Source: Lunularia cruciata
Taxonomy: Eukaryota > Streptophyta > Marchantiopsida > Lunulariales > Lunulariaceae
Direction of reading: 5' to 3'
Length of the DNA stretch: 64,000 nt
NCBI GenBank assembly: GCA_948567375.1
Contig: OX419755.1
Coordinates: 56,314,291-56,378,290 of the forward strand
Positions 1 through 64,000 of the stretch are shown piece after piece. Within the stretch, counting starts at the first letter, position 1; the number at the start of each line of letters is the position of its first letter. Under the pieces are notes generated by a model, which saw only the letters and a program-made list of their open reading frames with translations, had not been told where the DNA came from and searched no databases. The position numbers were made by a program, and so were the translations under genes.

Positions 1-1264
1 TATTAATGTATCCAAAAATTATTTCAAATTAATCTTAAGATAAATACTTCAAAGTGAAATACAATAAGAATAATATGGTTGTAATCTCTCTATTTTTTAT
101 TTTTTCATTTTTCACAGATTTAGAGTTTAAAAGATTATTATTGTGATACGAAAAATCACCGTTTCTAAACTATTCATCTACTTAAATTATAAGTAGTGCA
201 TATATTAGAATATTCGCATATTTGTCATTTGCTAATATTCTAAGATATGTTCAGTTGTTGACTTTGTACATCCCCAAATTTTTTTATTAATTCAGAAAAT
301 TATCTAAAAATTTTTTGTCATGTGAATATATAAAATCATCATCTTATTAAGCTGAAAATATGCACCACAAGTGCAGAGAAATCCTGTTTGTTTGATGAGA
401 ACATAACATGTGGTTAAAAGATATAGTGTCCACATTCGAGAAGTTCAATGCCCCAAAACTGAACTTATAGAGGCATTGCATACCCTGCATACGTGCAACT
501 CTTCTAAAATGTTTATGAATGACGAACTTGCAAAATGTAGCCGATAGGTGGTCATGGTCCCTTGTTTTTATTTAAAGGAAAACATGCAATTTATTTTGCA
601 CTTATTTACAATCGCAGTATCTATCGTTCCAGTCAAACTCATTGCACTTACCAAGCGTTGCAAGAGTTGAATTTATGGAGAACAAACTGTAATATGATTC
701 ACCTCATCTCTCAACTAGTGCCATAAAATGTATATTTATATTTATTGCCAACCAAATTACCTCACAGTTTTTATTTGTTAGCTTGCAAATAAGTATTTTT
801 ATTAAAATTTACACAGGAATTTACTGTTCGTCAGATGATTCATCCCCCATAATGGCAGATATTCTTGTCCCTATCCAATGGGCGATCTGAACGAGAAGCA
901 TCTACGAGGACCAGGCATTATCATCATCTTAGAATTTGATTATCTTTAGGAGCCACCGTGATTAGGCAGGAGCGATTCACATTGAGATACACTTAACAGT
1001 ACCCCAATGCTTGACGTGGGCTTAGTCAATCCCCGTTGGCACTGAAGTTCTCGACCAGCTAAATTTTGTTCTCATAACGCTCACTGCAATACAGACGAAT
1101 AAGTTCGATGTTACTCACCGTAGTTTTAGAAATCGGCCACCAACTCCTCCTTCAGTTCATCGACTGGTCCTCGCGATACCCAAGAGCAGGGGACAGAAAG
1201 GGTTGGAAGAATCGCAGAACTGACAGAGGACACAAGAGAAGCTAAACCTCGTGATTTCGTAGCA

Positions 1265-1307
1265 CGCATAATGAGAAAGTGGGTAGTACCAACTTTTTCA
1301 TTATGCG
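1265..1307. repeat. Short inverted repeat, 16-bp arms
   Basis: Arms at 1265-1280 and 1292-1307 are reverse complements with one mismatch and enclose an 11-base loop. The arm reads cgcataatgagaaagt. No terminator context or gene is adjacent, so a function is not assigned. Confidence 0.6.
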
Positions 1308-1522
1308 TTCACTCATTCATTATTATGTGTTCATGCATTCACCAGCTCCGGGTGCTTGTTTCTTCGGGATTGGGAAGGCAGAAAGAGGATTGAAATGACG
1401 AGCTTCATGCAGATGAATTCATAGTTTTGAGGTGAGTTTTGAACTGAACTTTGTGGTCCATATCGCCGTTGAGAAAACGTGGACTGGGCACAACAATTAA
1501 TATTTTAAAATCTTTTCTATTA

Positions 1523-1538
1523 CAGTGACGTGTCACTG
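1523..1538. promoter_or_regulatory. Palindromic ACGT-core motif
   Basis: The 16-base interrupted palindrome cagtgacgtgtcactg contains TGACGTGTCA, a form that plant bZIP factors bind (ACGT core; ACGTGTC resembles an ABRE). This is a motif match only. No credible gene starts downstream within the next kilobase, so it may be chance. Confidence 0.2.
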
Positions 1539-1959
1539 ATGACTGATGATTTTACACACTTGACATGCAGAGAAAACATGCAGATTCGAGAATATAAGAG
1601 AAAGCTGAATATCAGAGATTTTGATTGAGTTAGATCGTGATTAAGTGACGGTCAAATTTTCTTCTATCAAACGTTCGATCAACGAGACATCATGTTCCCT
1701 GACATGAATGTAAAATATCTCAAACTTCTATTATCATCGTACAGATTCAGTTGATGGACAAGACCCTGGTTAAACGACGGTTCTATCCTCTTATGGTAAC
1801 AATGACGAAGTGTTTAAGCATCGAAGAAACTCCAGAATTCACGCAGAACTTGCGGGAAGCTGATCCGGGACGATCATCCCCAAACTTCTCAAACATTCAA
1901 CGAATTTTTCTAGAAACTCCACCGAATTTTTTGAGGACCTCCTCTTGGGAGCTCGGCCC

Positions 1960-2039
1960 GAAATTTGGAGGCGAGGTTGAGAAGTTCATCCGGGAGCGGG
2001 GCCCCCTGGCTGAGCTTCTCAAACTTGCCTCCAAATTTC
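1960..2039. repeat. Hairpin with 25-bp arms
   Basis: Arms at 1960-1984 and 2015-2039 are reverse complements with two mismatches, separated by a 30-base GC-rich loop. The region just upstream (1879-1950) repeats the same vocabulary (cttctcaaac, gaattttt), so this may be part of a small foldback element. No flanking target duplication was identified. Confidence 0.65.
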
Positions 2040-2099
2040 AGTTTCTTGTTGCTTGATTGTCTCCCCCATGGGTTTACTTGGGGATCATGGTGTTCATTG

Positions 2100-2779
2100 G
2101 ACATTATGTTCCGGTTTCTCTTGCACTCCTTGGTGCTTTATGTTTTTCTCTTTTACTTCGGGGCATATAGTGTTATGAGATCGAGAAAGGCGACCACGCA
2201 GAACACATGGGAAGAAAAAAGAGGTAAAATAGGGCTGTATTATTTTAAGTTTGCTTTGAACTCCCGGAACCCCGAACTGCATCATCTATGTAAGCACGAT
2301 AACTGCGTAACCTCAACATATACACAAGAACGTTAGCACCACAATTACCTGGCAAGTAGGTCCACGTCAAAGAATATGGATACTGGTAAGTCTTTGAAGG
2401 AACTTGGGGTACCGATGAGCCGAATGCCAATGTCGGGGTACTGTTAAGTCTCTCACGTGCCAAGGTGATATTACGTGCGTGTGCCAAATCAAGATTCCTA
2501 GAAGTCCAGTCATCCTAAGATTTACCACCTTCTGACAAGTGGCGGAGGTGACATGGCTATTCCCGCCTTGTACAGTAGATGCAGATTCGCTGAAAGAACT
2601 GTCCTACTTGGGTCCAACTTGCCCACTCTCTGTAAAGTATATGGCCAATCCGCCTGCGTACAGTCTATTCATTACAAAAGGACAAAGCAGCCAAGTCCAG
2701 GGGACCGGGCTTATATGTACGTCGCCGTTCCCGGGAAGTAACGCAGTCCCCCTTTCGAATAGTGCAATAAAGTAAAAAG
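2100..2779. other. Mixed-composition non-coding stretch
   Basis: This is somewhat richer in G+C than its surroundings. Small reading frames exist on both strands (for example 2553-2741 and 2539-2775 on the plus strand, overlapping in different frames), but none matches a family I know and none shows codon-like constraint by eye. I treat them as chance frames. Confidence 0.35.
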
Positions 2780-3043
2780 GGGTTTCTCATATAGACTCTA
2801 TTGGGGTTTAGCCCCATGTTACTTTTTTTTCTCTCCCTTGCACGGCTTGATGGGGTCTTCCCATCCTTCGTTTTACTACGCGGGCGCCTTTTCTTATAAA
2901 GTAAGAAGGCGACAGCGTTTAGAAAAGACGTTTAGTTTAGTGCAATAGGGGTTTAAGACTCTATTGGGCTTAGCTTCATTTTACCTTTTTGGTTTCTCTT
3001 GTACGGTTTGATCGAGTCTTCCCAACACGAAAGATGGGAAGAC
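2780..3043 (+). repeat. Diverged direct repeat, two copies
   Basis: Copy 1 (about 2780-2871) and copy 2 (about 2949-3043) share, in order, ggggttt, gactctattggg, a T-rich run, a cttg(c/t)acggct/tttgat block and gtcttccca. They differ by several small indels. A shared lead-in (agtgcaata, then ggggttt) lies before each. This is an old tandem duplication of unknown origin. Confidence 0.5.
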
Positions 3044-3295
3044 CTTTTTTGATTTCAGAAATAGTTGTTCTAAGTTATGTAGATTTTTAAGAACCCCCCC
3101 CTAAATCGGCACGGATGCAAACACGAGGAAGAAAAGGACACACTATGGATTATGTCTATGTTCTCTCTTATTAGCAAACTCCATAATAAATGGATTGTAA
3201 GTAATGAGAGATATAGAATTTTAGATTGGCTCACCACAGGATATTAATCACAATTTAAAGTTAATAAAGTGTTTGGTTACCGCCCGGTGTAGTGT

Positions 3296-3522
3296 GTTAA
3301 TTTAGGAGTAAATGGGCTTTCGCCCTTCACCACTTGATGGCACCCGTAGCTGCCCATAGAACATCAATTAACAATTTTTTTTGTTAATTTAGGAGTAAAT
3401 GTGCCCATAGAACATCAATTAACACATTTTTTTTTTGTTAATTTAGGAGTAAATGTGCTTTCGCCCTTCACCACTTGATGGCGCCCGTAGCTGCCCATAG
3501 AACATCGATTAACAAATTTTTT
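3296..3522 (+). repeat. Tandem repeat, three units, middle unit deleted
   Basis: Three head-to-tail units begin with gttaatttaggagtaaatg: 3296-3382 (87 bp), 3383-3436 (54 bp) and 3437-3522 (86 bp). The middle copy lacks the internal block containing ctttcgcccttcaccacttg. Each unit ends with ttaaca plus a T-run, so every junction is also a small inverted repeat (ttaacaa...ttgttaa). A degenerate fourth start follows at 3523. No gene is associated. Confidence 0.85.
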
Positions 3523-3904
3523 GTTGAATGTCAGTGATATATGTGAGAATAGTCACAAATATCAAGGACAATAGACTTGGAATCTCTAAACCTCCATCAA
3601 AATCAAAATCAACTCCTTTATTTCTGGTGGTGTGCATGACAACAATTGACATTCTGGACGGAAGTACTTGCACTTTTGGAATTTTACTCCAAAAGGGCAA
3701 CCTCACTGCACTTTTGGAGTAAAATTCCTTGACCCTCAATCAGTTTCTTGGTTGCCAAAGGGTGGTGTGGATCATTTTCCATACCTTACGAGACAAGTGC
3801 ATCTACTGCTTCCAAGCGGGGTTGTTATAACTCGTGTTATCTCCATTGGCGCACTAATATATGGAAATGAACCACCACACCAATGAAAAACTACTAAACC
3901 CACC
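3523..3904. other. Non-coding spacer
   Basis: Only short overlapping frames are present on both strands. A small inverted repeat around 3674-3726 (acttttggagtaaaattcc and its complement, ttttggaattttactcc) is visible. No protein family is recognised. It may be the eroded downstream part of the neighbouring minus-strand gag element. Confidence 0.35.
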
Positions 3905-4560
3905 ATTTACTTACTGATAGTACCAAGTGGTCTTTGTTGGATAGCATCAATCTCCATTGGGGCTAGTTCTTCCACCCGTGCATAATGTACTGGTAAGCTT
4001 TTTGTAGGATGAGGTCGAGACCAAGTTGTCACAACCAAGGAATCAAAGTGCTCAGCCAATTGCATGGCTTCTTCTATATTTTGTGGTTCCCGCATGGTCA
4101 CTTCCAATTTGGTTCGTGACTTCAATCCCCACACAAATTGATCTAGAATTTCACCTTCTTGTACATTTGGAATTTGCATGATGATGTTATGAAATTGTGT
4201 GATGTAGCTCCTTACTGAGCCAATCTACTTCAACTCTGCCAATTTATCTCGTGCAGCTCGGGGGGCATTTGAAATTTGAAATCGACCAAGTATTGCATCC
4301 TTGAATTCTGCCCATGTCAAAATTAGTACAATAATCTATCATTCAGCTCGCTCCACTCACAATTGCCACCAAAGTTTTGCCACACCATCCAATTGGCTAG
4401 AAGCCAAAAGAATCTATTTCCGTTCATCTTAAAGATTGGTGGCTTCAAAGTAACGTTCACAGTCAAACACAAAATTCTCCACTATGCTTGGAAGATTCTT
4501 GCCTTCAAACACCTTGGGTTTTGGAAATAAAATGTATCTTCTCCATCTTGAACTAGTGCT
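3905..4560 (-). pseudogene. gag: Ty3/gypsy gag fragment (capsid region), decayed
   Basis: On the minus strand, from about 4560 downward, the translation contains FDCERYFEATN, then LASSQLDGVAKLWW, WAEFKDAILGRF and QFVWGLKSRTKLEV, ending in a PMEIDAIQQRPLG linker. This is the order seen in gag capsids of chromovirus-like Ty3 elements. In-frame stops interrupt it (for example K*IGSV near 4225), and the first part needs frame changes. The last open piece spans 3907-4179. No zinc knuckle or LTR is attached: it ends abruptly near 4560, next to the element A LTR. It could be a fragment of a family F-like element, but I cannot align them because F's gag is absent here. Confidence 0.8.
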
Positions 4561-4630
4561 CTCTCTATATGTTCTTGTCGTTGCTGGTCTTATTCATCCA
4601 ACAATCGAGTAAGGTGCTTGATTTGTTACT

Positions 4631-5075
4631 TGTCACGCCATTTGTAGTGTTGCATCTAGATTGCTCGGACACTGGAGTTCCAATGATAGTAGTTAGAGTT
4701 ATTTTAGCAGTTTCTCAAAGACTACTTTTTGAAGGTCAGATTTCATGTTCAGGGTACTGACTTAATGGTGGGGCCCACCGTCACTTTGCACCGTTTGCAC
4801 CATCGAGTGTGCCATCAACGGGCTGTTAGGGTTTCAAACCTAGCTCGAGTCTAGGGGGTATACTTTCAAAGTGCAAATCCAGAGAGCTCACTTCTCTGAT
4901 GTTGAGCCTTTGAGTTCTCGGCTATGGTGGACAGAGGCCGGCGAGCATCACTTGGACTCTCTTAGCTAGAGTGGGTGTGGCTTGACTGTAATCAGTGCCA
5001 AGTTGTTGGCAATTTATAGAGTGACAGATCAAGTATTGATATGAGTTGAGTTGAGAGTAGTGAACAATCTGATTA
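4631..5075 (+). repeat. Element A 5' LTR, 5'-truncated
   Basis: This aligns along its length with 15869-16320. Shared landmarks are catctagattg, agtagttagagttatt, gggcccaccgtcac, ggggtatactttcaaagtgcaa and gagttgagttgagag. The first roughly 105 bases of the LTR, present in the 3' copy from about 15762, are missing here because the sequence switches to unrelated DNA at 4631. The end is set where the 3' copy ends (caatctgatta). The two copies differ by many substitutions, consistent with an old insertion. Confidence 0.8.
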
Positions 5076-5090
5076 CATCAGAGAAGTGAA
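5076..5090 (+). other. Candidate primer-binding site, element A
   Basis: Just after the inferred LTR end, tacatcagag resembles the initiator-Met tRNA primer site of many plant LTR elements (TGGTATCAGAG). The match is imperfect, and the LTR end is inferred by alignment only. Confidence 0.4.
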
Positions 5091-6583
5091 ATCAGGGGGA
5101 AATTAGGTGCATGAACTTTGAGTGTTGGTGGTATCTCCAAGCTCGGTGGATCGTTGGTAGCTTGATTGAAGTTCACTTTTTCCTTGGTGTGCAAAAGCTC
5201 GTTGCTTGATGGAGTTTTGGCAGTAAGGTAGATGGTGTGCAAAAGCGCTGGCCAATTTTTGAGCATAGAAGGAGCAAATGTTGAGTAGTGGTTGTGATTT
5301 TGAGCTCAAGAGGTGAAGGCAAGACCAATTTTTTGTGAGTTGAGCTCAGAAAGTAAAATTGAAGGTGGAGTTTGGAAGCTATTCTTGTGAATTGGTGATT
5401 TGGAGAAACTCATGTTTTCAATTTGGTTCAAGTGAAGAGTTAGTGGGGGATTTGGCGGTCAGTCAACTTTAGGGTTTACGTCAAATTTTGGCTGGATTTT
5501 ATGTAAAATTTTAGCCAGATTAGGAGGAGTTTTGTTGTTTGGCCAGATTTGGAGGAGTTTTGCCAAATTTTGGAGGAGGTTTGAAGTAGCAAGAAGAAAG
5601 GCCTCATTTGGCTGAATTTTGGCATTTAGAGGTGTAGGGTTGTGGGCTATGAGAGGCTACAAAGGCCTAGAAGGGCCAGCTTGCCAGCGTGAGGCTAGCT
5701 AGTTTAGAGTAAATCTTGGTCATTGGTTGGCAAAATCTGCCCATCCTGTTAGATTGTGCGCAATAGGGTTTGATCCCTAGATCTCTTGTTCATAGACTGA
5801 TGCCCTAGCCAATTGGTCCACCCTCACTTGTTGTCCTAGTGACTATACCACTATTATCTATACACTTGTAGCTTTGGCCAGGAGAGGCAATTTGATTCCA
5901 TTCTTGGTGATCATGGTAGATTAGGACTTAGATACAAACTTCTCTTATGTCAAATGCCAAATGGTGGCAAAGTCAGTCCCGTGTTGTTTTATGAGATGTA
6001 GGGTTTTCATTTAGATTTCTTGTGATTGGACCCCCTCCATTCTCTACTTCTTGTTTGTGCACCACGTTTGTGTGAGGTGCCTTGACTTTTGAGCGTTGGT
6101 GCTCTGGTGTGCTCTTGGTAGCAAGGTTGGAGTGATGACCACTCAGACTATCTTTGTTTCTCTGTGGTGAGGCAAGAAGTGATGACCTGCAGACCGTGAG
6201 AGTGCATGTTGTGATGGCAGGTTATAGGTTGCACTTCCCCCTAGTGTAGTTATCTCGGTTAGAGTTACATTAGTGGGTGGTGCTTAGTTGGTATTGGCAC
6301 TTGGTGGTGTTGGCACTTGGTGGAGTACTTGCGGTTGCAACTTGCAATTGCAGTTTGTGGTTCCAATTTGCGGTTGCGGTTACTTTATCACGATGGAGTT
6401 TGTTGGGGATTCTAGAGGAGTTAGCCCTGCAATACACAATGGGTTTACTTGGAGTGGTACTTGGTATCAGCCTGTATCTCAGATTCCAATGAGGAAGTAG
6501 ATTGGCTCTAAGTTTGAGTTTGACACAGGAGTTGATTCAGTTGAGAGTGCACTTGGTGTGTGTCTGCACTATTGTTGTGGAAC
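5091..6583 (+). other. Element A 5' leader, no gene seen
   Basis: About 1.5 kb lies between the primer site and the gag start. It is rich in repeated short phrases (ttggccagatttggagg, aattttggc at 5470-5640) and later in cttggtggtgttggc-type duplications (6270-6370). Small frames such as 6277-6492 are built from these repeats and match no family. It probably served as the untranslated leader and packaging region. Confidence 0.5.
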
Positions 6584-7822
6584 ATGGATGAGATTTATAG
6601 AGCCTCCAAAGGCCCTCGGTATTACTCTGGTACAGTGGGTACCATTGAGTTGGATGACTTCATCCAAGAATTTGATAGTTGGTGTGATCTGCAGCAAATG
6701 CGGAACTTGACTTTGTTTACACCTTTCATGGCATAGAAGGGGTTGTTTTAGCATCTAGAGGGTCCATTGATGGATGACTACCATGAGTTTAGGAGAGCTC
6801 ATTTGGAGGAGATCAAGTTATGGAGACAGTATTGGTCTCCGAACTATGTCTCTATCACTTCAGGTTTGGTGGCCAGGAGTAGATTGGCAGTACTTATGAG
6901 TTTGAATAGTGTTGGTGGAGGTAGTGGAGGTGCACTAGCTAGAGATAGTGTTACCATGAGTGGAGATACCGCTGCAAGAGGTGGTGTGGTACCGGGGTTT
7001 AACTCCATGGTGGAGTTCTTCTAGTGTTTGAGGCAAAACTACCAAGGAGTGCGGATTGACAAGCTGAGGAGCTTGCAGGAGTTCCAACAAAAGGCCGGAG
7101 AGAGAGTACGCAAGGCATACACTCGCATGAGGCGGCTGATCAGTTTCACTCAAGGAGTTATTGAGGCCCAGGCATTCTAGTTTTGGTATGGGATATTGGA
7201 CAAGAGTTGCAATGTAGAGTTTGTGATGCTACGTTGTTACAAGCTATTTTTCCTACTTTATCAATGGTCTTTGGTTTGGTTGAGCGTATTGAGCTCAACA
7301 TGGTGGAGGAGAGAGTGGTGACATCTAGATTTAGTAGGGAGACCTCATCCATGGTTGTGACTTCTTCTAGAGTGCACTAGAGTGCACCACGCCCAGTTGG
7401 TTTTTGAGGATAGGGTGGACAGCCTAGATCTTATGGAGCGAGTGGAGGGCCTAGTGGAGTTAGACCCTTACCTTCATTTTTGAGTCAGCAGCAGCCAGTG
7501 AGTGGTGGTATTGCTTGTTGGACTTGTGGTGGACCTCACCATTGGAGAGAGTGTACTCAGGTTAGTGGACTTGATACCTTGGATGCATCACAGCTAACAC
7601 AAAGGCAGTGTGAGCATTGCCACAGATTTGGTCACACTAGTGACCTATGTTTTGACCTACACTCGGAGTTACGGAGTGGTAGGGCTACTATGGCAGGTAG
7701 TAGAGGAGCTCTAGTTCATGGAGGACGACGTGGTAAAGGTGATGGTAGAGGATCTACACCTAGTAGGGGTACAGTACCTGCCCTTACTTCTAATACAACT
7801 AAGGCTACTCGGATTGAGTAGT
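6584..7822 (+). pseudogene. gag: Element A gag (capsid plus two zinc knuckles), broken
   Basis: The chosen start is ATG at 6584, which opens the frame holding DDFIQEFDSWCDLQQ and continues through an open stretch at 6767-7024. A capsid-like region follows (QEFQQKAGERVRKAYTRM, about 7080). Near 7190 the coding frame shifts by one, and the second part (7183-7822) contains FPTLSMVFGLVERIEL and two CCHC zinc knuckles: CWTCGGPHHWREC (about 7519-7557) and CEHCHRFGHTSDLC (about 7609-7650). A basic, Gly/Arg-rich tail follows. In-frame stops occur at about 6734, 6749, 7022 and several later points. It would coat and package element RNA; the copy cannot now make full-length protein. Confidence 0.8.
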
Positions 7823-8460
7823 TGGAGCAGAGATTGGCTAGTATGGTCATTGCTCAGAAGAGATTAGATTCGGGTGCTAAGGCTTCCACCTCGTATGTTG
7901 GTGATAGAGATGCTTTGGACTTCATGTGTAGAGCAGCATAGGTGGATGTATCTGCAACAGTGACTAGGAGTGTAGTACGTGCTCCAAAGCCTAGAGGAGC
8001 ATCAATGGAGTTGGACCCACAGAGAGGAGAGGTCGGGAGATAGGTCAAACTTCCCTAGTCTTTCACACTATCTGAGGCATTGTAGACATCCTAGTGCAGG
8101 TGTGGTAGGTGGTGATGGAGTGCATGATGGACTACCTGCTAGTCAGCTACGTACTACTACACAAACTGAGTCTAGCATGATGTTGGGAGCGGCTCAGCTG
8201 ATTATGCGGCATCTTTTGTTTTTGGCCAGTGACATGTTTATATTGGGAGTTGACCTAGCTCTAGTGTTCCTGTTGGCTGCCATGCTGTGTGAGAGTAGGG
8301 ATGATGTGATTCCTATTACTAGAGCAAAGGTGGTTGATAGTAGAGCTGACTTGGTTGAGGAGCATGAGATCCGTTCAGCGACCAGTGGTTTATGGCAAGC
8401 AACAACGGCTAGACTGGAGGAGTTGCCAGCTAGACCGGCCTTTGAGAGAGCACGGTTCAC
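7823..8460 (+). pseudogene. Element A gag-pol linker region
   Basis: The reading continues past the stop at 7820 (LEQRLASMVIAQKRLDSGAK), then changes frame to an open stretch at 7979-8674. The linker is polar and low in recognisable motifs. I see no extra domain. It probably joins the gag knuckles to the protease in the precursor polyprotein. Confidence 0.5.
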
Positions 8461-8853
8461 ACCTAGTGTTGTCCTATTGGATCACCAAAGGGTGATTTTC
8501 CATTTAGTGGGACCTTCAAGGAAGGTCTATATACCACAGAGAGTCTTGTTAGACTTTGGTGCGCAACCCCTTATGTTAGGGAAGGCTACAGTTGTCGGTC
8601 TGGAGTTACAAAAGACCAATGTGGAGAGGTGTCCATTTCAGATCCAGACATCTCTAGGTGGTAGTTCAACATAGTACATCACACGTGGGGAGCTTGTTGT
8701 CCAAGTTCAGCCTGGTCATCCAACTGATAGCTCGATGGTGAGAGCTCAGGTTATTGACAATAGCTGAGTCATATGATGTGCTAGTTGGGGGAGCCTTGTT
8801 ATACCCTATGGGTTTTAGTATTGACTATTGGGAGGAGACAACCTCCTATAGAC
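8461..8853 (+). pseudogene. pol: Element A aspartic protease, broken
   Basis: The retroviral-type protease active-site region reads RVLLDFGAQPLML, with the catalytic Asp codon at 8552-8554. The usual D-S/T-G-A is altered to D-F-G-A. Downstream are LQKTNVERCPFQIQTSLGG and, after a stop at 8672 and a frame change, YDVLVGGALLYPMGF (the conserved ILG-type flap end) in the frame that opens at 8754. The domain is therefore split over two frames. It would have cut the gag-pol polyprotein. It lies directly upstream of the methyltransferase domain in the same frame. Confidence 0.75.
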
Positions 8854-9755
8854 CAAGTTGGCAGTCTGGTGAGGGATGGGTATGTCGCCTACCAATATGC
8901 TTTAGTAGTGGTAGTCTTGGCTCACTGCAGTCTAGGACCATGGCAACATCAGTTTTAGCTTTCAATGGTGCAATTACTTGGCCTAGTGACTTGTTGGAGG
9001 GGAATGCCCATGTAGAAGATACTCTAGTACCAGAGGAGGTCACTCAGATTTGGGGACGAGTGGGATTGTTCCATCCACCTTGGATGTTCCATTGTGGAGT
9101 TCAGAAGAGGCGTTACAACAACATGCAAATCTACTGGTGCAGCAAGGTTGGAGTTGAGCCTTTGTACCATCAAGAGATGAGTGGGAGGCCTCCAGAGTCG
9201 ATTACTTTGACACCTTTGGATACCACACTCATTGCTTGGCAGTATCCAATAGAGGGGATATGTCTATTGAAGTTGTTTGGTGGGATTAGCTCCGGACTAG
9301 TTGCGGTATTACAAGCGGGTACACAAGTACAGAGGTACTTATATGTAGAGAGAGATGAGATTGCTAGGCAAGTCTCTCTACATCATGTGGCACACTTGGC
9401 CTATCGGTATCCGGAGTTATTACCAATGTCAGCAGTCAAAGGTTACCAGAAGGCCCTACCAACAAACATTTCCTTATTGAGGGTGCATGATCTGGAGAGA
9501 TATGGGCCTATTCACTTGGTGATTTTTGGATGGCCATGTCAGGGACATACACGTGCTAGTAGAGGTTTGGGTCTTCAGGATCCTTGTTCTGGTGTGTTTT
9601 GGGAGATGTTACAGATACTACAACATCTCCAAGTTCATCAATCCATTTCTCTAGCTTACCTTTTGAAGAATGTTCCTTTGATGGGTGATTCTCGCACTAG
9701 AGTGGTGGCGAGTACACATCAAGTCCATTCTTGGATAGGACCTACTATACGTTAG
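8754..9755 (+). pseudogene. pol: Element A pol: protease end fused to DNA methyltransferase N-terminal half
   Basis: A 333-codon open stretch carries the end of the protease (residues 5-25), a spacer with YWEETTSYRPSW, and from residue 169 the catalytic half of a cytosine-5 methyltransferase. Motif I (S-adenosylmethionine binding) is LLKLFGGISSGLVAVLQAG, followed by YLYVERDEIAR (motif II-like acidic residue). Motif IV is LVIFGWPCQGHTRASRGLG, with the catalytic Pro-Cys-Gln codons at 9534-9542. Motif VI is LLKNVP, where the invariant Glu (ENV) has become Lys at 9666-9668. The layout of motifs I, IV and VI resembles DNMT3/DRM-type domains more than DNMT1. No RT or integrase motif lies in this stretch. 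Confidence 0.88.
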
Positions 9756-10226
9756 ATGCAGCTAGAGTGGGATCACGGGCTCATCATCTTTGTCTTTGGT
9801 GGATGAACCTCTTACCCAGAGAGGTTCTATAGCGTGCTTATGATGGGATTCAACGACTTGACCATATCCTTGTTGAGAATATCTTGGATGTTAGGCATCA
9901 GTCTCAGACAGTGGTAGTGGCTGATAGGTCACCTATGGAAGTGGTGAACCAAGTTGGATAGCCTAGAGCTGCATTTCCCACACTCATGAGTTTCCCAAGC
10001 TCTCATGCTTTCTGAGAGGGAGGACCTGGACTTGTTTGGGACTCACAATTACAACAATTGGTGGAGCCCAATGCTGATGAGAGAGAGAGAGTGGGTGATG
10101 GTTTTTTGCATTGGTATTACTGCTATTCTAGTAGTGTCAAAGGCATCTAGGCATCAGGTGTTAGGTCAGGCTATGGACCTAAACTGTTTGACGTGGATTG
10201 TGAGCCTTGGCTTGGCAGAGCAGCGT
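9258..10226 (+). pseudogene. Cytosine-5 DNA methyltransferase domain (DNMT3-like) within element A pol
   Basis: The domain would transfer a methyl group from S-adenosylmethionine to cytosine C5 in DNA. Motifs appear in the usual order over about 320 codons. Motif I (9258), catalytic PCQ (9534) and KNVP (9663) lie in the first frame. After a frameshift before 9746 comes motif VIII (DAARVGSRAHHLCLWWMNLLP), which mirrors the DNMT3 phrase with H-R-A-R-Y-F-W-G-N-L. Then FPTLMSFPSSHAF (about 9970) follows. After a second slip in the gagagaga run near 10080 comes motif X (ASRHQVLGQAMDLN, 10146 onward). Stops lie at about 9830, 9958 and 10012. The Cys is kept but the ENV Glu is lost, so this copy is inactive. 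Confidence 0.87.
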
Positions 10227-10590
10227 AAGATGCACTTGATAGGCATCACCAGTTGGACACTTGTGAGCCTTGTGCCTATTGAGATGATTCAAGAACATGC
10301 TGGAGGTGATAGACCAAGTGAGCATGGGATTCTTGGGACACAACCAATAGTTACTAGGGAGAGTGGTCTACTTAGAGTCCATCCAGGTGAGCGTGGGCTA
10401 CTTGGACTACACCCTTGGTCCACTTGGGATGCAGCTAGAGGACGTGTGGAGCTTGCAGCCAGAGTGGAGAGAGTTTTTCACATAGAGGTTGGGACCTCTA
10501 ATGTTTGGGAGCATGCCACTATTGCTCCCAAGGGCCTAGTGTAGTAGCCAATCAGTACGTCTTCCACTCCTACTATAGTTATAGAGGATA
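10227..10590 (+). pseudogene. Element A linker between methyltransferase and RT
   Basis: This continues the open frame of 10005-10544. It has a repetitive Gly/Leu/His-rich segment in which ESGLLRVHPGERGLLGLHP shows an internal duplication. No domain is recognised. It ends with TAG TAG at 10542-10547, and the RT N-terminal region then begins. Confidence 0.5.
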
Positions 10591-11640
10591 CTTGGAAGCC
10601 AAATCTTGGACCCAAGCTTACTGGAGAGGAAAGACGGACGGTTTGGAGGTTCTTCGGGAGCCACACGAGTTGTTTTGCCTTTAGTATGAAGGATTTGGGT
10701 GCTTTGAAGGGACATGGTATACGGATTGAGCTGACTAGCAATAAACCAATTTTCTGACATCCTTATCAATATAGTGAGATGGAGAAGACATTGATTTAGA
10801 GCTAGAGTAGTGACCTTTTTGATGCTGGTTTGGTGGAGATTTCACATAAAGAGTATGCATCAGCGATAGTGTGCCAGCCAAGAAGGATATGCATGGCAAC
10901 TACACAAATAGGTGGATGTGTGGAGATTACCGTACTATCAACCAACAGACCAGGGCTGATCGGTATGCCATGCCTACAACGGAGGAAATTTTTGATGCGA
11001 TTGGGCATGCAAAGGTCTTCAGTACTTTGGATCTTTGAGCGGGATATCATCAATTGCTAATCAAAGAGGAGGATAAGTCCAAGACATCATTTTGGGCTAT
11101 TGATCCTCACGGCAAGGATGTGTTATATTAGTGGAGGTTCTTACCGTTTGGGTTAAAGAACGCTCTTGCTGAGTTCCAGAGGGTCATGGATAGGATCCTA
11201 GCTGGATTGGATTTTGCTTGGTGCTATATTGATGACATTTTGGTCTATACCACTACTGTGGAGGAGCATGAGAGACAGTTGTTGGAGGTGTTTGAGAGGT
11301 TGAGATCTCATGGACTTGAATAACATCTTGGGAAATGTAAATTCTTCTATGAGCAGGTTGAGTATTTGGGTCACATTATCTACCCCGGAGGACTTGGTGT
11401 TTAGCAAACCAAGGTAGGGGCTATTGCACATATTTCTTGGCCTACGGATGTGAGTAGAGTGCAAGCATTCCTTGGTTTGGCAAACTTCTATCACCGCTAT
11501 GTTAGAGGATTTAGCACCATTGCCAAGGCCTTGACAAAGCTGAACAAGCTTACACATGAGCGGTGTTGGGTAGATGAGTAAGAGAGAGCTTTTGTAGAGC
11601 TTAAGGAGAGGTTGACATCTGCTCCTATTTTGAGGAGACA
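10591..11640 (+). pseudogene. pol: Element A reverse transcriptase, broken
   Basis: The RT begins with LTGEERRTVWRFF and HPYQYSEMEKTLI. After frame changes it has MCGDYRTINQQTRADRYAMP (about 10918), FSTLDL followed by a stop in place of Arg, then AGYHQLLIKEEDKSKTSFW, LPFGLKN and the catalytic YIDD at 11225-11236. YLGHII, FLGLANFYHRYVRGFS and the start of the connection region follow. Stops at about 11038, 11321, 11402 and 11579 are mostly single-base changes from Arg, Gln or Trp codons. The catalytic Asp pair is intact, but the protein cannot be made in full. Confidence 0.88.
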
Positions 11641-12040
11641 GATCACAAGCGATGATTTCAGGTTCATACTGATTGGAGTATGTTGTGGCTTGGAGCGGTG
11701 CTCAATCAACATAATGATGAGGGGAAGGAGTTTGTGGTGGCCTATGCTAGTTGCTCCAACAATTCAGCGGAGGCAAAGTATAGTTCATATGAGGGAGAGT
11801 GCTTGGTAGCAATTTGGGCAATAGCACATTTCCAATGTTACCTATTTGGTAACCCCTTCACTCTCATCGCTGATCATCAGCCATTGAAGTAGTTGATGGA
11901 GTCCAACAAGCTTTCAAGGAAGCTTGCATGATGGGCTCTGATTTTACAAGAGTATCATTTCACAATTGTTCACAGACCTAGAGTGGTGAACCGTGATGCA
12001 GATGGGTTGAGTAGAAACCCATGTCTCAACCAGCAAGATC
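11641..12040 (+). pseudogene. pol: Element A RNase H, broken
   Basis: The RNase H acidic residues sit in VHTDWS (about 11667), YEGECLVAIWA (about 11790), LIADHQPLK (11866) and NRDADGLSR (about 11990), the standard Ty3 arrangement. Two stops (after HQPLK at 11890 and before WALILQEY at 11929) interrupt it. It would remove RNA from the RNA-DNA hybrid during reverse transcription. It continues directly from RT and leads into the integrase. Confidence 0.85.
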
Positions 12041-12453
12041 GGACCGGAACACGTTGGCATGGTAAGATAGATGAGGAGATGGTGCCAGGTTGGCATGCAT
12101 TGGCCTTTCGGTGTATGTTTTCAAAGGCTTTGGTGGTATCTCTCTCAGTGCATACAAGAGGAGTTATTGAGTTCATAGATCCAAAGAGTGAAGATATTGG
12201 TACAATTCAGCGAGACATTCATGATGATGTCTTAGTGATGGACTATCTTTGCACTGGTGTTGTGGGTGGCACAGTTAGGGCCAAGGAGAGAGACCGTGTT
12301 CTTCAACAAGCCAAACGGTTCAGATTGGAGGGCAGACACCTTTTGCGTGTATGGGAGGATGGTAGAGTGCAAGTAGTACCACTTTCATCTAAGAGACCAC
12401 AGTTGGTCCATCATGCTCATGAGGAGCTAGGACATTTTGGAGTAAAGCATACA
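12041..12453 (+). pseudogene. pol: Element A integrase, N-terminal part (before nested LTR)
   Basis: The open stretch 11983-12495 covers a polar linker and then the integrase zinc-binding start: RFRLEGRHLLRVWEDGR and HHAHEELGHFGVKHT. The His pair of the HHCC finger is visible. The coding then runs into the inserted LTR at 12454, so the last nine or so codons of the open frame belong to the insertion. The rest of the finger resumes at 14423 with YSLLQSHYWWHNM. Confidence 0.82.
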
Positions 12454-14427
12454 TGTGACAACTTGGCAAATATCACTTTTGTGGTAATCGGGTAAGTAAA
12501 GTTTTTCCCCGTAGAGATACTATGCAGAAATGTCCAAATACGAAGTCAAAAGTCACAATCGTAGTTCTTCTTGGTTGCTTCTTTAATCTCTCAGGTAGAA
12601 ACTACACCCAAAAGAGAGTAACAAGCTCACAATCTTGACAACTTGTCACAAATACACACACATAATCACATCATAGCAAATTCTGTCCAAACAACTCTTG
12701 ATTGTTATGATTTAGATTCTCCCAAAGACGACACTTCACTACAAAGAACAATTTTGCCTCAGAATTGTGTTCCACCCCTCCACTAAAGGCACAACTTCCT
12801 CGATCAAAATTGCTTCACATCAACTTTGTGCTGCACTCACAAATGCAGAATACAACCAACACTACAATTCCTCTCAGATCTGTCAAGGCATTGCTCCGAT
12901 GCACTTCACTCAAGATCAAACACATAGAATGAAGATCAAGGCTACAGAGTCCAACATCCACAGACACACTGACTTGCTCTTCGGAATTCTCCACACACTC
13001 ACAACTACAAACACAAAATTGACAATCGGAATTAAGCTTAAGCGACAAGCAATGAGAATAGCACTTCGCTTTATCTATCTTCACAAATATGAATAGTGAA
13101 TATTATTGTAATGCAAATGCTCCCTTTAAATACTAAAGCAAACAGCAGTTCTTCCTACATATGCACCGCTTCCTAACATCTTTTCCTACATGCAGATCCA
13201 ACTTGACAATCCATCTCTTCATATCTACCTTTTCCTATCTCGAAATATCTCAATCTATACTTATCCCAATCCAATGTCTACCTCATCATCGGTTTTCAAA
13301 CCCGATGATCTTCCTACTACTTCTCCTTCTTCGGGTATATCTAATTCTACTAATTCTTGCACTAATTCTACTACTTCTACACTAGGAACTACAATTGCAC
13401 TAAAGAGTGACTTATCTAACTCTTTATCTCCTAACCCAATCTTCTCTAATGTCTCAAATAATAAGTCCAATGACACATGGATTCCTACATCTGCAACATT
13501 GGGTCTAATTACAATCCATTCCTTTGCTAATTCTACTATATCCTCATCACAAATTGTAATTGAAAGCATGGGTACACTATCTACGCCTTCAATTTGTAAC
13601 CCACGTTCCCATAATCTCTCATGTTATTGACCCGAAGACCCGTATAGTCTGATCTTGCACTTCGGGTTTATTCAGTACTGCTATTTCTCCTTCAATTCTT
13701 GTTCCATCTTCAATCGGAATTGAAATTGAAGTCATGGGTATCCTAACTATCTATTCTTTCTCTATCCTAACTCTCTCGAATGCCTCTGGCAAGATTCTAG
13801 AAGTCATCTTCATTGCACTCCAAGGTCCGACTATCTCAGATACAGTCATCTTCGTCTTGAGGCAAAGAAGCTTCTAACCCGAAGTGGTGTAAACCTGAAG
13901 TCCGAAGTCCAAAGTCCAAAGTCCAAAGTCCGATCTCTTAAGTCCAAAGTCCAAAGACTAAAGTCTCAAGTCCAAAATCCAAAGACCGAAGTCTCAAGTC
14001 CAAAGTCCGAAGACCAAAGTCTCAAGTCCAAAGTCCGAAGGCACTAAACTACTTTGTAAATTTACTCCCAAAACTTCAAATACTTATAACTTCTTCTAGA
14101 AACCTCCAAACTTTGCGATTTTGGTGGCAACGGAAAGCCCTTAACAAGACGCCTTCAACGAGATATAGCACGCTTGATTTGGACTTGTAGACATTGAGAT
14201 ATAGCCCCCACAAGAATCTCGACCTGTAACTTCCATTCCTCCTTTGGGTATGCTCTATTTCAATCTTGGTTGAGTCCATCTTCATCTGACACAAAGTCTA
14301 CTTCTTTGGGCTTGATCAAAATACAAATTTCCTCTCACTTCTTCTCCATTTGGTTTCAATTTGGTTTCAGCAAGGCACTTCTTCTTCAAAACTTGTCCAA
14401 AATGAAAAATGTGGGTACCACAATACA
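12449..14427 (-). mobile_element. Solo LTR of the B/C/E superfamily inserted in element A integrase
   Basis: The minus-strand LTR spans 12454-14422 and is flanked by a 5-bp target duplication ATACA (12449-12453 and 14423-14427). On the plus strand it begins tgtgacaacttggcaaatat and ends gggtaccaca, the reverse complement of the TGTGGT...TTGTCACA ends of the 3.8-kb LTRs at 24446, 38176 and 47710. At 1,969 bp it is about half their length: most of the LTR-borne ORF is missing and only its C-terminal part remains (about 13263-13569, minus). Joining the flanks restores integrase reading, so it is a clean solo LTR left by LTR-LTR recombination. Confidence 0.9.
13893..14045 (-). repeat. Short-period tandem repeat inside the solo LTR
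   Basis: About 150 bases consist of variants of aagtccaaagtcc, with a larger rhythm of about 28 bases (aagaccaaagtctcaagtcc). The full-length relatives have only a few scattered copies of aaagt/actttggg at the matching end of the LTR, so the array expanded in this copy or subfamily. Confidence 0.75.
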
Positions 14428-15290
14428 TATAGCTTACTCCAGAGTCACTATTGGTGGCACAATATGCAGACCAAGGTACAGTAATTTGTTGCCAGATGTT
14501 TGGTTTCTGACCAAGTTAGAGCATCATTCAATGCACCTACACCACAGTTACATCTCTTACCTATCATGGGATTGGGTTACTGTTGGAGTTTGGACTTTGC
14601 TAGACCTTTACCGCTGACTGTGAGATTTCATCGGTATGTTTTGGTGATGGTGGAGTACTTCTCCAAGTGGATTGAGTTGGTAGCACTTCTTTACAAGTCT
14701 AGTGAAGGGAAAACTTACTTGTTCATGGATTGAGTTCTTAGTCATTTTGGTGCACCAGTTGAGGTTTTGACTGATTAGGGATAAAGTTCTTGGGGGAGTT
14801 TCAAGTCTTGTGTGACATGGCTTTGATTGATCATCGTACTACATCCCGAGATCCCCTTGAGGTAGATGGCTTAGTCAAGAGAGTGGTTCAGATGGTGAAG
14901 AGAGGATTACAAAAGTATGGTTTGCAGAGAGGCCACTTGGGAGATTAGGATCTCCAGTTACCTTGGTTGGCCATGGGCTATCGGTTCAGCTAGCAAGCCT
15001 CCTTAGCATCCTTCTCTCCGTACTTTCTATTTGTTAAACAAGATCCAAATTGACCTGCAGCTATTTGTTGAGATGTTATTGTAGTTTTGGACTTGGATGA
15101 CCCCAATGTATGGATGAGCGCATGTGCTCAACGGGCAGAGATCTTTTGGAGAGTGATGCCGATGGCCTTTGAGAACTTGGTGATTGCTCAACATAGAGAT
15201 ACTTTATGCTATGCTACCATTTGAGGAGGAGGTTATAGACCCTTGATCCATCAATTTCATCCAAGAGATTATGTATATCTATAGCAAACA
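14423..15290 (+). pseudogene. pol: Element A integrase, catalytic core and C-terminal part
   Basis: After the nested LTR the translation resumes with HYWWHNM, then DQVRASFNAPTPQLH. The catalytic core follows: LDFARPLPLTVRFHRYVLVMVEYFSKWIELV (first Asp near 14598), then LTD (second Asp, about 14769) and DGLVKRVVQMVKRGLQKYGL, where the catalytic Glu of the usual D-G-L-A-E-R is Lys. PWLAMGYRFS and ENLVIAQHRDTL lead to the C-terminal part. Many stops and frame changes occur (14732, 14778, 14946 and others). It would have joined element DNA to the chromosome. The adjacent downstream frame holds the PHD finger. Confidence 0.85.
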
Positions 15291-15296
15291 ACACCA

Positions 15297-15626
15297 ATGA
15301 CACTTGATGTTTTGACAGGCTGCACTATCTTGAGAGTGCATGAGGTTTTACCATATGGAGTCCTTGTGTTAGAAGGACGTGATGGTGTTGATTGGAAGGA
15401 TCATGTGCACAATTGTGCACCATGTCACCTCCCAAACATTGATGGTAATATGGACCCAAGCTTGGCACTTGTACGTGCAGGCTTGAGGTGTATGTTATGC
15501 GGCTATTCTGGTAGAGCTGCTACTATGTTAGTGTGTGATAGTTGTTCAAGAGGATGGCATATGGCATGTATGACTCCCCTCACGGTGGTTCCTCAAGGAT
15601 AGTGGTTATGTCCTAGATGTACTTGA
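15297..15626 (+). pseudogene. pol: Element A pol C-terminus with PHD finger
   Basis: A 101-codon open stretch begins with the end of the integrase C-terminal region (TLDVLTGCTILRVHEVLP, an SH3-like barrel remnant). Then comes a C4-H-C3 zinc finger: Cys65-x2-Cys68-x11-Cys80-x2-Cys83-x4-His88-x2-Cys91-x13-Cys-x2-Cys (15489-15620). WHMAC and W-L-C-P-R-C are hallmark PHD phrases. A TAG at 15600-15602, most simply a changed Gln codon, falls just before WLCPRC. PHD fingers typically read histone H3 tails. Here it sits where chromoviruses carry a chromodomain, so a role in choosing integration sites is a fair inference. Confidence 0.85.
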
Positions 15627-15744
15627 CCTATTGCTAGTTCATTCTTTATATGGTATAGATTGCAGACAGGCAACTAACGATGGGGCTCCATAGCACCCGA
15701 CTTCCTGATCTTTGCCCATTATCTGGAGTTAGAGGGACCTAACT

Positions 15745-15761
15745 GCCAACTAGGGGGCAAT
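15745..15761 (+). other. Element A polypurine tract
   Basis: The purine-rich run taggggg followed by caatt lies just before the 3' LTR start. This is where plus-strand DNA synthesis would be primed. The exact LTR border is inferred. Confidence 0.5.
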
Positions 15762-16320
15762 TATGGCACTTTAGAGTCTATGTATGACTTATGTGTGAGT
15801 TGTGCTTCTATAGTGTATGATGTTGACAACAATGTATGTTGTGTAGTGATGTATATACACACGACAATTGTCACGCTATTTCTAGTGTCACATCTAGATT
15901 GTTTGGACATGGGAGTTCTAGTGATAGTAGTTAGAGTTATTTCAGCAGTTTCTCAAAGACTACTTTCTGACAGTCAGATTTTGTGTTCAGGGTACTTACT
16001 TCACGGTGAGGCCCACCGTCACTTTGCAAAGTTTGCACCGTCAAGTGTGCCATCAGCGGGACCATTAGGGTTTCAGACCTAGCTTGAGTCCAGGGGGTAT
16101 ACTTTCAAAGTGCAACTCTAGAGAGCTCACTTCTTTGATGTTGAGCCTTCAAGTTCTTGGCTATGGTGGACAGAGGCCAGCAAGCGTCTATTGGATTCTC
16201 TTAGCTAGAGTGGATGTGGCTTGACTATTATCAGTGCCCAATTGTTGGCAGTTTATAGAGTGACAGATCGAGTATTGATTTGAGTTGAGTTGAGTTGAGA
16301 GTGGTAAACAATCTGATTAT
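15762..16320 (+). repeat. Element A 3' LTR
   Basis: About 559 bp. From 15869 it aligns with the 5' LTR at 4631. Its first 107 bases (tatggcactttagagtctatg onward) are absent from the truncated 5' copy but recur directly after it at 16321, which fixes the LTR start. It ends near caatctgatta. Frames inside it (for example 15780-16082) are incidental. Confidence 0.72.
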
Positions 16321-16425
16321 TATGGCACTTTAGAGTCTATGTATGACTTATGTGTGAGTTGTGCTTCTATAGTATATGATGTTGACAACAATGTATGTTG
16401 TGTAGTAATGTATATACGCACAACA
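16321..16425 (+). repeat. Head of a second, tandem element A LTR
   Basis: This stretch repeats 15762-15866 almost exactly (tatggcactttagagtctat..., gatgttgacaacaatgtatg). It begins where the first LTR ends and stops at about 16425, where unrelated sequence starts. It is best read as a truncated tandem LTR or the start of a second element. Confidence 0.7.
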
Positions 16426-16737
16426 TATTTCATCACAAGGATAATGTCCAGTATTGCCGCCATAGCTACTACTCTATCCCACTACTCCCAATTTATCTAA
16501 TTTATTAACATATAGATGTAGCATGTCCACCATTCTCCATAAGTTACAATAGGAAGTATCAAGGGTTCCTTAGACAAGGTAATCAAATGCAAAAAATTCT
16601 ACCCAAAGCGCGAGGTGATGAATTGTGTGAAATGATGCTTGGGTAATATTTGGACATGAAAATCCCAATGGTTTGCAGAAGCGGATTTGGTGATCCATAA
16701 ATTCCATCCATCCCATTCCTACTCTGAGACCAATATA
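16426..16737. other. Unassigned sequence
   Basis: No gene or repeat match is seen inside the window. It lies between the truncated element A LTR and the family F LTR piece, and may include the U5 side of that LTR. Confidence 0.3.
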
Positions 16738-17100
16738 AAAGACCAAGACCAAGGAGAGAAATAAGAGAATGGAAGCTCACATTGGGACGTTGGAATGAGG
16801 GAAAACTCCAAATGCCTAGCATGAGTTTTGGCTTTGGTATTTATAGGTAGCATACAAGGGCCTTGAGAAGCTTCTCAAGAAGCTTCCTTCTAGAAGCCGC
16901 CTACTTGGCATGCAAGCTAAGCTAGTTAGAAGCTTCTAGAAGCTTCTTTCTCAAAGCTACTTACTTGAGGTGCAAGCTAAGCTAGCCGGGAAGCTTCCCA
17001 AGAAGCTTCCTAGATACTTCCATAATATTCTAAGCTAATTTGTTTTATTTGCTACTTTGTTAGCCCTACTAACTTTGTTGCTAAACTCCATATTGTTACA
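16738..17100 (-). repeat. Family F LTR fragment
   Basis: On the minus strand it starts TGTAACAATATGGAG at 17100. It aligns with 61366-61751 (ctccttggtctt, catgctaggcatttggagttttc, gaagcttctagaagc, ttagccctactaac). The 61-kb copy sits next to a purine tract and pol, which proves this is an LTR start. The left limit is uncertain because the copies stop matching near 16738. Element C's LTR fragment begins immediately at 17101. Confidence 0.75.
16838..17009 (-). promoter_or_regulatory. Heat-shock-element cluster upstream of a TATA box in family F LTR
   Basis: Heat-shock elements are alternating GAA and TTC triplets spaced by two bases. A perfect four-unit site, GAAGCTTCTAGAAGCTTC, is at 16929-16946. 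Further GAA-nn-TTC pairs are at 16867-16874, 16879-16886, 16990-16997 and 17002-17009, and TTC-ta-GAA is at 16888-16895. On the minus strand a TATAAATA box at 16838-16845 follows the cluster by about 20 bases, the normal promoter order. The same arrangement recurs at 61455-61618. Confidence 0.6.
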
Positions 17101-19221
17101 AAGGGGAGTAAGATCCAAGAGGTCAATGACAGCCGAATCTGCAAGTCTGAGCTTAGTGTATAAGGAAGAAGTAAGCTTGGAAGGAAGGCCATTGAAGGTA
17201 CAAAGATCAAGACTTTGGGAGAAGACTCCAGCAGAAGGAGCATCAACAGAAATGAAGTACAAAGATGGAGCAAAAGACAAAGAAGATTTTGATAGGGTGG
17301 AGTACTTATCATAGATTGTGGGTCCATTGTTAGCATTGTTGAAGAAGCAAAAGAAGGTGATCTTGAAAGATCATATGGAGGTGAAGAATGAGTTGCAGGT
17401 GAAGAATGAGTTACAAGTGATGAAATATTTGTTAGATGAAACAAAGAAATTGAAGGAGGTGGTAACTTTAAAGGAAGAAGAAGTTGAGGAACTTTGAGTG
17501 GATGCAATCTTGAAGAACAAGACTTTAGAGAACTTGCAAGAGAGTTTCAAGAAGTGTGGAAGAGAGATGCACAATCAAGCCAAAGAGTTGAAAGAGCAAA
17601 AATCATTGGTGGAAAAGATGAAAGGTGATGTTAGCAAAGTTTGCATTGAAAGCATTCATGTGAAGGCAATGACGGCTATGATGGAGTAGGAGTTGGAGAG
17701 CTTGAAGAAGAGTGCAGTAGAGAAGGATCAAGCATGGCAAAGAGAGTTAGCAATCTGACACCAAGAGGAAGAAAGGTTGAGAAGCTTGGTAAGTGTTGAT
17801 GTGCAATGTGCTTAATACGTAGAGGACAAGAAGATGCTTGCTGCAGAGTACAAAGATGAGTTGAAGATGTACAAAGAAGAGTTGAAGGCATAACAATCTT
17901 GAGGGTTTGCATCTGAGTGAGTAGGAGAAGTTGTTGGGAGACTAAGAGCAATATTGAGCACGGGGTTTGAAGGAAAGTTGGAGGAAGCAAGACTTCATGA
18001 ATTGAAGTTGCTAGTGCAGGAGATGAGAAAGAGAAGAGCAAAAGATGTGGATCTGAACACTCTGTTGATTTGCTTGAGGAATGAGTAGATAGGAAGATAA
18101 TTGAGGTAGGAGATCATGTAAGTCTCAAATTAATAAATTCAGAGTTAGAAAGACTTTGGAGTAGTGTGAAGGAAGATAAGAAGTCCAAAGTAGCAGAAGT
18201 AAGAGTGCAAGTATCATTGGATCAATTATCTGAGAGATTAGAGAAGAGTGGATTAGGAGATAAAGAGATAGAAAGGTTACCCATGACCTCAATTGTAGTT
18301 CAGGGTGACAAAGTAGTAGAAATAGTGGAGGATGTAGTAGAATTAGGTAGACTTGCAGAAGGAGAAGGGATAGGAGGATCATCGGGTTTGGAAGCAGAAG
18401 TTGAAGTAGACATCAGATCGGATCAGAAACAAATTTGAGATTTGAATTTGCACATATGAAGAGGTGCATTGTCATTTTGGATTTGTGAGTTTGAGGAGTT
18501 GTTGTAGAACAATATTTTTGTTAGTAATTTTCAACTATTCCACTATTTAATGGAGGCATTTGTAGGGTTATGTTGTTTAGAATTCCAAATTTTTGGTGAT
18601 AGATAAAGCAAAGTGTTGAGTTCAGTGCTTGTCACTTGAGCTTAATTCTGAGTATCAAGTTTGTGTTTGTGTTTGTGTGGAGAATTTTGAAGGGCAAATC
18701 AATGTGCTTGTTGGATGTTGGATTTGTAGCCATTGTGTGTGTTTGATCTTGAGTGAAGTGCAATTAGAGCAATGCCTTGATAAATTTGAGAGGAATTGTA
18801 GTGTTGGTAGTATTTTGCACTTGTGAGTGCAACATAGACCCTATGCTACACTCACAAGTGTAGGTGATGTGAAGAAATTTTGATTGAGGAAGTTGAGCCT
18901 TCAATGGAGAGGTGGAACACAATTCTGAGGCGAGGGTGTTTTGTAGTGAAGTAGCACTCCGTGGAAGGATCTAAATCATCACAATCAAGATTGTTTGGAA
19001 AGATTTGTGATTAATGAGTGTTAATTTGTGACAAGACTTAAAGTCAATGCTTCTTATTCTCTTCTAGGTGTAGTTTCTATTTGAGAGATTAAAGATGCAA
19101 TCAAGCAAAACTAAACTGTGAGCATTTTGCTTTGTATTTGAACATTTTTGACTTGTATCTCTATGGAAATGAACTTTACCTACTTGATTATTGCAAAAGT
19201 GATATTTTTTGAGTTGTCACA
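17101..19221 (+). repeat. Element C LTR, 5'-truncated, with ORF remains
   Basis: It ends gagttgtcaca at 19221, followed by a primer site, like the B and E LTRs. The C-terminal half of the LTR-borne coiled-coil ORF is readable: open pieces at 17057-17314, 17498-17689 and 18166-18438 contain EKDQAWQRELA-type, VQVSLDQLSERLEKSGLGDKE and VEVDIRSD phrases shared with the other copies. The first part of the LTR (TGTGGT start, TATA and ORF start) is absent. Confidence 0.8.
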
Positions 19222-19250
19222 TGATTTTTGGCACTGCTCTGCAAGATACA
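19222..19250 (+). other. Element C primer-binding site, degenerate
   Basis: tgatttttggcactgctctgc corresponds to tgatttttggcaccgctgcc in element E and tgatttttggtgctgctgcc in B. The consensus resembles the site used by plant Athila/Tat-type elements (tttggcgccgttgccgggga, aspartate tRNA). Confidence 0.6.
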
Positions 19251-19871
19251 CATCTTGGAAGTGGAAGAATATGAAGCAAAATTTGAAATTAGGTTCTTAA
19301 CCAATATAAATGTTTGCATCAAGAGAACAATGAGAAGAGAGAGTTTGAAGATAAAATTTGCAGTTGTGAAGAAGAACACCATAAGGGGCACATTAGTTTT
19401 GATGAAGCTGAAAGGAAGGCATTGGATTTGCAACTTCTTCAAAAAGTTTAAGAGGCCTTGAAAGAACAAAAGCAAAAGAAGCATGAAGTTGGGTGGCAAG
19501 GCTACTTTGCTTCTCCAACTTCCAAGAAGAAGAAAGATGCCAATGGGCAAACATACTCATTACGACCCAATATACCAACTTCCTCTAAAGCTGCCAAGGA
19601 AGTCAAGTTTATAAAAAGATTTATTTATGAAAAGACAACACAAATTTTAATGGAAGAAGAGTGCCAACATCTCTTACAAATGATTCCTTGGTTGGCTCAA
19701 AGGAGTTTTCAAGAGCACTCAGAAAGTATTGAACCTCTTCCTCTGTTTCCAATCAAAGTTGACACCATCAAGCAAGAAGAATCTATCAATGAAGACTCCA
19801 CTTTGAACTTGACTAATTGGAACCCCTGGACTGTCAACATGGCTTCAATACCAGCCAGCTTCTTGGGTCTA

Positions 19872-20561
19872 TGAGCCGGCCTATCTCTCACTCAAGGTGA
19901 ACCTCTGATGGCTATTATGGTAGCGCACCATGGACTAAGAAGGCAAGGAATCCCAACTTCATCATACTCCTCCAAGGCTAACACTCCAAGACTCAAGACA
20001 TTGCTCACTAGAGAACTCAATGGGAGAGAGATAGTTGCAAATGAAAGGATGATGAGTACCTCCTCACCCCTTGTTTATATACTAGTGAAATAGTTACATA
20101 CCAAAGTTACTAATTACCGTAGTAACTCAAGTTACTAGACTAAAAGTCAAGTAAAGTCAAAAAGTAGAAAGGAATATCCATTCACATGGGCATATTCCCC
20201 TAAGCATGTGGTCTTATCTTGATCCAACCATTAAGTCAAGGATTCCTTCACATGGGCTATCCTTGGACTAAAGAAGAATCCAAAACAAAAAGGCTTGCGG
20301 GCCCAAGAGTTCTCAATTCTTTCCTCAAAGCCAAACACCTAGGAATAATACCAAGTCAACACACTAAAATCCAAAATAGTGGTGCTCATCTTTTCTACTT
20401 CCTTTAAAGTAAGGTCCCCTCTATCTTAGCTATGACTAAATTTAGCTAACAATGACTAATATAGAACCATCCTTTATCTCTATATAAATAATATCTCTTA
20501 AGTACTTGTAATACCAAGCTAAATATCACAATACCACACACATGCAAAAATGGGTGTTACA
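19872..20561 (-). repeat. Family G solo LTR inside element C gag
   Basis: 690 bp, reading TGTAACACCC...CCGGCTCA on the minus strand. It is very similar along its whole length to 63009-63694, which lies next to a family G purine tract and pol end and is therefore an LTR. Gag reading continues across it. The flanking pentamers (gtcta and ggttg) do not match well, so the target duplication has decayed or the borders are off by a few bases. Small frames in it (19908-20093, 20219-20407) are chance. Confidence 0.85.
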
Positions 20562-20662
20562 GGTTGATCAAGTTCAACCTTACCACATCTAATTCCTCAG
20601 AGCCAAAGAATGACTTTGTTACCTTTCACCCGACACGCCTACCAGAAGTATAAGAGGATTCC

Positions 20663-20700
20663 AAGAAGCCATTTGGCAGACTTGCCAAATGGCTTCTTGG
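20663..20700. repeat. Palindrome at a deletion junction in element C gag
   Basis: Arms 20663-20679 and 20684-20700 (17 bp each, perfect) flank a 4-base loop. The right arm is the normal gag sequence. The left arm is its inverted copy and replaces about 170 bases that B and E keep here. Confidence 0.8.
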
Positions 20701-21970
20701 AATGATTTTGGGAAGTTGATTACGATACAAGTGTCTTTGTGGCACTCAATGATTTGGACAAAGGGAAGAAGGAGAAGTTGAGAGACTACTTTGAGCGGTT
20801 CATGGCCCTTTTGAACCATGTCCCAAAGCAATTTTGTGTGGTGGGTTACTCCGATGCCCAAGCCATAACCTGGTTTCTTGGAGAACTATCACCAAAGATT
20901 TGTATCTTGGCTAGGGAGAGAAATGTAACTTCCTTAGACAAGGTATCTCAAACATGTCACCCAATATGAGTTGGCTCACTCTCACTCTTTTGTTAACCAA
21001 AGAAATTGGGAGAAGAAAGGAAAGAAGCCTAGAAGAAGAGCTTCTCTTAGTACATTCCCTTCTTTGGAGCTTCTTCCCTTCTTTACATTCCCTTCTCCTT
21101 CCACATCTTCACGTTCTTCTTCAGAATCCAAAGAAGACTCAAAGCCAAGAAGAATACAAAGACATAAAGGAACGAAGCCATTGACACCCCCAACAAAGAG
21201 TGTAAATAAGGCTGATAATAAATTTGAGATTCTTATCAAAGAGTTTGCAGATTTCAAGATCCAAATGATTGGAGCTAAGGACAAAAGAAAGCCTCTTTCA
21301 TTTGGCAGACCAGATGTATGGTGCACTGCGTGTGGCAAATTAGGCCATGCTAATATGAAGTGTTTGACCCGCACTGCATTTCTAGTGCAACAAATTGATT
21401 GGGGTTCTAGGTTGGGACCAAAGTGAGGAAGAAGAGGTAATGTACCAGACCCAAGAGGTATAGCCTCAGGTAAGCACATCGTATCAAGGTCTGAGGTATG
21501 GACCAAGGGAGTACAACAACAATGCTCCCCCACAAAGACCACTATTGGGTGGCCAAAATAGGCCTCAAAATGTTGCACATGGTGTCTGTTATAATTGTGG
21601 CTTGATGGGACATTGGTCTCCAAATTGTTCGGAGCCAAGATGGCAAATTGGGTATGTCTCCCTATGTGGAAATTGTAAAGGATTGGGTCATATTGGAAAT
21701 CAGTGCCCACAACCACCAAACCCAAAGCTGCTTGTAAAATATATACAGACCCCAGCTGAGCGTGCTGCACTCCAATTGAAAGGGAATACAAATGTAAATT
21801 GCATAACACTTGAGGAGAAGAGACCTCAAGAAGGGAGTCCGGCTTTTGAAGGTAAATGGCCAGACCTCAAAATCTTGAAGGTTGAGACATGCTCGAGTAA
21901 GAAAAGCATGATCCCAAAGAAGCAAGTACTACATCTTTGTCTTAATGAAAGGCAAAGAGACTGTACTTGA

Positions 21971-23160
21971 AAGCTATTCTTTTTGCCAAGGAGGAAAAGA
22001 TTCAAGCAAAAGCTAAAGCTAAAGCTTTGCAGAAAGAAATCAAAGAAGTAGTACACAAAACTTGGGAAATGAGTTTGGAGGAGGATACAAAGACAAAGCC
22101 TCTCGTGTTTCCAATGGACATCAGATCCAAAGTGAAGGATGTGATCCATGCCAAGGTGGGCAAACCTGAAGAGCCTTGGGTCAAGACCACCAGTACTCTG
22201 ATCACCATCTTGAAGCGCCCCAAAGTCCAACTTGAACAAGGGGAGACTTTGAACCCAAAGACAAAGGTGACAAAGGTGAAGTTGGGAGGAGTACCCCAAT
22301 ATGACATTATGGCAGATTTGGCATCTACAAATGCAAACATAACATGTAAGCAATTGTGGGAGGACAACAAGTTGTACAAGAAACAACTAAGTTCAACACT
22401 CAAGAAAGTAAGGGTGATGTCTAAAAGACTTTCCAACCATTTATTGTATTGAGTAGGAGGATTTGGGATCTCCCAAAGTTGATGTGGAGATTTTAGGGTA
22501 CATGATAACATTGATACCCATTGATTTGGGGTTTGGTGTTAATTTCATGACCAAAGATACTGCAAATCAATTGGGGTACCATACATTTGAGCCAACACCC
22601 CAAATTTTGAAGTTTGTAGATCAAACCAAGAGATAGCCTTTGGGTATGCTGTCAAACATAATGACGATCATTGGAGGGGTGCTTTTCAAATTGAATTACA
22701 TTGTGTTGAGGCAAATGACCAAAACTAGCTACTCATTGTTGATATGAAGACCTTGGTTGTACAATGCCCAAGTTGTGGTGGATTGGCACTAACAAAAGTT
22801 GCAGTTCAAGGATATTTTGTCCAATGACCAAAAGTTGGTGATGGTGAGTTGGACAAAGGTTCTCCACCTCAAGGAGGCAACTTCATCAAAAGATGAAGAT
22901 GAATCCAAAGTTCATCATCTTTGTCTTCAAACGACTCCAACAACAAAGTCCAAGTCAATTACTTGGAATGCTATGAGGTCGATGTAGAAGACAAAGATCC
23001 ATATGATATTGCCTTGGGTGAACATGATTTGGAGGAAGGGAGTTTTCCTGCAGTTTGACTTGGGTTAAGCTTAGTTAGTCATGTTGAAGGAGCCATTATC
23101 CTTGATCACTATCAAGATATTGTCTTGACTGAAGAATTTTTTTTGAAGATTTCAAAGATA
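21971..23160 (+). pseudogene. pol: Element C protease region, broken
   Basis: Homologous to 30400-31600 of B. An open stretch at 21967-22452 carries the Lys/Ala-rich linker (AKAKALQKEIKE) and KLGGVPQYDIMADLAS. The protease follows, with the active-site segment IDLGFGVNFMTKD (about 22520) where D-S-G became D-L-G. LGYHTFEPTP and LKFVDQT come next. Then the acidic Ser-rich stretch and VNYLECYEVDVEDKDPYD lead to RT, partly out of frame. The catalytic Asp is kept, but stops and shifts make it non-functional. Confidence 0.75.
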
Positions 23161-23715
23161 GTCACTTTGGAGGAGTTAGCAGGATACATTGCCCTGTTCA
23201 TAGAGTACTAGGATGTATTCACCTGGTCTATTGATCAAATGCCAAGTATTCCACACCAATTTGGAGAACACCGGATTGATCTTGTTGAAGGTGCAATTTC
23301 GGTTTGGCAAAGACAATACTGCTTGACTTTTAATGAAAGATGAAATTAACAAGTACTTAAGGGCCGAAATAATTTGCCCCATCTTGAGCAATGAGTGGGT
23401 TTCCTCCATTGTCATTGTCCTAAAGAAGAAGACTGGGAAGATTTGAGTGTGCCAAGTTTTTTGCAAGCTTCATGCAGTCATGCGGAAGAATCATCATCCC
23501 ATGCCTTTCACAGATATCATTTTGGACCAAGTAGTTGGTCATCCTTGTTATAGTTTTCTTGATGGATTTTCAAGCTATAATCAAGTATCTATTTAAGAAG
23601 AGGACAAGGACAAAACCAAATTCACTACCAATTGGGGCACTTTTGCTTACAATCAAATACCCTTTGGGTAATGCTCCCGCTACTTTCTAGCAGATGATGA
23701 ATGCAATTATCAAGT
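23161..23715 (+). pseudogene. pol: Element C reverse transcriptase, N-terminal part only
   Basis: The translation shows VTLEELAGYIALF, FTWSIDQMPSIP, KTGKI, HPMPFTDIILDQVVGHPCYSFLDGFS and TFAYNQ, matching B and E. The sequence leaves the homology right after the codons equivalent to QRMMN, about 70 bases before the F-I-D-D catalytic motif. Several stops and frame shifts are present. Confidence 0.8.
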
Positions 23716-24132
23716 GTTCAAGGCCTAATCATCCATTTTCAAGGCCCTTAATTTCAAGGCCTAATCATCAAAATTACCTCTAAAGATTTCAAGCATAGTT
23801 TGGTTTCTACCTATTAGTAGAAGTACCATTTTGGTGATACCTCTATCTAATCTATTTAATCCATCATGTATAACATCCTTCTAAATGTTGCCATACCAAA
23901 TCTCACCCCTAGATCATATGTCTAGCTATTGGTTTCAAGGTTTTCAAGTTTAATTCAATTTTTGCCCTATTAGTAGAAATACTCTTTTGGTGAAACCTCT
24001 ATCTCATCTATTTAGTCCATCATGTATAACATCCTTCTAGATGTTTCCAAACTAAATTTTACCTCTAGATCATGTGTTTAGCTATCGGTATTACAAGTAA
24101 TAAGGATATCATGAACTAGCCGTGGAAGAATC
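23716..24132 (+). repeat. Non-coding stretch with tandem duplication
   Basis: Two copies about 165 bases apart (roughly 23806-23935 and 23970-24092) share ctattagtagaa, ggtgaaacctctatct, ccatcatgtataacatcctt and ctagatcatgtgtttagcta. A shorter repeat, caaggcctaatcatc, occurs at 23728 and 23756. No protein is encoded. Confidence 0.75.
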
Positions 24133-24445
24133 TGTAACAATATGGAGTTAGCAGATGAGTTAGTAGAGGCTAACAAGTTAGCAAATATGCCAAATTTTTC
24201 TAAGAATGTTCTTGAAACATTTAGGAAACTTCTTGGTACAACCCAAGTATTGAGTGATGTGTATACCAAGTAGATAGCTTCTAGGAAGAAGCTTCTGAAG
24301 TAGCTTAGCTTCCATACCAAGTAAGTGGCTCCTAAGAGGAAGCTTCCCAACTAGCCTAGCTTGCACTCCAAGAAGGCAGTTTTTAGTAGAAGGCCTCCTT
24401 CGGAACGTCCCAAAAGCTTTGTATATTTCTTATAATTACCAAAGC
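24133..24445 (+). repeat. F-like LTR, left part (split by element B)
   Basis: It starts TGTAACAATATGGAG, the same start as the minus-strand copies at 17100 and 61751, and continues with gttagcaaatatgcc and decayed aagcttc motifs. It is interrupted at 24445 by element B. The matching right part, ctaagctcgtgctaggcatttggag, resumes at 41946 in the same orientation. Confidence 0.75.
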
Positions 24446-24831
24446 TGTGGTGTCCACATTTTTTGTTTTTCTCAAAATAAAGGAGAAGAAGTGTATATAG
24501 AAGTTGAATTGCGCCTGTATGGCCAAAGAAGGCGAAGGAAAGAGTCTTCGGGATGAAACCCAAAGTAAAGTAACTTTGGGTCATATGGCGAAGTACTCGG
24601 AAATGCCCTGTCAGCATACAACCCAAAGTAAATTGTCTTTGTATCGGGGGGAGCTCAACCCGAGGCAAAGACAGTCTAACAACCTTTCGTCAGGGTGAGA
24701 AATTCAAGAAGGAGCCGTTTTAAAACTAGCGGCCCGTATGCGCAAAGGTTGATTGACAGTGACAGGTGCATGCTAGAGGTGTGATTTCTCGGTAGAAACT
24801 CGAAGCAACGAAAGACAAAGAAGCGCAACTC

Positions 24832-24839
24832 TATAAAAA
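24832..24839 (+). promoter_or_regulatory. TATA box upstream of LTR-borne ORF
   Basis: tataaaaa lies 27 bases before the ATG at 24859. The same motif precedes the ATG in the 3' LTR (38562-38568 before 38588) and in element E's LTR (48155-48161 before 48189). The short spacing means transcripts would begin close to or just past the first ATG, so a downstream Met might be used. Confidence 0.5.
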
Positions 24840-24858
24840 TCAAACTTGCAACGACAAA

Positions 24859-27424
24859 ATGTCAAGTAATTTTCCTTTGCTGCTGAGAAGTCGTCTTGCA
24901 GGTGATCGGGGAAAGGGAAATAGAGTTGGGATTGTGTTAGTGCGCAAGGGCGAAGTCACGAGAGTGAAATCAAGAGAAAGTGAGAAAGTAGAAGAGATGG
25001 GAGGAGGGAAGAAGAACTCCAAATTTGCAATGAGAAATTATGCGATTTGGAGGTTAGATGTGATAGCAAGGATCAAAGTCTTGAGCCGACTTTGGATCAC
25101 CTTTCTGGCATGGAACTGGAATGTAAGTTTTCCAGGACTCATGACATAAATCATCGAGAGTAAGTGTCTCGATGGACCCGAGGAAGAGGAGAAGAGAGGA
25201 AATCCGGCTTGCTGGATAGAGTCAGATTGGAGACTTGTACTTGGGAAGGAAGCAGGCTTGGAGCAGGGAGCCACGTTCTTGGGAGAGGGAGAGATAGCTC
25301 AAGAGACTCAGGAGGTGAGGGATGCCTTCTTGTCAAAATGGACAAACAATGGGTACAAGGTTGAGAGCTACAAAGACCCTGTGAAGAGAGGGATCGTGAG
25401 TGCTTTGATGGCTATCTTGAAGCCAGAGAGAACCACTTATGTGATGAAACACCAAGCGGTGTTCTTCCATAAGTTGTTTGCAGGAGAACCAATCAATTGG
25501 GTGAGGTGTTTTCACGAGAGAACGAGGTAGATGGTGTGGAATTTGCGGGGATAAGTCGCCTCCACACTACATTGTGCCGTTTGCAGCACACTTCTACCTT
25601 GGGCTCAACTTGCTGAACTCGGCGGAGCGGACTCGGATGGTGTCGCATTTCCATCCGGATGTTTGAAAGGAGGTCAATGTCAAGGAGCAGCAGTACATCT
25701 TGCAACTCAGGAGCACCAACGACTACTACGCAAAGACAAGGAAGAACATGGAGGTCGCAGTAAGTACCCCGACAAAGAAGAGAGGTCGGCAAGGTGAAGC
25801 CGAGGAAAGCAAGAAACCTCGGAAGATGCAAAGAAGTAACCCAAGGTGATGTATGGTGGTGATTGAGTCGGAGGATGAAGACTCAGAAGGAAATGCCAAG
25901 CTCAAAACTGAAGACTCGGAACACAAGGAGGAGCCTGAGCTAACGTTGCAGAGTGGAGGTACGAGTAGCGATAGTGATGAAGGTGGAGAGATGACATTGG
26001 CGCCAGTGGCTGAAGAATACAAAGAAGAAGTGCAAGCCAAGTTAGAAGCCAAAGACAACACGCAGTTGGAAGACGAAGTAACTGTGCCAGAGGAGAAGAA
26101 AATTGCAGTACAGCGAGGAGTTTGCTCGAGACGTAAGGCAAAGTGTGATGCGGGGCCGAGTAAAGTAAAAGAAGAGGTAAGTGAAAACTCGGGAAGTGAG
26201 GCGTCAATTCCAATACAAAGACTACAGAGAAGAAGGCGAGTATCGGGAGAACACAAAGTGAGAAGAGAGACCACTCCACGGGAGGAAGTAGTTGCAAGTG
26301 ATGGAGTGAATTACCTGCGAGAGATCGTGTGCCCATTGTTGGTGAAGTTGGAGCACAAGAAGAAGGAGATGCAGTTGACTTGTCCAGAGGTAAAGATTGT
26401 ATTGCAAGTGTTGGCAAGATTAGAAGAAGAGAACTCGGAGTTGAAGAAGAGTGTAACCCGAGGTGAGGAGGAAAGGGAAGTACTGCAATCGGAGGCAATA
26501 GAGAGAAGTCAGGTAATTGAAGACCTGAAGAGAGAAGTGAGCTATTGAGAGGAGCTTGTGAAGAAAAGTGACATAGCAAGGGAGAAACAAGTAGCGGAGT
26601 ATGAAATCTTGAAGCAATAGTTTCTTGATTCGAGAGTAGAAGTAATCCATGCTATGGCGAGAGTAGCAGCAAAGGATCAAGAGCTCGATAGAGTGATGGA
26701 GAGTATGGAAGAGAAGAAATAACTCTGGTAACGAGAGTTGGCGGCGCCATACAGAGAAGAAGAGCGATTACGAGAATTACTTCGTAATCAGGAGGAGAAG
26801 GTAGTTCAGAAGGAGAAGGAGAAGGAGACGGTGAAAGCCGGATTCGAGGAAGAGTTGGCGATGTACCGAGAGGACTGGCTTGCAGATCGGGAACAAGAAA
26901 GGAAGACAAGATTGGAGCCGATAAAGGAAATTGTCCTCCAGATGAATGCAATGTTGAGTACAGAGGCCAGTGTGCGGATTGAAGAAGCAAGACTGCACAA
27001 GTTGAAGTTGTTGGCGCAAGAGACGAGGCAAAGACAGGCGAAAGACACCGAGATGAACGCCTTGTTGATCAAATTAAGAACTTGTGTAGATAAGAAGATA
27101 TTAGGGGTAGAAGATAACATTTCAATTAGATTAGACTTAGTGAAAATAGAGCTAGAAAAACTTTGGAAAGATGTTGAAGCAAAACCCAAAGTAGATAACA
27201 TAGGAGTCCAAATGTCTTTGGAGTTACTAGTGGAGACATTAGAGAAGAGTGGGTCGGGAGATAAGGAGTTAGATAGATTACCCACTAGTGGAATTTCAGA
27301 TCAAGAAAGAGAATTGCTGGATCTGGTAGAAGAAGTAGGAGATCTGAAACCCAAGGAAAAAGTGATAGGAAGTAAAATTACTTTGGGTTTGGATTTGAAA
27401 GCCGAGGACAAAGTAGACATCTGA
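24859..27424 (+). pseudogene. LTR-borne coiled-coil protein ORF, copy in B 5' LTR
   Basis: About 850 codons read with a few frame slips and stops. N-terminal region: MSSNFPL, ARIKVLSRLWITFLAWNW, YKDPVKRGIVSALMAILKP and HQAVFFHKLFAGEPINW. The middle (25853 on) is acidic and Ser-rich (VIESEDEDSEG), with RRKAKCDAGPSK. The C-terminal half is a long predicted coiled coil (EERE, KEKEKETVKAGFEEELAMY, RLDLVKIELEKLWKDVEA), ending in AEDKVDI at 27421. It is not gag, pol or an envelope that I recognise: no signal peptide or transmembrane segment is seen. It occurs in every long LTR of this superfamily in the window, including diverged ones, which suggests a real accessory protein. Function unknown. Confidence 0.72.
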
Positions 27425-28226
27425 TCGGATTAGTAACCAATTTGAGATTTGAAGGGGCACATATGAAGAGGTGCATTGTTATTTCGGATCTGTAGGTTAG
27501 AACAATTGTTGTAGAACGGTATAGTTGTTAGAATTGTCTATTGCTTCACTACTTAAGAGTGGCATTCACAGGAAATTGTTGTTCAGTGCTCATAATTTTT
27601 GAGAATAGATAAAGTGAAGTGCTGTGAAGCAGTGCTCGTTGCTTGAGCTTGATTCTGAGTATCAACTTTGTGATTGTGTTTGTGAGTGTTTGGAGAAATT
27701 CAAAGTGCAAGTCAGAGTGCTTGTTGGATGTTGGATTCCACAGCCTTGATCTTCATTCTGTGTGTTTGATCTTGAGTGAAGTGCAATCAAAGCAATGCCT
27801 TGACAGATCTGAGAGGAATTGTAGTGTTGGTAGTATTCTGCATTTGTGAGTGCAATGCAAGGTTGATGTGAAGCAATTTTGATCAAGGAAGTTGTGCCTT
27901 CAGTGGAGGGGTGGAACACAATTCTGAGGCGAAGTCGTTTTGCAGTGAAGTGCCGTTTTAGGGAGGGCCTGAATCATCACAATCAAGATTGTTTGGAAAG
28001 ATTTGATGGAGTTGTGATTAAGGAGTGTGAATTTGTGACAAGACTGCGAATCAGTGCTTGTTACTCTCTTCTGGGTGTGGTTTCTACCTGAGAGACTAAA
28101 GAAGAACTCAAGAAGAAATAAATTGTTACTTTGACTTTGTATTTGGACATTTTTGACTCGTATCTTTGCGGGAACAAACTTTACTTACCCGATTACTGCA
28201 AAAGTGATATTTGCCGGGTTGTCACA

Positions 28227-28252
28227 TGATTTTTGGTGCTGCTGCCGGGGAT
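28227..28252 (+). other. Element B primer-binding site
   Basis: tttttggtgctgctgccgggga directly follows the LTR end. It differs by a few bases from the aspartate-tRNA-type site (tggcgccgttgccgggga) common in plant Athila/Tat elements. Confidence 0.65.
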
Positions 28253-28314
28253 ACAAATCTCGGAAGTGGAAGAATACAAAACTGAATTGGAAATTGGGTA
28301 TCAATGCAATATGA

Positions 28315-29832
28315 ATGTTTGCATTGAGAGAACAACAGGAAGAGAGAGCTCAAAGACAAGCACTTCAACGTGAAGAAGACGAACGTTTGAATGTCCCATC
28401 CCTCGTTGACAAAACTGAACGAGAGGCGTTGGATTTTCAACTCCTTCACGAAGTGCAAGAAGCCCTGCGAGAACTCGATCACAAGAAACGTGAAGGCGGT
28501 TGGCAAGGCTACTTCGCATCTCCCTCTTCTTCCAAAAAGAAGAAAGAATTGAGTGGGCAAACATATGCATTGCAGCCCAGTACACCAACTTCCCCTAGAG
28601 CTGTAAAGGAAGTTGTGTCCTTGAAGAACTTTGTTTGAGAAAAGACAGCAAGAACACTTACTGAAGACCAGTGTCAACATCTTCTACAAACGATTCCTCG
28701 ATTGTCCCAAAGGAATTTTGAAGAACCAATCAAAGGTGTTGATCCTGAATCTTCCACTTCGGTTGAAGTCAACACCCTCATAGAAGAAATTGTCAAAGAA
28801 GACCCCACCTTGAACTTGACAAATTGGAATCCTTGGGCTGACAACACGGTATCAATACCAGCCAATCCTTCAGTTCCGTCAAGTTCAACACTACCTCAGC
28901 CAATCCATGTGCATCGAACAATGACTTCGCTGCCTCTCACCCGACATGCCTATCAAAAGTATAAGGGGATAGAACAAGACAAAGACCCCGATGAATTCAT
29001 CAAAGAATTCAAAGTCATCTCCTTTGCTAACAAGGAGCATGGCTCGGCGGATCAATTGAGAATTTTCCCAAGTTTGCTCCAAAAGAAAGCTCAGAGCTGG
29101 TACACCCATGTGACCCAGAAGGGGTTTGTACCAGCGGACTGGGCAGACTTGAGAAACAACTTCCTGGAACGATTCCGGGAGGTAGACTACGATACGAGTG
29201 TCTTCGTGGCACTCAACGATTTGGATCGAGGCAAGAAGGAGAAGTTGAGAGACTACTCTGAGCGGTTCATGGCACTACTGAACCAAGTTCCCAAGCAATC
29301 GGGGGTGGTGGGTTACTCCGATGCCCAAGCCATTACCTGGTTCCTCGAGGGCCTTTCACCAGAGATACAAATTTTTGCCAAGGAGAGGAATGTAACTTCC
29401 CTGGACAAAGTACTCAAACATGTCGCTCGTTATGAAGCGGCCCACTCTCACTCTGCCGGTAACCAAGGAAATTGGGAGAAGAAAGGCAAGAAGCCTAGAA
29501 GGAGAGCTTTGCGTAGCACCTCCCCTTCTGCGGACAAATCCTCTACGTCTTCAAGCTCTTCTTTGGAATCCAAAGAAGAATCAAAGCCAAGACGAGTCAG
29601 AAGACGTGGAGGCAAGAAACCAGTGACTCCTCCAGCAAAGAGTGTACATAAGGCGGATACCAAGCTAGATGCTCTCATCAAGGAGTTTTTGGATTTCAAG
29701 ATCCAGATGATTGGAGCCAAAGACCGAAGGAAGGCCCCAGCGTTTGGACGATCTAATGTGTGGTGCACCGCATGTGGCAAATCTGGCCACGCCAACACAG
29801 AATGCAAAACTCATAATGCATTCCCGGTGTAG
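28315..29832 (+). pseudogene. gag: Element B gag
   Basis: ATG at 28315 opens the frame: EREALDFQLLHEVQEALREL, GGWQGYFASPSSSKKKK, then TGA at 28636-28638. The same frame continues (28702-29832, 376 codons) with LNLTNWNPW, a capsid region (HAYQKYKGIEQDKDPDEF, ADLRNNFLERFREVDYD, SERFMALLNQVPKQ, VTSLDKVLKHVARYEA) and a basic Ser-rich linker. The zinc knuckle is CTACGKSGHANTEC (about 29764-29805), and TAG follows at 29830-29832. Element E has stops at the same two codons. Gag would form the particle and bind RNA through the knuckle. Confidence 0.88.
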
Positions 29833-30930
29833 CAAATCGATTGGGTTCCGGGATGGAACCAAGACGAGGACAAGGAGACTGTGTACCAAACGCAAGAAGT
29901 ACAGCCTCAAGCAAGCACATCGTATCAAGGTCCAAGGTATGGACCCAAGGAGTATAACCCCAATGCTCCTCCACAAAGACCACCAATGAGCAACCAAAAT
30001 TGGCCTTAGAATGTTGCATCCGGAGCCTGTTATAATTGTGGCTCGATGGGACATTGGTCTCCAAACTGTCCCGAGCCAAGAAGGCAAATTGGGTATGTTC
30101 CCCTGTGCGGAAATTATAAAGGATCGGGGCATACGGGCAACCAATGTCCTCACCCACCAAACCAAAAGCCGCTTGTAAAGTATGTACAGACCCCCACTGA
30201 GCATGCAACACTTCAGCCAAAGGGGGAAACAAATGTAAATTGCATTACCCTTGAGGAAGAAAGACCTCAAGAAGGGAGTCCAGCCTCAGACGGAGAATGG
30301 CCAGACCTTGAAATTTTGAATGTTGAGACACGCTCCAGTAAGAAGAAGTGTGATCCCGAAGAACTGAGTACGACCTCGTCGTCTTCGAGAAAGGCAAAGA
30401 GACTGCACCCAAAAGCAATTCTTTCTGCTAAGGAGGAAAAGATCCTTGCAAAAGCTAAAGCTAAAGCCTTGCAGAAAGAACTAAAGGAGGCACTACTCAG
30501 GACTCAGTGACTGAGTTTGGAAGAGGAGACAAAGACAAAGTCTCCAGTTTTTCCGGCGGACATCCGATCCGAAGTAAAGGGACTGATCCAAGCTGAGGTG
30601 GGCCAACCCGAGGAACCTCGGGTTAAGGCCATCAGCAAGCCCGTCACCATTTTGAAGCATCCCAAAGTCAAGAGGGAATATGGAGAGACTTCAGACCCAA
30701 AGCCGAAGGTGAAGACGGTCAAATTGGGAGGAGTTTCCCAATATGATATTGTAGCAGATCTGGCAACCACAAATGCCAACGTAACATTCAAGCAATTGTG
30801 GGAAGATAACAAGCTGTACAAGAGACAGTTGAATTTGGCCCTCAAGAAGGTGAGGTTGATGTCAAAGAAGGACCTGCATGCTATCTATCGTATTGAGCAA
30901 GAAGATACAGGATCTCCTGAGGTAGATGCG
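29833..30930 (+). pseudogene. pol: Element B second knuckle region and gag-pol linker
   Basis: Past the TAG the same frame continues with QIDWVPGWNQDED. A second CCHC knuckle is CYNCGSMGHWSPNC (about 30031-30072), and a third imperfect one follows (LCGNYKGSGHTGNQC, first Cys kept, second changed to Tyr). A Lys/Ala-rich stretch (AKAKALQKELKEALL) and KLGGVSQYDIVADLAT lead to the protease. Stops are at 30008-30010, 30508-30510 and 30931-30933. Confidence 0.75.
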
Positions 30931-30933
30931 TAG

Positions 30934-31260
30934 ATTGCAGGGTGCATGATCACATCGATACCCATTGAATCTGGGTCCGGTGTGAATGTCATGACCAAAG
31001 ATACTACGAATCAACTCGGGTATCACACGTTTGAACCAACACCCCGAGTGTTGAAGTTTGCAGACCAAACCAGGAGACTGCCATTGGGCATGCTGTCAAA
31101 CATTACCACGATCATTGGAGGGGTACCCTTCAAGTTGAATTACATCATATTGCGACTAGTGACAAAAATTGGTTACCCTCGGTTGATTGGTAGACCTTGG
31201 TTGTACAGTGCCCAAGTTGTGGTGGATTAGCATCAGCAGAAGTTACGATTCAAGGACATT
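30934..31260 (+). pseudogene. pol: Element B aspartic protease
   Basis: The active-site segment reads IPIESGSGVNVMTKD. The D-S-G triad has become E-S-G, so the catalytic Asp is lost, while the relatives keep Asp (C) or have Asn plus a stop (E). LGYHTFEPTPRVLKFADQT and GYPRLIGRPWLYSAQVVV (flap and C-terminal hydrophobic Leu-Ile-Gly motif) follow. TAG occurs at 31228-31230, where E has Trp. Confidence 0.75.
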
Positions 31261-32500
31261 TTGTCCAAAGATCAGAAGTTGGTGACTGTGAGTTGGATGA
31301 AGGTTCCCCACCTCAGGGAAACAAGTTCGTCAGAAGAGGAGGACGAATCCAAAGACTCATCGTCTTCGTCCTTAGACAAATCCGAAGACGAAGTCCAAGT
31401 TAATTACTTGGAATGCTATGAGGTGGATGTTGAAGACAAAGATCCATATGACCTAGCCTTGGGTGAACCTGACTTGGAGGAAGGGGGTTTGATGGCCGCT
31501 CGCCTCAGGTTAAGCCGAGTAAGCCACGTTGAAGGAGTCATCAACCCCGATGACTATCAAGATGTTTTATTAACTGAAGGAAAAATTTTAAAAATTTCAA
31601 AGACAGTTACTTTGGAGGAGTTGGCAGGATACACTACCCTGTTTATAGAATTCCAAGATGTATTCACCTGGTCGATTGATCAAATGCCGGGTATTCCACA
31701 AGAATTCAGAGAAAACCGGATTGATTTGGTTGAAGGTGCAGTTCCGGTTTGGCAGCAACAATACCGCCTGAACCCAAAGTACTCGCTTTTGGTGAAAGAT
31801 GAAATCGACAAGTACTTAGGGGCCAAAATCATCTTCCCTATCTTAAGCAGTGAATGGGTCTCCCCCATTGTCATTGTCCCGAAGAAGAAAACAAGGAAGA
31901 TCCGAGTGTGCCAAGACTTTCAGAAGTTGAACTCAGTCACAAGGAAAGATCATCATCCCTTGCCTTTTACCGATACAATTTTAGATCAGGTAGCTGGGCA
32001 TCCTTGTTATCGTTTTCTTGATGGATTTTCAGGGTACAATCAAGTATCCATTCGAGAAGAAGACAAGGATAAAACTACATTCACGACTGATTGGGGCACT
32101 TTTGCTTACAATCAAATGCCCTTTGGGTTGTGTAATGCTCCCGCTACTTTCCAGCGGATGATGAATTCAATCTTCAAAGATTTCCCGCGCAAATTTTTGG
32201 AAGTTTTTATTGATGACTTTTGTGTGTTTGGACAAAGAGATGTACATTTAGATTACCTTTGCCAAACATTTGAAAGGTGTCGTTTTACCGGCTTGTCATT
32301 ACACCCGGAGAAATGCTTCTTCGCAATGAAGGAGGGAATTCTTCTAGGGCATTGGGTGTCAAGCCGAGGTATTGAAGTTGATGTTGAGAAGGTTAAGATA
32401 ATTGCAGCTTTGGAATCCCCAAAGAACATCCAAGAGCTGAGAGCCTTCTTAGGACATGTCGGATATTCCAGACGCTTTGTGTCAAACTATGCAGTACTTG
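31261..32500 (+). pseudogene. pol: Element B reverse transcriptase (before nested LTR)
   Basis: A single open stretch of more than 400 codons. It begins with an acidic Ser-rich linker (SSSEEEDESKDSSS) and VNYLECYEVDVED, then the RT: FTWSIDQMPGIPQEF, KYLGAKIIFPILSSEWVSP, VPKKKTRKIRVCQDFQKLN, FLDGFSGYNQVSI, MPFGLCNAPATFQRMM, catalytic FIDD at 32206-32217, LHPEKCFF and RAFLGHVGYSRRFVSNYAVL. It is intact up to the nested LTR at 32501. The last few codons of the open frame are LTR. This is the best preserved RT in the window. Confidence 0.92.
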
Positions 32501-35500
32501 TGTGACAACCCGGCAAATATCACTTTTGCGGTAATCGGGTAAGTAAAGTTCATTCCCGCAGAGATACGAGTCAGAATTGGTCAAATACAAAGCAAAGTAA
32601 CAATTTCAGTTCTTCTTGGTTGTGTCTTTAATCTCTCAGGAAGAAACCACACCCAGAAGAGAGTAACAAGCACTAACTCGCAGTCTTGTCACGAATTAAC
32701 ACTCCTTAATCACAAATCCTTCAATTCTTTCCAAACAATCTTGATTGTGATGATTCAGGCTCTCCCGAAAACGGCACTTCACTACAAAACAACTTTGCCT
32801 CAGAATTGTGTTCTACCCTTCGTTGAAGGCACAACTTCCTTGATCGAAATTGCTTCACATCAACTTTGCACTGCACTCACAAATGCAGAATACTACCAAC
32901 ACTACAATTCCTCTCAGATCTGTCAAGGCATTGCTTAGATTGCACTTCACTCAAGATCAAACACACAGAATGAAGATCAAGGCTATGGAATCCAACATCC
33001 AACAAACACTCTGACTTGCACTTCAAATTTCTTCACACACTCACAAACATAGACAAAAAGTTGATACTTGAAATCAAGCTCAAACGACGAGCACTGCTTC
33101 AAAGCACTTTGCTTTATCTATTCTCAGAAATAATGAGCACTGAACAACAATTCTCTGCGAATGCCACTCTTAAGTAGTGAAGCAATTGACAGTTTTAACA
33201 ACTATACCGTTCTACAAAAATTGTTCTAATCTGCAGATCCAAAATGACAATGCACCTCTTCATATCTGCCTCTTCAAATGTCAAATCTGTTACTAATCCG
33301 ATCCGATGTCTACTTTCTCTTCGGCTTTCAAACCCGAACCCGAAGTAAATTTACTTCCTAATATTCTGTCCTTGGGTTTCATAATTCCTACTTCCTCTAC
33401 TAGATCTAACAATTCTCTTTCTTGATCTGAAATATCACCAATGGGTAATCTATCTAACTCCTTATCTCACGACCCACTCTTCTCTAATGTCTCTGATGGT
33501 AACTCGAAAGACATTTGGACTCCTATGTTATCTACTTCGGGTTTTGCTTCAACATCTTTCTGAAGTTTTTCTAGCTCTATTTTCACTAAGTCTAATCTAA
33601 TTGAAATGTTATCCTCTACCTCTAATATCTTCCTATCTACACGAGTTCTCAATTTGATCAGCAAGGCGTTCATCTTGGTGTCTTTTGCTTGTCTTTGCCT
33701 TGTCTCCTGCACCAACAACTTTAACTCGTGCAGGCGTGCTTCTTCAATTCGAACGCTGGCTTTTGTACTTAACATCGCATTCATCTGGAGGACAATTTCC
33801 TTTATCTGCTCCAATTGTGTCTTCCTTTCTCGTTCCCGATCTGCAAGCCATTCCTCTCTGTACATCGCCAATTCTTCCTCGAATTTGGCCTTCACCGTCT
33901 CCTTCTCCTTCTCCTTCTGAACTACTTTCTCCTCCTAATTACAAAGTAATTCTTGCAATCGGTCTTCTTCTCTATACCTTGTAGCCAACTCTCTTTGCCA
34001 GAGTTGCTTCTTCTCCTCCATACTCTCCATCACTCTATCGAGTTCTTGATCTTTCGCTGCTACCCTTGCCATAGCATGGATAAGTTCTACTCTTGAATCA
34101 ACAAACTGCTGCTTCAAGATTTCGTATTCAGCTACCTGTCTTTCCCTTGCTATGTCACTCTTCCTCGCAAGATCCTCTCGATAGCTTACTTCCCTCTTCA
34201 GGTCTTCAATTACCTAACTTCTCTCTACTGCCTCCGCTCGCAGTACTTCTCTCTCCTCCTCACCTTGGGTTATACCTCTCTTAAACTCCAAGTTCTCCTC
34301 TTTTAATTTTGATAAGACTTGCAAAACAGTCTTCACCTCTGGACAAATCGACTGCATCTCCTTCTTCTTGTACTCCAACTTCACCAACAAGGGGCACACT
34401 ATCTCTCGCAGGTACTCCACTCCATCATTGGCAACTACTTCCTCCTGCGGAGTGGTCTCTCTTCTCACTTCGTGTTCTCCCGATACTTGCCTTCTTCTCT
34501 GGAGTCTTTGTATCGGAATCGACGCCTCACTGCCCGAGCTTTCTTCTACCTCTTCCTTCCCTCTACTTGGCCCCGCTTCACACTTTGCCTTACGTCGCGA
34601 GCAAACTCCTCGCTGTACTGCAATCTTCTTCTCCTCTTGTACCGGTACTTCGTCCTCCAGCGCTGTGTTGTCTTTGGCTTCCAACTCGGCTTGCACTTCT
34701 TTGTATTCTTCAGCAGCTGGCGCCGAAGTCATCTCTCCTCCTTCTTCACCATCACTGCTCGTATCTCCGCTCTATAGTGTCAGCTTAGGTTCCTCTTCAT
34801 GATCCGAGTCCTCCGTTTTGAGCTCGGCCTTGCCTTCTGAGTCTTCATCTTCTGACTCAATTACCACCATTCCTCGCCTTGGGTTACTTCTCTACATCTT
34901 CCGAGGTTTCTTGCTTTCTTCGGCTTCTCCTTACCGACTCCTCTTCTTTGTTGGGGTACTCACTACGACCTCCACATTCTTCCTTGTCTTTGCGTAGTAG
35001 TCGTCCGTGCTCTAGATTTGGAGAATGTATTGCTGCTCCTTGACATCGACCTCCTTTCGCACATTTGAATGGAAATGCGACACCATCCGAGTCCGCTCCA
35101 CCGAGTTTAGCAAATTTAGCCCGAGGTAGAAGTGTGCTACAAACGACACAATGTAGTGTGGAGGCGACTTATCCCACAAATTCCACACCTTCTGCCTTGT
35201 TCTCCCGTGAAAACACCTTGCCCAATTGATTGGTTCTCCTGCAAACAACTTATGGAAGAACACCGCTTGGTGTCTCATCACATAAGTCGTTCTCTCCGGC
35301 TTCAAGATCGCCATGAGAGCACTCACAATCCCTCTCCTCACTGGATCCTTGTAACTCTCAACTTTGTACCCATTCTTTGTTCTTTTCGACGAGAAGGCAT
35401 CTCTCACCTCCTGAGTCTCTTGGGCTATCTCTCCTTTCCCCAGGAACGTGGCTCCCTGCTCCAAGCTTGCCTCCTTCCCGAGTACAAGTCTCCAATCCGA

Positions 35501-36280
35501 CTCTGTCCATCGAGCCGGATTTCCTCTCTTCCCTTCTTCCTTGGGTCCATCAAGACACTTACTCTTGATGATTTCTGTCATGAATCCTAGAAAACTTACG
35601 TTCCAGTTCCATGCCAGAAAAGTGATCCAAAGTCGGCTCAAGACTTTGATTCTCGCTATCACATCTAATCTCCAAATTGCATGATTTCTCACTGCAAATT
35701 CGGAGTTTTTCTTCCTCCTCCCATCTCTTCTACTTTCTCACTTTCTCTTGATTTCACTCTCGCGACTTTGCCCTTGCACACTAACATGAGTCCATCTCTA
35801 TTTCCCTTTCCATGATCACCTGCAAGACAACTTCTCAGCGGCGAAGGAAAATTACTCAACATTTTGTTGTTGCAATTCCAATTTTTATAGAGTTGCACTT
35901 CTTTGTCTTTGGTCGCTTTGAGTTTCTACCAAGAAATCACACCTCCGGCATGCACCTGTCACTGTCAATCAACCTTTGCGCGTATGGGCCGCCAGTTTTA
36001 AAACGGCCCCTTCTTGAATTTCTCGCCCCAACAAAAGGTTGTTAGACTGTCTTTACCTCGGGTTGAGCTCCCCTCGATCTGAAGACAATTTACTTTGGGT
36101 TGTATGCTGACAGGGCATTTCCGAGTACTTCGCCTTATGACCCAAAGTCACTTTACTTCGGGTTTCATCCTGAAGACTCTTTTCTTCGCCTTCTTCGGCC
36201 ATACAGGCGCAATTTGACTTCTCTGTACACTTCTTCTTCTTTATTTTGAGAAAAACAAAAAATGTGAGCACCACAACTTG
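32496..36280 (-). mobile_element. Solo LTR of the B family nested in element B pol
   Basis: The minus-strand LTR occupies 32501-36275 (3,775 bp) with target duplication ACTTG (32496-32500 and 36276-36280). Removing it plus one duplication rejoins codons ...NYAVL and AAPLTKL. The removed length, 3,780 bases, is a multiple of three, so the frame is unchanged. Its ends (tgtgacaacccgg, gtgagcaccaca) mirror the element's own LTRs, so it came from a sister copy and later lost its interior by LTR-LTR recombination. Confidence 0.95.
33293..35862 (-). pseudogene. LTR-borne coiled-coil protein ORF, copy in nested solo LTR
   Basis: Minus-strand equivalent of 24859-27424. The open piece 35012-35692 (226 codons) covers RLDVIARIKVLSRLWITFLAW to VKEQQYILQI without a stop, the longest uninterrupted N-terminal part among the copies. 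34214-34732 holds the acidic and RRKAKCEAGPSR region, and 33467-33895 holds the coiled coil (KAKFEEELAMYREEWLADRERERKT is the conserved heptad-rich stretch). Stops and shifts lie between these pieces. The large plus-strand frames here are antisense shadows. Confidence 0.7.
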
Positions 36281-36890
36281 CTGCGCCACTTACAAAGCTT
36301 CTAAAGAAATCCGAAGACTACTTGTGGGAAGCAAATCAAGAAGAAGCTTTCCAGGTGTTGAAGAAAAAGCTGGTTGAAGCACCGGTTATGAGGGCCCTGA
36401 ATTGGGACATCCCTTTTCATGTATATGTGGACACTTCATCCATGGCCATCGGAGTTGTCTTAAGTCAGAAGGACAAGAAGAAGAAGGACTACCCGGTGTA
36501 TTATGCCAGCCGACAACTTTCAGTTTCTGAAAAGAACTATTCGACAACTAAAAGAGAAGCACTCGGAATGGTGTATGCCTGCAAGAAATTTTGTCATTAT
36601 TTGTTGGGGTATGAGTTTGTCTTCTATGTGGACCATTATGCATTGCAACATTTGGTCAAGAAGGCAGATTTATCAGGACAAATTGCAAGATGGATCTTGT
36701 TGTTACAAGAGTTCACGTATACTGTACAAGTAAGGAAGAGAGCTTTGCATTTGAATGCGGACTTCCTGTCTAGGTTAGAAACTCAAGACCAGGAGTGGGA
36801 AATTGATGATCGGTTCCCTGACAAAGAGTTGTATCACTTATCAGCAATGCAAAGTACAAGGTATGCAGTTGAATATAATTATCTGAATAC
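36276..36890 (+). pseudogene. pol: Element B RNase H
   Basis: It resumes at AAPLTKLLKKSEDYLW. RNase H landmarks are FHVYVDTSSMAIGVVLSQ (first Asp), STTKREALGMVYACKKF (Glu position), FYVDHYALQHL (Asp) and HLNADFLSRLE (last Asp). The region is open and in the original frame until about 36893, where a single-base loss shifts the frame (compare element E, tctccattgtcc). Confidence 0.88.
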
Positions 36891-36893
36891 TCT

Positions 36894-38166
36894 CATTGTC
36901 CTGAGGGGATGGACCCGGAACAGCGGGCAGTCTTTCTCAGGAAAATGGGGCTGTACCAGCTTAAACACAACATTTTATTTAAGATGGGCGAAGACAAAGT
37001 ACTTCGGCGATGCTTGGAGTCATACGAAGTAGGAGGAGTGATTGAATCTTTACACTCCAAAGCATCGGGAGGACACTATGCTTTGAAGAATACTGTAAAG
37101 AAAATTCTTTTGGCAGGGTATTGGTGGCCTACAATGTACAAAGACATGCATGCTCATATTCGAAGCTGTGATGCTTGTCAGAGAACGAGGAAGCCGACGG
37201 CTACTTCTCAATGGCCTTTGAGACCAATTTTGCCTTTGGCACCATTCAAGAAATGGGGAATTGATTTTGTGGGTCCCATTCAACCAATGACCCGAGTCAC
37301 AAGAAAGCGCTACATTTTGGTTGGCACTAACTATGCTACCAAGATGGTCAAAGCTGAAGCAACTCGCAGAGATGATGCTGAAACTGTGGCGGAATTTTTC
37401 TTTTGAAACATCATGTCCTGATATGGGTGTCCTCTGGAATTATTCAGTGACCGAGGAACACATTTTTTGAACTCTATAATGGAGGCGTTAACCAAGTACT
37501 TTCAGATTAAGCATTGGAAGACGACTCCTTACAACCCAAAAGCAAATGGCTTAACGGAAAAAGCGAATGGGTTACTTCGTAAAATTTTGACTAAGGTGAC
37601 TGTCAATTATGCCTATGATTGGGATACAAAATTTCCAGCCGCGTTGTGGGCATATCAAATGACAGAAAAGATTACAACAAAACAAACTCCATACTTCTTG
37701 ACATATGGCTTGCATCCCATACTGCTAGTTGAATTTGAGGTTCCGACATATCGGGTTCTTGCGAAGAACAAATGTCGGAAGAAGAAAGTCAGGATCTTCG
37801 GATTCATCAACTGATGTGGTTAGAAGAGAAAAGAGACGATGCAATGCAAACCACAAAAGAAGTACAAGCACATAGGAAAGTCAGGCACGATAAGAGAATC
37901 AAGCCTGTGACTGTACAAGAAGGAGATTTGGTTTTGTTATATGACAATTGCCAAATATTTTTTCCAGGCAAGTTGCATTTGAGATGGATGGGTCCCTATC
38001 GAGTTCTTCATCTTTACGAAAATGGGTCCATGCAGCTCATAGACTTGGAAGGTAATCCTTTTGCCACTCAAGTAAACGGGTGGAGAGTTCGGAGATATTG
38101 GACCATAGACTCTGAAGTTTCTAAAACACCCAAGGTCTATGTTTGCAGGGACGCTCACATTTGAGG
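36894..38166 (+). pseudogene. pol: Element B integrase
   Basis: The open piece 36909-37406 has the HHCC finger (ESLHSKASGGHYALKN, CDACQRTRKPT) and core start (KKWGIDFVGPIQPM, first Asp). After a stop and shift near 37405 come LFSDRGTHFLN (second Asp) and YNPKANGLTEKANGLL (catalytic Glu retained) in 37467-37814. The C-terminal part, 37772-38164, has QEGDLVLLYDN and KLHLRWMGPYRVLHLYENG, the SH3-like GPY/F module, and ends TGA at 38162. No chromodomain follows. Confidence 0.88.
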
Positions 38167-38175
38167 GAGGGAGTA
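38160..38175 (+). other. Element B polypurine tract
   Basis: tttgagggagggagta immediately precedes the TGTGG start of the 3' LTR. It overlaps the pol stop codon and is the expected primer for plus-strand DNA synthesis. Confidence 0.85.
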
Positions 38176-41100
38176 TGTGGTGCCCACATTTTTTGTTTTT
38201 CTCAAAATAAAGGAGAAGAAGTGTACAAAGAAGTTGAATTGCGCATGTATGGCCAAAGAAGGCGAAGGAAAGAGTCTTCGGGATGAAACCCGAAGTAAAG
38301 TAACTTTGGGTTATAAGGCGAAGTACTCGGAAATGCCCTGTCAGCATACAACCCGAAGTAAATTGTCTTCGTATCAGAAGGAGCTCAATCCGAGGCAAAG
38401 ACAGTCTAACAACCTTTTGTCGGGGCGAGAAATTCAAGAAGGGGCTGTTTTAAAACTGGCGGCCCATACGCACGAAGGTTGATTGACAGTGACAGGTGCA
38501 TGCTGGAGGTGTGATTTCTCGGTAGAAACTCAAAGCAACAAAAGACAAAGAAGCGCAACTCTATAAAATCAAACTTACAACAAAAAAATGTCGAGTAATT
38601 TTTCTTTGCCGCTGAGAACTCGTCTTGCAGGTGATCGGGGAAAGGGAAATAGAGTTGGGATTGTGTTAGTGCGCAAGGGCAAAGTTGCAAGAGTGAAATC
38701 AAGAGAAAGTAAGAAAGTAGAAGAGATGGGAGGAGGGAAGAAGAACTCCGAATTCGTAGTGGGAAACCATGCGATTCGGAGGTTAGATGTGATAGCAAGG
38801 ATCAAAGTCTTGAGCCGACTTTGGATCACCTTTTTGGCATGGAACTGGAACGTAAGTTTTCCAGGACTCATGACAGAAATCATCAAGAGTAAGTGTCTTG
38901 ATGGACCCGAGGAAGAGGGGAAGAGAGGAAATCCGGCTTGCTGGATAGAGTCGGATTGGAGACTTGTACTCGGGAAGGAAGCAGGCTCGGAGCAGGAGCC
39001 ACGTTCTTGGGAGAGGGAGAGATAGCTCAAGAGACTCAGGAGGTGAGAGATGCCTTCTCGTCAAAACGGACAAACAATGGGTACAAGGTTGAGAGCTACA
39101 AAGACCCTATGAAGAGAGGGATCGTGAGTGCTTTGATGGCTATCTTGAAGCCAGAGAGAACCACTTATGTGATGAAACACCAAGCGGTGTTCTTCCATAA
39201 GTTGTTTGTAGGAGAACCAATCAATTGGGTGAGGTGTTTTCACGGGAGAACGAGGCAGATGGTGTGGAATTTGCGAGATAAGTCACCTCCACACTACATT
39301 GTGCTATTTGCAGCACACTTCTACCTTGGGCTCAACTTGCTGAACTTGGCGGAGCGGACTCGGATGGTGTCGCATTTCCATCCGGATGTTCGAAAGGAGG
39401 TCGATGTCGAGGAGCAGTAGTACATCTTGCAACTCAGGAGCACATACGACTACTATGCAAAGACAGGGAAGAACGTGGAGGTCGCAATAAGTACCCTGAC
39501 AAAGAAGAGAGGTCGTCAAGGTGAAGCCGAAGAAAGCAAGAAACCTCAGAAGATGTAGAGAAGTAACCTGAGGTGATGTATGGTGGTGATTGAGTCGGAG
39601 GATGAAGACTCAAAAGGAGATGTCGAGCTCAAAACTGAAGACTCGAAACACAAGGAGGAGCTTGAGCTAACGTTGCAGAGTGGAGGTACGAGTAGCGATA
39701 GTGATGAAGGTGGAGAGATGACATCAGCACCAGCGGCTGAAGAATACAAAGAAGAAGTGCAAGCCGAGTTGGAAGCCGAAGACAACACGCAGTTAGAAGA
39801 CAAAGTAACTGTGCCAGAGGAGAAGAAAATTGCAGTACAACAAGGAGTTTGCTCGAGATGTAAGGTGAAGTGTGATGCGGGGCCGAGTAAAGTAAAAGAA
39901 GAGGTAAGTGAAAACTCGGGAAGTGAAGCATCAATTCCGATACAAAGACTGTAGAGAAGAAGGCGAGTATCGGGAGAACATGAAGTGAGAAGAGAGACCA
40001 CTCCGCGGGAGGAAGTAGTTGCCAGTAATGGAGTGAATTACCTGCGAGAGATCATGTGCCCATTGTTGGTGAAGTTGGAGCACAAGAAGAAGGAGATGCA
40101 ATTGACTTGTCCAGAGGTAAAGACCGTATTGCAGGTGTTGGTGAGATTAGAAGAAGAGAACTTGGAGTTGAAGAAGAGTGTAACCCGAGGTGAGGAGGAA
40201 AGGGAAGTACTGCAAGCGGAGGCAGTAGAGAGAATTCAGGTAATTGAAGACCTGAAGAGAGAAGTGAGCTATTGAGAGGAGCTTGTGAAGAAAAGTGACA
40301 TAGCAAGGGAGAGACAAGTAGCGGAGTATAAAATCTTGAAGCAGCAGTTTGCTAATTTGAGAGTAGAAGTAATCCATGCTATGGCAAGAGTTGCAGCGAA
40401 GGATCAAGAGCTCAATAGAGTGATGGAGAGTATGGAAGAGAAGAAACAACTCTGGCAACAAGAGTTGGTGGCGCGATATAGAGAAGAAGACCGATTACGA
40501 GAATTACTTCGTAATCAAGAGGAGAAGGTAGTTCAGAAGGAGAAGGAGAAGGAGACGGTGAAAGCCAAATTCAAGGAAGAGTTGGCAATGTACCGAGAGG
40601 ACTGGCTTGCAGATCAGGAACGAGAAAGGAAGACAAGATTGGAGCCGATAAAGGAAATTTTCCTCCAGATGAATGCAATGTTGAGTATCGAGGCCAGCGT
40701 GCGGATTGAAGAAGCAAGACTGCACGAGTTGAAGTTGTTGGTGCAAGAGACAAGGCAAAGACAGGCAAAAGACACCAAGATGACCACCTTGTTGATCAAA
40801 TTGAGAACTCGTGTAGATAGGAAGATATTAGAGGTAGAAGATAACATTTCAATTAGATTAGACTTAGTGAAAATAGAGCTAGAAAAACTTCGGAAAGATG
40901 TTGAAGCAAAACCCAAAGTAGATAACATAGGAGTCCAAATGTCTTTGGAGTTACCAGTGGAGACATTAGAGAAGAGTGGGTCGAGAGATAAGGAGTTAGA
41001 TAGATTACCCACTAGTGGAATTTCAGATCAGGAAAGAGAATTGCTGGATCTGGTAGAAGAAGTAGGAGATCTAAAACCCGAGGAAAAAGTGATAGGAAGT

Positions 41101-41940
41101 AAAATTACTTCAGGTTTGGGTTTGAAAGCCAAGGACAAAGTAGACATCTGATCGGATTAGTTACCGATTTGAGATTTGAAGGGGCAGATATGAAGAAGTG
41201 CATTGTCATTTTGGAACAGTTGTTGTAGAATGGTATAGTTGTTAGAACTGTCGATTGCTTCACTACTTAAGAGAGACATTCACAGGAAATTGTTGTTCAA
41301 TGCTCATAATTTTTGAGAATAGATAAAGCAAAGTGCTGTGAAGCAGTGCTCGTTGCTTGAGCTTGATTCTGAGTATCAACTTTGTGATTGTGTTTGTGAG
41401 TGTTTGGAGAAATTTGAAGTGCAAGTTAGAGTGCTTGTTGGATGTTGGATTCCATAGCCTTGATCTTCATTCTGTGTGTTTGATCCTGAGTGAAGTGCAA
41501 TCAAAGCAATGCCTTGACATATCTGAGAGGAATTGTAGTGTTGGTAGTATTTTGCATTTGTGAGTGCAATGCAAGGTTGATGTGAAGCAATTTCGATCAA
41601 GGAAGTTGTGCCTTCAGTGGAAAGGTGGAACACAATTCTAAGGCAAAGTTGTTTTGCAATGAAGTGCCGTTTTTGGGAGAGCCTGAATCATCACAATCAA
41701 GATTTTTTGAAAGGATTTGATGGAGTTGTGATTAAGGAGTGTGAATTTGTGACAAGACTGTGAATCAGTGCTTGTTATTCTCTTCTGGGTGTGGTTTCTA
41801 CCTGAGAGACTAAAGAAGAACTCAAGAAGAACTAAATTGTTACTTTGACTTCATATTTGGACATTTTTGACTCGTATCTCTGCGGGAATGAACTTTACTT
41901 ACCCGATTACCGCAAAAGTGATATTTGCCGAGTTGTCACT
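38176..41940 (+). repeat. Element B 3' LTR
   Basis: 3,765 bp and colinear with the 5' LTR. It ends gttgtcact, where the last base is T instead of the expected A, and is followed by the AAAGC target duplication. It differs from the 5' LTR by scattered substitutions and a few one-base indels, which could be counted to date the insertion. Confidence 0.93.
38588..41151 (+). pseudogene. LTR-borne coiled-coil protein ORF, copy in B 3' LTR
   Basis: This is the clearest copy. From ATG 38588 the frame is open until a one-base loss near 38990 (gagcaggagcc against gagcagggagcc in the 5' LTR). From there a single frame runs to 41151, broken only by isolated stops at about 39418, 39556, 39571, 39952 and 40273. 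Domains: N-terminal 270 residues of mixed alpha/beta character (WITFLAWNWNVSFPGLM, PPHYIVLFAAHFYLGLNLL, MVSHFHPDV), an acidic Ser-rich linker, a Cys/Arg-rich spot (GVCSRCKVKCDAGP), then about 430 residues of coiled coil ending VDI. A TATA box at 38562-38568 precedes it. Family unknown to me. Confidence 0.73.
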
Positions 41941-42060
41941 AAAGCCTAAGCTCGTGCTAGGCATTTGGAGTTTTCTTCATTTGAGGATCCGAATGAGATG
42001 TTCTATTCCTATCTTCCATTGTCCTTTTTCTCTCCTTGGTCTTCTACAAGAAGGCTAGTA
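41941..42060 (+). repeat. F-like LTR, right part (split by element B)
   Basis: After the AAAGC duplication, ctaagctcgtgctaggcatttggagttttc and ctctccttggtctt match, in plus orientation, the middle of the family F LTRs at 16738-16830 and 61366-61445. It continues the half that ended at 24445. The right border is unclear, since the copies stop matching around 42045-42060. Confidence 0.7.
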
Positions 42061-42206
42061 GTTCTTGAGTGTTGCAGTTTGATCTAACTATAATGCAAAT
42101 GGTTCAAGTATTTGCACTTATATGCAACAATAACAAGTTGCATAGTGTAATAAGGCATTGGCTTCTAAAGCCTTGCAATTAATTGTGTGGATGTTAGACT
42201 AATTTG

Positions 42207-43080
42207 ATGAGGAAAAATCTCAAAATACCTAAAGTATTATTCAAGGGAAGTGGGGCTCAAAAAGGTTCATGAACAAGAGATGATACACACATTAAGCTTG
42301 TGGTTATTTTGAAGTTCCATGTACATGTAAAGGAGGTTATTTGAGCTCATGGGAGCAGTTGGGAGAGATTCTCTCTTCATTTGAAAGAGGAGTATTGTTT
42401 GGAAGATAAAGATAAGGCGACTAAGAAGTCATTCATAGAGTGGATGAACAAATCTACCAAGGGGCTGAGTGTAATTGAGCTATTTTGGGAGTTTGAGAGG
42501 CAATTTTCATAATAGTCTCAACGGAGAAGTTCACGCTTGAGAGTGACAAGGTGGAGTTATTTCTACAATCAACAACAAGAGTTGGAGGTCTTGTTGGAGG
42601 ATGGGTCAAAGGAAAATAGATTGACATTTGATTGGAGAAAAATCTCAAAAGTGATGAGTATTCTTGCCAAGAAAGAATACCATAGCGAGAAAGTGGTGAT
42701 AAGATTGGAAGTACTACCACTAGTGGCCACAAGGACTCCAAGACAAGCAATGATACCTCTTACCACAAAGGTGTTAAAGGATTTCTTATCACTACATGGA
42801 ACAACATCAATTGAGACCACTACCTATGGAATGGAGGTACTAGGAGATGAAGAAAAAGCATTTGTGAAGCATGTAGATACAAGAAACATGTGGAGCAATG
42901 CTCTACACACAATGGAGAAGGAGAAAGCCACAAGAGAAGACCTATTGCTTGTTGCTATGGAAATTAGGCATGCCATGCAATAGACTGATCTAGCAGATAT
43001 TATGTTAGTTCATGCCTACTTGGCAAGAAGCAAACTTGAAGCTTTAATCAGATGAAAGTGAAGGAGAGATGACATAGAGC
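42207..43080 (+). pseudogene. gag: Element D gag
   Basis: ATG at 42207 opens KNLKIPKVLFKGSGAQKGS. The same frame, with stops, gives FHLKEEYCLEDKDKATKKSF and IELFWEFERQFS. The open stretch 42537-42983 (148 codons) includes SYFYNQQQELEVLLEDGSKE and FDWRKISKVMSIL, a capsid-like alpha-helical pattern. No zinc knuckle is visible. Function is inferred from position before protease and RT and from resemblance to gags of this lineage. Confidence 0.6.
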
Positions 43081-43525
43081 TTGGTGAAGAAAGAACAACT
43101 CAAAAGAGACAATTGAAGGGAGATACAATCCATCAAGAAGGTGCTTTGTAAAGGTAAGGAGTGGTACATTTGTAGGAGGAGGTCATGGAGGAGGCCTTGC
43201 CTTTTGATTTTGAAAATTAAGTGAAGGGAAAGGGGATAGAAAAGGATAAATAGCCTACTTACAAGCTTCAACATGATATTGAAGCGACTACCTACCCAAA
43301 AGGAGTATTAGAAGAGAGATTACTCAATACCAAGGTAGAGTTTTTACTCCTTGGGAGATCCTTGGGATTTCCAAGAAGGAGTTTCATGATGTCATCATAG
43401 ACACCATCAAGCATAAGCAGCAATTCACAAGAGAAACCACTATATTAAATGCTCTTAATACCATGATTATAGAAGAGGAGGAGTTAGAGATAGCTTGATG
43501 TTGCAACAACTAGAAGGTCAGATCT

Positions 43526-43735
43526 GTGGAGGATGAGGATGATGATGATGATGAGATCTCTAGTCACTCTACTATTGTGCATCAGGCTAGACCAACCACT
43601 GAAACCTTGGTCAAGTTTAGCAATATGACAGATCTTGTAGTTGCTCTTATCACTCACAAATCAGAAATCAACATTATTTCCAAGGAGCTTTGCAAGCATG
43701 GGAATAGCCAATTGATATGGAGTATGGTTGGGTGA
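43526..43735 (+). pseudogene. pol: Element D protease remnant
   Basis: A 69-codon piece begins with an Asp-rich run (EDEDDDDDE) and contains LVVALITHKSEINIISKELC. The pattern V-A-L-I-x-x-x-S-E-I-N-I-I-S-K matches retroelement proteases with D-x-G-S-E-I-N, but the catalytic Asp and Gly are replaced (THK). Inactive. Confidence 0.6.
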
Positions 43736-44585
43736 TCAAGGCAGCAAAAAAAACCAAGGGAAATCTCTATTGGTGCTTGCCTAGATTTGAAGGTGAAGGT
43801 TGGGAATGTGGTTACTAAAAAACTTCTTTATTCAAGAGATTGTATCATATCTAATAATCCTTGACAACCATTCATTACAACATTGAGGATGGAGACCAAG
43901 GTCCTTAATGATGGTTTTGCGTATGCTTAGATCAAATTCAAGATGGAAAGGAAGCAGTGAAATTCCTCATTATCCTCACAAATCATGAGTGTAATCGGTA
44001 TTACTTGAGGAGTGGTTCTCTACCTAAAGTGATGGCGGAGTTCAAGGGTTTCTCCAAGTACTACTATAGGGCAAGAATTTAGTGGTGTATCAAAGAATAT
44101 GCTCTTGCTTAAAAGGGGAAGAACCTTATGTACAAGAGTGATGAGGTTTTCTCATAGTCATTTTAGTGTGTATACACAACTAGCCAATTTGCATAGGTAG
44201 GAGCAAAAAGTTGTGCAAGAACATGATCTAAAAAGAAAAATGAAAAAGATCTAAAAAGAGTGGGTATGATTGATGAGGATGACACCATATTTTTGGTGTA
44301 CATAGAGATAGATTTTGAGGATACTCTAGGAGAGCTCAAGAGGATGGAGCTTGAGCATGAGTATGAGCATGCAGATCAAATGATGGAAATACATTTGAGG
44401 AAGCTCTAATAATCAATAGAGTCTTTTTTTTACTTTGAGGCTAGGGTGGAAACTAAATATAAAAGAGAGGAGAAAAAGATCAAGCATGTAATTAAACCTC
44501 TTCCAAGTGACTTTGACAAGCATATCAATCAACTCAAAAGCAAAAGAGCTTAAGAGATCCAAATCAGATAGGTCACAAGTTCACC
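43736..44585 (+). other. Element D protease-RT linker, no domain resolved
   Basis: About 850 bases of stop-rich sequence with acidic and Lys-rich phrases (DDTIFLVYIEIDFEDTLGEL near 44280) suggest a degraded polyprotein linker. No independent gene is seen. Confidence 0.4.
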
Positions 44586-44715
44586 AAAGTCATTCTCCTC
44601 AATTGGTAGAAGAAAATTTGATGAACCATTAGTTAGCTACTATATCAAAGCTTTGATATAGTAGCTAACTAATGGTTCATCAAATTTTCTTCTACCAATT
44701 GAGGAGAATGACTTT
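44586..44715. repeat. Perfect 130-bp palindrome
   Basis: 44586-44650 and 44651-44715 are exact reverse complements over 65 bases with no spacer and no mismatch. The symmetry ends at the next base on both sides. The right arm reads in frame into the RT start of element D (NGSSNFLLPIEEND), so it is the original sequence and the left arm is the inverted copy. Perfect identity within such a decayed element implies a recent event or an assembly artefact. Confidence 0.97.
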
Positions 44716-45760
44716 TGAGAGATGTTAAGTGGACATGGGAAAGATTTCTCTTTTGAGCTTCTAAATTAGATGTTTAGATCCAAGAATTATGGCTCCATTG
44801 ATCATCTTTATAATTTCACATGCGCCTTGGGACTTGAGACCATTTTGGTATCTAGAGCGTATATGCCCAAACTTATAGAGCTCTACAAGGAGAAAATTGA
44901 GGCAAAGATCCTAGAGCCATCCTTTATGTATTATTCTAGCCATAGGTTTATATTGCCTAAGAAGAATCAAGCTTAGAGGTTCATTTAAGATATGTAACTG
45001 ATGAATTGGGTGACAATCAAGAACATGAGGATAAGATCAATTGTTGGAGAATTTGTTGAAGCTTTTGTGGGTAGTGTTATATATTCTTTGGGAGATCTTC
45101 ACTTTGGTTGTGACCAATTCCAACTTGTTGAAGAGAGTAGAGACATTACTATTATCAAGACACCATTGGGATTGATGAGGATGTGCACATTGTTGCATCA
45201 AGAATGGAATGAAAAAGGTTCTTAAGGAGTCATTCTAGAGAAGACTATGCCTTTTATGGATGATGTTTTGATATAAGGGTGCACAGAGGAAGAGAAGGAT
45301 TAGATAATAGATAAGAGAGCATGTTGTAGGTTTGTAGCTTATCACATTTCAGATTATGATAAGATCCTATCATAGTTGAGGAGGTTCATTTGGCCATATT
45401 GAGGTTCAAGAGGTGGTCTTTGTTGTGCATTTATGTGGATGGTTTGGTTGCAAACCTGATCCAAGCAAGGTAGATTCAATTCAACAAATAAAAGAAGATT
45501 GCAACTCACCAACAAAAGTAAGGAGATTTTTAGGAGCTTGCATGTTTTATCGTGTGTGGATTTCTCTTTTGCCCATGTAGTAGATCCTCTCTATATTTTA
45601 GGGTTTATTTATAGGTTTATTTTAGAAAGGCCAAAATTTTGGTGGGAGGAAAGACACAGAAAAGTAGTTCAGAAGTTGAAACAATTGTTGTCCTCTCCAC
45701 CTATACTACAATGGATCAGCTATAAGAATGACATGTAATACTCATGATTGATTCTAGTCT
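44716..45760 (+). pseudogene. pol: Element D reverse transcriptase, broken
   Basis: Pieces in order: LYNFTCALGLETILVSRAYM and ILEPSFMYYSSHRFILPKKN (44770-44976), VTIKNMRIRSIVGEFVEAF with YSLGDLHFGCDQFQLVEESRD and TIIKTPLGLMRMCTL (45001-45225), then the catalytic FMDD at 45253-45264. Next come GCTEEEKD, CRFVAYHISDYDKIL and FWWEERHRKVVQKLKQLL (to 45738). The L-P-Q-G step just before the active site is damaged (LHQEWNEKGS). Stops and frame shifts separate the pieces. Confidence 0.75.
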
Positions 45761-46300
45761 CATAACTATTGATTGGGTAGTAAGGCAAGATAATGAAGAT
45801 GTGAACCAATATGTAGTGTGTTTTGGAGCAAAGGTGTTGAGTGAGTACCAAAGAGTCTACCCTGAGGTTAAATGAGAGCTATGGAGGCTACGTATGGTGA
45901 TTAAGTCTAAGAATGACTACCAAATTAGCGCATAAGTTGTAGTGGAGACAGATTTGCTAGCTATTATTGGTGATTATTACAAATTGTAATACCTTGGATA
46001 TTGTGATGCATAGATGGATAACATAAATCAAGTTCTTGAATTGTGAGTTTTGGCACATAGTAAGGAAGGATAATCCTATAGAAAATATGTTATCTTGAGT
46101 TGAGTATCAAGATGAGGAATCCTTGATTGAAAATGTTAAAGATATAACCACTCTTTTTCAAGAGTTCAAGTAGGGGAGCATGTGTATCTTAAGTTCTTGG
46201 TTGAGGAGCTCTATGAAGGAGAAATGGTTTCATATTGGGTGATACCTTAGCTCCTTGACTAAGCAACCAAAGTGGAGTGATGCTTGGTACAAGCAACAAA
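45761..46300 (+). pseudogene. pol: Element D RNase H remnant
   Basis: Fragments such as GAKVLSEYQR, VVVETD, MHRWIT-IKFLN and HIVRKDNPIENMLS follow the RNase H order of this lineage, but across shifting frames. No catalytic set can be assembled. The assignment rests on position between RT and integrase. Confidence 0.5.
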
Positions 46301-47340
46301 GTTGCAATGTGTATAACTACCTTTTAGAAGAGGTTATTTGTGGAAGTAAGCTAAATGGAGTGGTGAGCTTCTACAATGGGTTGTGTGGAAGGTGGAGACA
46401 AAAAAGAAATTATCCATGAATTCCATGAGAGCTTGTAGATTGGACATAGGGGTATTTATGCAACCTTTTTCAAGCTCAAAGAGAGATATTGGTGGTATAA
46501 TATATATCAAGATGTAGTTCAATTTGTGGAAGCATGTAAAATCTACCATATGTACTCGGATATTTGACATAGAGATGGATTGCATCCTACTTATTTGCTT
46601 GCAATGCATTTCAAGTGTGTTATGGATCTGGTTATTATGCCATTTGGGATATGGCAGATGTGGTATTTGGTTTTGACACAAGAGGATTTGTCTAGCCAAG
46701 TAGAAGGATGGGCCTTGAGGACCAAAACCAACAAAAGAGTTTTCAGATTTTGGTTGGAAGATGTGAATTGTAGATATGAGTATGTTAGAAAAAAATAAAA
46801 AATTGAGGAGAGCTTAATACACAAGAATCCAAGCTTTCTTTGATAGGTATGGAGTCAAATTGACTCTTACTATAGCTTACAACCAGAGGGGAAATGCCAA
46901 GAGTGGGCAAGGTAATCCTCCTATTGTAAAAACCATTGTGAAAGCATGCTAAGGGAGAGTGGCCAAGACTCTTAAATTTGCTCTATGTGAAGATCACACC
47001 ACTCATAGTTTGGTACATGCCTATGGAGTTAATGCATAGGCAAAAACCTATTATACCTATTGAGGAGCAAATACCCACTTGGAGTGTCATACCTTGGAAA
47101 GATCACATCTCTAGGGAGGAGCTTCTTGCACTTTAGATTTGTCAATTGGAGAAAAGGCTAGAGGATGTTGAGCTAGAAATTGAGAAGCTTAAGAAAGCAT
47201 GTCTTGGGAATAAAGATGAATTTAACAAATACTACCGCTTATGACCAAGAGATATTCAAGAAGGAGATTGAGTACTAGTCTACAATAGTAGTCTAAATAA
47301 CCAAGATAATGCTATGAGAAAATTTCAAAGCATTATTTTG
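46301..47340 (+). pseudogene. pol: Element D integrase remnant
   Basis: Recognisable pieces are DRYGVKLTLTIAYNQRGNAKSGQGNPPIVKTIVKAC (about 46845-46950) and the downstream stretch with FALCEDHTTHSLVHAYGV, IPIEEQIPTWSV-like and LEKRLEDVELEIEKLKKA phrases. A C-terminal KFQSIILDLM(*)FF resembles the GPY/F module. The catalytic Glu region (N-x-K-S-x-x-G) has lost the acidic residue. Stops are frequent. Confidence 0.6.
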
Positions 47341-47709
47341 GATCTTATGTAGTTTTTTTGTGCTAGATAATGCTTCTTACTCTCTTCACCTTGGTGGTAC
47401 ATTTTTGCAAAAAATTGCAAAAATTTACTATTTCTCCTATACCTTAGTGTCACAAAAGGTTAACTATTTTCTTGATCCTTCCTCCCTTCACCTTTGGGGA
47501 CTTCACTTAATTTAAGGTTCCATTTATGGTAAGCATATCAAGCTCTTCAAACAACAAAAAGGCTTGAACATAGAAGAAATTAACAAAGAGTTTGATCTCT
47601 TTTAATTCCAAGATGAAGATCCAATGCTAGAGAATGAAGAGTCTCAACAATCAAATGAGGAGGTGGTATAACTCCAAACACAATGTGTGATTTGATTGGT
47701 TGGTGCATA
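47341..47709 (+). other. Element D 3' untranslated remnant
   Basis: AT-rich with no coding signal. It runs from the end of the integrase remnant to the element E LTR, which begins TGTGG at 47710. No clear purine tract or D LTR is found. Confidence 0.4.
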
Positions 47710-48154
47710 TGTGGTACCCACATTTTTTGTTTTTTTTTTTCAAAATGGAGAAGAAGAAGTGTATAGAGAAGTTGGATTGCGCCTGTATGACCAAAGAAGG
47801 CAAAGAAAAGAGTCTTCGGGATGAAACCCAAGGTAACGTGGCTTTGGGTCATAAGGCAATGTACTTGGACTTGCCTTGTCAGCATGAAACCCAAAGTCGA
47901 CTTTGGGTCAAGCCGTAAAGAAGAAGCCAAAGACAAAGACAAAGACAAAGAGAGAGAGACTTTGTATCGGGCGGTGCAAGTGGGTCCGAAGAACCTGTAA
48001 CAAACTTCTTTGGAATTGGTGCAATCAAGAAAGTACAGGGGAAGAAAGTAATGACCTTGGGATCAAGAACTTCTTGATAATGACATGCAACAACTTGACC
48101 AAATCAGAAATTTGAGAGGAGTTGTGACTGAAGAGTGACTGATTGGCGCAGGAC

Positions 48155-48161
48155 TATAAAA
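48155..48161 (+). promoter_or_regulatory. TATA box before LTR-borne ORF, element E
   Basis: tataaaa lies 34 bases before the ATG at 48189. Position and spacing match the B LTRs although the surrounding sequence has diverged, which supports a real promoter. Confidence 0.5.
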
Positions 48162-48188
48162 TTACACGGTGTGCAAGAAGAAGGAGCA

Positions 48189-50733
48189 ATGTCCAGTGGC
48201 TACCCGGTGCCTATTCAGAGTCAACCCAAAGTAATGAAAATTGCAAATCCGTAGGAAGAGGAGTGGGTTAGGATTTCGAGGACGATCTTCCACAAGAGAA
48301 AAGTGAGGAAGCACATGATGGCACCAAAAGTAAGCAAGCAAAGTGCGGTGAGAGGGCTTGCAATTTGTCGATTAGAAGTAATAGTGTGGATCAAAGTCTT
48401 GACAAGACTTCATATCACGCTCCTAGCCTGGAATTGGAATTTCAGTTTTCCAAGTTTCATGGTAGAAATTGCAGCCAGCAATTGCAAGGATGGGCTAAAG
48501 CACAAGGAGAAGAGAGGGAATCCCGCTTGATGGACAGAGGCGGATTGGAAAGTAGTGATGGGAAGGGAAGCCGGAGAGGTAGGAGGTACCACCTTCTATT
48601 GGAAGTGTGATGCTTCAGAAGAAACTGCCAAAGTTAGGAAGTCGTTCATTGACCCCGCATGAAGAATGGGTATAAGGTGGATATTTATAAAGACCCTGAG
48701 CGGAGAGGAACTGTAAGTGTGATGATGGCCATGTTCAAGCCAAAGCAAACCACTTATGTTACTATGCAATAGGCGTGTTCTTTCACCAAATGTTTGCGGG
48801 AGAGGCAATAGATTGGGCAAAATGACTGCATTAGAGAGTGGGGCAGATGATTTCAGGATGGAGAATGGATATGCCACCACACTATTTTGTGCCATTTGCA
48901 ACACACTTTTATTTTGGGTTGAACTTACTGACTTCGGAAGAGCAAAGTCAAATGAGGTCGCACTTTCATCCAGATTTGTGCAAGGAAGCCGATGCAGATG
49001 AGCGATATTATATGGAGAGAGTGCAAGAGGGGGATATGTACTACAAAGAGAGTGGGAGAGAAAAGATCATAGCAATTGACCTTCCGAGGGCACAAAAGAG
49101 GACCAAGCCTGAGAGTCATGTTGCAACTGTACAACCCCAGAAAGTTCCAAGGCTTAACCCGATGGCGGTGATAGTGAAGTCAAAGGAAGTTGTGCAGGAG
49201 GAAGAAGAAGAATTGGAAGGAGAACCCGGATCAAAGGGAGGAGGGTCAAGCAAAGAAGAGGAGTTTATGCTACAAAGCAAAGAATCAAGTAGTGGCAGCA
49301 AAGGTGAGGTGGAGGTTCAGCAAGTGATACAGCCGATGGAAGAGGTTGGAAAGCCGAGTCCCAAAGTTTCCATGCTAGAACGGTGCAGTAAGAAGAAAGG
49401 AGAAGAAGTCGAAGCACAACCTCAAGCTGCCAAGCGTGACAATGTCCTAAGTGTATTGGTAGTGGGGCCTAGTAGCCTTACTCAAAAAGAGGGAGAAAGT
49501 TTTGAGGAGGAAACTTTGAAGGTGCAAAGATCTCGACTTCGGAGCAAGGTACCAAATATAGAAGAGTCGGAACCCAAAGTTTGAGCCGAGGATGCAAGGT
49601 GCAAAGGAGTGGACTATTTGTCCAAAGTAATATGCCCGTTGTTGGTGATGTTACAGCAAAAGAAGTTGGAGATGATAAATGCCAAGCTCAACATACAAGA
49701 TGAATTAGCGGTGGTAAAAACTTGGAGTGCCAAAACCTTGTTGTTACGAAGTAAGCTGACAAGAGTGGAGATGAAGGTCAAAGAACTTTGGGTTGGGGAG
49801 GTTCTTTGGAGTAAGCACTTTGAGGTGACAAGGGAAGAGCTAGTCAAGAATCGTGAGGAATTGAAGGAGATGACTGCAATGACTGCAAGATTGAAAGGAG
49901 AACTTGCAGCAGTGCGTGTCGAGTTGATACACTCCAAGGCATTTTCTGCGGTGATGGAGCAAGAGTTGGAGAGCCTTAAGAAGAGGGCAGTGGAGAAAGA
50001 TCAGGCCTGGCAACGAGAGTTGACGGAGCATAGTAGAGAAGAAGATTGATTGAGAAGGTTGATGCAAGAGGCAGAGTAACAACTCTCTATACATCGGAAG
50101 GAGAAGGAAGCATTGAAAGCTAAATTTGAAGATGAGCTTCAGATGTATCATAGTGAATTGGAAGAGGAGAGGAAGAAGGAGAAGTTTACGGTGATGGAAG
50201 AAACTAGTGAAGTAGAAGGTGTTGTCAACAAAATTAAGGCCATGCTGAGTACAAAAGTGGAATCTAAACTCAAAGAAGCGAGGCTACATGAGTTAAAGTT
50301 GCTAGTGTAGGAAACGCGCAAGAGGAAGGCAAAGGACACCGAGTTAAATAATCTCTTAATCTGGCTGCAAGATTGTGTAGATAGGAGGATGTTAGAGGTG
50401 GGGGAAAATGTGTGTCTCAGACTAGACCTTATTAGGATGGAGTTAGCTAAACTTTGTAGTGAGGTAGAAGAAGTACAAAGACCCAAAGTAAGAGAAGTAG
50501 GAGTGCAAGTGTCTTTGGATTTGACATTTGACGCTTGAGAGAAGAGTAGGTCAGAGGATAAAGTAGTAGAAAGGTTACCCAAGACCTCAATTGTAGATCA
50601 GAGTGAAGAAGTAATAGAATTGATAGAAGAGTTAGGAGTTATGAGACCCGAAGATAGAGTAATAGTAACTAAAGTTACTTCGGGTTTGGGTTTGAAAGCC
50701 GATGACGAAGTAGACATCGGATCAGATTTGTAA
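48189..50733 (+). pseudogene. LTR-borne coiled-coil protein ORF, copy in element E
   Basis: It begins MSSGYPVP (B copies begin MSSNF), then RLEVIVWIKVLTRLHITLLAWNWNFSFP. The open piece 48838-49584 (248 codons) covers PPHYFVPFATHFYFGLNLL, SHFHPDLCKEAD and a long Glu/Ser-rich linker. 49609-50049 (146 codons) starts the coiled coil (DYLSKVICPLLVMLQQKKLEM), and later pieces end DDEVDIGSDL at 50730. Against the B copies the linker is largely rewritten while the N-terminal domain and coiled coil are recognisable, a pattern expected for a protein under selection. Stops and shifts now break it. Confidence 0.72.
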
Positions 50734-51525
50734 TAGAATTGAGATTTGAAGAAGTAGATATGAAGAGGTGCATTTACATTTTGGATCTACAGGTTAGAAG
50801 AGTTGTTGTAGAATGGTATTTTTGTTAGAACTATCGTTTGCTTTAGTATTTAAGAGGAGCATTTGCAGTCATATGTTGTTCAATGCTCATTATTTCTGAG
50901 AATAGATAAAGCAAAGTGCTGTGAAACAATGCTTGTCGCTTGAGCTTGATTCCGAGTATCAACTTTGTGTTTGTGTTTGTGAGTGTGTAGAGAATTTCAA
51001 AGTGCAAGTTAGTGTGCTTGTTGGATGTTGGATTCTACAGCCTTGATCTTCATTCTGTGTGTTTGATCTTGAGTGAAGTGCAATTGAAGCAATGCCTTGA
51101 CAGATCTGAGAAGAATTGTGGTGTTGGTAGTATTTTGCATTTATGAGTGCAACGCAATGTTGATATGAAGCAATTTTGATCAAGGAAGTTGTGCCTTCAG
51201 TGGAAGGGTGGAACACAATTCTGAGGCGAAGTCATTTTACAATGAAGTGCCATTTTTGGGAGAGCTTGAATCATCACAATCAAGATTGTTTGGAAAGATT
51301 TGATGGAGTTGTGATTAAGAAGTGTTAATTTGTGACAAGACTACGAATCAGTGCTTGTTACTCTCTTTTGGGTGTACTTTCTACCTGAGAGATTAAAGAC
51401 ACAACCAAGAAGAACTACGTTGTTACTGTTTGACTTTGTATTTAGACATTTCTGACTTGTATCTCTATGGGAATGAACTTTACTTACCTGATTACCGCAA
51501 AAGTGATATTTGCCAGGTTGTCACA

Positions 51526-51550
51526 TGATTTTTGGCACCGCTGCCGGAAA
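51526..51550 (+). other. Element E primer-binding site
   Basis: tgatttttggcaccgctgccgg follows the LTR end directly. It is the closest of the three copies here to the plant tggcgccgttgccgg aspartate-tRNA-type site. Confidence 0.65.
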
Positions 51551-51610
51551 TACAAATCTTGAAAGTGGAAGAATACAAAGTCAAATTTGAAACTGGGTAT
51601 CAAAGCAATA

Positions 51611-53131
51611 TGAATGTCTGCATTGAGAGAACAACAGGAAGAGAGAGTTTGAAGACGTGCATTGCAGCATGAAGAAGACAAACGTCTGAAAGTCCAATCC
51701 ACTTTTGACAAAACTGAACAAGAGGCATTGGACTTTCAACTCCTTCATGAAGTGCAAGAAGCCCTACGAGAACTTGACCACAAGAAATGCAAAGGCGGTT
51801 GGCAAGGCTACTTTGCATCTCCCTCTTCCTCTAAGAAGAAGAAAGACTCCAGTGGCCAAACATATGCATTATGGCCTAGTACACCAACTTCCCCTCGAGA
51901 TGTAAAGGAGGTCGCATCTTTTAAAAACTTTGTTTGAGAAAAGACAACACAGGCACTAACGAAAGAAGAGTGTCAACATCTTCTACAAACAATTCCTTGG
52001 TTGTCCTGAAGGAATTTTGAAGAACACATCAAAGGTGTTGAGCCTAAGTCTTCCAATCAGGTTGAAGTCGACACCCTCATAGAAGAAATTGTCAAAGAAG
52101 ACCCTACCTTGAATTTGACAAATTGGAATCCCTAGGCTGACAATACGGCGTCAATTCTAGCCAATTCCTCAGTTCCATCAAGTTCAAATTTACCCCAGCC
52201 GATCCCATTGCATCGAATGATGACTTTGTTGCCTATCAGCCAACAGGCCTATCAAAAGTATAAGGGGACAGAACAAGACAAAGACCCCAATGAATTCATC
52301 AAAGAATTCAAAGTCATCTCCTTTGCTAACAAGGAGCATGATTCGGCGGATCGACTGCAAATTTTCCCAAGTATGCTCTGAAAGAAAGCTCGGAGCTGGT
52401 ACACCCATGTGACCCAAAAGGGGTTCATACCGGCATACTAGGCAGACTTGCAAAACAATTTCTTGGAATGATTCTGGGAGGTTGATTATGATATGAGTGT
52501 CTTTGCGGCACTCAATGATTTAGACCAAGGTAAGAAGGAGAAGTTGAGAGACTACTTTGAGCGGTTCATGGCACTCTTGAACCAAGTTCCGAAGCAATTG
52601 GGGGTGGTGGGTTACTCCGATGCCCAAGCCATTACCCGGTTCCTGAGGGGGCTTTCACCAGAGATTCAAATCTTTGCAAGGGAGAGGAATGTAACTTCCC
52701 TTGACAAGGTACTCAAACATGTTGCCCGCTACGAGGTGGCTCACTCTCACTCTACCGGCAACAGAAGAAATCGGGAGAAGAAAGGCAAGAAGCCCAAAAG
52801 GAGAGCTTCTCAAAGTACATCTCCTTCTTCGGAGGAATCCTCCACGTCTTCAAGCTCTTCTTTGGAATCCAAAGAAGAATCAAAGCCAAGATGAGTAAGA
52901 AGACATGGAGGTAAGAAACCAATGACTCCTCCAGCAAAGAATGTACATAAGGTGGATACCAAGCTGGATGCCCTCATCAAGAAGTTTTCGGATTTTAAGA
53001 TCCAGATGATTGGGGCTAAAGATAGAAGGAAGGCCCCGGCATTTGGCAGGTCAAACGTATAGTGCACTGCATGTGGCAAGTCAGGCCATGCAAACACGGA
53101 ATGCAATACTCGTAATGCATTCCCAATGTAG
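51611..53131 (+). pseudogene. gag: Element E gag
   Basis: The same layout as B gag: EQEALDFQLLHEVQEALREL, KGGWQGYFASPSSSKKKK, TGA at 51935-51937, LNLTNWNP, QQAYQKYKGTEQDKDPNEF and 52493-52894 (FAALNDLDQGKKEKLRDYFERF, RFLRGLSPEIQIFARERN, KVLKHVARYEVAHS). The zinc knuckle CTACGKSGHANTEC is at about 53065-53106. TAG at 53129-53131 coincides with the TAG ending B gag. Several other stops and frame changes are private to this copy. Confidence 0.85.
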
Positions 53132-54240
53132 CAGATTGATTGGGTTCCGGGATGGAACCAAGAAGAGGAAGAAGAGGTTGTGTACCAAACCCAAGAGGTA
53201 CAGCCTCAGGCGAGCACATTGTGTCAAGGTCCAAGGTACGGACCAAGGGAGTATAACCCCAATGCTCCTCCACAAAGACCATTGATGAGCAACCAAAATT
53301 GACCTCAAAATGTTGCACCCGGAGCATGTTACAATTGCGGCTTGATGGAACATTGGTCTCCAAACTATCCGATGCCAAGACGGCAAATTGGGTACGTTCC
53401 CCTGTGCAGGAACTATAAAGGATCGGGCCATACGAGCAACCAATGCTCTCACCCACCAAACCCAAAGCTGCCTGTAAAATATGTACAGACCCCCGCTAAG
53501 CGTGCATCAATTCAGGCAAAGGGGGATACAAATGTAAATTGCATCACACTTGAGGAAGAAAGACCTCAGGAAAGGAGCCCGGCCTTGGAAGGGGAATGGC
53601 CGGACCGTGAAATTTTGAAGGTTGAGACACGCGCAAGTAAGAAGAAGCGTGATTCCAAAGAGCTGAGTACAACCTCGTCGTCTTCTAGAAAGGCAAAGAG
53701 ACTGCGCCCAAAGGCAATTCTTTCTGCCAAGGAGGAAAAGATCCTCGCTAAAGCCAAAGCTAAAGCCTTGTAGAAGGAACTTAACAAGGCAATACTGAGA
53801 ACTCATGAACTGAGTTTGGAGGAGGAGACAAAGATGAAGCCTCCAATTTTTCCGGCGGACATCCGATCTGAAGTAAAGGGTCTGATTCAAGCCGAGGTGG
53901 GCCAACCCAAGGAACCTCGGGTTAAGGCTACTAGCAATCCCGTCACCATCCTAAAACATCTCGAAGTCAAAATTGAACATGGAGAGACTTCAAACCCAAA
54001 GTTGAAGGCAAAGACAGTTAAATTGGGAGGAGTACCCCAATACAATATTGTAGCGGATTTGGCAGCCACAAATGCCAACATTACATTCAAGCAATTGTGG
54101 GAAGACAATAAGCTGTACAAGAAGCAGCTGAATTTGGCCCTTAAGAAGGTAAGGTTGATGTCAAAGGACCTGCCCGCTATTTATCATATTGAACAAGAAG
54201 ATCTAGGATCTCTCGAGTTTGATGTGGAGATTGCAAGGTG
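53132..54240 (+). pseudogene. pol: Element E second knuckle region and gag-pol linker
   Basis: QIDWVPGWNQEEEEEVV follows the TAG. The second knuckle is CYNCGLMEHWSPNY (last Cys lost, Gly to Glu) at about 53329. The Lys/Ala-rich linker (SAKEEKILAKAKAKAL) ends at a TAG at 53771-53773, and 53816-54268 has IFPADIRSEVKGLIQAEVG and KLGGVPQYNIVADLAA. Homologous to 29833-30930 of B. Confidence 0.75.
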
Positions 54241-54600
54241 CATGATCACATCGATACCCATCAATTAGGGTTCCGGTGTGAATGTCATGACTAAGGATAC
54301 TACAAATCGACTAGGGTATCATACGTTTGAGCCAACGCCCCGAGTCTTGAATTTTGCAGACCAAACCAGGATACGGCCTTTGGGCATGCTATCAAATATT
54401 ACCACGATCATTGGAGGGGTGCACTTCAAGTTGAATTACATTGTGTTGCAACCAGTGACCAAGACTGGTTACCCTCTATTGATTGGAAGACCTTGGTTGT
54501 ACAGTGCCCAAGTTGTGGTGGATTGGCATCAGCAGAAATTATGGTTCAAGGACATTTCATCCAAAGACCAGAAGCTGGTGATTGTGAGTTGGACAAAAGT
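54241..54600 (+). pseudogene. pol: Element E aspartic protease
   Basis: The active site reads IPIN-stop-GSGVNVMTKD (stop at 54267-54269), so the catalytic Asp-Ser pair of the ancestral D-S-G is destroyed. LGYHTFEPTPRVLNFADQT and GYPLLIGRPWLYSAQVVVDWHQQKLWFKD follow in the open piece 54278-54943. Confidence 0.75.
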
Positions 54601-55790
54601 TCCCCATCTTGGGGAAACTAGTTTGTCAGAAGATGAGGACGAATCTAAAGACTCATCATCTTTGTCCTCAGACAAATCCAAAGATGAAGTTCAAGTCAAT
54701 TACTTGGAATGCTATGAGGTGGATGTCGAAGACGATGATCCATATGACCTCGCCTCGGGTGAACCTGACTTGGAGGAAGGGGGTTTGATGGTAGCTCACC
54801 TCAGGTTAAGCCGAGTAAGCCATGTTGAAGGAGTCATCAACCCCGATGACTGTCAAGATGTTGTTTTGACTGAAGGGAAAATTTTAAAATTTCAAAGACA
54901 GTCACTTTGGAGGAGTTGGCAGGATACACTGCATTGTTTATAGAATTCCAGGATGTATTCACCTGTTCTATTGATCAAATGCCGGGTATTCCATGAGAAT
55001 TTGGAGAACACCGGATTGATCTGGTTGAAGGTGCAGTTCCGGTTTGGCAGAGACAATACCGCTTGAACCCAAAGTACTCCCTTTTGGTGAAAGATGAAAT
55101 CGACAAGTACTTAGGGGCCAGAATCATCTTCCCTGTCTTAAGCAATGAATGGGTTTCTCCCATTGTCATTATCCCAAAGAAGAAAATAGGGAAGATCCGA
55201 GTGTGCCAAGAGTTCCATAAGTTGAACGCAGTCACAAGGAAGGATCATCATCCCTTGCTTTTTATCGATACAATTCTAGACCAAGTAGTTGGTCACCCTT
55301 GTTATAGCTTTCTTGATGGATTTTCAGGGTACAATCAAGTATCCATTCAAGAAGAGGACAAGGATAAAACTACATTCACGACTGATTGGGGCACTTTTGC
55401 TTACAATCAAATGCCCTTTGGTTTGTGTAATGCTCTTGCTACTTTCCAGCGGATGATGAATTCAATCTTCAAAGATTTCCTTTGCAAATTTGTGGAAGTA
55501 TTTATTGATGATTTTTGTGTATTTGGGCAAAGAGATGTACATTTGGATTACCTTTGCCAAACTTTTGAAAGGTGTCATTTTGCCAGCTTGTCATTACACC
55601 CGGAGAAATGCTTCTTTGCAATGAAGGAGTGCATTCTTCTTGGGCATCAAGTGTCAAGCCGAGGTATTGAAATTGATGTCAAGAAGGTTAAAGTAATCGC
55701 AACTTTGGAATCCCCAAAGAACATCCGAGAGCTGAGAGCCTTCTTGGGACATGTTGGATACTACAGACGCTTTGTGTCAACTATGCGGTG
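54601..55790 (+). pseudogene. pol: Element E reverse transcriptase
   Basis: After the acidic linker and VNYLECYEVDVEDDDPYD, a one-base change near 54893 shifts the frame. RT is then read in 55063-55818: KYLGARIIFPVLSNEWVSP, IPKKKIGKIRVCQEFHKLN, FLDGFSGYNQVSIQ, MPFGLCNALATFQRMM, FIDD at 55501-55512 and RAFLGHVGYYRRFVS. The catalytic residues are intact. A stop near 54996 (GIP-stop-EFGE) and the shift prevent full translation. Confidence 0.88.
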
Positions 55791-56330
55791 CTTGCTGCAC
55801 CCCTTACAAAGCTTATGAAGAAATCCAAAGACTATCTGTGGGAAGCAAATAAAGAAGAAGCTTTCCAAGTGTTGAAGAAGAAACTGGTTGAAGCACCACT
55901 TATGAGGGCCCCGAATTGGGATGTCCCTTTTCATGTATATGTGGACACTTTTTCCATGGCCATTGGCGTCATCTTAAGTCAGAAGGACAAAAAGAAGAAG
56001 GACTACCATGTGTATTATGCCAACCAACAACTTTTAGTTTCTGAAAAGAACTATTCAACAACTGAAAGAGAAGCACTCGGAATGGTGTATGCTTGCAAGA
56101 AATTTTGCCACTACCTATTGGGATACAAGTTTGTCTTTTGCGTTGACCATTACGCATTGCAACATTTGGTCAAGAAGGCTGATTTGTCCGGGCCAATTGC
56201 AAGATGGATCTTGTTGTTACAAGAATTCACATATACAGTACAAGTGAGGAAGGGAGCTTTGCATTCAAATGCGGACTTCCTGTCTAAGTTAGAAACTCAA
56301 GACCCGGAGTGGGAAATTGACAATCGGATC
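55791..56330 (+). pseudogene. pol: Element E RNase H
   Basis: In the open piece 55788-56525: LAAPLTKLMKKSKDYLWEAN, FHVYVDTFSMAIGVILSQ, STTEREALGMVYACKKF (Glu kept), FCVDHYALQHL and HSNADFLSKLE. All acidic residues are recognisable. It is uninterrupted and lacks the solo LTR that splits the same place in B, confirming that the nested insertion there is secondary. Confidence 0.88.
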
Positions 56331-57136
56331 CTTGATGAAGAGTTATATCAATTAACAGCAATGCGAAGTACAAGGTATGCAATAGAATATCATTATCTGC
56401 ATACTCTCCATTGTCCTAAAGGGATGGACCCGGAGAAGAGGGCAGTCTTTCTCAGGAAAATGGGGCCGTACCAGCTCAAACACAACATTCTATTCAAGAT
56501 GGGCAAAGACGAAGTACTTTGGTGATGCTTGAAGTCATACAAAGTAGGAGGCGTGATTGAGTCTTTACACTCCAAAGCATCAAGAGGACACTATGCTTTG
56601 AAGAATACTGTAAAGAAGATTCTTTTGGCAGGGTATTGGTGGCCTAAAATGTACAAAGACACGCATGCTCATATCCGAAGCTGTGATGCTTGTAAGAGAA
56701 CGAGAAAGCCGACGGCCACTTCTCAATGGCCTTTGAGACCAATTTTGCCCTTGGCCCTATTTGAGAAATGGGGAATTGATTTTGTGGGTCCCATTCAACC
56801 AATGACCCAAGTCACAAGGAAGCAATACATTTTGGTTTGCATGGACTATGCTACCAAGATGTTTGAAGCTGAAGCAACTCGCAAAGATGATGCCAAAATC
56901 GTGGCAGAATTTTTCTTTCAAACATCATCTCCCAATATGGGTGTCCTCTGGAATTGGTCAGTGATAGAGGGACACATTTTTTGAACTCCATGATGGAAGC
57001 ATTAACCAAGTGCTTTCAAATTAAACATCGGAAGACTACTCCTTATAACCCAAAAGCAAATGGCTTAACAGAAAAGGCAAATGGGTTACTTTGCAAAATT
57101 TTGAATAAGGTGACTATCAATTATGCCTATGACTAG
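56331..57136 (+). pseudogene. pol: Element E integrase, C-terminally truncated
   Basis: It continues from RNase H (KGMDPEKRAVFLRKMGPYQL). After a stop at 56523, 56529-56984 has the HHCC finger (ESLHSKASRGHYALKN, CDACKRTRKPT) and EKWGIDFVGPIQPM. A frame change near 56920 precedes SDRGTHFLNSMMEAL and YNPKANGLTEKANGLL (catalytic Glu kept). It breaks off at NYAYD (57133) where the deletion joins it to LTR sequence. Confidence 0.87.
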
Positions 57137-58942
57137 GATATCTTGAGGTGCGGGATGAGTTGGCCGTAGTGAAGACCTGGAGTACGGAAACCTCGTTGTT
57201 GCAAAGTAAGTTGACAAGGGTGGAGATGGAAGCCAAAGAACTTCAAGTTGAGGAGGTTCTTTGGAGTTAGCACTTTGAGGTGATGAGGGAGGATCTAGTA
57301 AAGAGTCATGATGAGGCAAAGGAGATGACCGCATTGGTTACAATATTGAAGGAGGAAATTGCAGATGCCCGAGTTGAGTTAATCCACTCAAAAGCAATTA
57401 TGGCGGTGATGGAGCAGGAGTTGGAGAGTCTCAAGAAGAGAGCAATGGAGAAAGATCAAGCTTGGCAGCGAGAGTTAGCAGAGCACAATAGAGAAGAAGA
57501 TTGGTTGCGAGGATTGGTGTGAGTAGCAAAAGAGAAAATCTTTGTGAATCAAAGGGAGAAGGAGGCATTGAAGGCCAAATTTGAAGATGAGCTCCAGATG
57601 TATCGTAGTGAGTTGGAGGAAGAAAGGAAGAAGAAGAAGCTTGCGGTGATAGGAGAAGTTGATGAAGTAGAAGGAGTAGTCAATGAAATCAAGGCAATGT
57701 TGAGCATGGAATTTGAAGGTAAACCCGAGGAGGTGAGATTGCAAGAGAAAGGAAAAGGATACGGAGTTGAATAATTTAATATTTTGTCTATGAGAACATG
57801 TAGATAGGAAGATGTTAGAGGTAGGAGACAATGTGTATCTTAGACTAGATCTTGTTATAACAGAGTTAGATAAACTTTGTAGTGAAGTACAAGAAGTACA
57901 AGACCCAAAGTTGTAGAAGTAGGAGTACAGGTGTCTTTGGAGTTGTTCTCTAAAACTTTAGAGAAGAGTGGGTTAGGGGATATCAAGTTAGAAAGATTAC
58001 CTGAGACCTCAATTGTAGTTTGTAGTGAAGAGATTGTAGAAATAGAAGAGTTAGGAGTAGGATTAGATAGACCCAAGAATGGTGAAATTATCAAAGAATC
58101 ATTGGGTTTGGGAGCCAAAGTCAAGGTAGACATTGAATTGGAGTAGAAACAGATTTGAGATTTGAAGAGGTAGATATGAAGAAGAGTATTGTCATTTCAG
58201 ATCTGCATGTTAGAAAATTTGTTGTAGAACGGTATAGTTGTTAGTAACTATCATTTGCTGCACTATTTAAAGATGGCATTTGCAATCATATGTTGTTCAG
58301 TATTCATATTTCTGAAGATAGATAAAGCAAAGTGTTGATTTCAGTGCTCGTTGCTTGAGCTTAATTCCGAGTGTCAACTTTGTGTGTGTACTTTGTGAGT
58401 GTTTGGAGAATTTCAAAGTGCAAGTCAGTGTGCTTGTTGGATGTAGATTCCACAGCCTTGATCTTTATTCTATGTGTTTGATCTTGAGTGAAGTGCAATT
58501 GGAGCAATGCCTTGACAGATCTGAGAGGAATTGTAGTGTTGGTAGTATTCTACATTTGTGAGTGTAGTGTAGAGTTGATGTGAAGCAATTTTGATCAAGG
58601 AAGTTGTGCCTTTAGTGGAGAGGTGGAACACAATTTTGAGGCAAAGTCATTTTGCAATAAAGTGCCATCTTCGGGAGAATCTGAATCATCACAATCAAGA
58701 TTTGTTTGGACAGAATTTGTTATGTTGTGATTATGGGTGTGTGAATTTGTGACAAGTTGTCAAGATTGTGAGCTTGTTACTCTCTTTTGGGTGTAGTTTC
58801 TACTTGAGATATCAAAGAGAAAATCAAGAAAGACTACATTGTGACATTTGAATTTGTATTTGACCAATTTTGAATTGTATCTCTATGGGAACAAACTTTA
58901 CTTCTTGATTACCGCAAAAGTGATATTTGCTGGGTTGTCACA
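57137..58942 (+). repeat. Element E 3' LTR, 5'-truncated and of another subfamily
   Basis: It starts at the point equivalent to about 49690 in the 5' LTR and ends gggttgtcaca at 58942. It contains the coiled-coil part of the LTR ORF (57280-57522, 57544-57774, 57931-58146). The end of that ORF (LERLPETSIVVCSEEIVEIEELGVGL) resembles element C's copy (IERLPMTSIVV) more than E's own 5' copy (VERLPKTSIVDQSEEVIEL). TATA-like cactatttaaag is near 58260. Confidence 0.75.
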
Positions 58943-59120
58943 AAGCTACTCTATTATGGTACCTAGGAGAGGAAAAAATGCATTAACTCTATTGGACTAT
59001 AAAACTGCCAAGGAGAGACCACTCTAATTGGAAGCTCTCTAAGCTACTCTATTATAGTACCTAGGAGAGGAACAAATGCATTATCTCTATTGGACTATAA
59101 GTCTACAAGAAAGCTCTCTC
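58943..59120 (+). repeat. Tandem duplication, about 98-bp unit
   Basis: Two copies begin aagctactctattat(g/a)gtacc at 58943 and 59041 and share tacctaggagagga, aatgcatta and ctctattggactata. They differ by several substitutions and a short deletion. The duplication sits exactly at the 3' edge of element E. Confidence 0.85.
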
Positions 59121-61126
59121 TTGAGCAATCAAAAATGAATATTGGAAAACCTAGCTAAGCATAAAAGAATCTATACTGTATTGAACAAAACAGCAAACAA
59201 TCCACCACTCATCACCAAAGTCAATAGGAAAAAGCTCATAAGCCATGTAGTTTGCAAGAGAAGCAACTAAGAAGAGATAGAAATAGGATCCAATTCACAG
59301 GGAGTTTTAAAAGAAGTAGATCTATGAGTGTGAATGATAAAATGCAGATTGATAAATAAGGATGCATAAGAGCTATCCACTATCAAGAATCATATAGTTA
59401 TTGCTATATTGCAATAGCTTAATAAGGCTAATTTTATATTTTCTCCAAGTTATTAATGACATGTAAGTTTCATCATTATAAATAGCCCATAAGCTACTAA
59501 AGTCTAAAGTCTCTCAAGAAGGAAGTTCTTATCCCCTATAGATCTAAGGAGGCATGACATAGTGTGGTATTAAAAAATGTGGATAGATAATGGAAAAATT
59601 GTACATAAAAAACCAAAACCATACACTTCAAGCTAATGCACATGAAATAATATACTTGCTTCTCTTTGAGAACACCATCTCAACCTTTGCTTCAAGTCAC
59701 ACCACTATCCAAACTTACCATTACTAGGATATGTTATGTCCATTAAATTTCAAGTCCAAAATAAATATCTTTTCCTCTTGTTGATTTACTCACAAATATA
59801 GAGAATATATTAATAATGAAAATTTCCTCCTCATCAAGTCCTTGAGCCTCACTTTCTCATCTCTCAAAATCATTTTCTTCTCTCAAGTAGCTTACTCATA
59901 TTCCTCTCCTCAAGTATCTCAATCTCACTCTTTAGATTTTTGTAAAACATATTAGTAATGAAAGACCATAGACTTTAACAATGAGGAACTCTCCTAATGT
60001 CACAATCTCTCTCTTCCAACAGCAATAGTTTAGTCTTTGTATCTATATATGTATCTTTCTAATATCTATGTACTTCTTGAAAGTGCATACCTCAAGAACC
60101 ATTCTTGGCATCCTAAGAGAACTAGTCTTTATAAGTAAGAGAGTACAAGTCCTAATCTCATTCAAAGCTAATTATTGCCTCTTTTAGAAAGGTCTATTTA
60201 AGGCAACTATGTTGTCTATACAACTCCTTTATACTTCTTTATACTAGTCCTTGTAGAAACTATATGTAGTGAGTACAATCTAACTCATTGAGTCTTATCT
60301 TGCATTCATTAACTCTCCTGTCAACAACAAGCTCTATCTTAAGAAAAAGCTTTCACTTGACTTTTTTGTACTCTTGGAATAATCCAAATCATTGAAAGTA
60401 GAGAAGAACTTGTAAAGTTATTATGTTAAGAACTATGGTTTAAATATTGAAAACATAACCTTTTCAAACCAATATACCTCATATTAACTCACTCATTCTC
60501 TTCCTTATTTTCTGTGTCAAAATTCTTTTTTTATTATAAGCTCTTGTAGACAGCATCATCCACACCTTTCAATCATAACTTATCTTCTTATAGACAAAGA
60601 TCCTATGAATGAGGAACTATTTCATAAAGTCCTTGAACCTGCATTGATCTCAAATGTGAAACTTATCATTGTAAACTAGCCAAATTGCTATATATAACAA
60701 GTAACCTCAATTCCACCCAATCCTAATCTCTAATCTTAATCCTAAACTCTAAACATGTAAATTTTGATCCTCATATTCAAAGTGATGGGATTGTGCTCAT
60801 AATTATAATAAAAGGCCTACAAATTGAATATTTTTAGATTCTATTCAAATTCCTCTTTATATTATGGATCTCATAGGAATCAATCCTCAAAATTAATCAT
60901 TCATAGGAATCAATCCTCCACCAAAGTTTTATCAAGTGATCTCTTCTTCTTGCTTCTTCTTCTTACTCTTGGAAAGTATATGACTCTTGTATTACACTTA
61001 GTGTATGAATAGCCTCTTATAAACTCATCTTGTCTTGGTTCTTTTCTTGTAGATCTCCATAAATTGTGTAAAAAGAGAAACTTAAAAGAAAGAAGTAGCT
61101 ACAAAAATTGATAGGTTATATAAAAA
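59121..61126. other. AT-rich non-coding stretch
   Basis: Two kilobases without a credible reading frame on either strand. It is rich in short T/A and CT runs. A 17-base phrase, cataggaatcaatcctc, is repeated at about 60870 and 60902. No LTR ends or tRNA were recognised. It may be the far side of the family F element's LTR or leader, or an eroded element. Confidence 0.4.
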
Positions 61127-61751
61127 CCAAAGAGAGAAATAAGAGAGTGGAAGATGAAAGTGAAAGATCACATTGGGACTCTTAAATGAGAGAAACCCTA
61201 AATGCATGAGCTTGGACTTTGGTATATGAAGGGAAGCATACAAGGCTCTCAAGAAACTTCTCAAGAAGCTTAATAGAAGTGATTTTCTTAAAGTGCAAGC
61301 CAAGCTAACCATGAAGCTTCTCAAGAAGCTTCCTTTTAAAAGCCATCTACTTTGTAAAAGACTGAGACCAAGGAGAGAAATAGGAGAATGGTACTCACAT
61401 TGGGACACTTGAATGTCTGAAAACTCCGAATGCCTAGCATGAGCTTTGGCTCTTGTATATAACATGATCATATAAGGCTCTTGAGAAGCTTCTCAAGAAG
61501 CTTCTTTGAGCCACTTTCTTGGAGTGCAAGCCAAGTTAACCAGGAAGCTTCTCAAAAGGCTTCCTTCTAGAAGTTGCCTACTTGGCGTACAACCTAAGCT
61601 AATTAGAAGCTTCTAGAAGCTACCTACTTGAGGTGCAAGTTAAGCTAGTCAAGAAGCTTCCTAGATAATTTTGGAATATTTTGGGCTAATTTTCCTTATT
61701 CTCTACTTTGTTAGCCTTACTAACCACTATGCCAAACTCCATATTATTACA
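61127..61751 (-). repeat. Family F 3' LTR with internal duplication
   Basis: On the minus strand it begins TGTAATAATATGGAG at 61751, directly after a purine tract. The body carries heat-shock-type motifs and the shared blocks cattcggagttttc and ctccttggtctcag. The sequence 61127-61350 is a second, diverged copy of 61366-61700 (gagagaaataagagagtgg, cacattgggac, aatgcatgagcttgg, gaagcttctcaagaagc), so the LTR or part of it is duplicated in tandem. The far border is unresolved. Confidence 0.7.
61455..61618 (-). promoter_or_regulatory. Heat-shock elements and TATA-like box in family F LTR
   Basis: A perfect three-unit site GAAGCTTCTAGAA is at 61606-61618. GAA-nn-TTC pairs are at 61485-61492 and 61497-61504. 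On the minus strand a TATATAC box near 61455-61461 lies about 25 bases beyond the cluster. The layout is the same as at 16838-17009. Confidence 0.55.
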
Positions 61752-61765
61752 TATTCCCCTACTGC
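61752..61765 (-). other. Element F polypurine tract
   Basis: The minus strand reads gcagtaggggaata just before the LTR start TGTAATAA. This fixes the LTR orientation and the 3' end of element F. Confidence 0.7.
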
Positions 61766-63008
61766 TAGTTGCTGACGTCCTTGTTGCCATTGAAGATTCA
61801 AACTCTTGGATGGCAATTTGTGCATTTTAGAGGTGAGAAAGAGGTTCCCATGTGGCATCATGAAGGGGATACCCTTTCCAAAGGACATTGTACTCTGTAT
61901 GTGGTCTGCTTCCTTGTTGAATGTGGTAACGTGAAAGGATATGATCAACTTTGTACTCCTCATGATCACGGATAGTGATGGGAGGAGGAGGAGGTTGGAC
62001 ACAAGAGGAAAAATAAGATGGGTTAGGAAAAAAGGGTTCAACTTGGAAATGTGAAAGACAAGGTGGATGCACATATGACAAGGTAAGACAAGGCAATAAG
62101 CAACAACAGAGATGATTTGGGTGATATCAAAGAGTCCTATCCAATTAGGGGTAATTTTACAAACTTGGGTATCAAGTGAGAGGGGTAGATTACTAGAGGA
62201 TAGCATCACTTAATCACCAACTTCAAAAGTGAGATCACGACAATGGTGGTCCGCATATTGTTTCTAATGATTCTGAGCAACAAGGAGGTGAGATTTGGCT
62301 TGTTAGAGATATTGGGATATGGTGGTCAAGAAGGTTGAAGTACGAGGGACCTGATATGGAGAAGGAGCAAGAAGAGAATCTAGAACTAGTGGATCTTGGC
62401 CAAAATTGAGAAAGAAAGGAGAAAATCCAATGCTTGCTTGTTTGGAATAATTGTAGGCAAATTTTATAGCTGCAAGACATTCATTCTAATTGGTATGGTG
62501 GACATTGACAAAGGCATGCAATATATCCTCCAAGGTAAAATTTGCATGTTTGGTTTGTCAATCAGTTTGAGGATGATAGACCATGTACAAAGCAAGCTTG
62601 GTGCCGAGTATCTAAAAGTGTGCTTGCCAAAACTTCCCAATGAATCAAGGATCACGGTCAAACATGAGTACACATGGCATCCCATGATGCTTGAATACAT
62701 TGTCAAAGTAGATTTGTGCTAATGTTGGAGCATCCATAATATCAAAAGTTGGTGCCAATTGGATTTGCTTTCTAAGCTTATCCACAAACACCACAATTGT
62801 TGTGTGTCTTTGCTTTGTCTTGGGTAAGGATGTGATGAGATCCAAGCTCACGAGATGGAATGGGGACTGGTTGAAGGAGTCCACTTGGCTTTTGGTTGCT
62901 GGCCTTGTTACATTAGCAGCTCTCACACAATTGGACAAACTCTCAAACATCTTGTGTCATGTTGGGCCACCACCATTGGTGTTGGAGGGTATTCAAGGTC
63001 TTGTCCTG
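61766..63008 (-). pseudogene. pol: Element F pol end: integrase with chromodomain, broken
   Basis: Reading leftward from 63008: QHQWWWPNMTQDV (HHCC region), VSLDLITSLPKTKQRHTTIVVFVDKL (core, first Asp) and FDRDP (second Asp). Then TLEDILHAFVN follows, with the D-G-Q-T-E-R motif damaged to TD-stop-QTKH, so the catalytic Glu is lost. IGFSPFFLNFGQ, PNWIGLFDITQIISVVAYCL and HLVFHISKLNPFF form the C-terminal module. After a frame shift, a chromodomain lies at about 61830-61967. The open pieces are 62645-62950, 61727-62209 and 61827-62096. The chromodomain marks it as a chromovirus. Confidence 0.85.
61830..61967 (-). pseudogene. Chromodomain of element F
   Basis: DHEEYKVDHILSRY and YNVLWKGYPLHDATWEPLSHL match the chromodomain core, with aromatic cage-type residues (Y, W) and the W-E-P-x-x-x-L ending. 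In chromoviruses this module binds methylated histone tails and steers integration to heterochromatin. Confidence 0.85.
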
Positions 63009-63694
63009 TGAGCCGGCCTGTCTCTCACTCAGGATGAACCTCTGATGGCTATTATGGTAGCGCACCATGGACTAAGAAGGCAAGGAACCCGAACTCCATC
63101 ATACTCCTCCAAGGCTAACACTCCAAGACTCAAGACATTGCTCACTAGAGAACTCAATGAGAGAGATAGTTGCAAATGAAAGGATGATGAGTACCTCCTC
63201 ACTCCTTGTTTATATACTTGTGAAATAGTTACGTACCAAAGTTACTAATTACCATAGTAACTCAAGTTACTAGACTAAATGTCAAGTAAAGTCAAAAAGT
63301 AGAAAGGAATATCCATTCAGATGGGCATATTCCCCTAAGCATGTGGTCTTATCTTGACCCAACCACTAAGTCAAGGATTCCTTCACATGGGCTATCCTTG
63401 GAATAAAGAAGAATCCAAAAGAAAAAGGTTTGCGGGCCCAAGAGTTCTCAACTCTTTCCTCAAAGCCAAACACCTAGGAATAATGCCAAGTCAACACACT
63501 AAAATCCAAAATAGTGGTGCTCATCTTTTCTACTTCCTCTAAAGTAAGGTCCACTCTATCTTAGCTATGACTAACTTTAGCTAACCATGACTAATATAGA
63601 ACCATCTTTTATCTCTATAAATAATATCTCTTAAGTACTTGTAATACCAAGCTAAATATCACAATACCACACACATGCACAAATGGGTGTTACA
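63009..63694 (-). repeat. Element G 3' LTR
   Basis: 686 bp, TGTAACACCC (63694) to CCGGCTCA (63009) on the minus strand. It inserted into the integrase finger of element F (left flank tcctg). It is highly similar to the solo LTR at 19872-20561, with only scattered differences, so family G was active relatively late. The open frame 63354-63542 recurs at 20219-20407 but looks non-coding. Confidence 0.87.
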
Positions 63695-63741
63695 TTTACC
63701 CCGGACTAAGTTTTCACTTTGTCCTCAAAGTGAAGGTCTCT
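63695..63741 (-). other. Element G polypurine tract and pol 3' end spacer
   Basis: The minus strand reads agtccggggtaaa directly before the LTR start. The short spacer before it follows the pol stop after YHRR. Confidence 0.65.
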
Positions 63742-64000
63742 CTACCTTCTATGGTACATCTTCAACTTATCATGGTTAATCCTATCAAAGTGTCTTCCTC
63801 CCAACTCCTTGAGATCATAGGTGTAATTGCCCCACACCTTCTCTACTATGAAAGGTCCAAAGTACTTAAGCAAAAACTTCTTTTGCACTCTCTTGAATCG
63901 AATGGAATCAAACAACATTACCCAATCACCTTCTTTGAAAGGCTCCACCTTCTTCTTGCCTTGCCTCTTGTCATAGCTCTCCTTTTGTTTCCTTTGGGCT
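63742..64000 (-). pseudogene. pol: Element G pol C-terminus (integrase GPY/F module), runs off the window
   Basis: The minus-strand frame, open from the window edge, reads GKKKVEPFKEGDWVMLFDS, KKFLLKYFGPFIVEKVW, YTYDLKELGGRHFDRIN and HDKLKMYHRR, then stops at 63742. This is the SH3-like integrase C-terminal module with the GPF motif. No chromodomain follows before the purine tract. The rest of the element lies beyond 64000. This piece has no internal stop, in keeping with a younger insertion. Confidence 0.85.

Follow-up and report, generated by a model that had tools for sequence, protein, structure and literature searches.

The window analysed here, a stretch of 64,000 nucleotides from Lunularia cruciata, contains a retroelement (element A) that spans positions 4,631-16,425 and is interrupted by an insertion at approximately 12,447-14,423. 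Its features are listed below with window coordinates and strand. L003 designates a related element on the environmental contig CADCWO010000201.1, and designations starting with P refer to related proteins.

4627..4630, no strand: left target-site duplication TACT (one mismatch to the right one, TATT)
4631..5075, +: repeat A1, starting TGTCACGC, 87% identical to A2; left border shared by 9 of 9 sister copies
6584..8080, +: gag region, decayed and frame-shifted (tblastn of residues 1-490 of Marchantia P0138)
~7,519-7,659, +: two CCHC-like knuckles in the gag region, recognized by eye in the open reading frame 7,414-7,821
8500..8830, +: aspartic protease region, decayed, collinear with relatives P0047 and P0083
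9186..10226, +: C5 methyltransferase domain of DNMT3 type, with motifs I to X spread over three frame pieces and Lys for Glu in motif VI (class backed by the fold predicted for a relative)
10542..10550, +: stop codon that separates the Gag side from the Pol side; the next codon is also a stop, followed by CCA
10587..12123, +: reverse transcriptase and RNase H, decayed (PF00078, 1.7e-12; PF17917, 1.7e-22; tblastn of L003, 44-57%)
12226..12446, +: N-terminal part of the integrase with H2C2 finger (PF17921, 9e-4, under the cut-off; 46% to L003)
12447..14423, -: nested insertion of another repeat in the integrase, borders within ~5 bases
14424..15392, +: integrase core (DDE type) and C-terminal region (tblastn of P0099, 68% through to the PHD finger; L003, 58-59%)
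15489..15623, +: C-terminal PHD finger with one in-frame stop inside (PF00628, 4.9e-6, above the cut-off)
15750..15759, +: polypurine-tract-like CTAGGGGGCA before B1; a similar tract precedes B in sister copies and L003
15761..15866, +: repeat B1, 106 bp, 96% identical to B2
15867..15868, no strand: two-base spacer of the B1/A2 junction, palindrome GACA-AT-TGTC
15869..16319, +: repeat A2, 87% identical to A1
16320..16425, +: repeat B2, 96% identical to B1, ending in ACAACA at the right end of the element
16426..16429, no strand: right target-site duplication TATT (left one TACT)

The order gag, protease, reverse transcriptase, RNase H and DDE integrase was found in the pieces of the window and in L003, where PF00078, PF17917, PF17921 and PF00665 scored above the cut-off and PF13650 below it. 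PF00665 gave only 0.065 for the integrase core of the window, versus 1.2e-13 for L003, and the window protease reads LLDFGA where relatives have LLDSGA or LLDTGA. None of three sister copies used for comparison contains the nested insertion, the first kilobase of which matches 50,479-51,527, 57,901-58,942 and other places of the window at 73-80% on the other strand. Rfam and tRNA scans of the window gave no match, and the best candidate for a tRNA primer-binding site was no better than shuffled sequences (453 of 2,000 as good). Other places of the window with a gypsy-type reverse transcriptase (31.6, 36.3 and 55 kb) matched neither a methyltransferase (MTase) nor a PHD finger. A 3.8-kb repeat is present in three copies (24446-28225, 32501-36279 and 38176-41939) in other nested retroelements, with 94% identity between direct and 88-89% between inverted copies.

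An earlier reading of the DNA by eye and translation (the sequence-only reading) had reported a full set of C5 MTase motifs between protease and reverse transcriptase, and each motif was located there on the + strand. Motif I begins at 9,267, the catalytic Cys codon of GWPCQG (motif IV) is 9,537-9,539, the Lys codon of KNVP (motif VI) is 9,666-9,668, WWMNL (motif VIII) occupies 9,797-9,811 in a shifted frame, and LGQAMDLN (motif X) lies at 10,161-10,184. The set is full in that all five motifs could be placed, but not functionally, as motif VI carries a Lys and the frame is broken. The open piece 8,742-9,755 comprises the end of the protease and motifs I, IV and VI; after a frame shift, motif VIII and the next part follow in another frame, and motif X is back in the first frame, upstream of 10,541. 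Relatives are collinear with the window over three frame pieces (8,751-9,749, 9,752-10,213 and 10,083-10,337), and because their alignments cover exactly these pieces, the broken frame reflects decay of one domain rather than a chance mosaic.

In a single-sequence Pfam search PF00145 reached E 0.016, under the cut-off, with the window piece alone, and E values down to 1.5e-13 in single relatives. The match to a C5 MTase profile on which the sequence-only reading had staked its claim was found through homologues: 46 proteins were recovered at E<=0.01 (best 7e-82), and a PDB search with a profile of 20 relatives returned DNMT3A on top (E 4e-11), with DNMT2 at E 0.0019. Chance motif matches are ruled out by the 46 homologues. 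By profile and by predicted fold, the latter from one structure comparison, the MTase of a relative is nearest to DNMT3. The predicted structure had a pLDDT of 86.7 when built with 47 diverse sequences; a first model (pLDDT 49.7) was set aside. All five motifs occur in the order I-IV-VI-VIII-X in 19 of 167 relatives, identical to the order in the window, and the catalytic Cys and Glu are invariant in an alignment of 13 MTase sequences.

A search of the genome (565.8 Mb, 74 contigs) with the MTase piece gave 16,570 first-look candidates, of which 119 were scored; all 119, including the window copy, matched, and numbers of element copies are lower bounds only. Matches are genome-wide, and absence of the domain from all sister copies, an outcome that would have refuted the sequence-only reading, is excluded. 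The next best copy is 79% identical to the window piece and the rest 75-77%. We examined 50 of the 118 matches besides the window copy. Ten were fetched in two stretches each, nine of them picked for long open frames, a choice that favours young copies, and one (copy C6) as the nearest to the window copy. Forty further MTase stretches were chosen in list order without a fixed rule, passing over some rows. The 40 and the nine were aligned (49 copies), with copy C6 and the window copy set apart. Mean pairwise identity among the 49 is 96%, with the window copy at 90%; the lowest pairwise value, 69%, means that at least one copy aligns badly, and it was kept.

The motif IV Cys and the motif VI Glu are present in 49/49 aligned copies; the window copy has kept the Cys and lost the Glu. 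Gag, protease and MTase form one open frame in copies and relatives. Open frames of sister copies reach 1,432 amino acids, and in four of the ten fetched copies the first frame is open over 1,428-1,432 codons; none of nine sister copies was stop-free through both parts of the element. Intact MTase reading frames persist in sister copies of the same genome. The window copy itself is dead, with in-frame stops, frameshifts and a Lys in place of the catalytic Glu. Relatives cover 50 of its in-frame stops; with 8 that face gaps left out, 25 of 42 face Gln, Arg or Trp. The CpG observed/expected ratio is 0.295 in 4,629-12,450, versus 0.403 in the window to the right of the element. Low CpG and this pattern of stops would be expected of decay at methylated cytosines. 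Anatomy and enzyme class make it almost certain that element A is a copy, now dead, from a large and young land-plant family of Ty3/gypsy elements that carry a DNMT3-type, putatively de novo MTase.

A sister copy and L003 have reached saturation at fourfold-degenerate sites (identity 0.286, with 0.266 expected), and their amino-acid identity is 49% in the MTase, 20% in the preceding spacer, 43% in the protease and 33% in gag. That the MTase remains 49% identical despite saturation implies long-term purifying selection on it. It is nevertheless less conserved than reverse transcriptase and RNase H, since L003 is 63% and 74% identical to Marchantia P0140 in these two domains, versus 46-48% to Marchantia P0138 in the MTase. 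Among young copies, variants shared by at least three gave nonsynonymous/synonymous counts of 39/33 in the MTase (plus 4 shared stops) and 20/19 in the spacer, for neutral expectations of 2.37 and 2.44, respectively; single-copy variants gave 115/70 and 47/20. At the level of young copies the MTase is under weak selection that does not exceed that on the spacer, in a test that is itself weak because many differences are private decay.

As to the position of the domain, in the relative P0083 a single protein scores above the cut-off for both protease (PF13650) and MTase (PF00145), Marchantia P0138 aligns from gag through the MTase, and the Marchantia gene model P0140 consists of MTase, reverse transcriptase and RNase H. 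Together with the order in the window and the genome-wide matches, these one-protein relatives bear out that a DNMT3-like MTase is fixed between protease and reverse transcriptase of a land-plant Ty3/gypsy element. Its description as part of the polyprotein needs qualification: the domain does lie between these two, but on the Gag-protease side of a conserved UAG and not simply in Pol.

Downstream of the MTase, UAG-CAG-YYA occurs in 47 of the 49 aligned copies, with CCA (42), UCA (3) or CUA (2) as the last codon; the two exceptions read AAG-CAG-CCA and UGA-GUG-AGA. The 47 fit UAG-CAR-YYA, which we take to be the tobamovirus-type readthrough signal. By sequence, reverse transcriptase, RNase H, integrase and PHD finger follow the UAG of the first frame in the same frame. 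The same holds for L003, in which gag-protease-MTase ends with UAG-CAA-UCA. Of 30 motif X-bearing relatives, 28 terminate no more than 163 residues beyond this motif, some of them perhaps because of contig ends and search length limits; the other two, which extend further, are gene models from annotated genomes. The conserved UAG context after the MTase suggests readthrough and a Gag-level product, and readthrough at this codon is very probable. The contig of L003 has 9,285 bases, the first and last 127 of which are identical, and may be circular or else looped by the assembly. Its entry belongs to a Synechococcales cyanobacterium MAG, yet the contig carries a complete eukaryotic-type MTase retroelement; we read this as contamination.

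At the other end of the coding region, the PF00628 match at 15,489-15,578 (E 4.9e-6, above the cut-off) recurs in L003 (4.3e-10) and Marchantia P0099 (4.4e-9). By tblastn the PHD finger is present in 9/9 sister copies and absent from copy C6. No chromodomain was found at E<=0.01 in L003, which has PF00628 at the integrase C-terminus instead. Relatives by sequence with solved structures include the fingers of DPF3, KMT2C, KMT2D, KAT6A and plant ATXR5, several of which read unmodified H3K4. Chromoviruses are Ty3/gypsy elements with a chromodomain, the order protease, reverse transcriptase, RNase H and integrase, and a chromatin-reader module at the integrase C-terminus. The present element resembles them in this order and in having such a module there, but differs in its PHD finger in place of a chromodomain, its MTase and its split repeats.

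Ordinary LTRs at both ends were not found. The layout is A-coding-B-A-B instead, with A1 on the left and B1-A2-B2 on the right of the window copy (A, 446-452 bp, 87% identity; B, 106 bp, 96%). It recurs in 9 of the 10 fetched sister copies, in which A pairs are 96.4-99.3% identical; one A pair covers only 319 bp and one B pair matched over 79 bp. Copy C6 shows neither the split-repeat layout nor the PHD finger. The nine copies with readable ends all start with TGTC, end with GACA and are flanked by exact 4-bp target duplications (chance ~1 in 256 each); in the window the duplication, TACT/TATT, has one mismatch. Tract and junction are 106-107 bp apart in both the window and the distant L003, whose B-A junction is also a palindrome (GACA-GC-TGTC). 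As B starts after the polypurine tract, the tract-bounded repeat is B-A, and the inserted molecule has A on the left and B on the right. Split repeats served by a DDE integrase are a puzzle for retroelement replication. In the window B1 and B2 are less diverged (4/106) than A1 and A2 (52/446; p 0.012), for which short-distance gene conversion is a guess.

DNMT3-bearing retroelements have been reported in Klebsormidium and Symbiodinium (de Mendoza et al. 2018, PMC5890265). KnitGypsy-Dnmt3 of Klebsormidium nitens has Gypsy domains, a DNMT3-type MTase in the coding region without the DRM rearrangement, and repeats described as "the same as that of a DIRS retrotransposon", DIRS being A-coding-B-A-B; we take this to be the layout seen here. 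The two elements thus have gypsy domains, a DNMT3-type MTase and the A-coding-B-A-B layout in common. They differ in that the MTase of KnitGypsy-Dnmt3 is in the Pol ORF, whereas here it is upstream of the UAG, on the Gag side, and the hosts are land plants. PHD finger, readthrough and target site go unmentioned in the text of the paper, and KnitGypsy-Dnmt3 may still share them. SymbioDIRS-Dnmt3 likewise has A-B-A-B repeats and a DNMT3-type MTase, encoded in the same ORF as the reverse transcriptase, but it uses a tyrosine recombinase. The present element carries a PF00665 DDE integrase and 4-bp duplications instead, and is not a member of DIRS. In yeast, MTase activity was demonstrated for SymbioDIRS-Dnmt3; KnitGypsy-Dnmt3 gave no methylation, a result that its authors call inconclusive (PMC5890265).

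In the open PMC literature, as distinct from subscription papers and preprints, titles and starts of abstracts among the matches listed included no land-plant MTase retroelement; PMC6317226 makes no mention of a methyltransferase, and passages of PMC6338049 contain none on land-plant MTase elements. The published cases found in these sources are algal only (charophyte and dinoflagellate), and the genome here is that of a land plant, so that the extension of the Klebsormidium case to land plants proposed by the sequence-only reading is upheld. The Gag-side MTase before a UAG, the PHD finger on the integrase and the split A-coding-B-A-B repeats go beyond that reading.

Plants silence transposons with the same mark that the element seems built to write. 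Genetics and methylome data exist for the model plant Marchantia polymorpha. Many matches and young insertions in a land-plant genome, together with relatives in M. polymorpha, make the question raised in 2018 of why a transposon carries a methyltransferase directly testable. The place of the MTase on the Gag side and the presence of a PHD finger direct attention to the particle and to integration.

We propose an explanation, with a probability of roughly 0.55 for the whole, in which a DNMT3-type element would produce its MTase at Gag level, methylate its cDNA and insert it under guidance of the PHD finger as a pre-marked copy. Most translation would stop at the UAG, yielding Gag-protease-MTase and making the MTase a stoichiometric component of the virus-like particle, and rare readthrough would add reverse transcriptase, integrase and PHD finger. 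The MTase would methylate fresh double-stranded cDNA, inside or leaving the particle, at CG and perhaps other sites. The integrase would join the TGTC/GACA ends, possibly via a circle with the conserved palindromic B-A junction, and the PHD finger would tether it to histone H3 tails. The new copy would then arrive bearing the methyl mark of silent host DNA.

That cDNA is the natural substrate of the MTase is a tentative proposal, to which we give somewhat less than even odds. Among the suggested roles, marking of cDNA would rank first, ahead of those named by the sequence-only reading (marking of own copies, silencing of rivals and non-lethal silencing). More doubtful is a generalization in which a liverwort and moss lineage would possess a writer-reader pair, made up of a Gag-stoichiometric DNMT3-type writer acting on the cDNA in the particle and a PHD reader on the integrase steering insertion by the histone H3 tail, with a circle opened at a palindromic B-A junction by the DDE integrase and insertions that are pre-silenced. 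If true, pre-silenced insertions would be a strategy of host tolerance and hence of very high copy number.

Alternatively, the MTase might act in trans on the host genome, at rivals, host loci or its own integrated copies, and make the element less costly to its host. Enzymes of the DNMT3 class write methylation de novo, and the many genomic pieces (16,570 first-look candidates, 119 scored) could provide dosage; such effects are discussed for Symbiodinium by de Mendoza et al. (PMC5890265). According to the same paper, however, K. nitens, which bears such elements, has a land-plant-like methylome, and a particle-bound enzyme made on the Gag side would reach chromatin poorly, so that we regard an action in trans as unlikely.

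More improbable still is that the domain has been retained to bind nucleic acids or methylate RNA in the particle instead of methylating DNA. Its encoding on the Gag side, near the CCHC knuckles, would suit such a role, as would the inactivity of the KnitGypsy-Dnmt3 domain on yeast DNA (PMC5890265). The catalytic Cys and Glu are, however, retained throughout the sister copies and the 13-sequence alignment, and the PDB profile search favours DNMT3A (4e-11) over DNMT2 (0.0019).

There is very little to recommend an ordinary LTR element whose A-B-A-B ends arose in the window copy through a truncation accident or tandem LTRs. The window holds a single copy, its A and B pairs differ in divergence, and copy C6 does not show the layout, but nine of the ten fetched copies have it, with exact 4-bp duplications at the same borders, and a layout of the same kind is reported for K. 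nitens (PMC5890265). At the level of the family, the layout and duplications of these copies contradict a truncation artefact.

The relation of the element enzymes to those of the host was examined in two trees. In the first, the window MTase falls within a 17-row clade (100/99) of liverwort and moss elements. In the second (141 columns), 17 element MTases form one clade (100/100), apart from the host DNMT3, two DRM-like genes and five other enzymes; the position of host DNMT3 and DRM in this tree is unsupported. The host DNMT3, assigned by PDB search, is at C7:31.99 Mb, and the DRM-like genes, at C1:48.27 Mb and C6:13.14 Mb, have a motif order that by eye is rearranged, with the ENV block ahead of motif I. 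A CMT-like fragment, also recognized by eye, lies at C8:50.01 Mb of the same genome. The combination of DRM, DNMT3 and such elements would fit a bryophyte. Plant DNMT3 and DRM host genes share the C5 MTase motifs with the element but are separate loci, and the motif order of DRM is rearranged whereas that of the element enzyme is not; a DRM origin is ruled out by this order, I to X. That an exon of a host DNMT or DRM gene happened to be caught next to a retroelement is barely worth considering, for although the sequence is of DNMT3 type, the host DNMT3 and the two DRM-like genes lie elsewhere and are 29-41% identical to the element enzymes over 50-143 residues, copies and relatives share one open gag-protease-MTase frame, and the single element clade (100/100) contradicts such a capture.

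Of the 123 PF00145 rows of the genome, most have the profile range that typifies the element enzyme. In viral contigs, P0140 gave no match, and two plus six MTase loci are 28-45% identical over short stretches. Six distant environmental proteins bearing an MTase (P0065, P0109, P0052, P0071, P0088 and P0024), some with a protease-like stretch, branch outside the other element groups in the first of the two trees (support 80/55).
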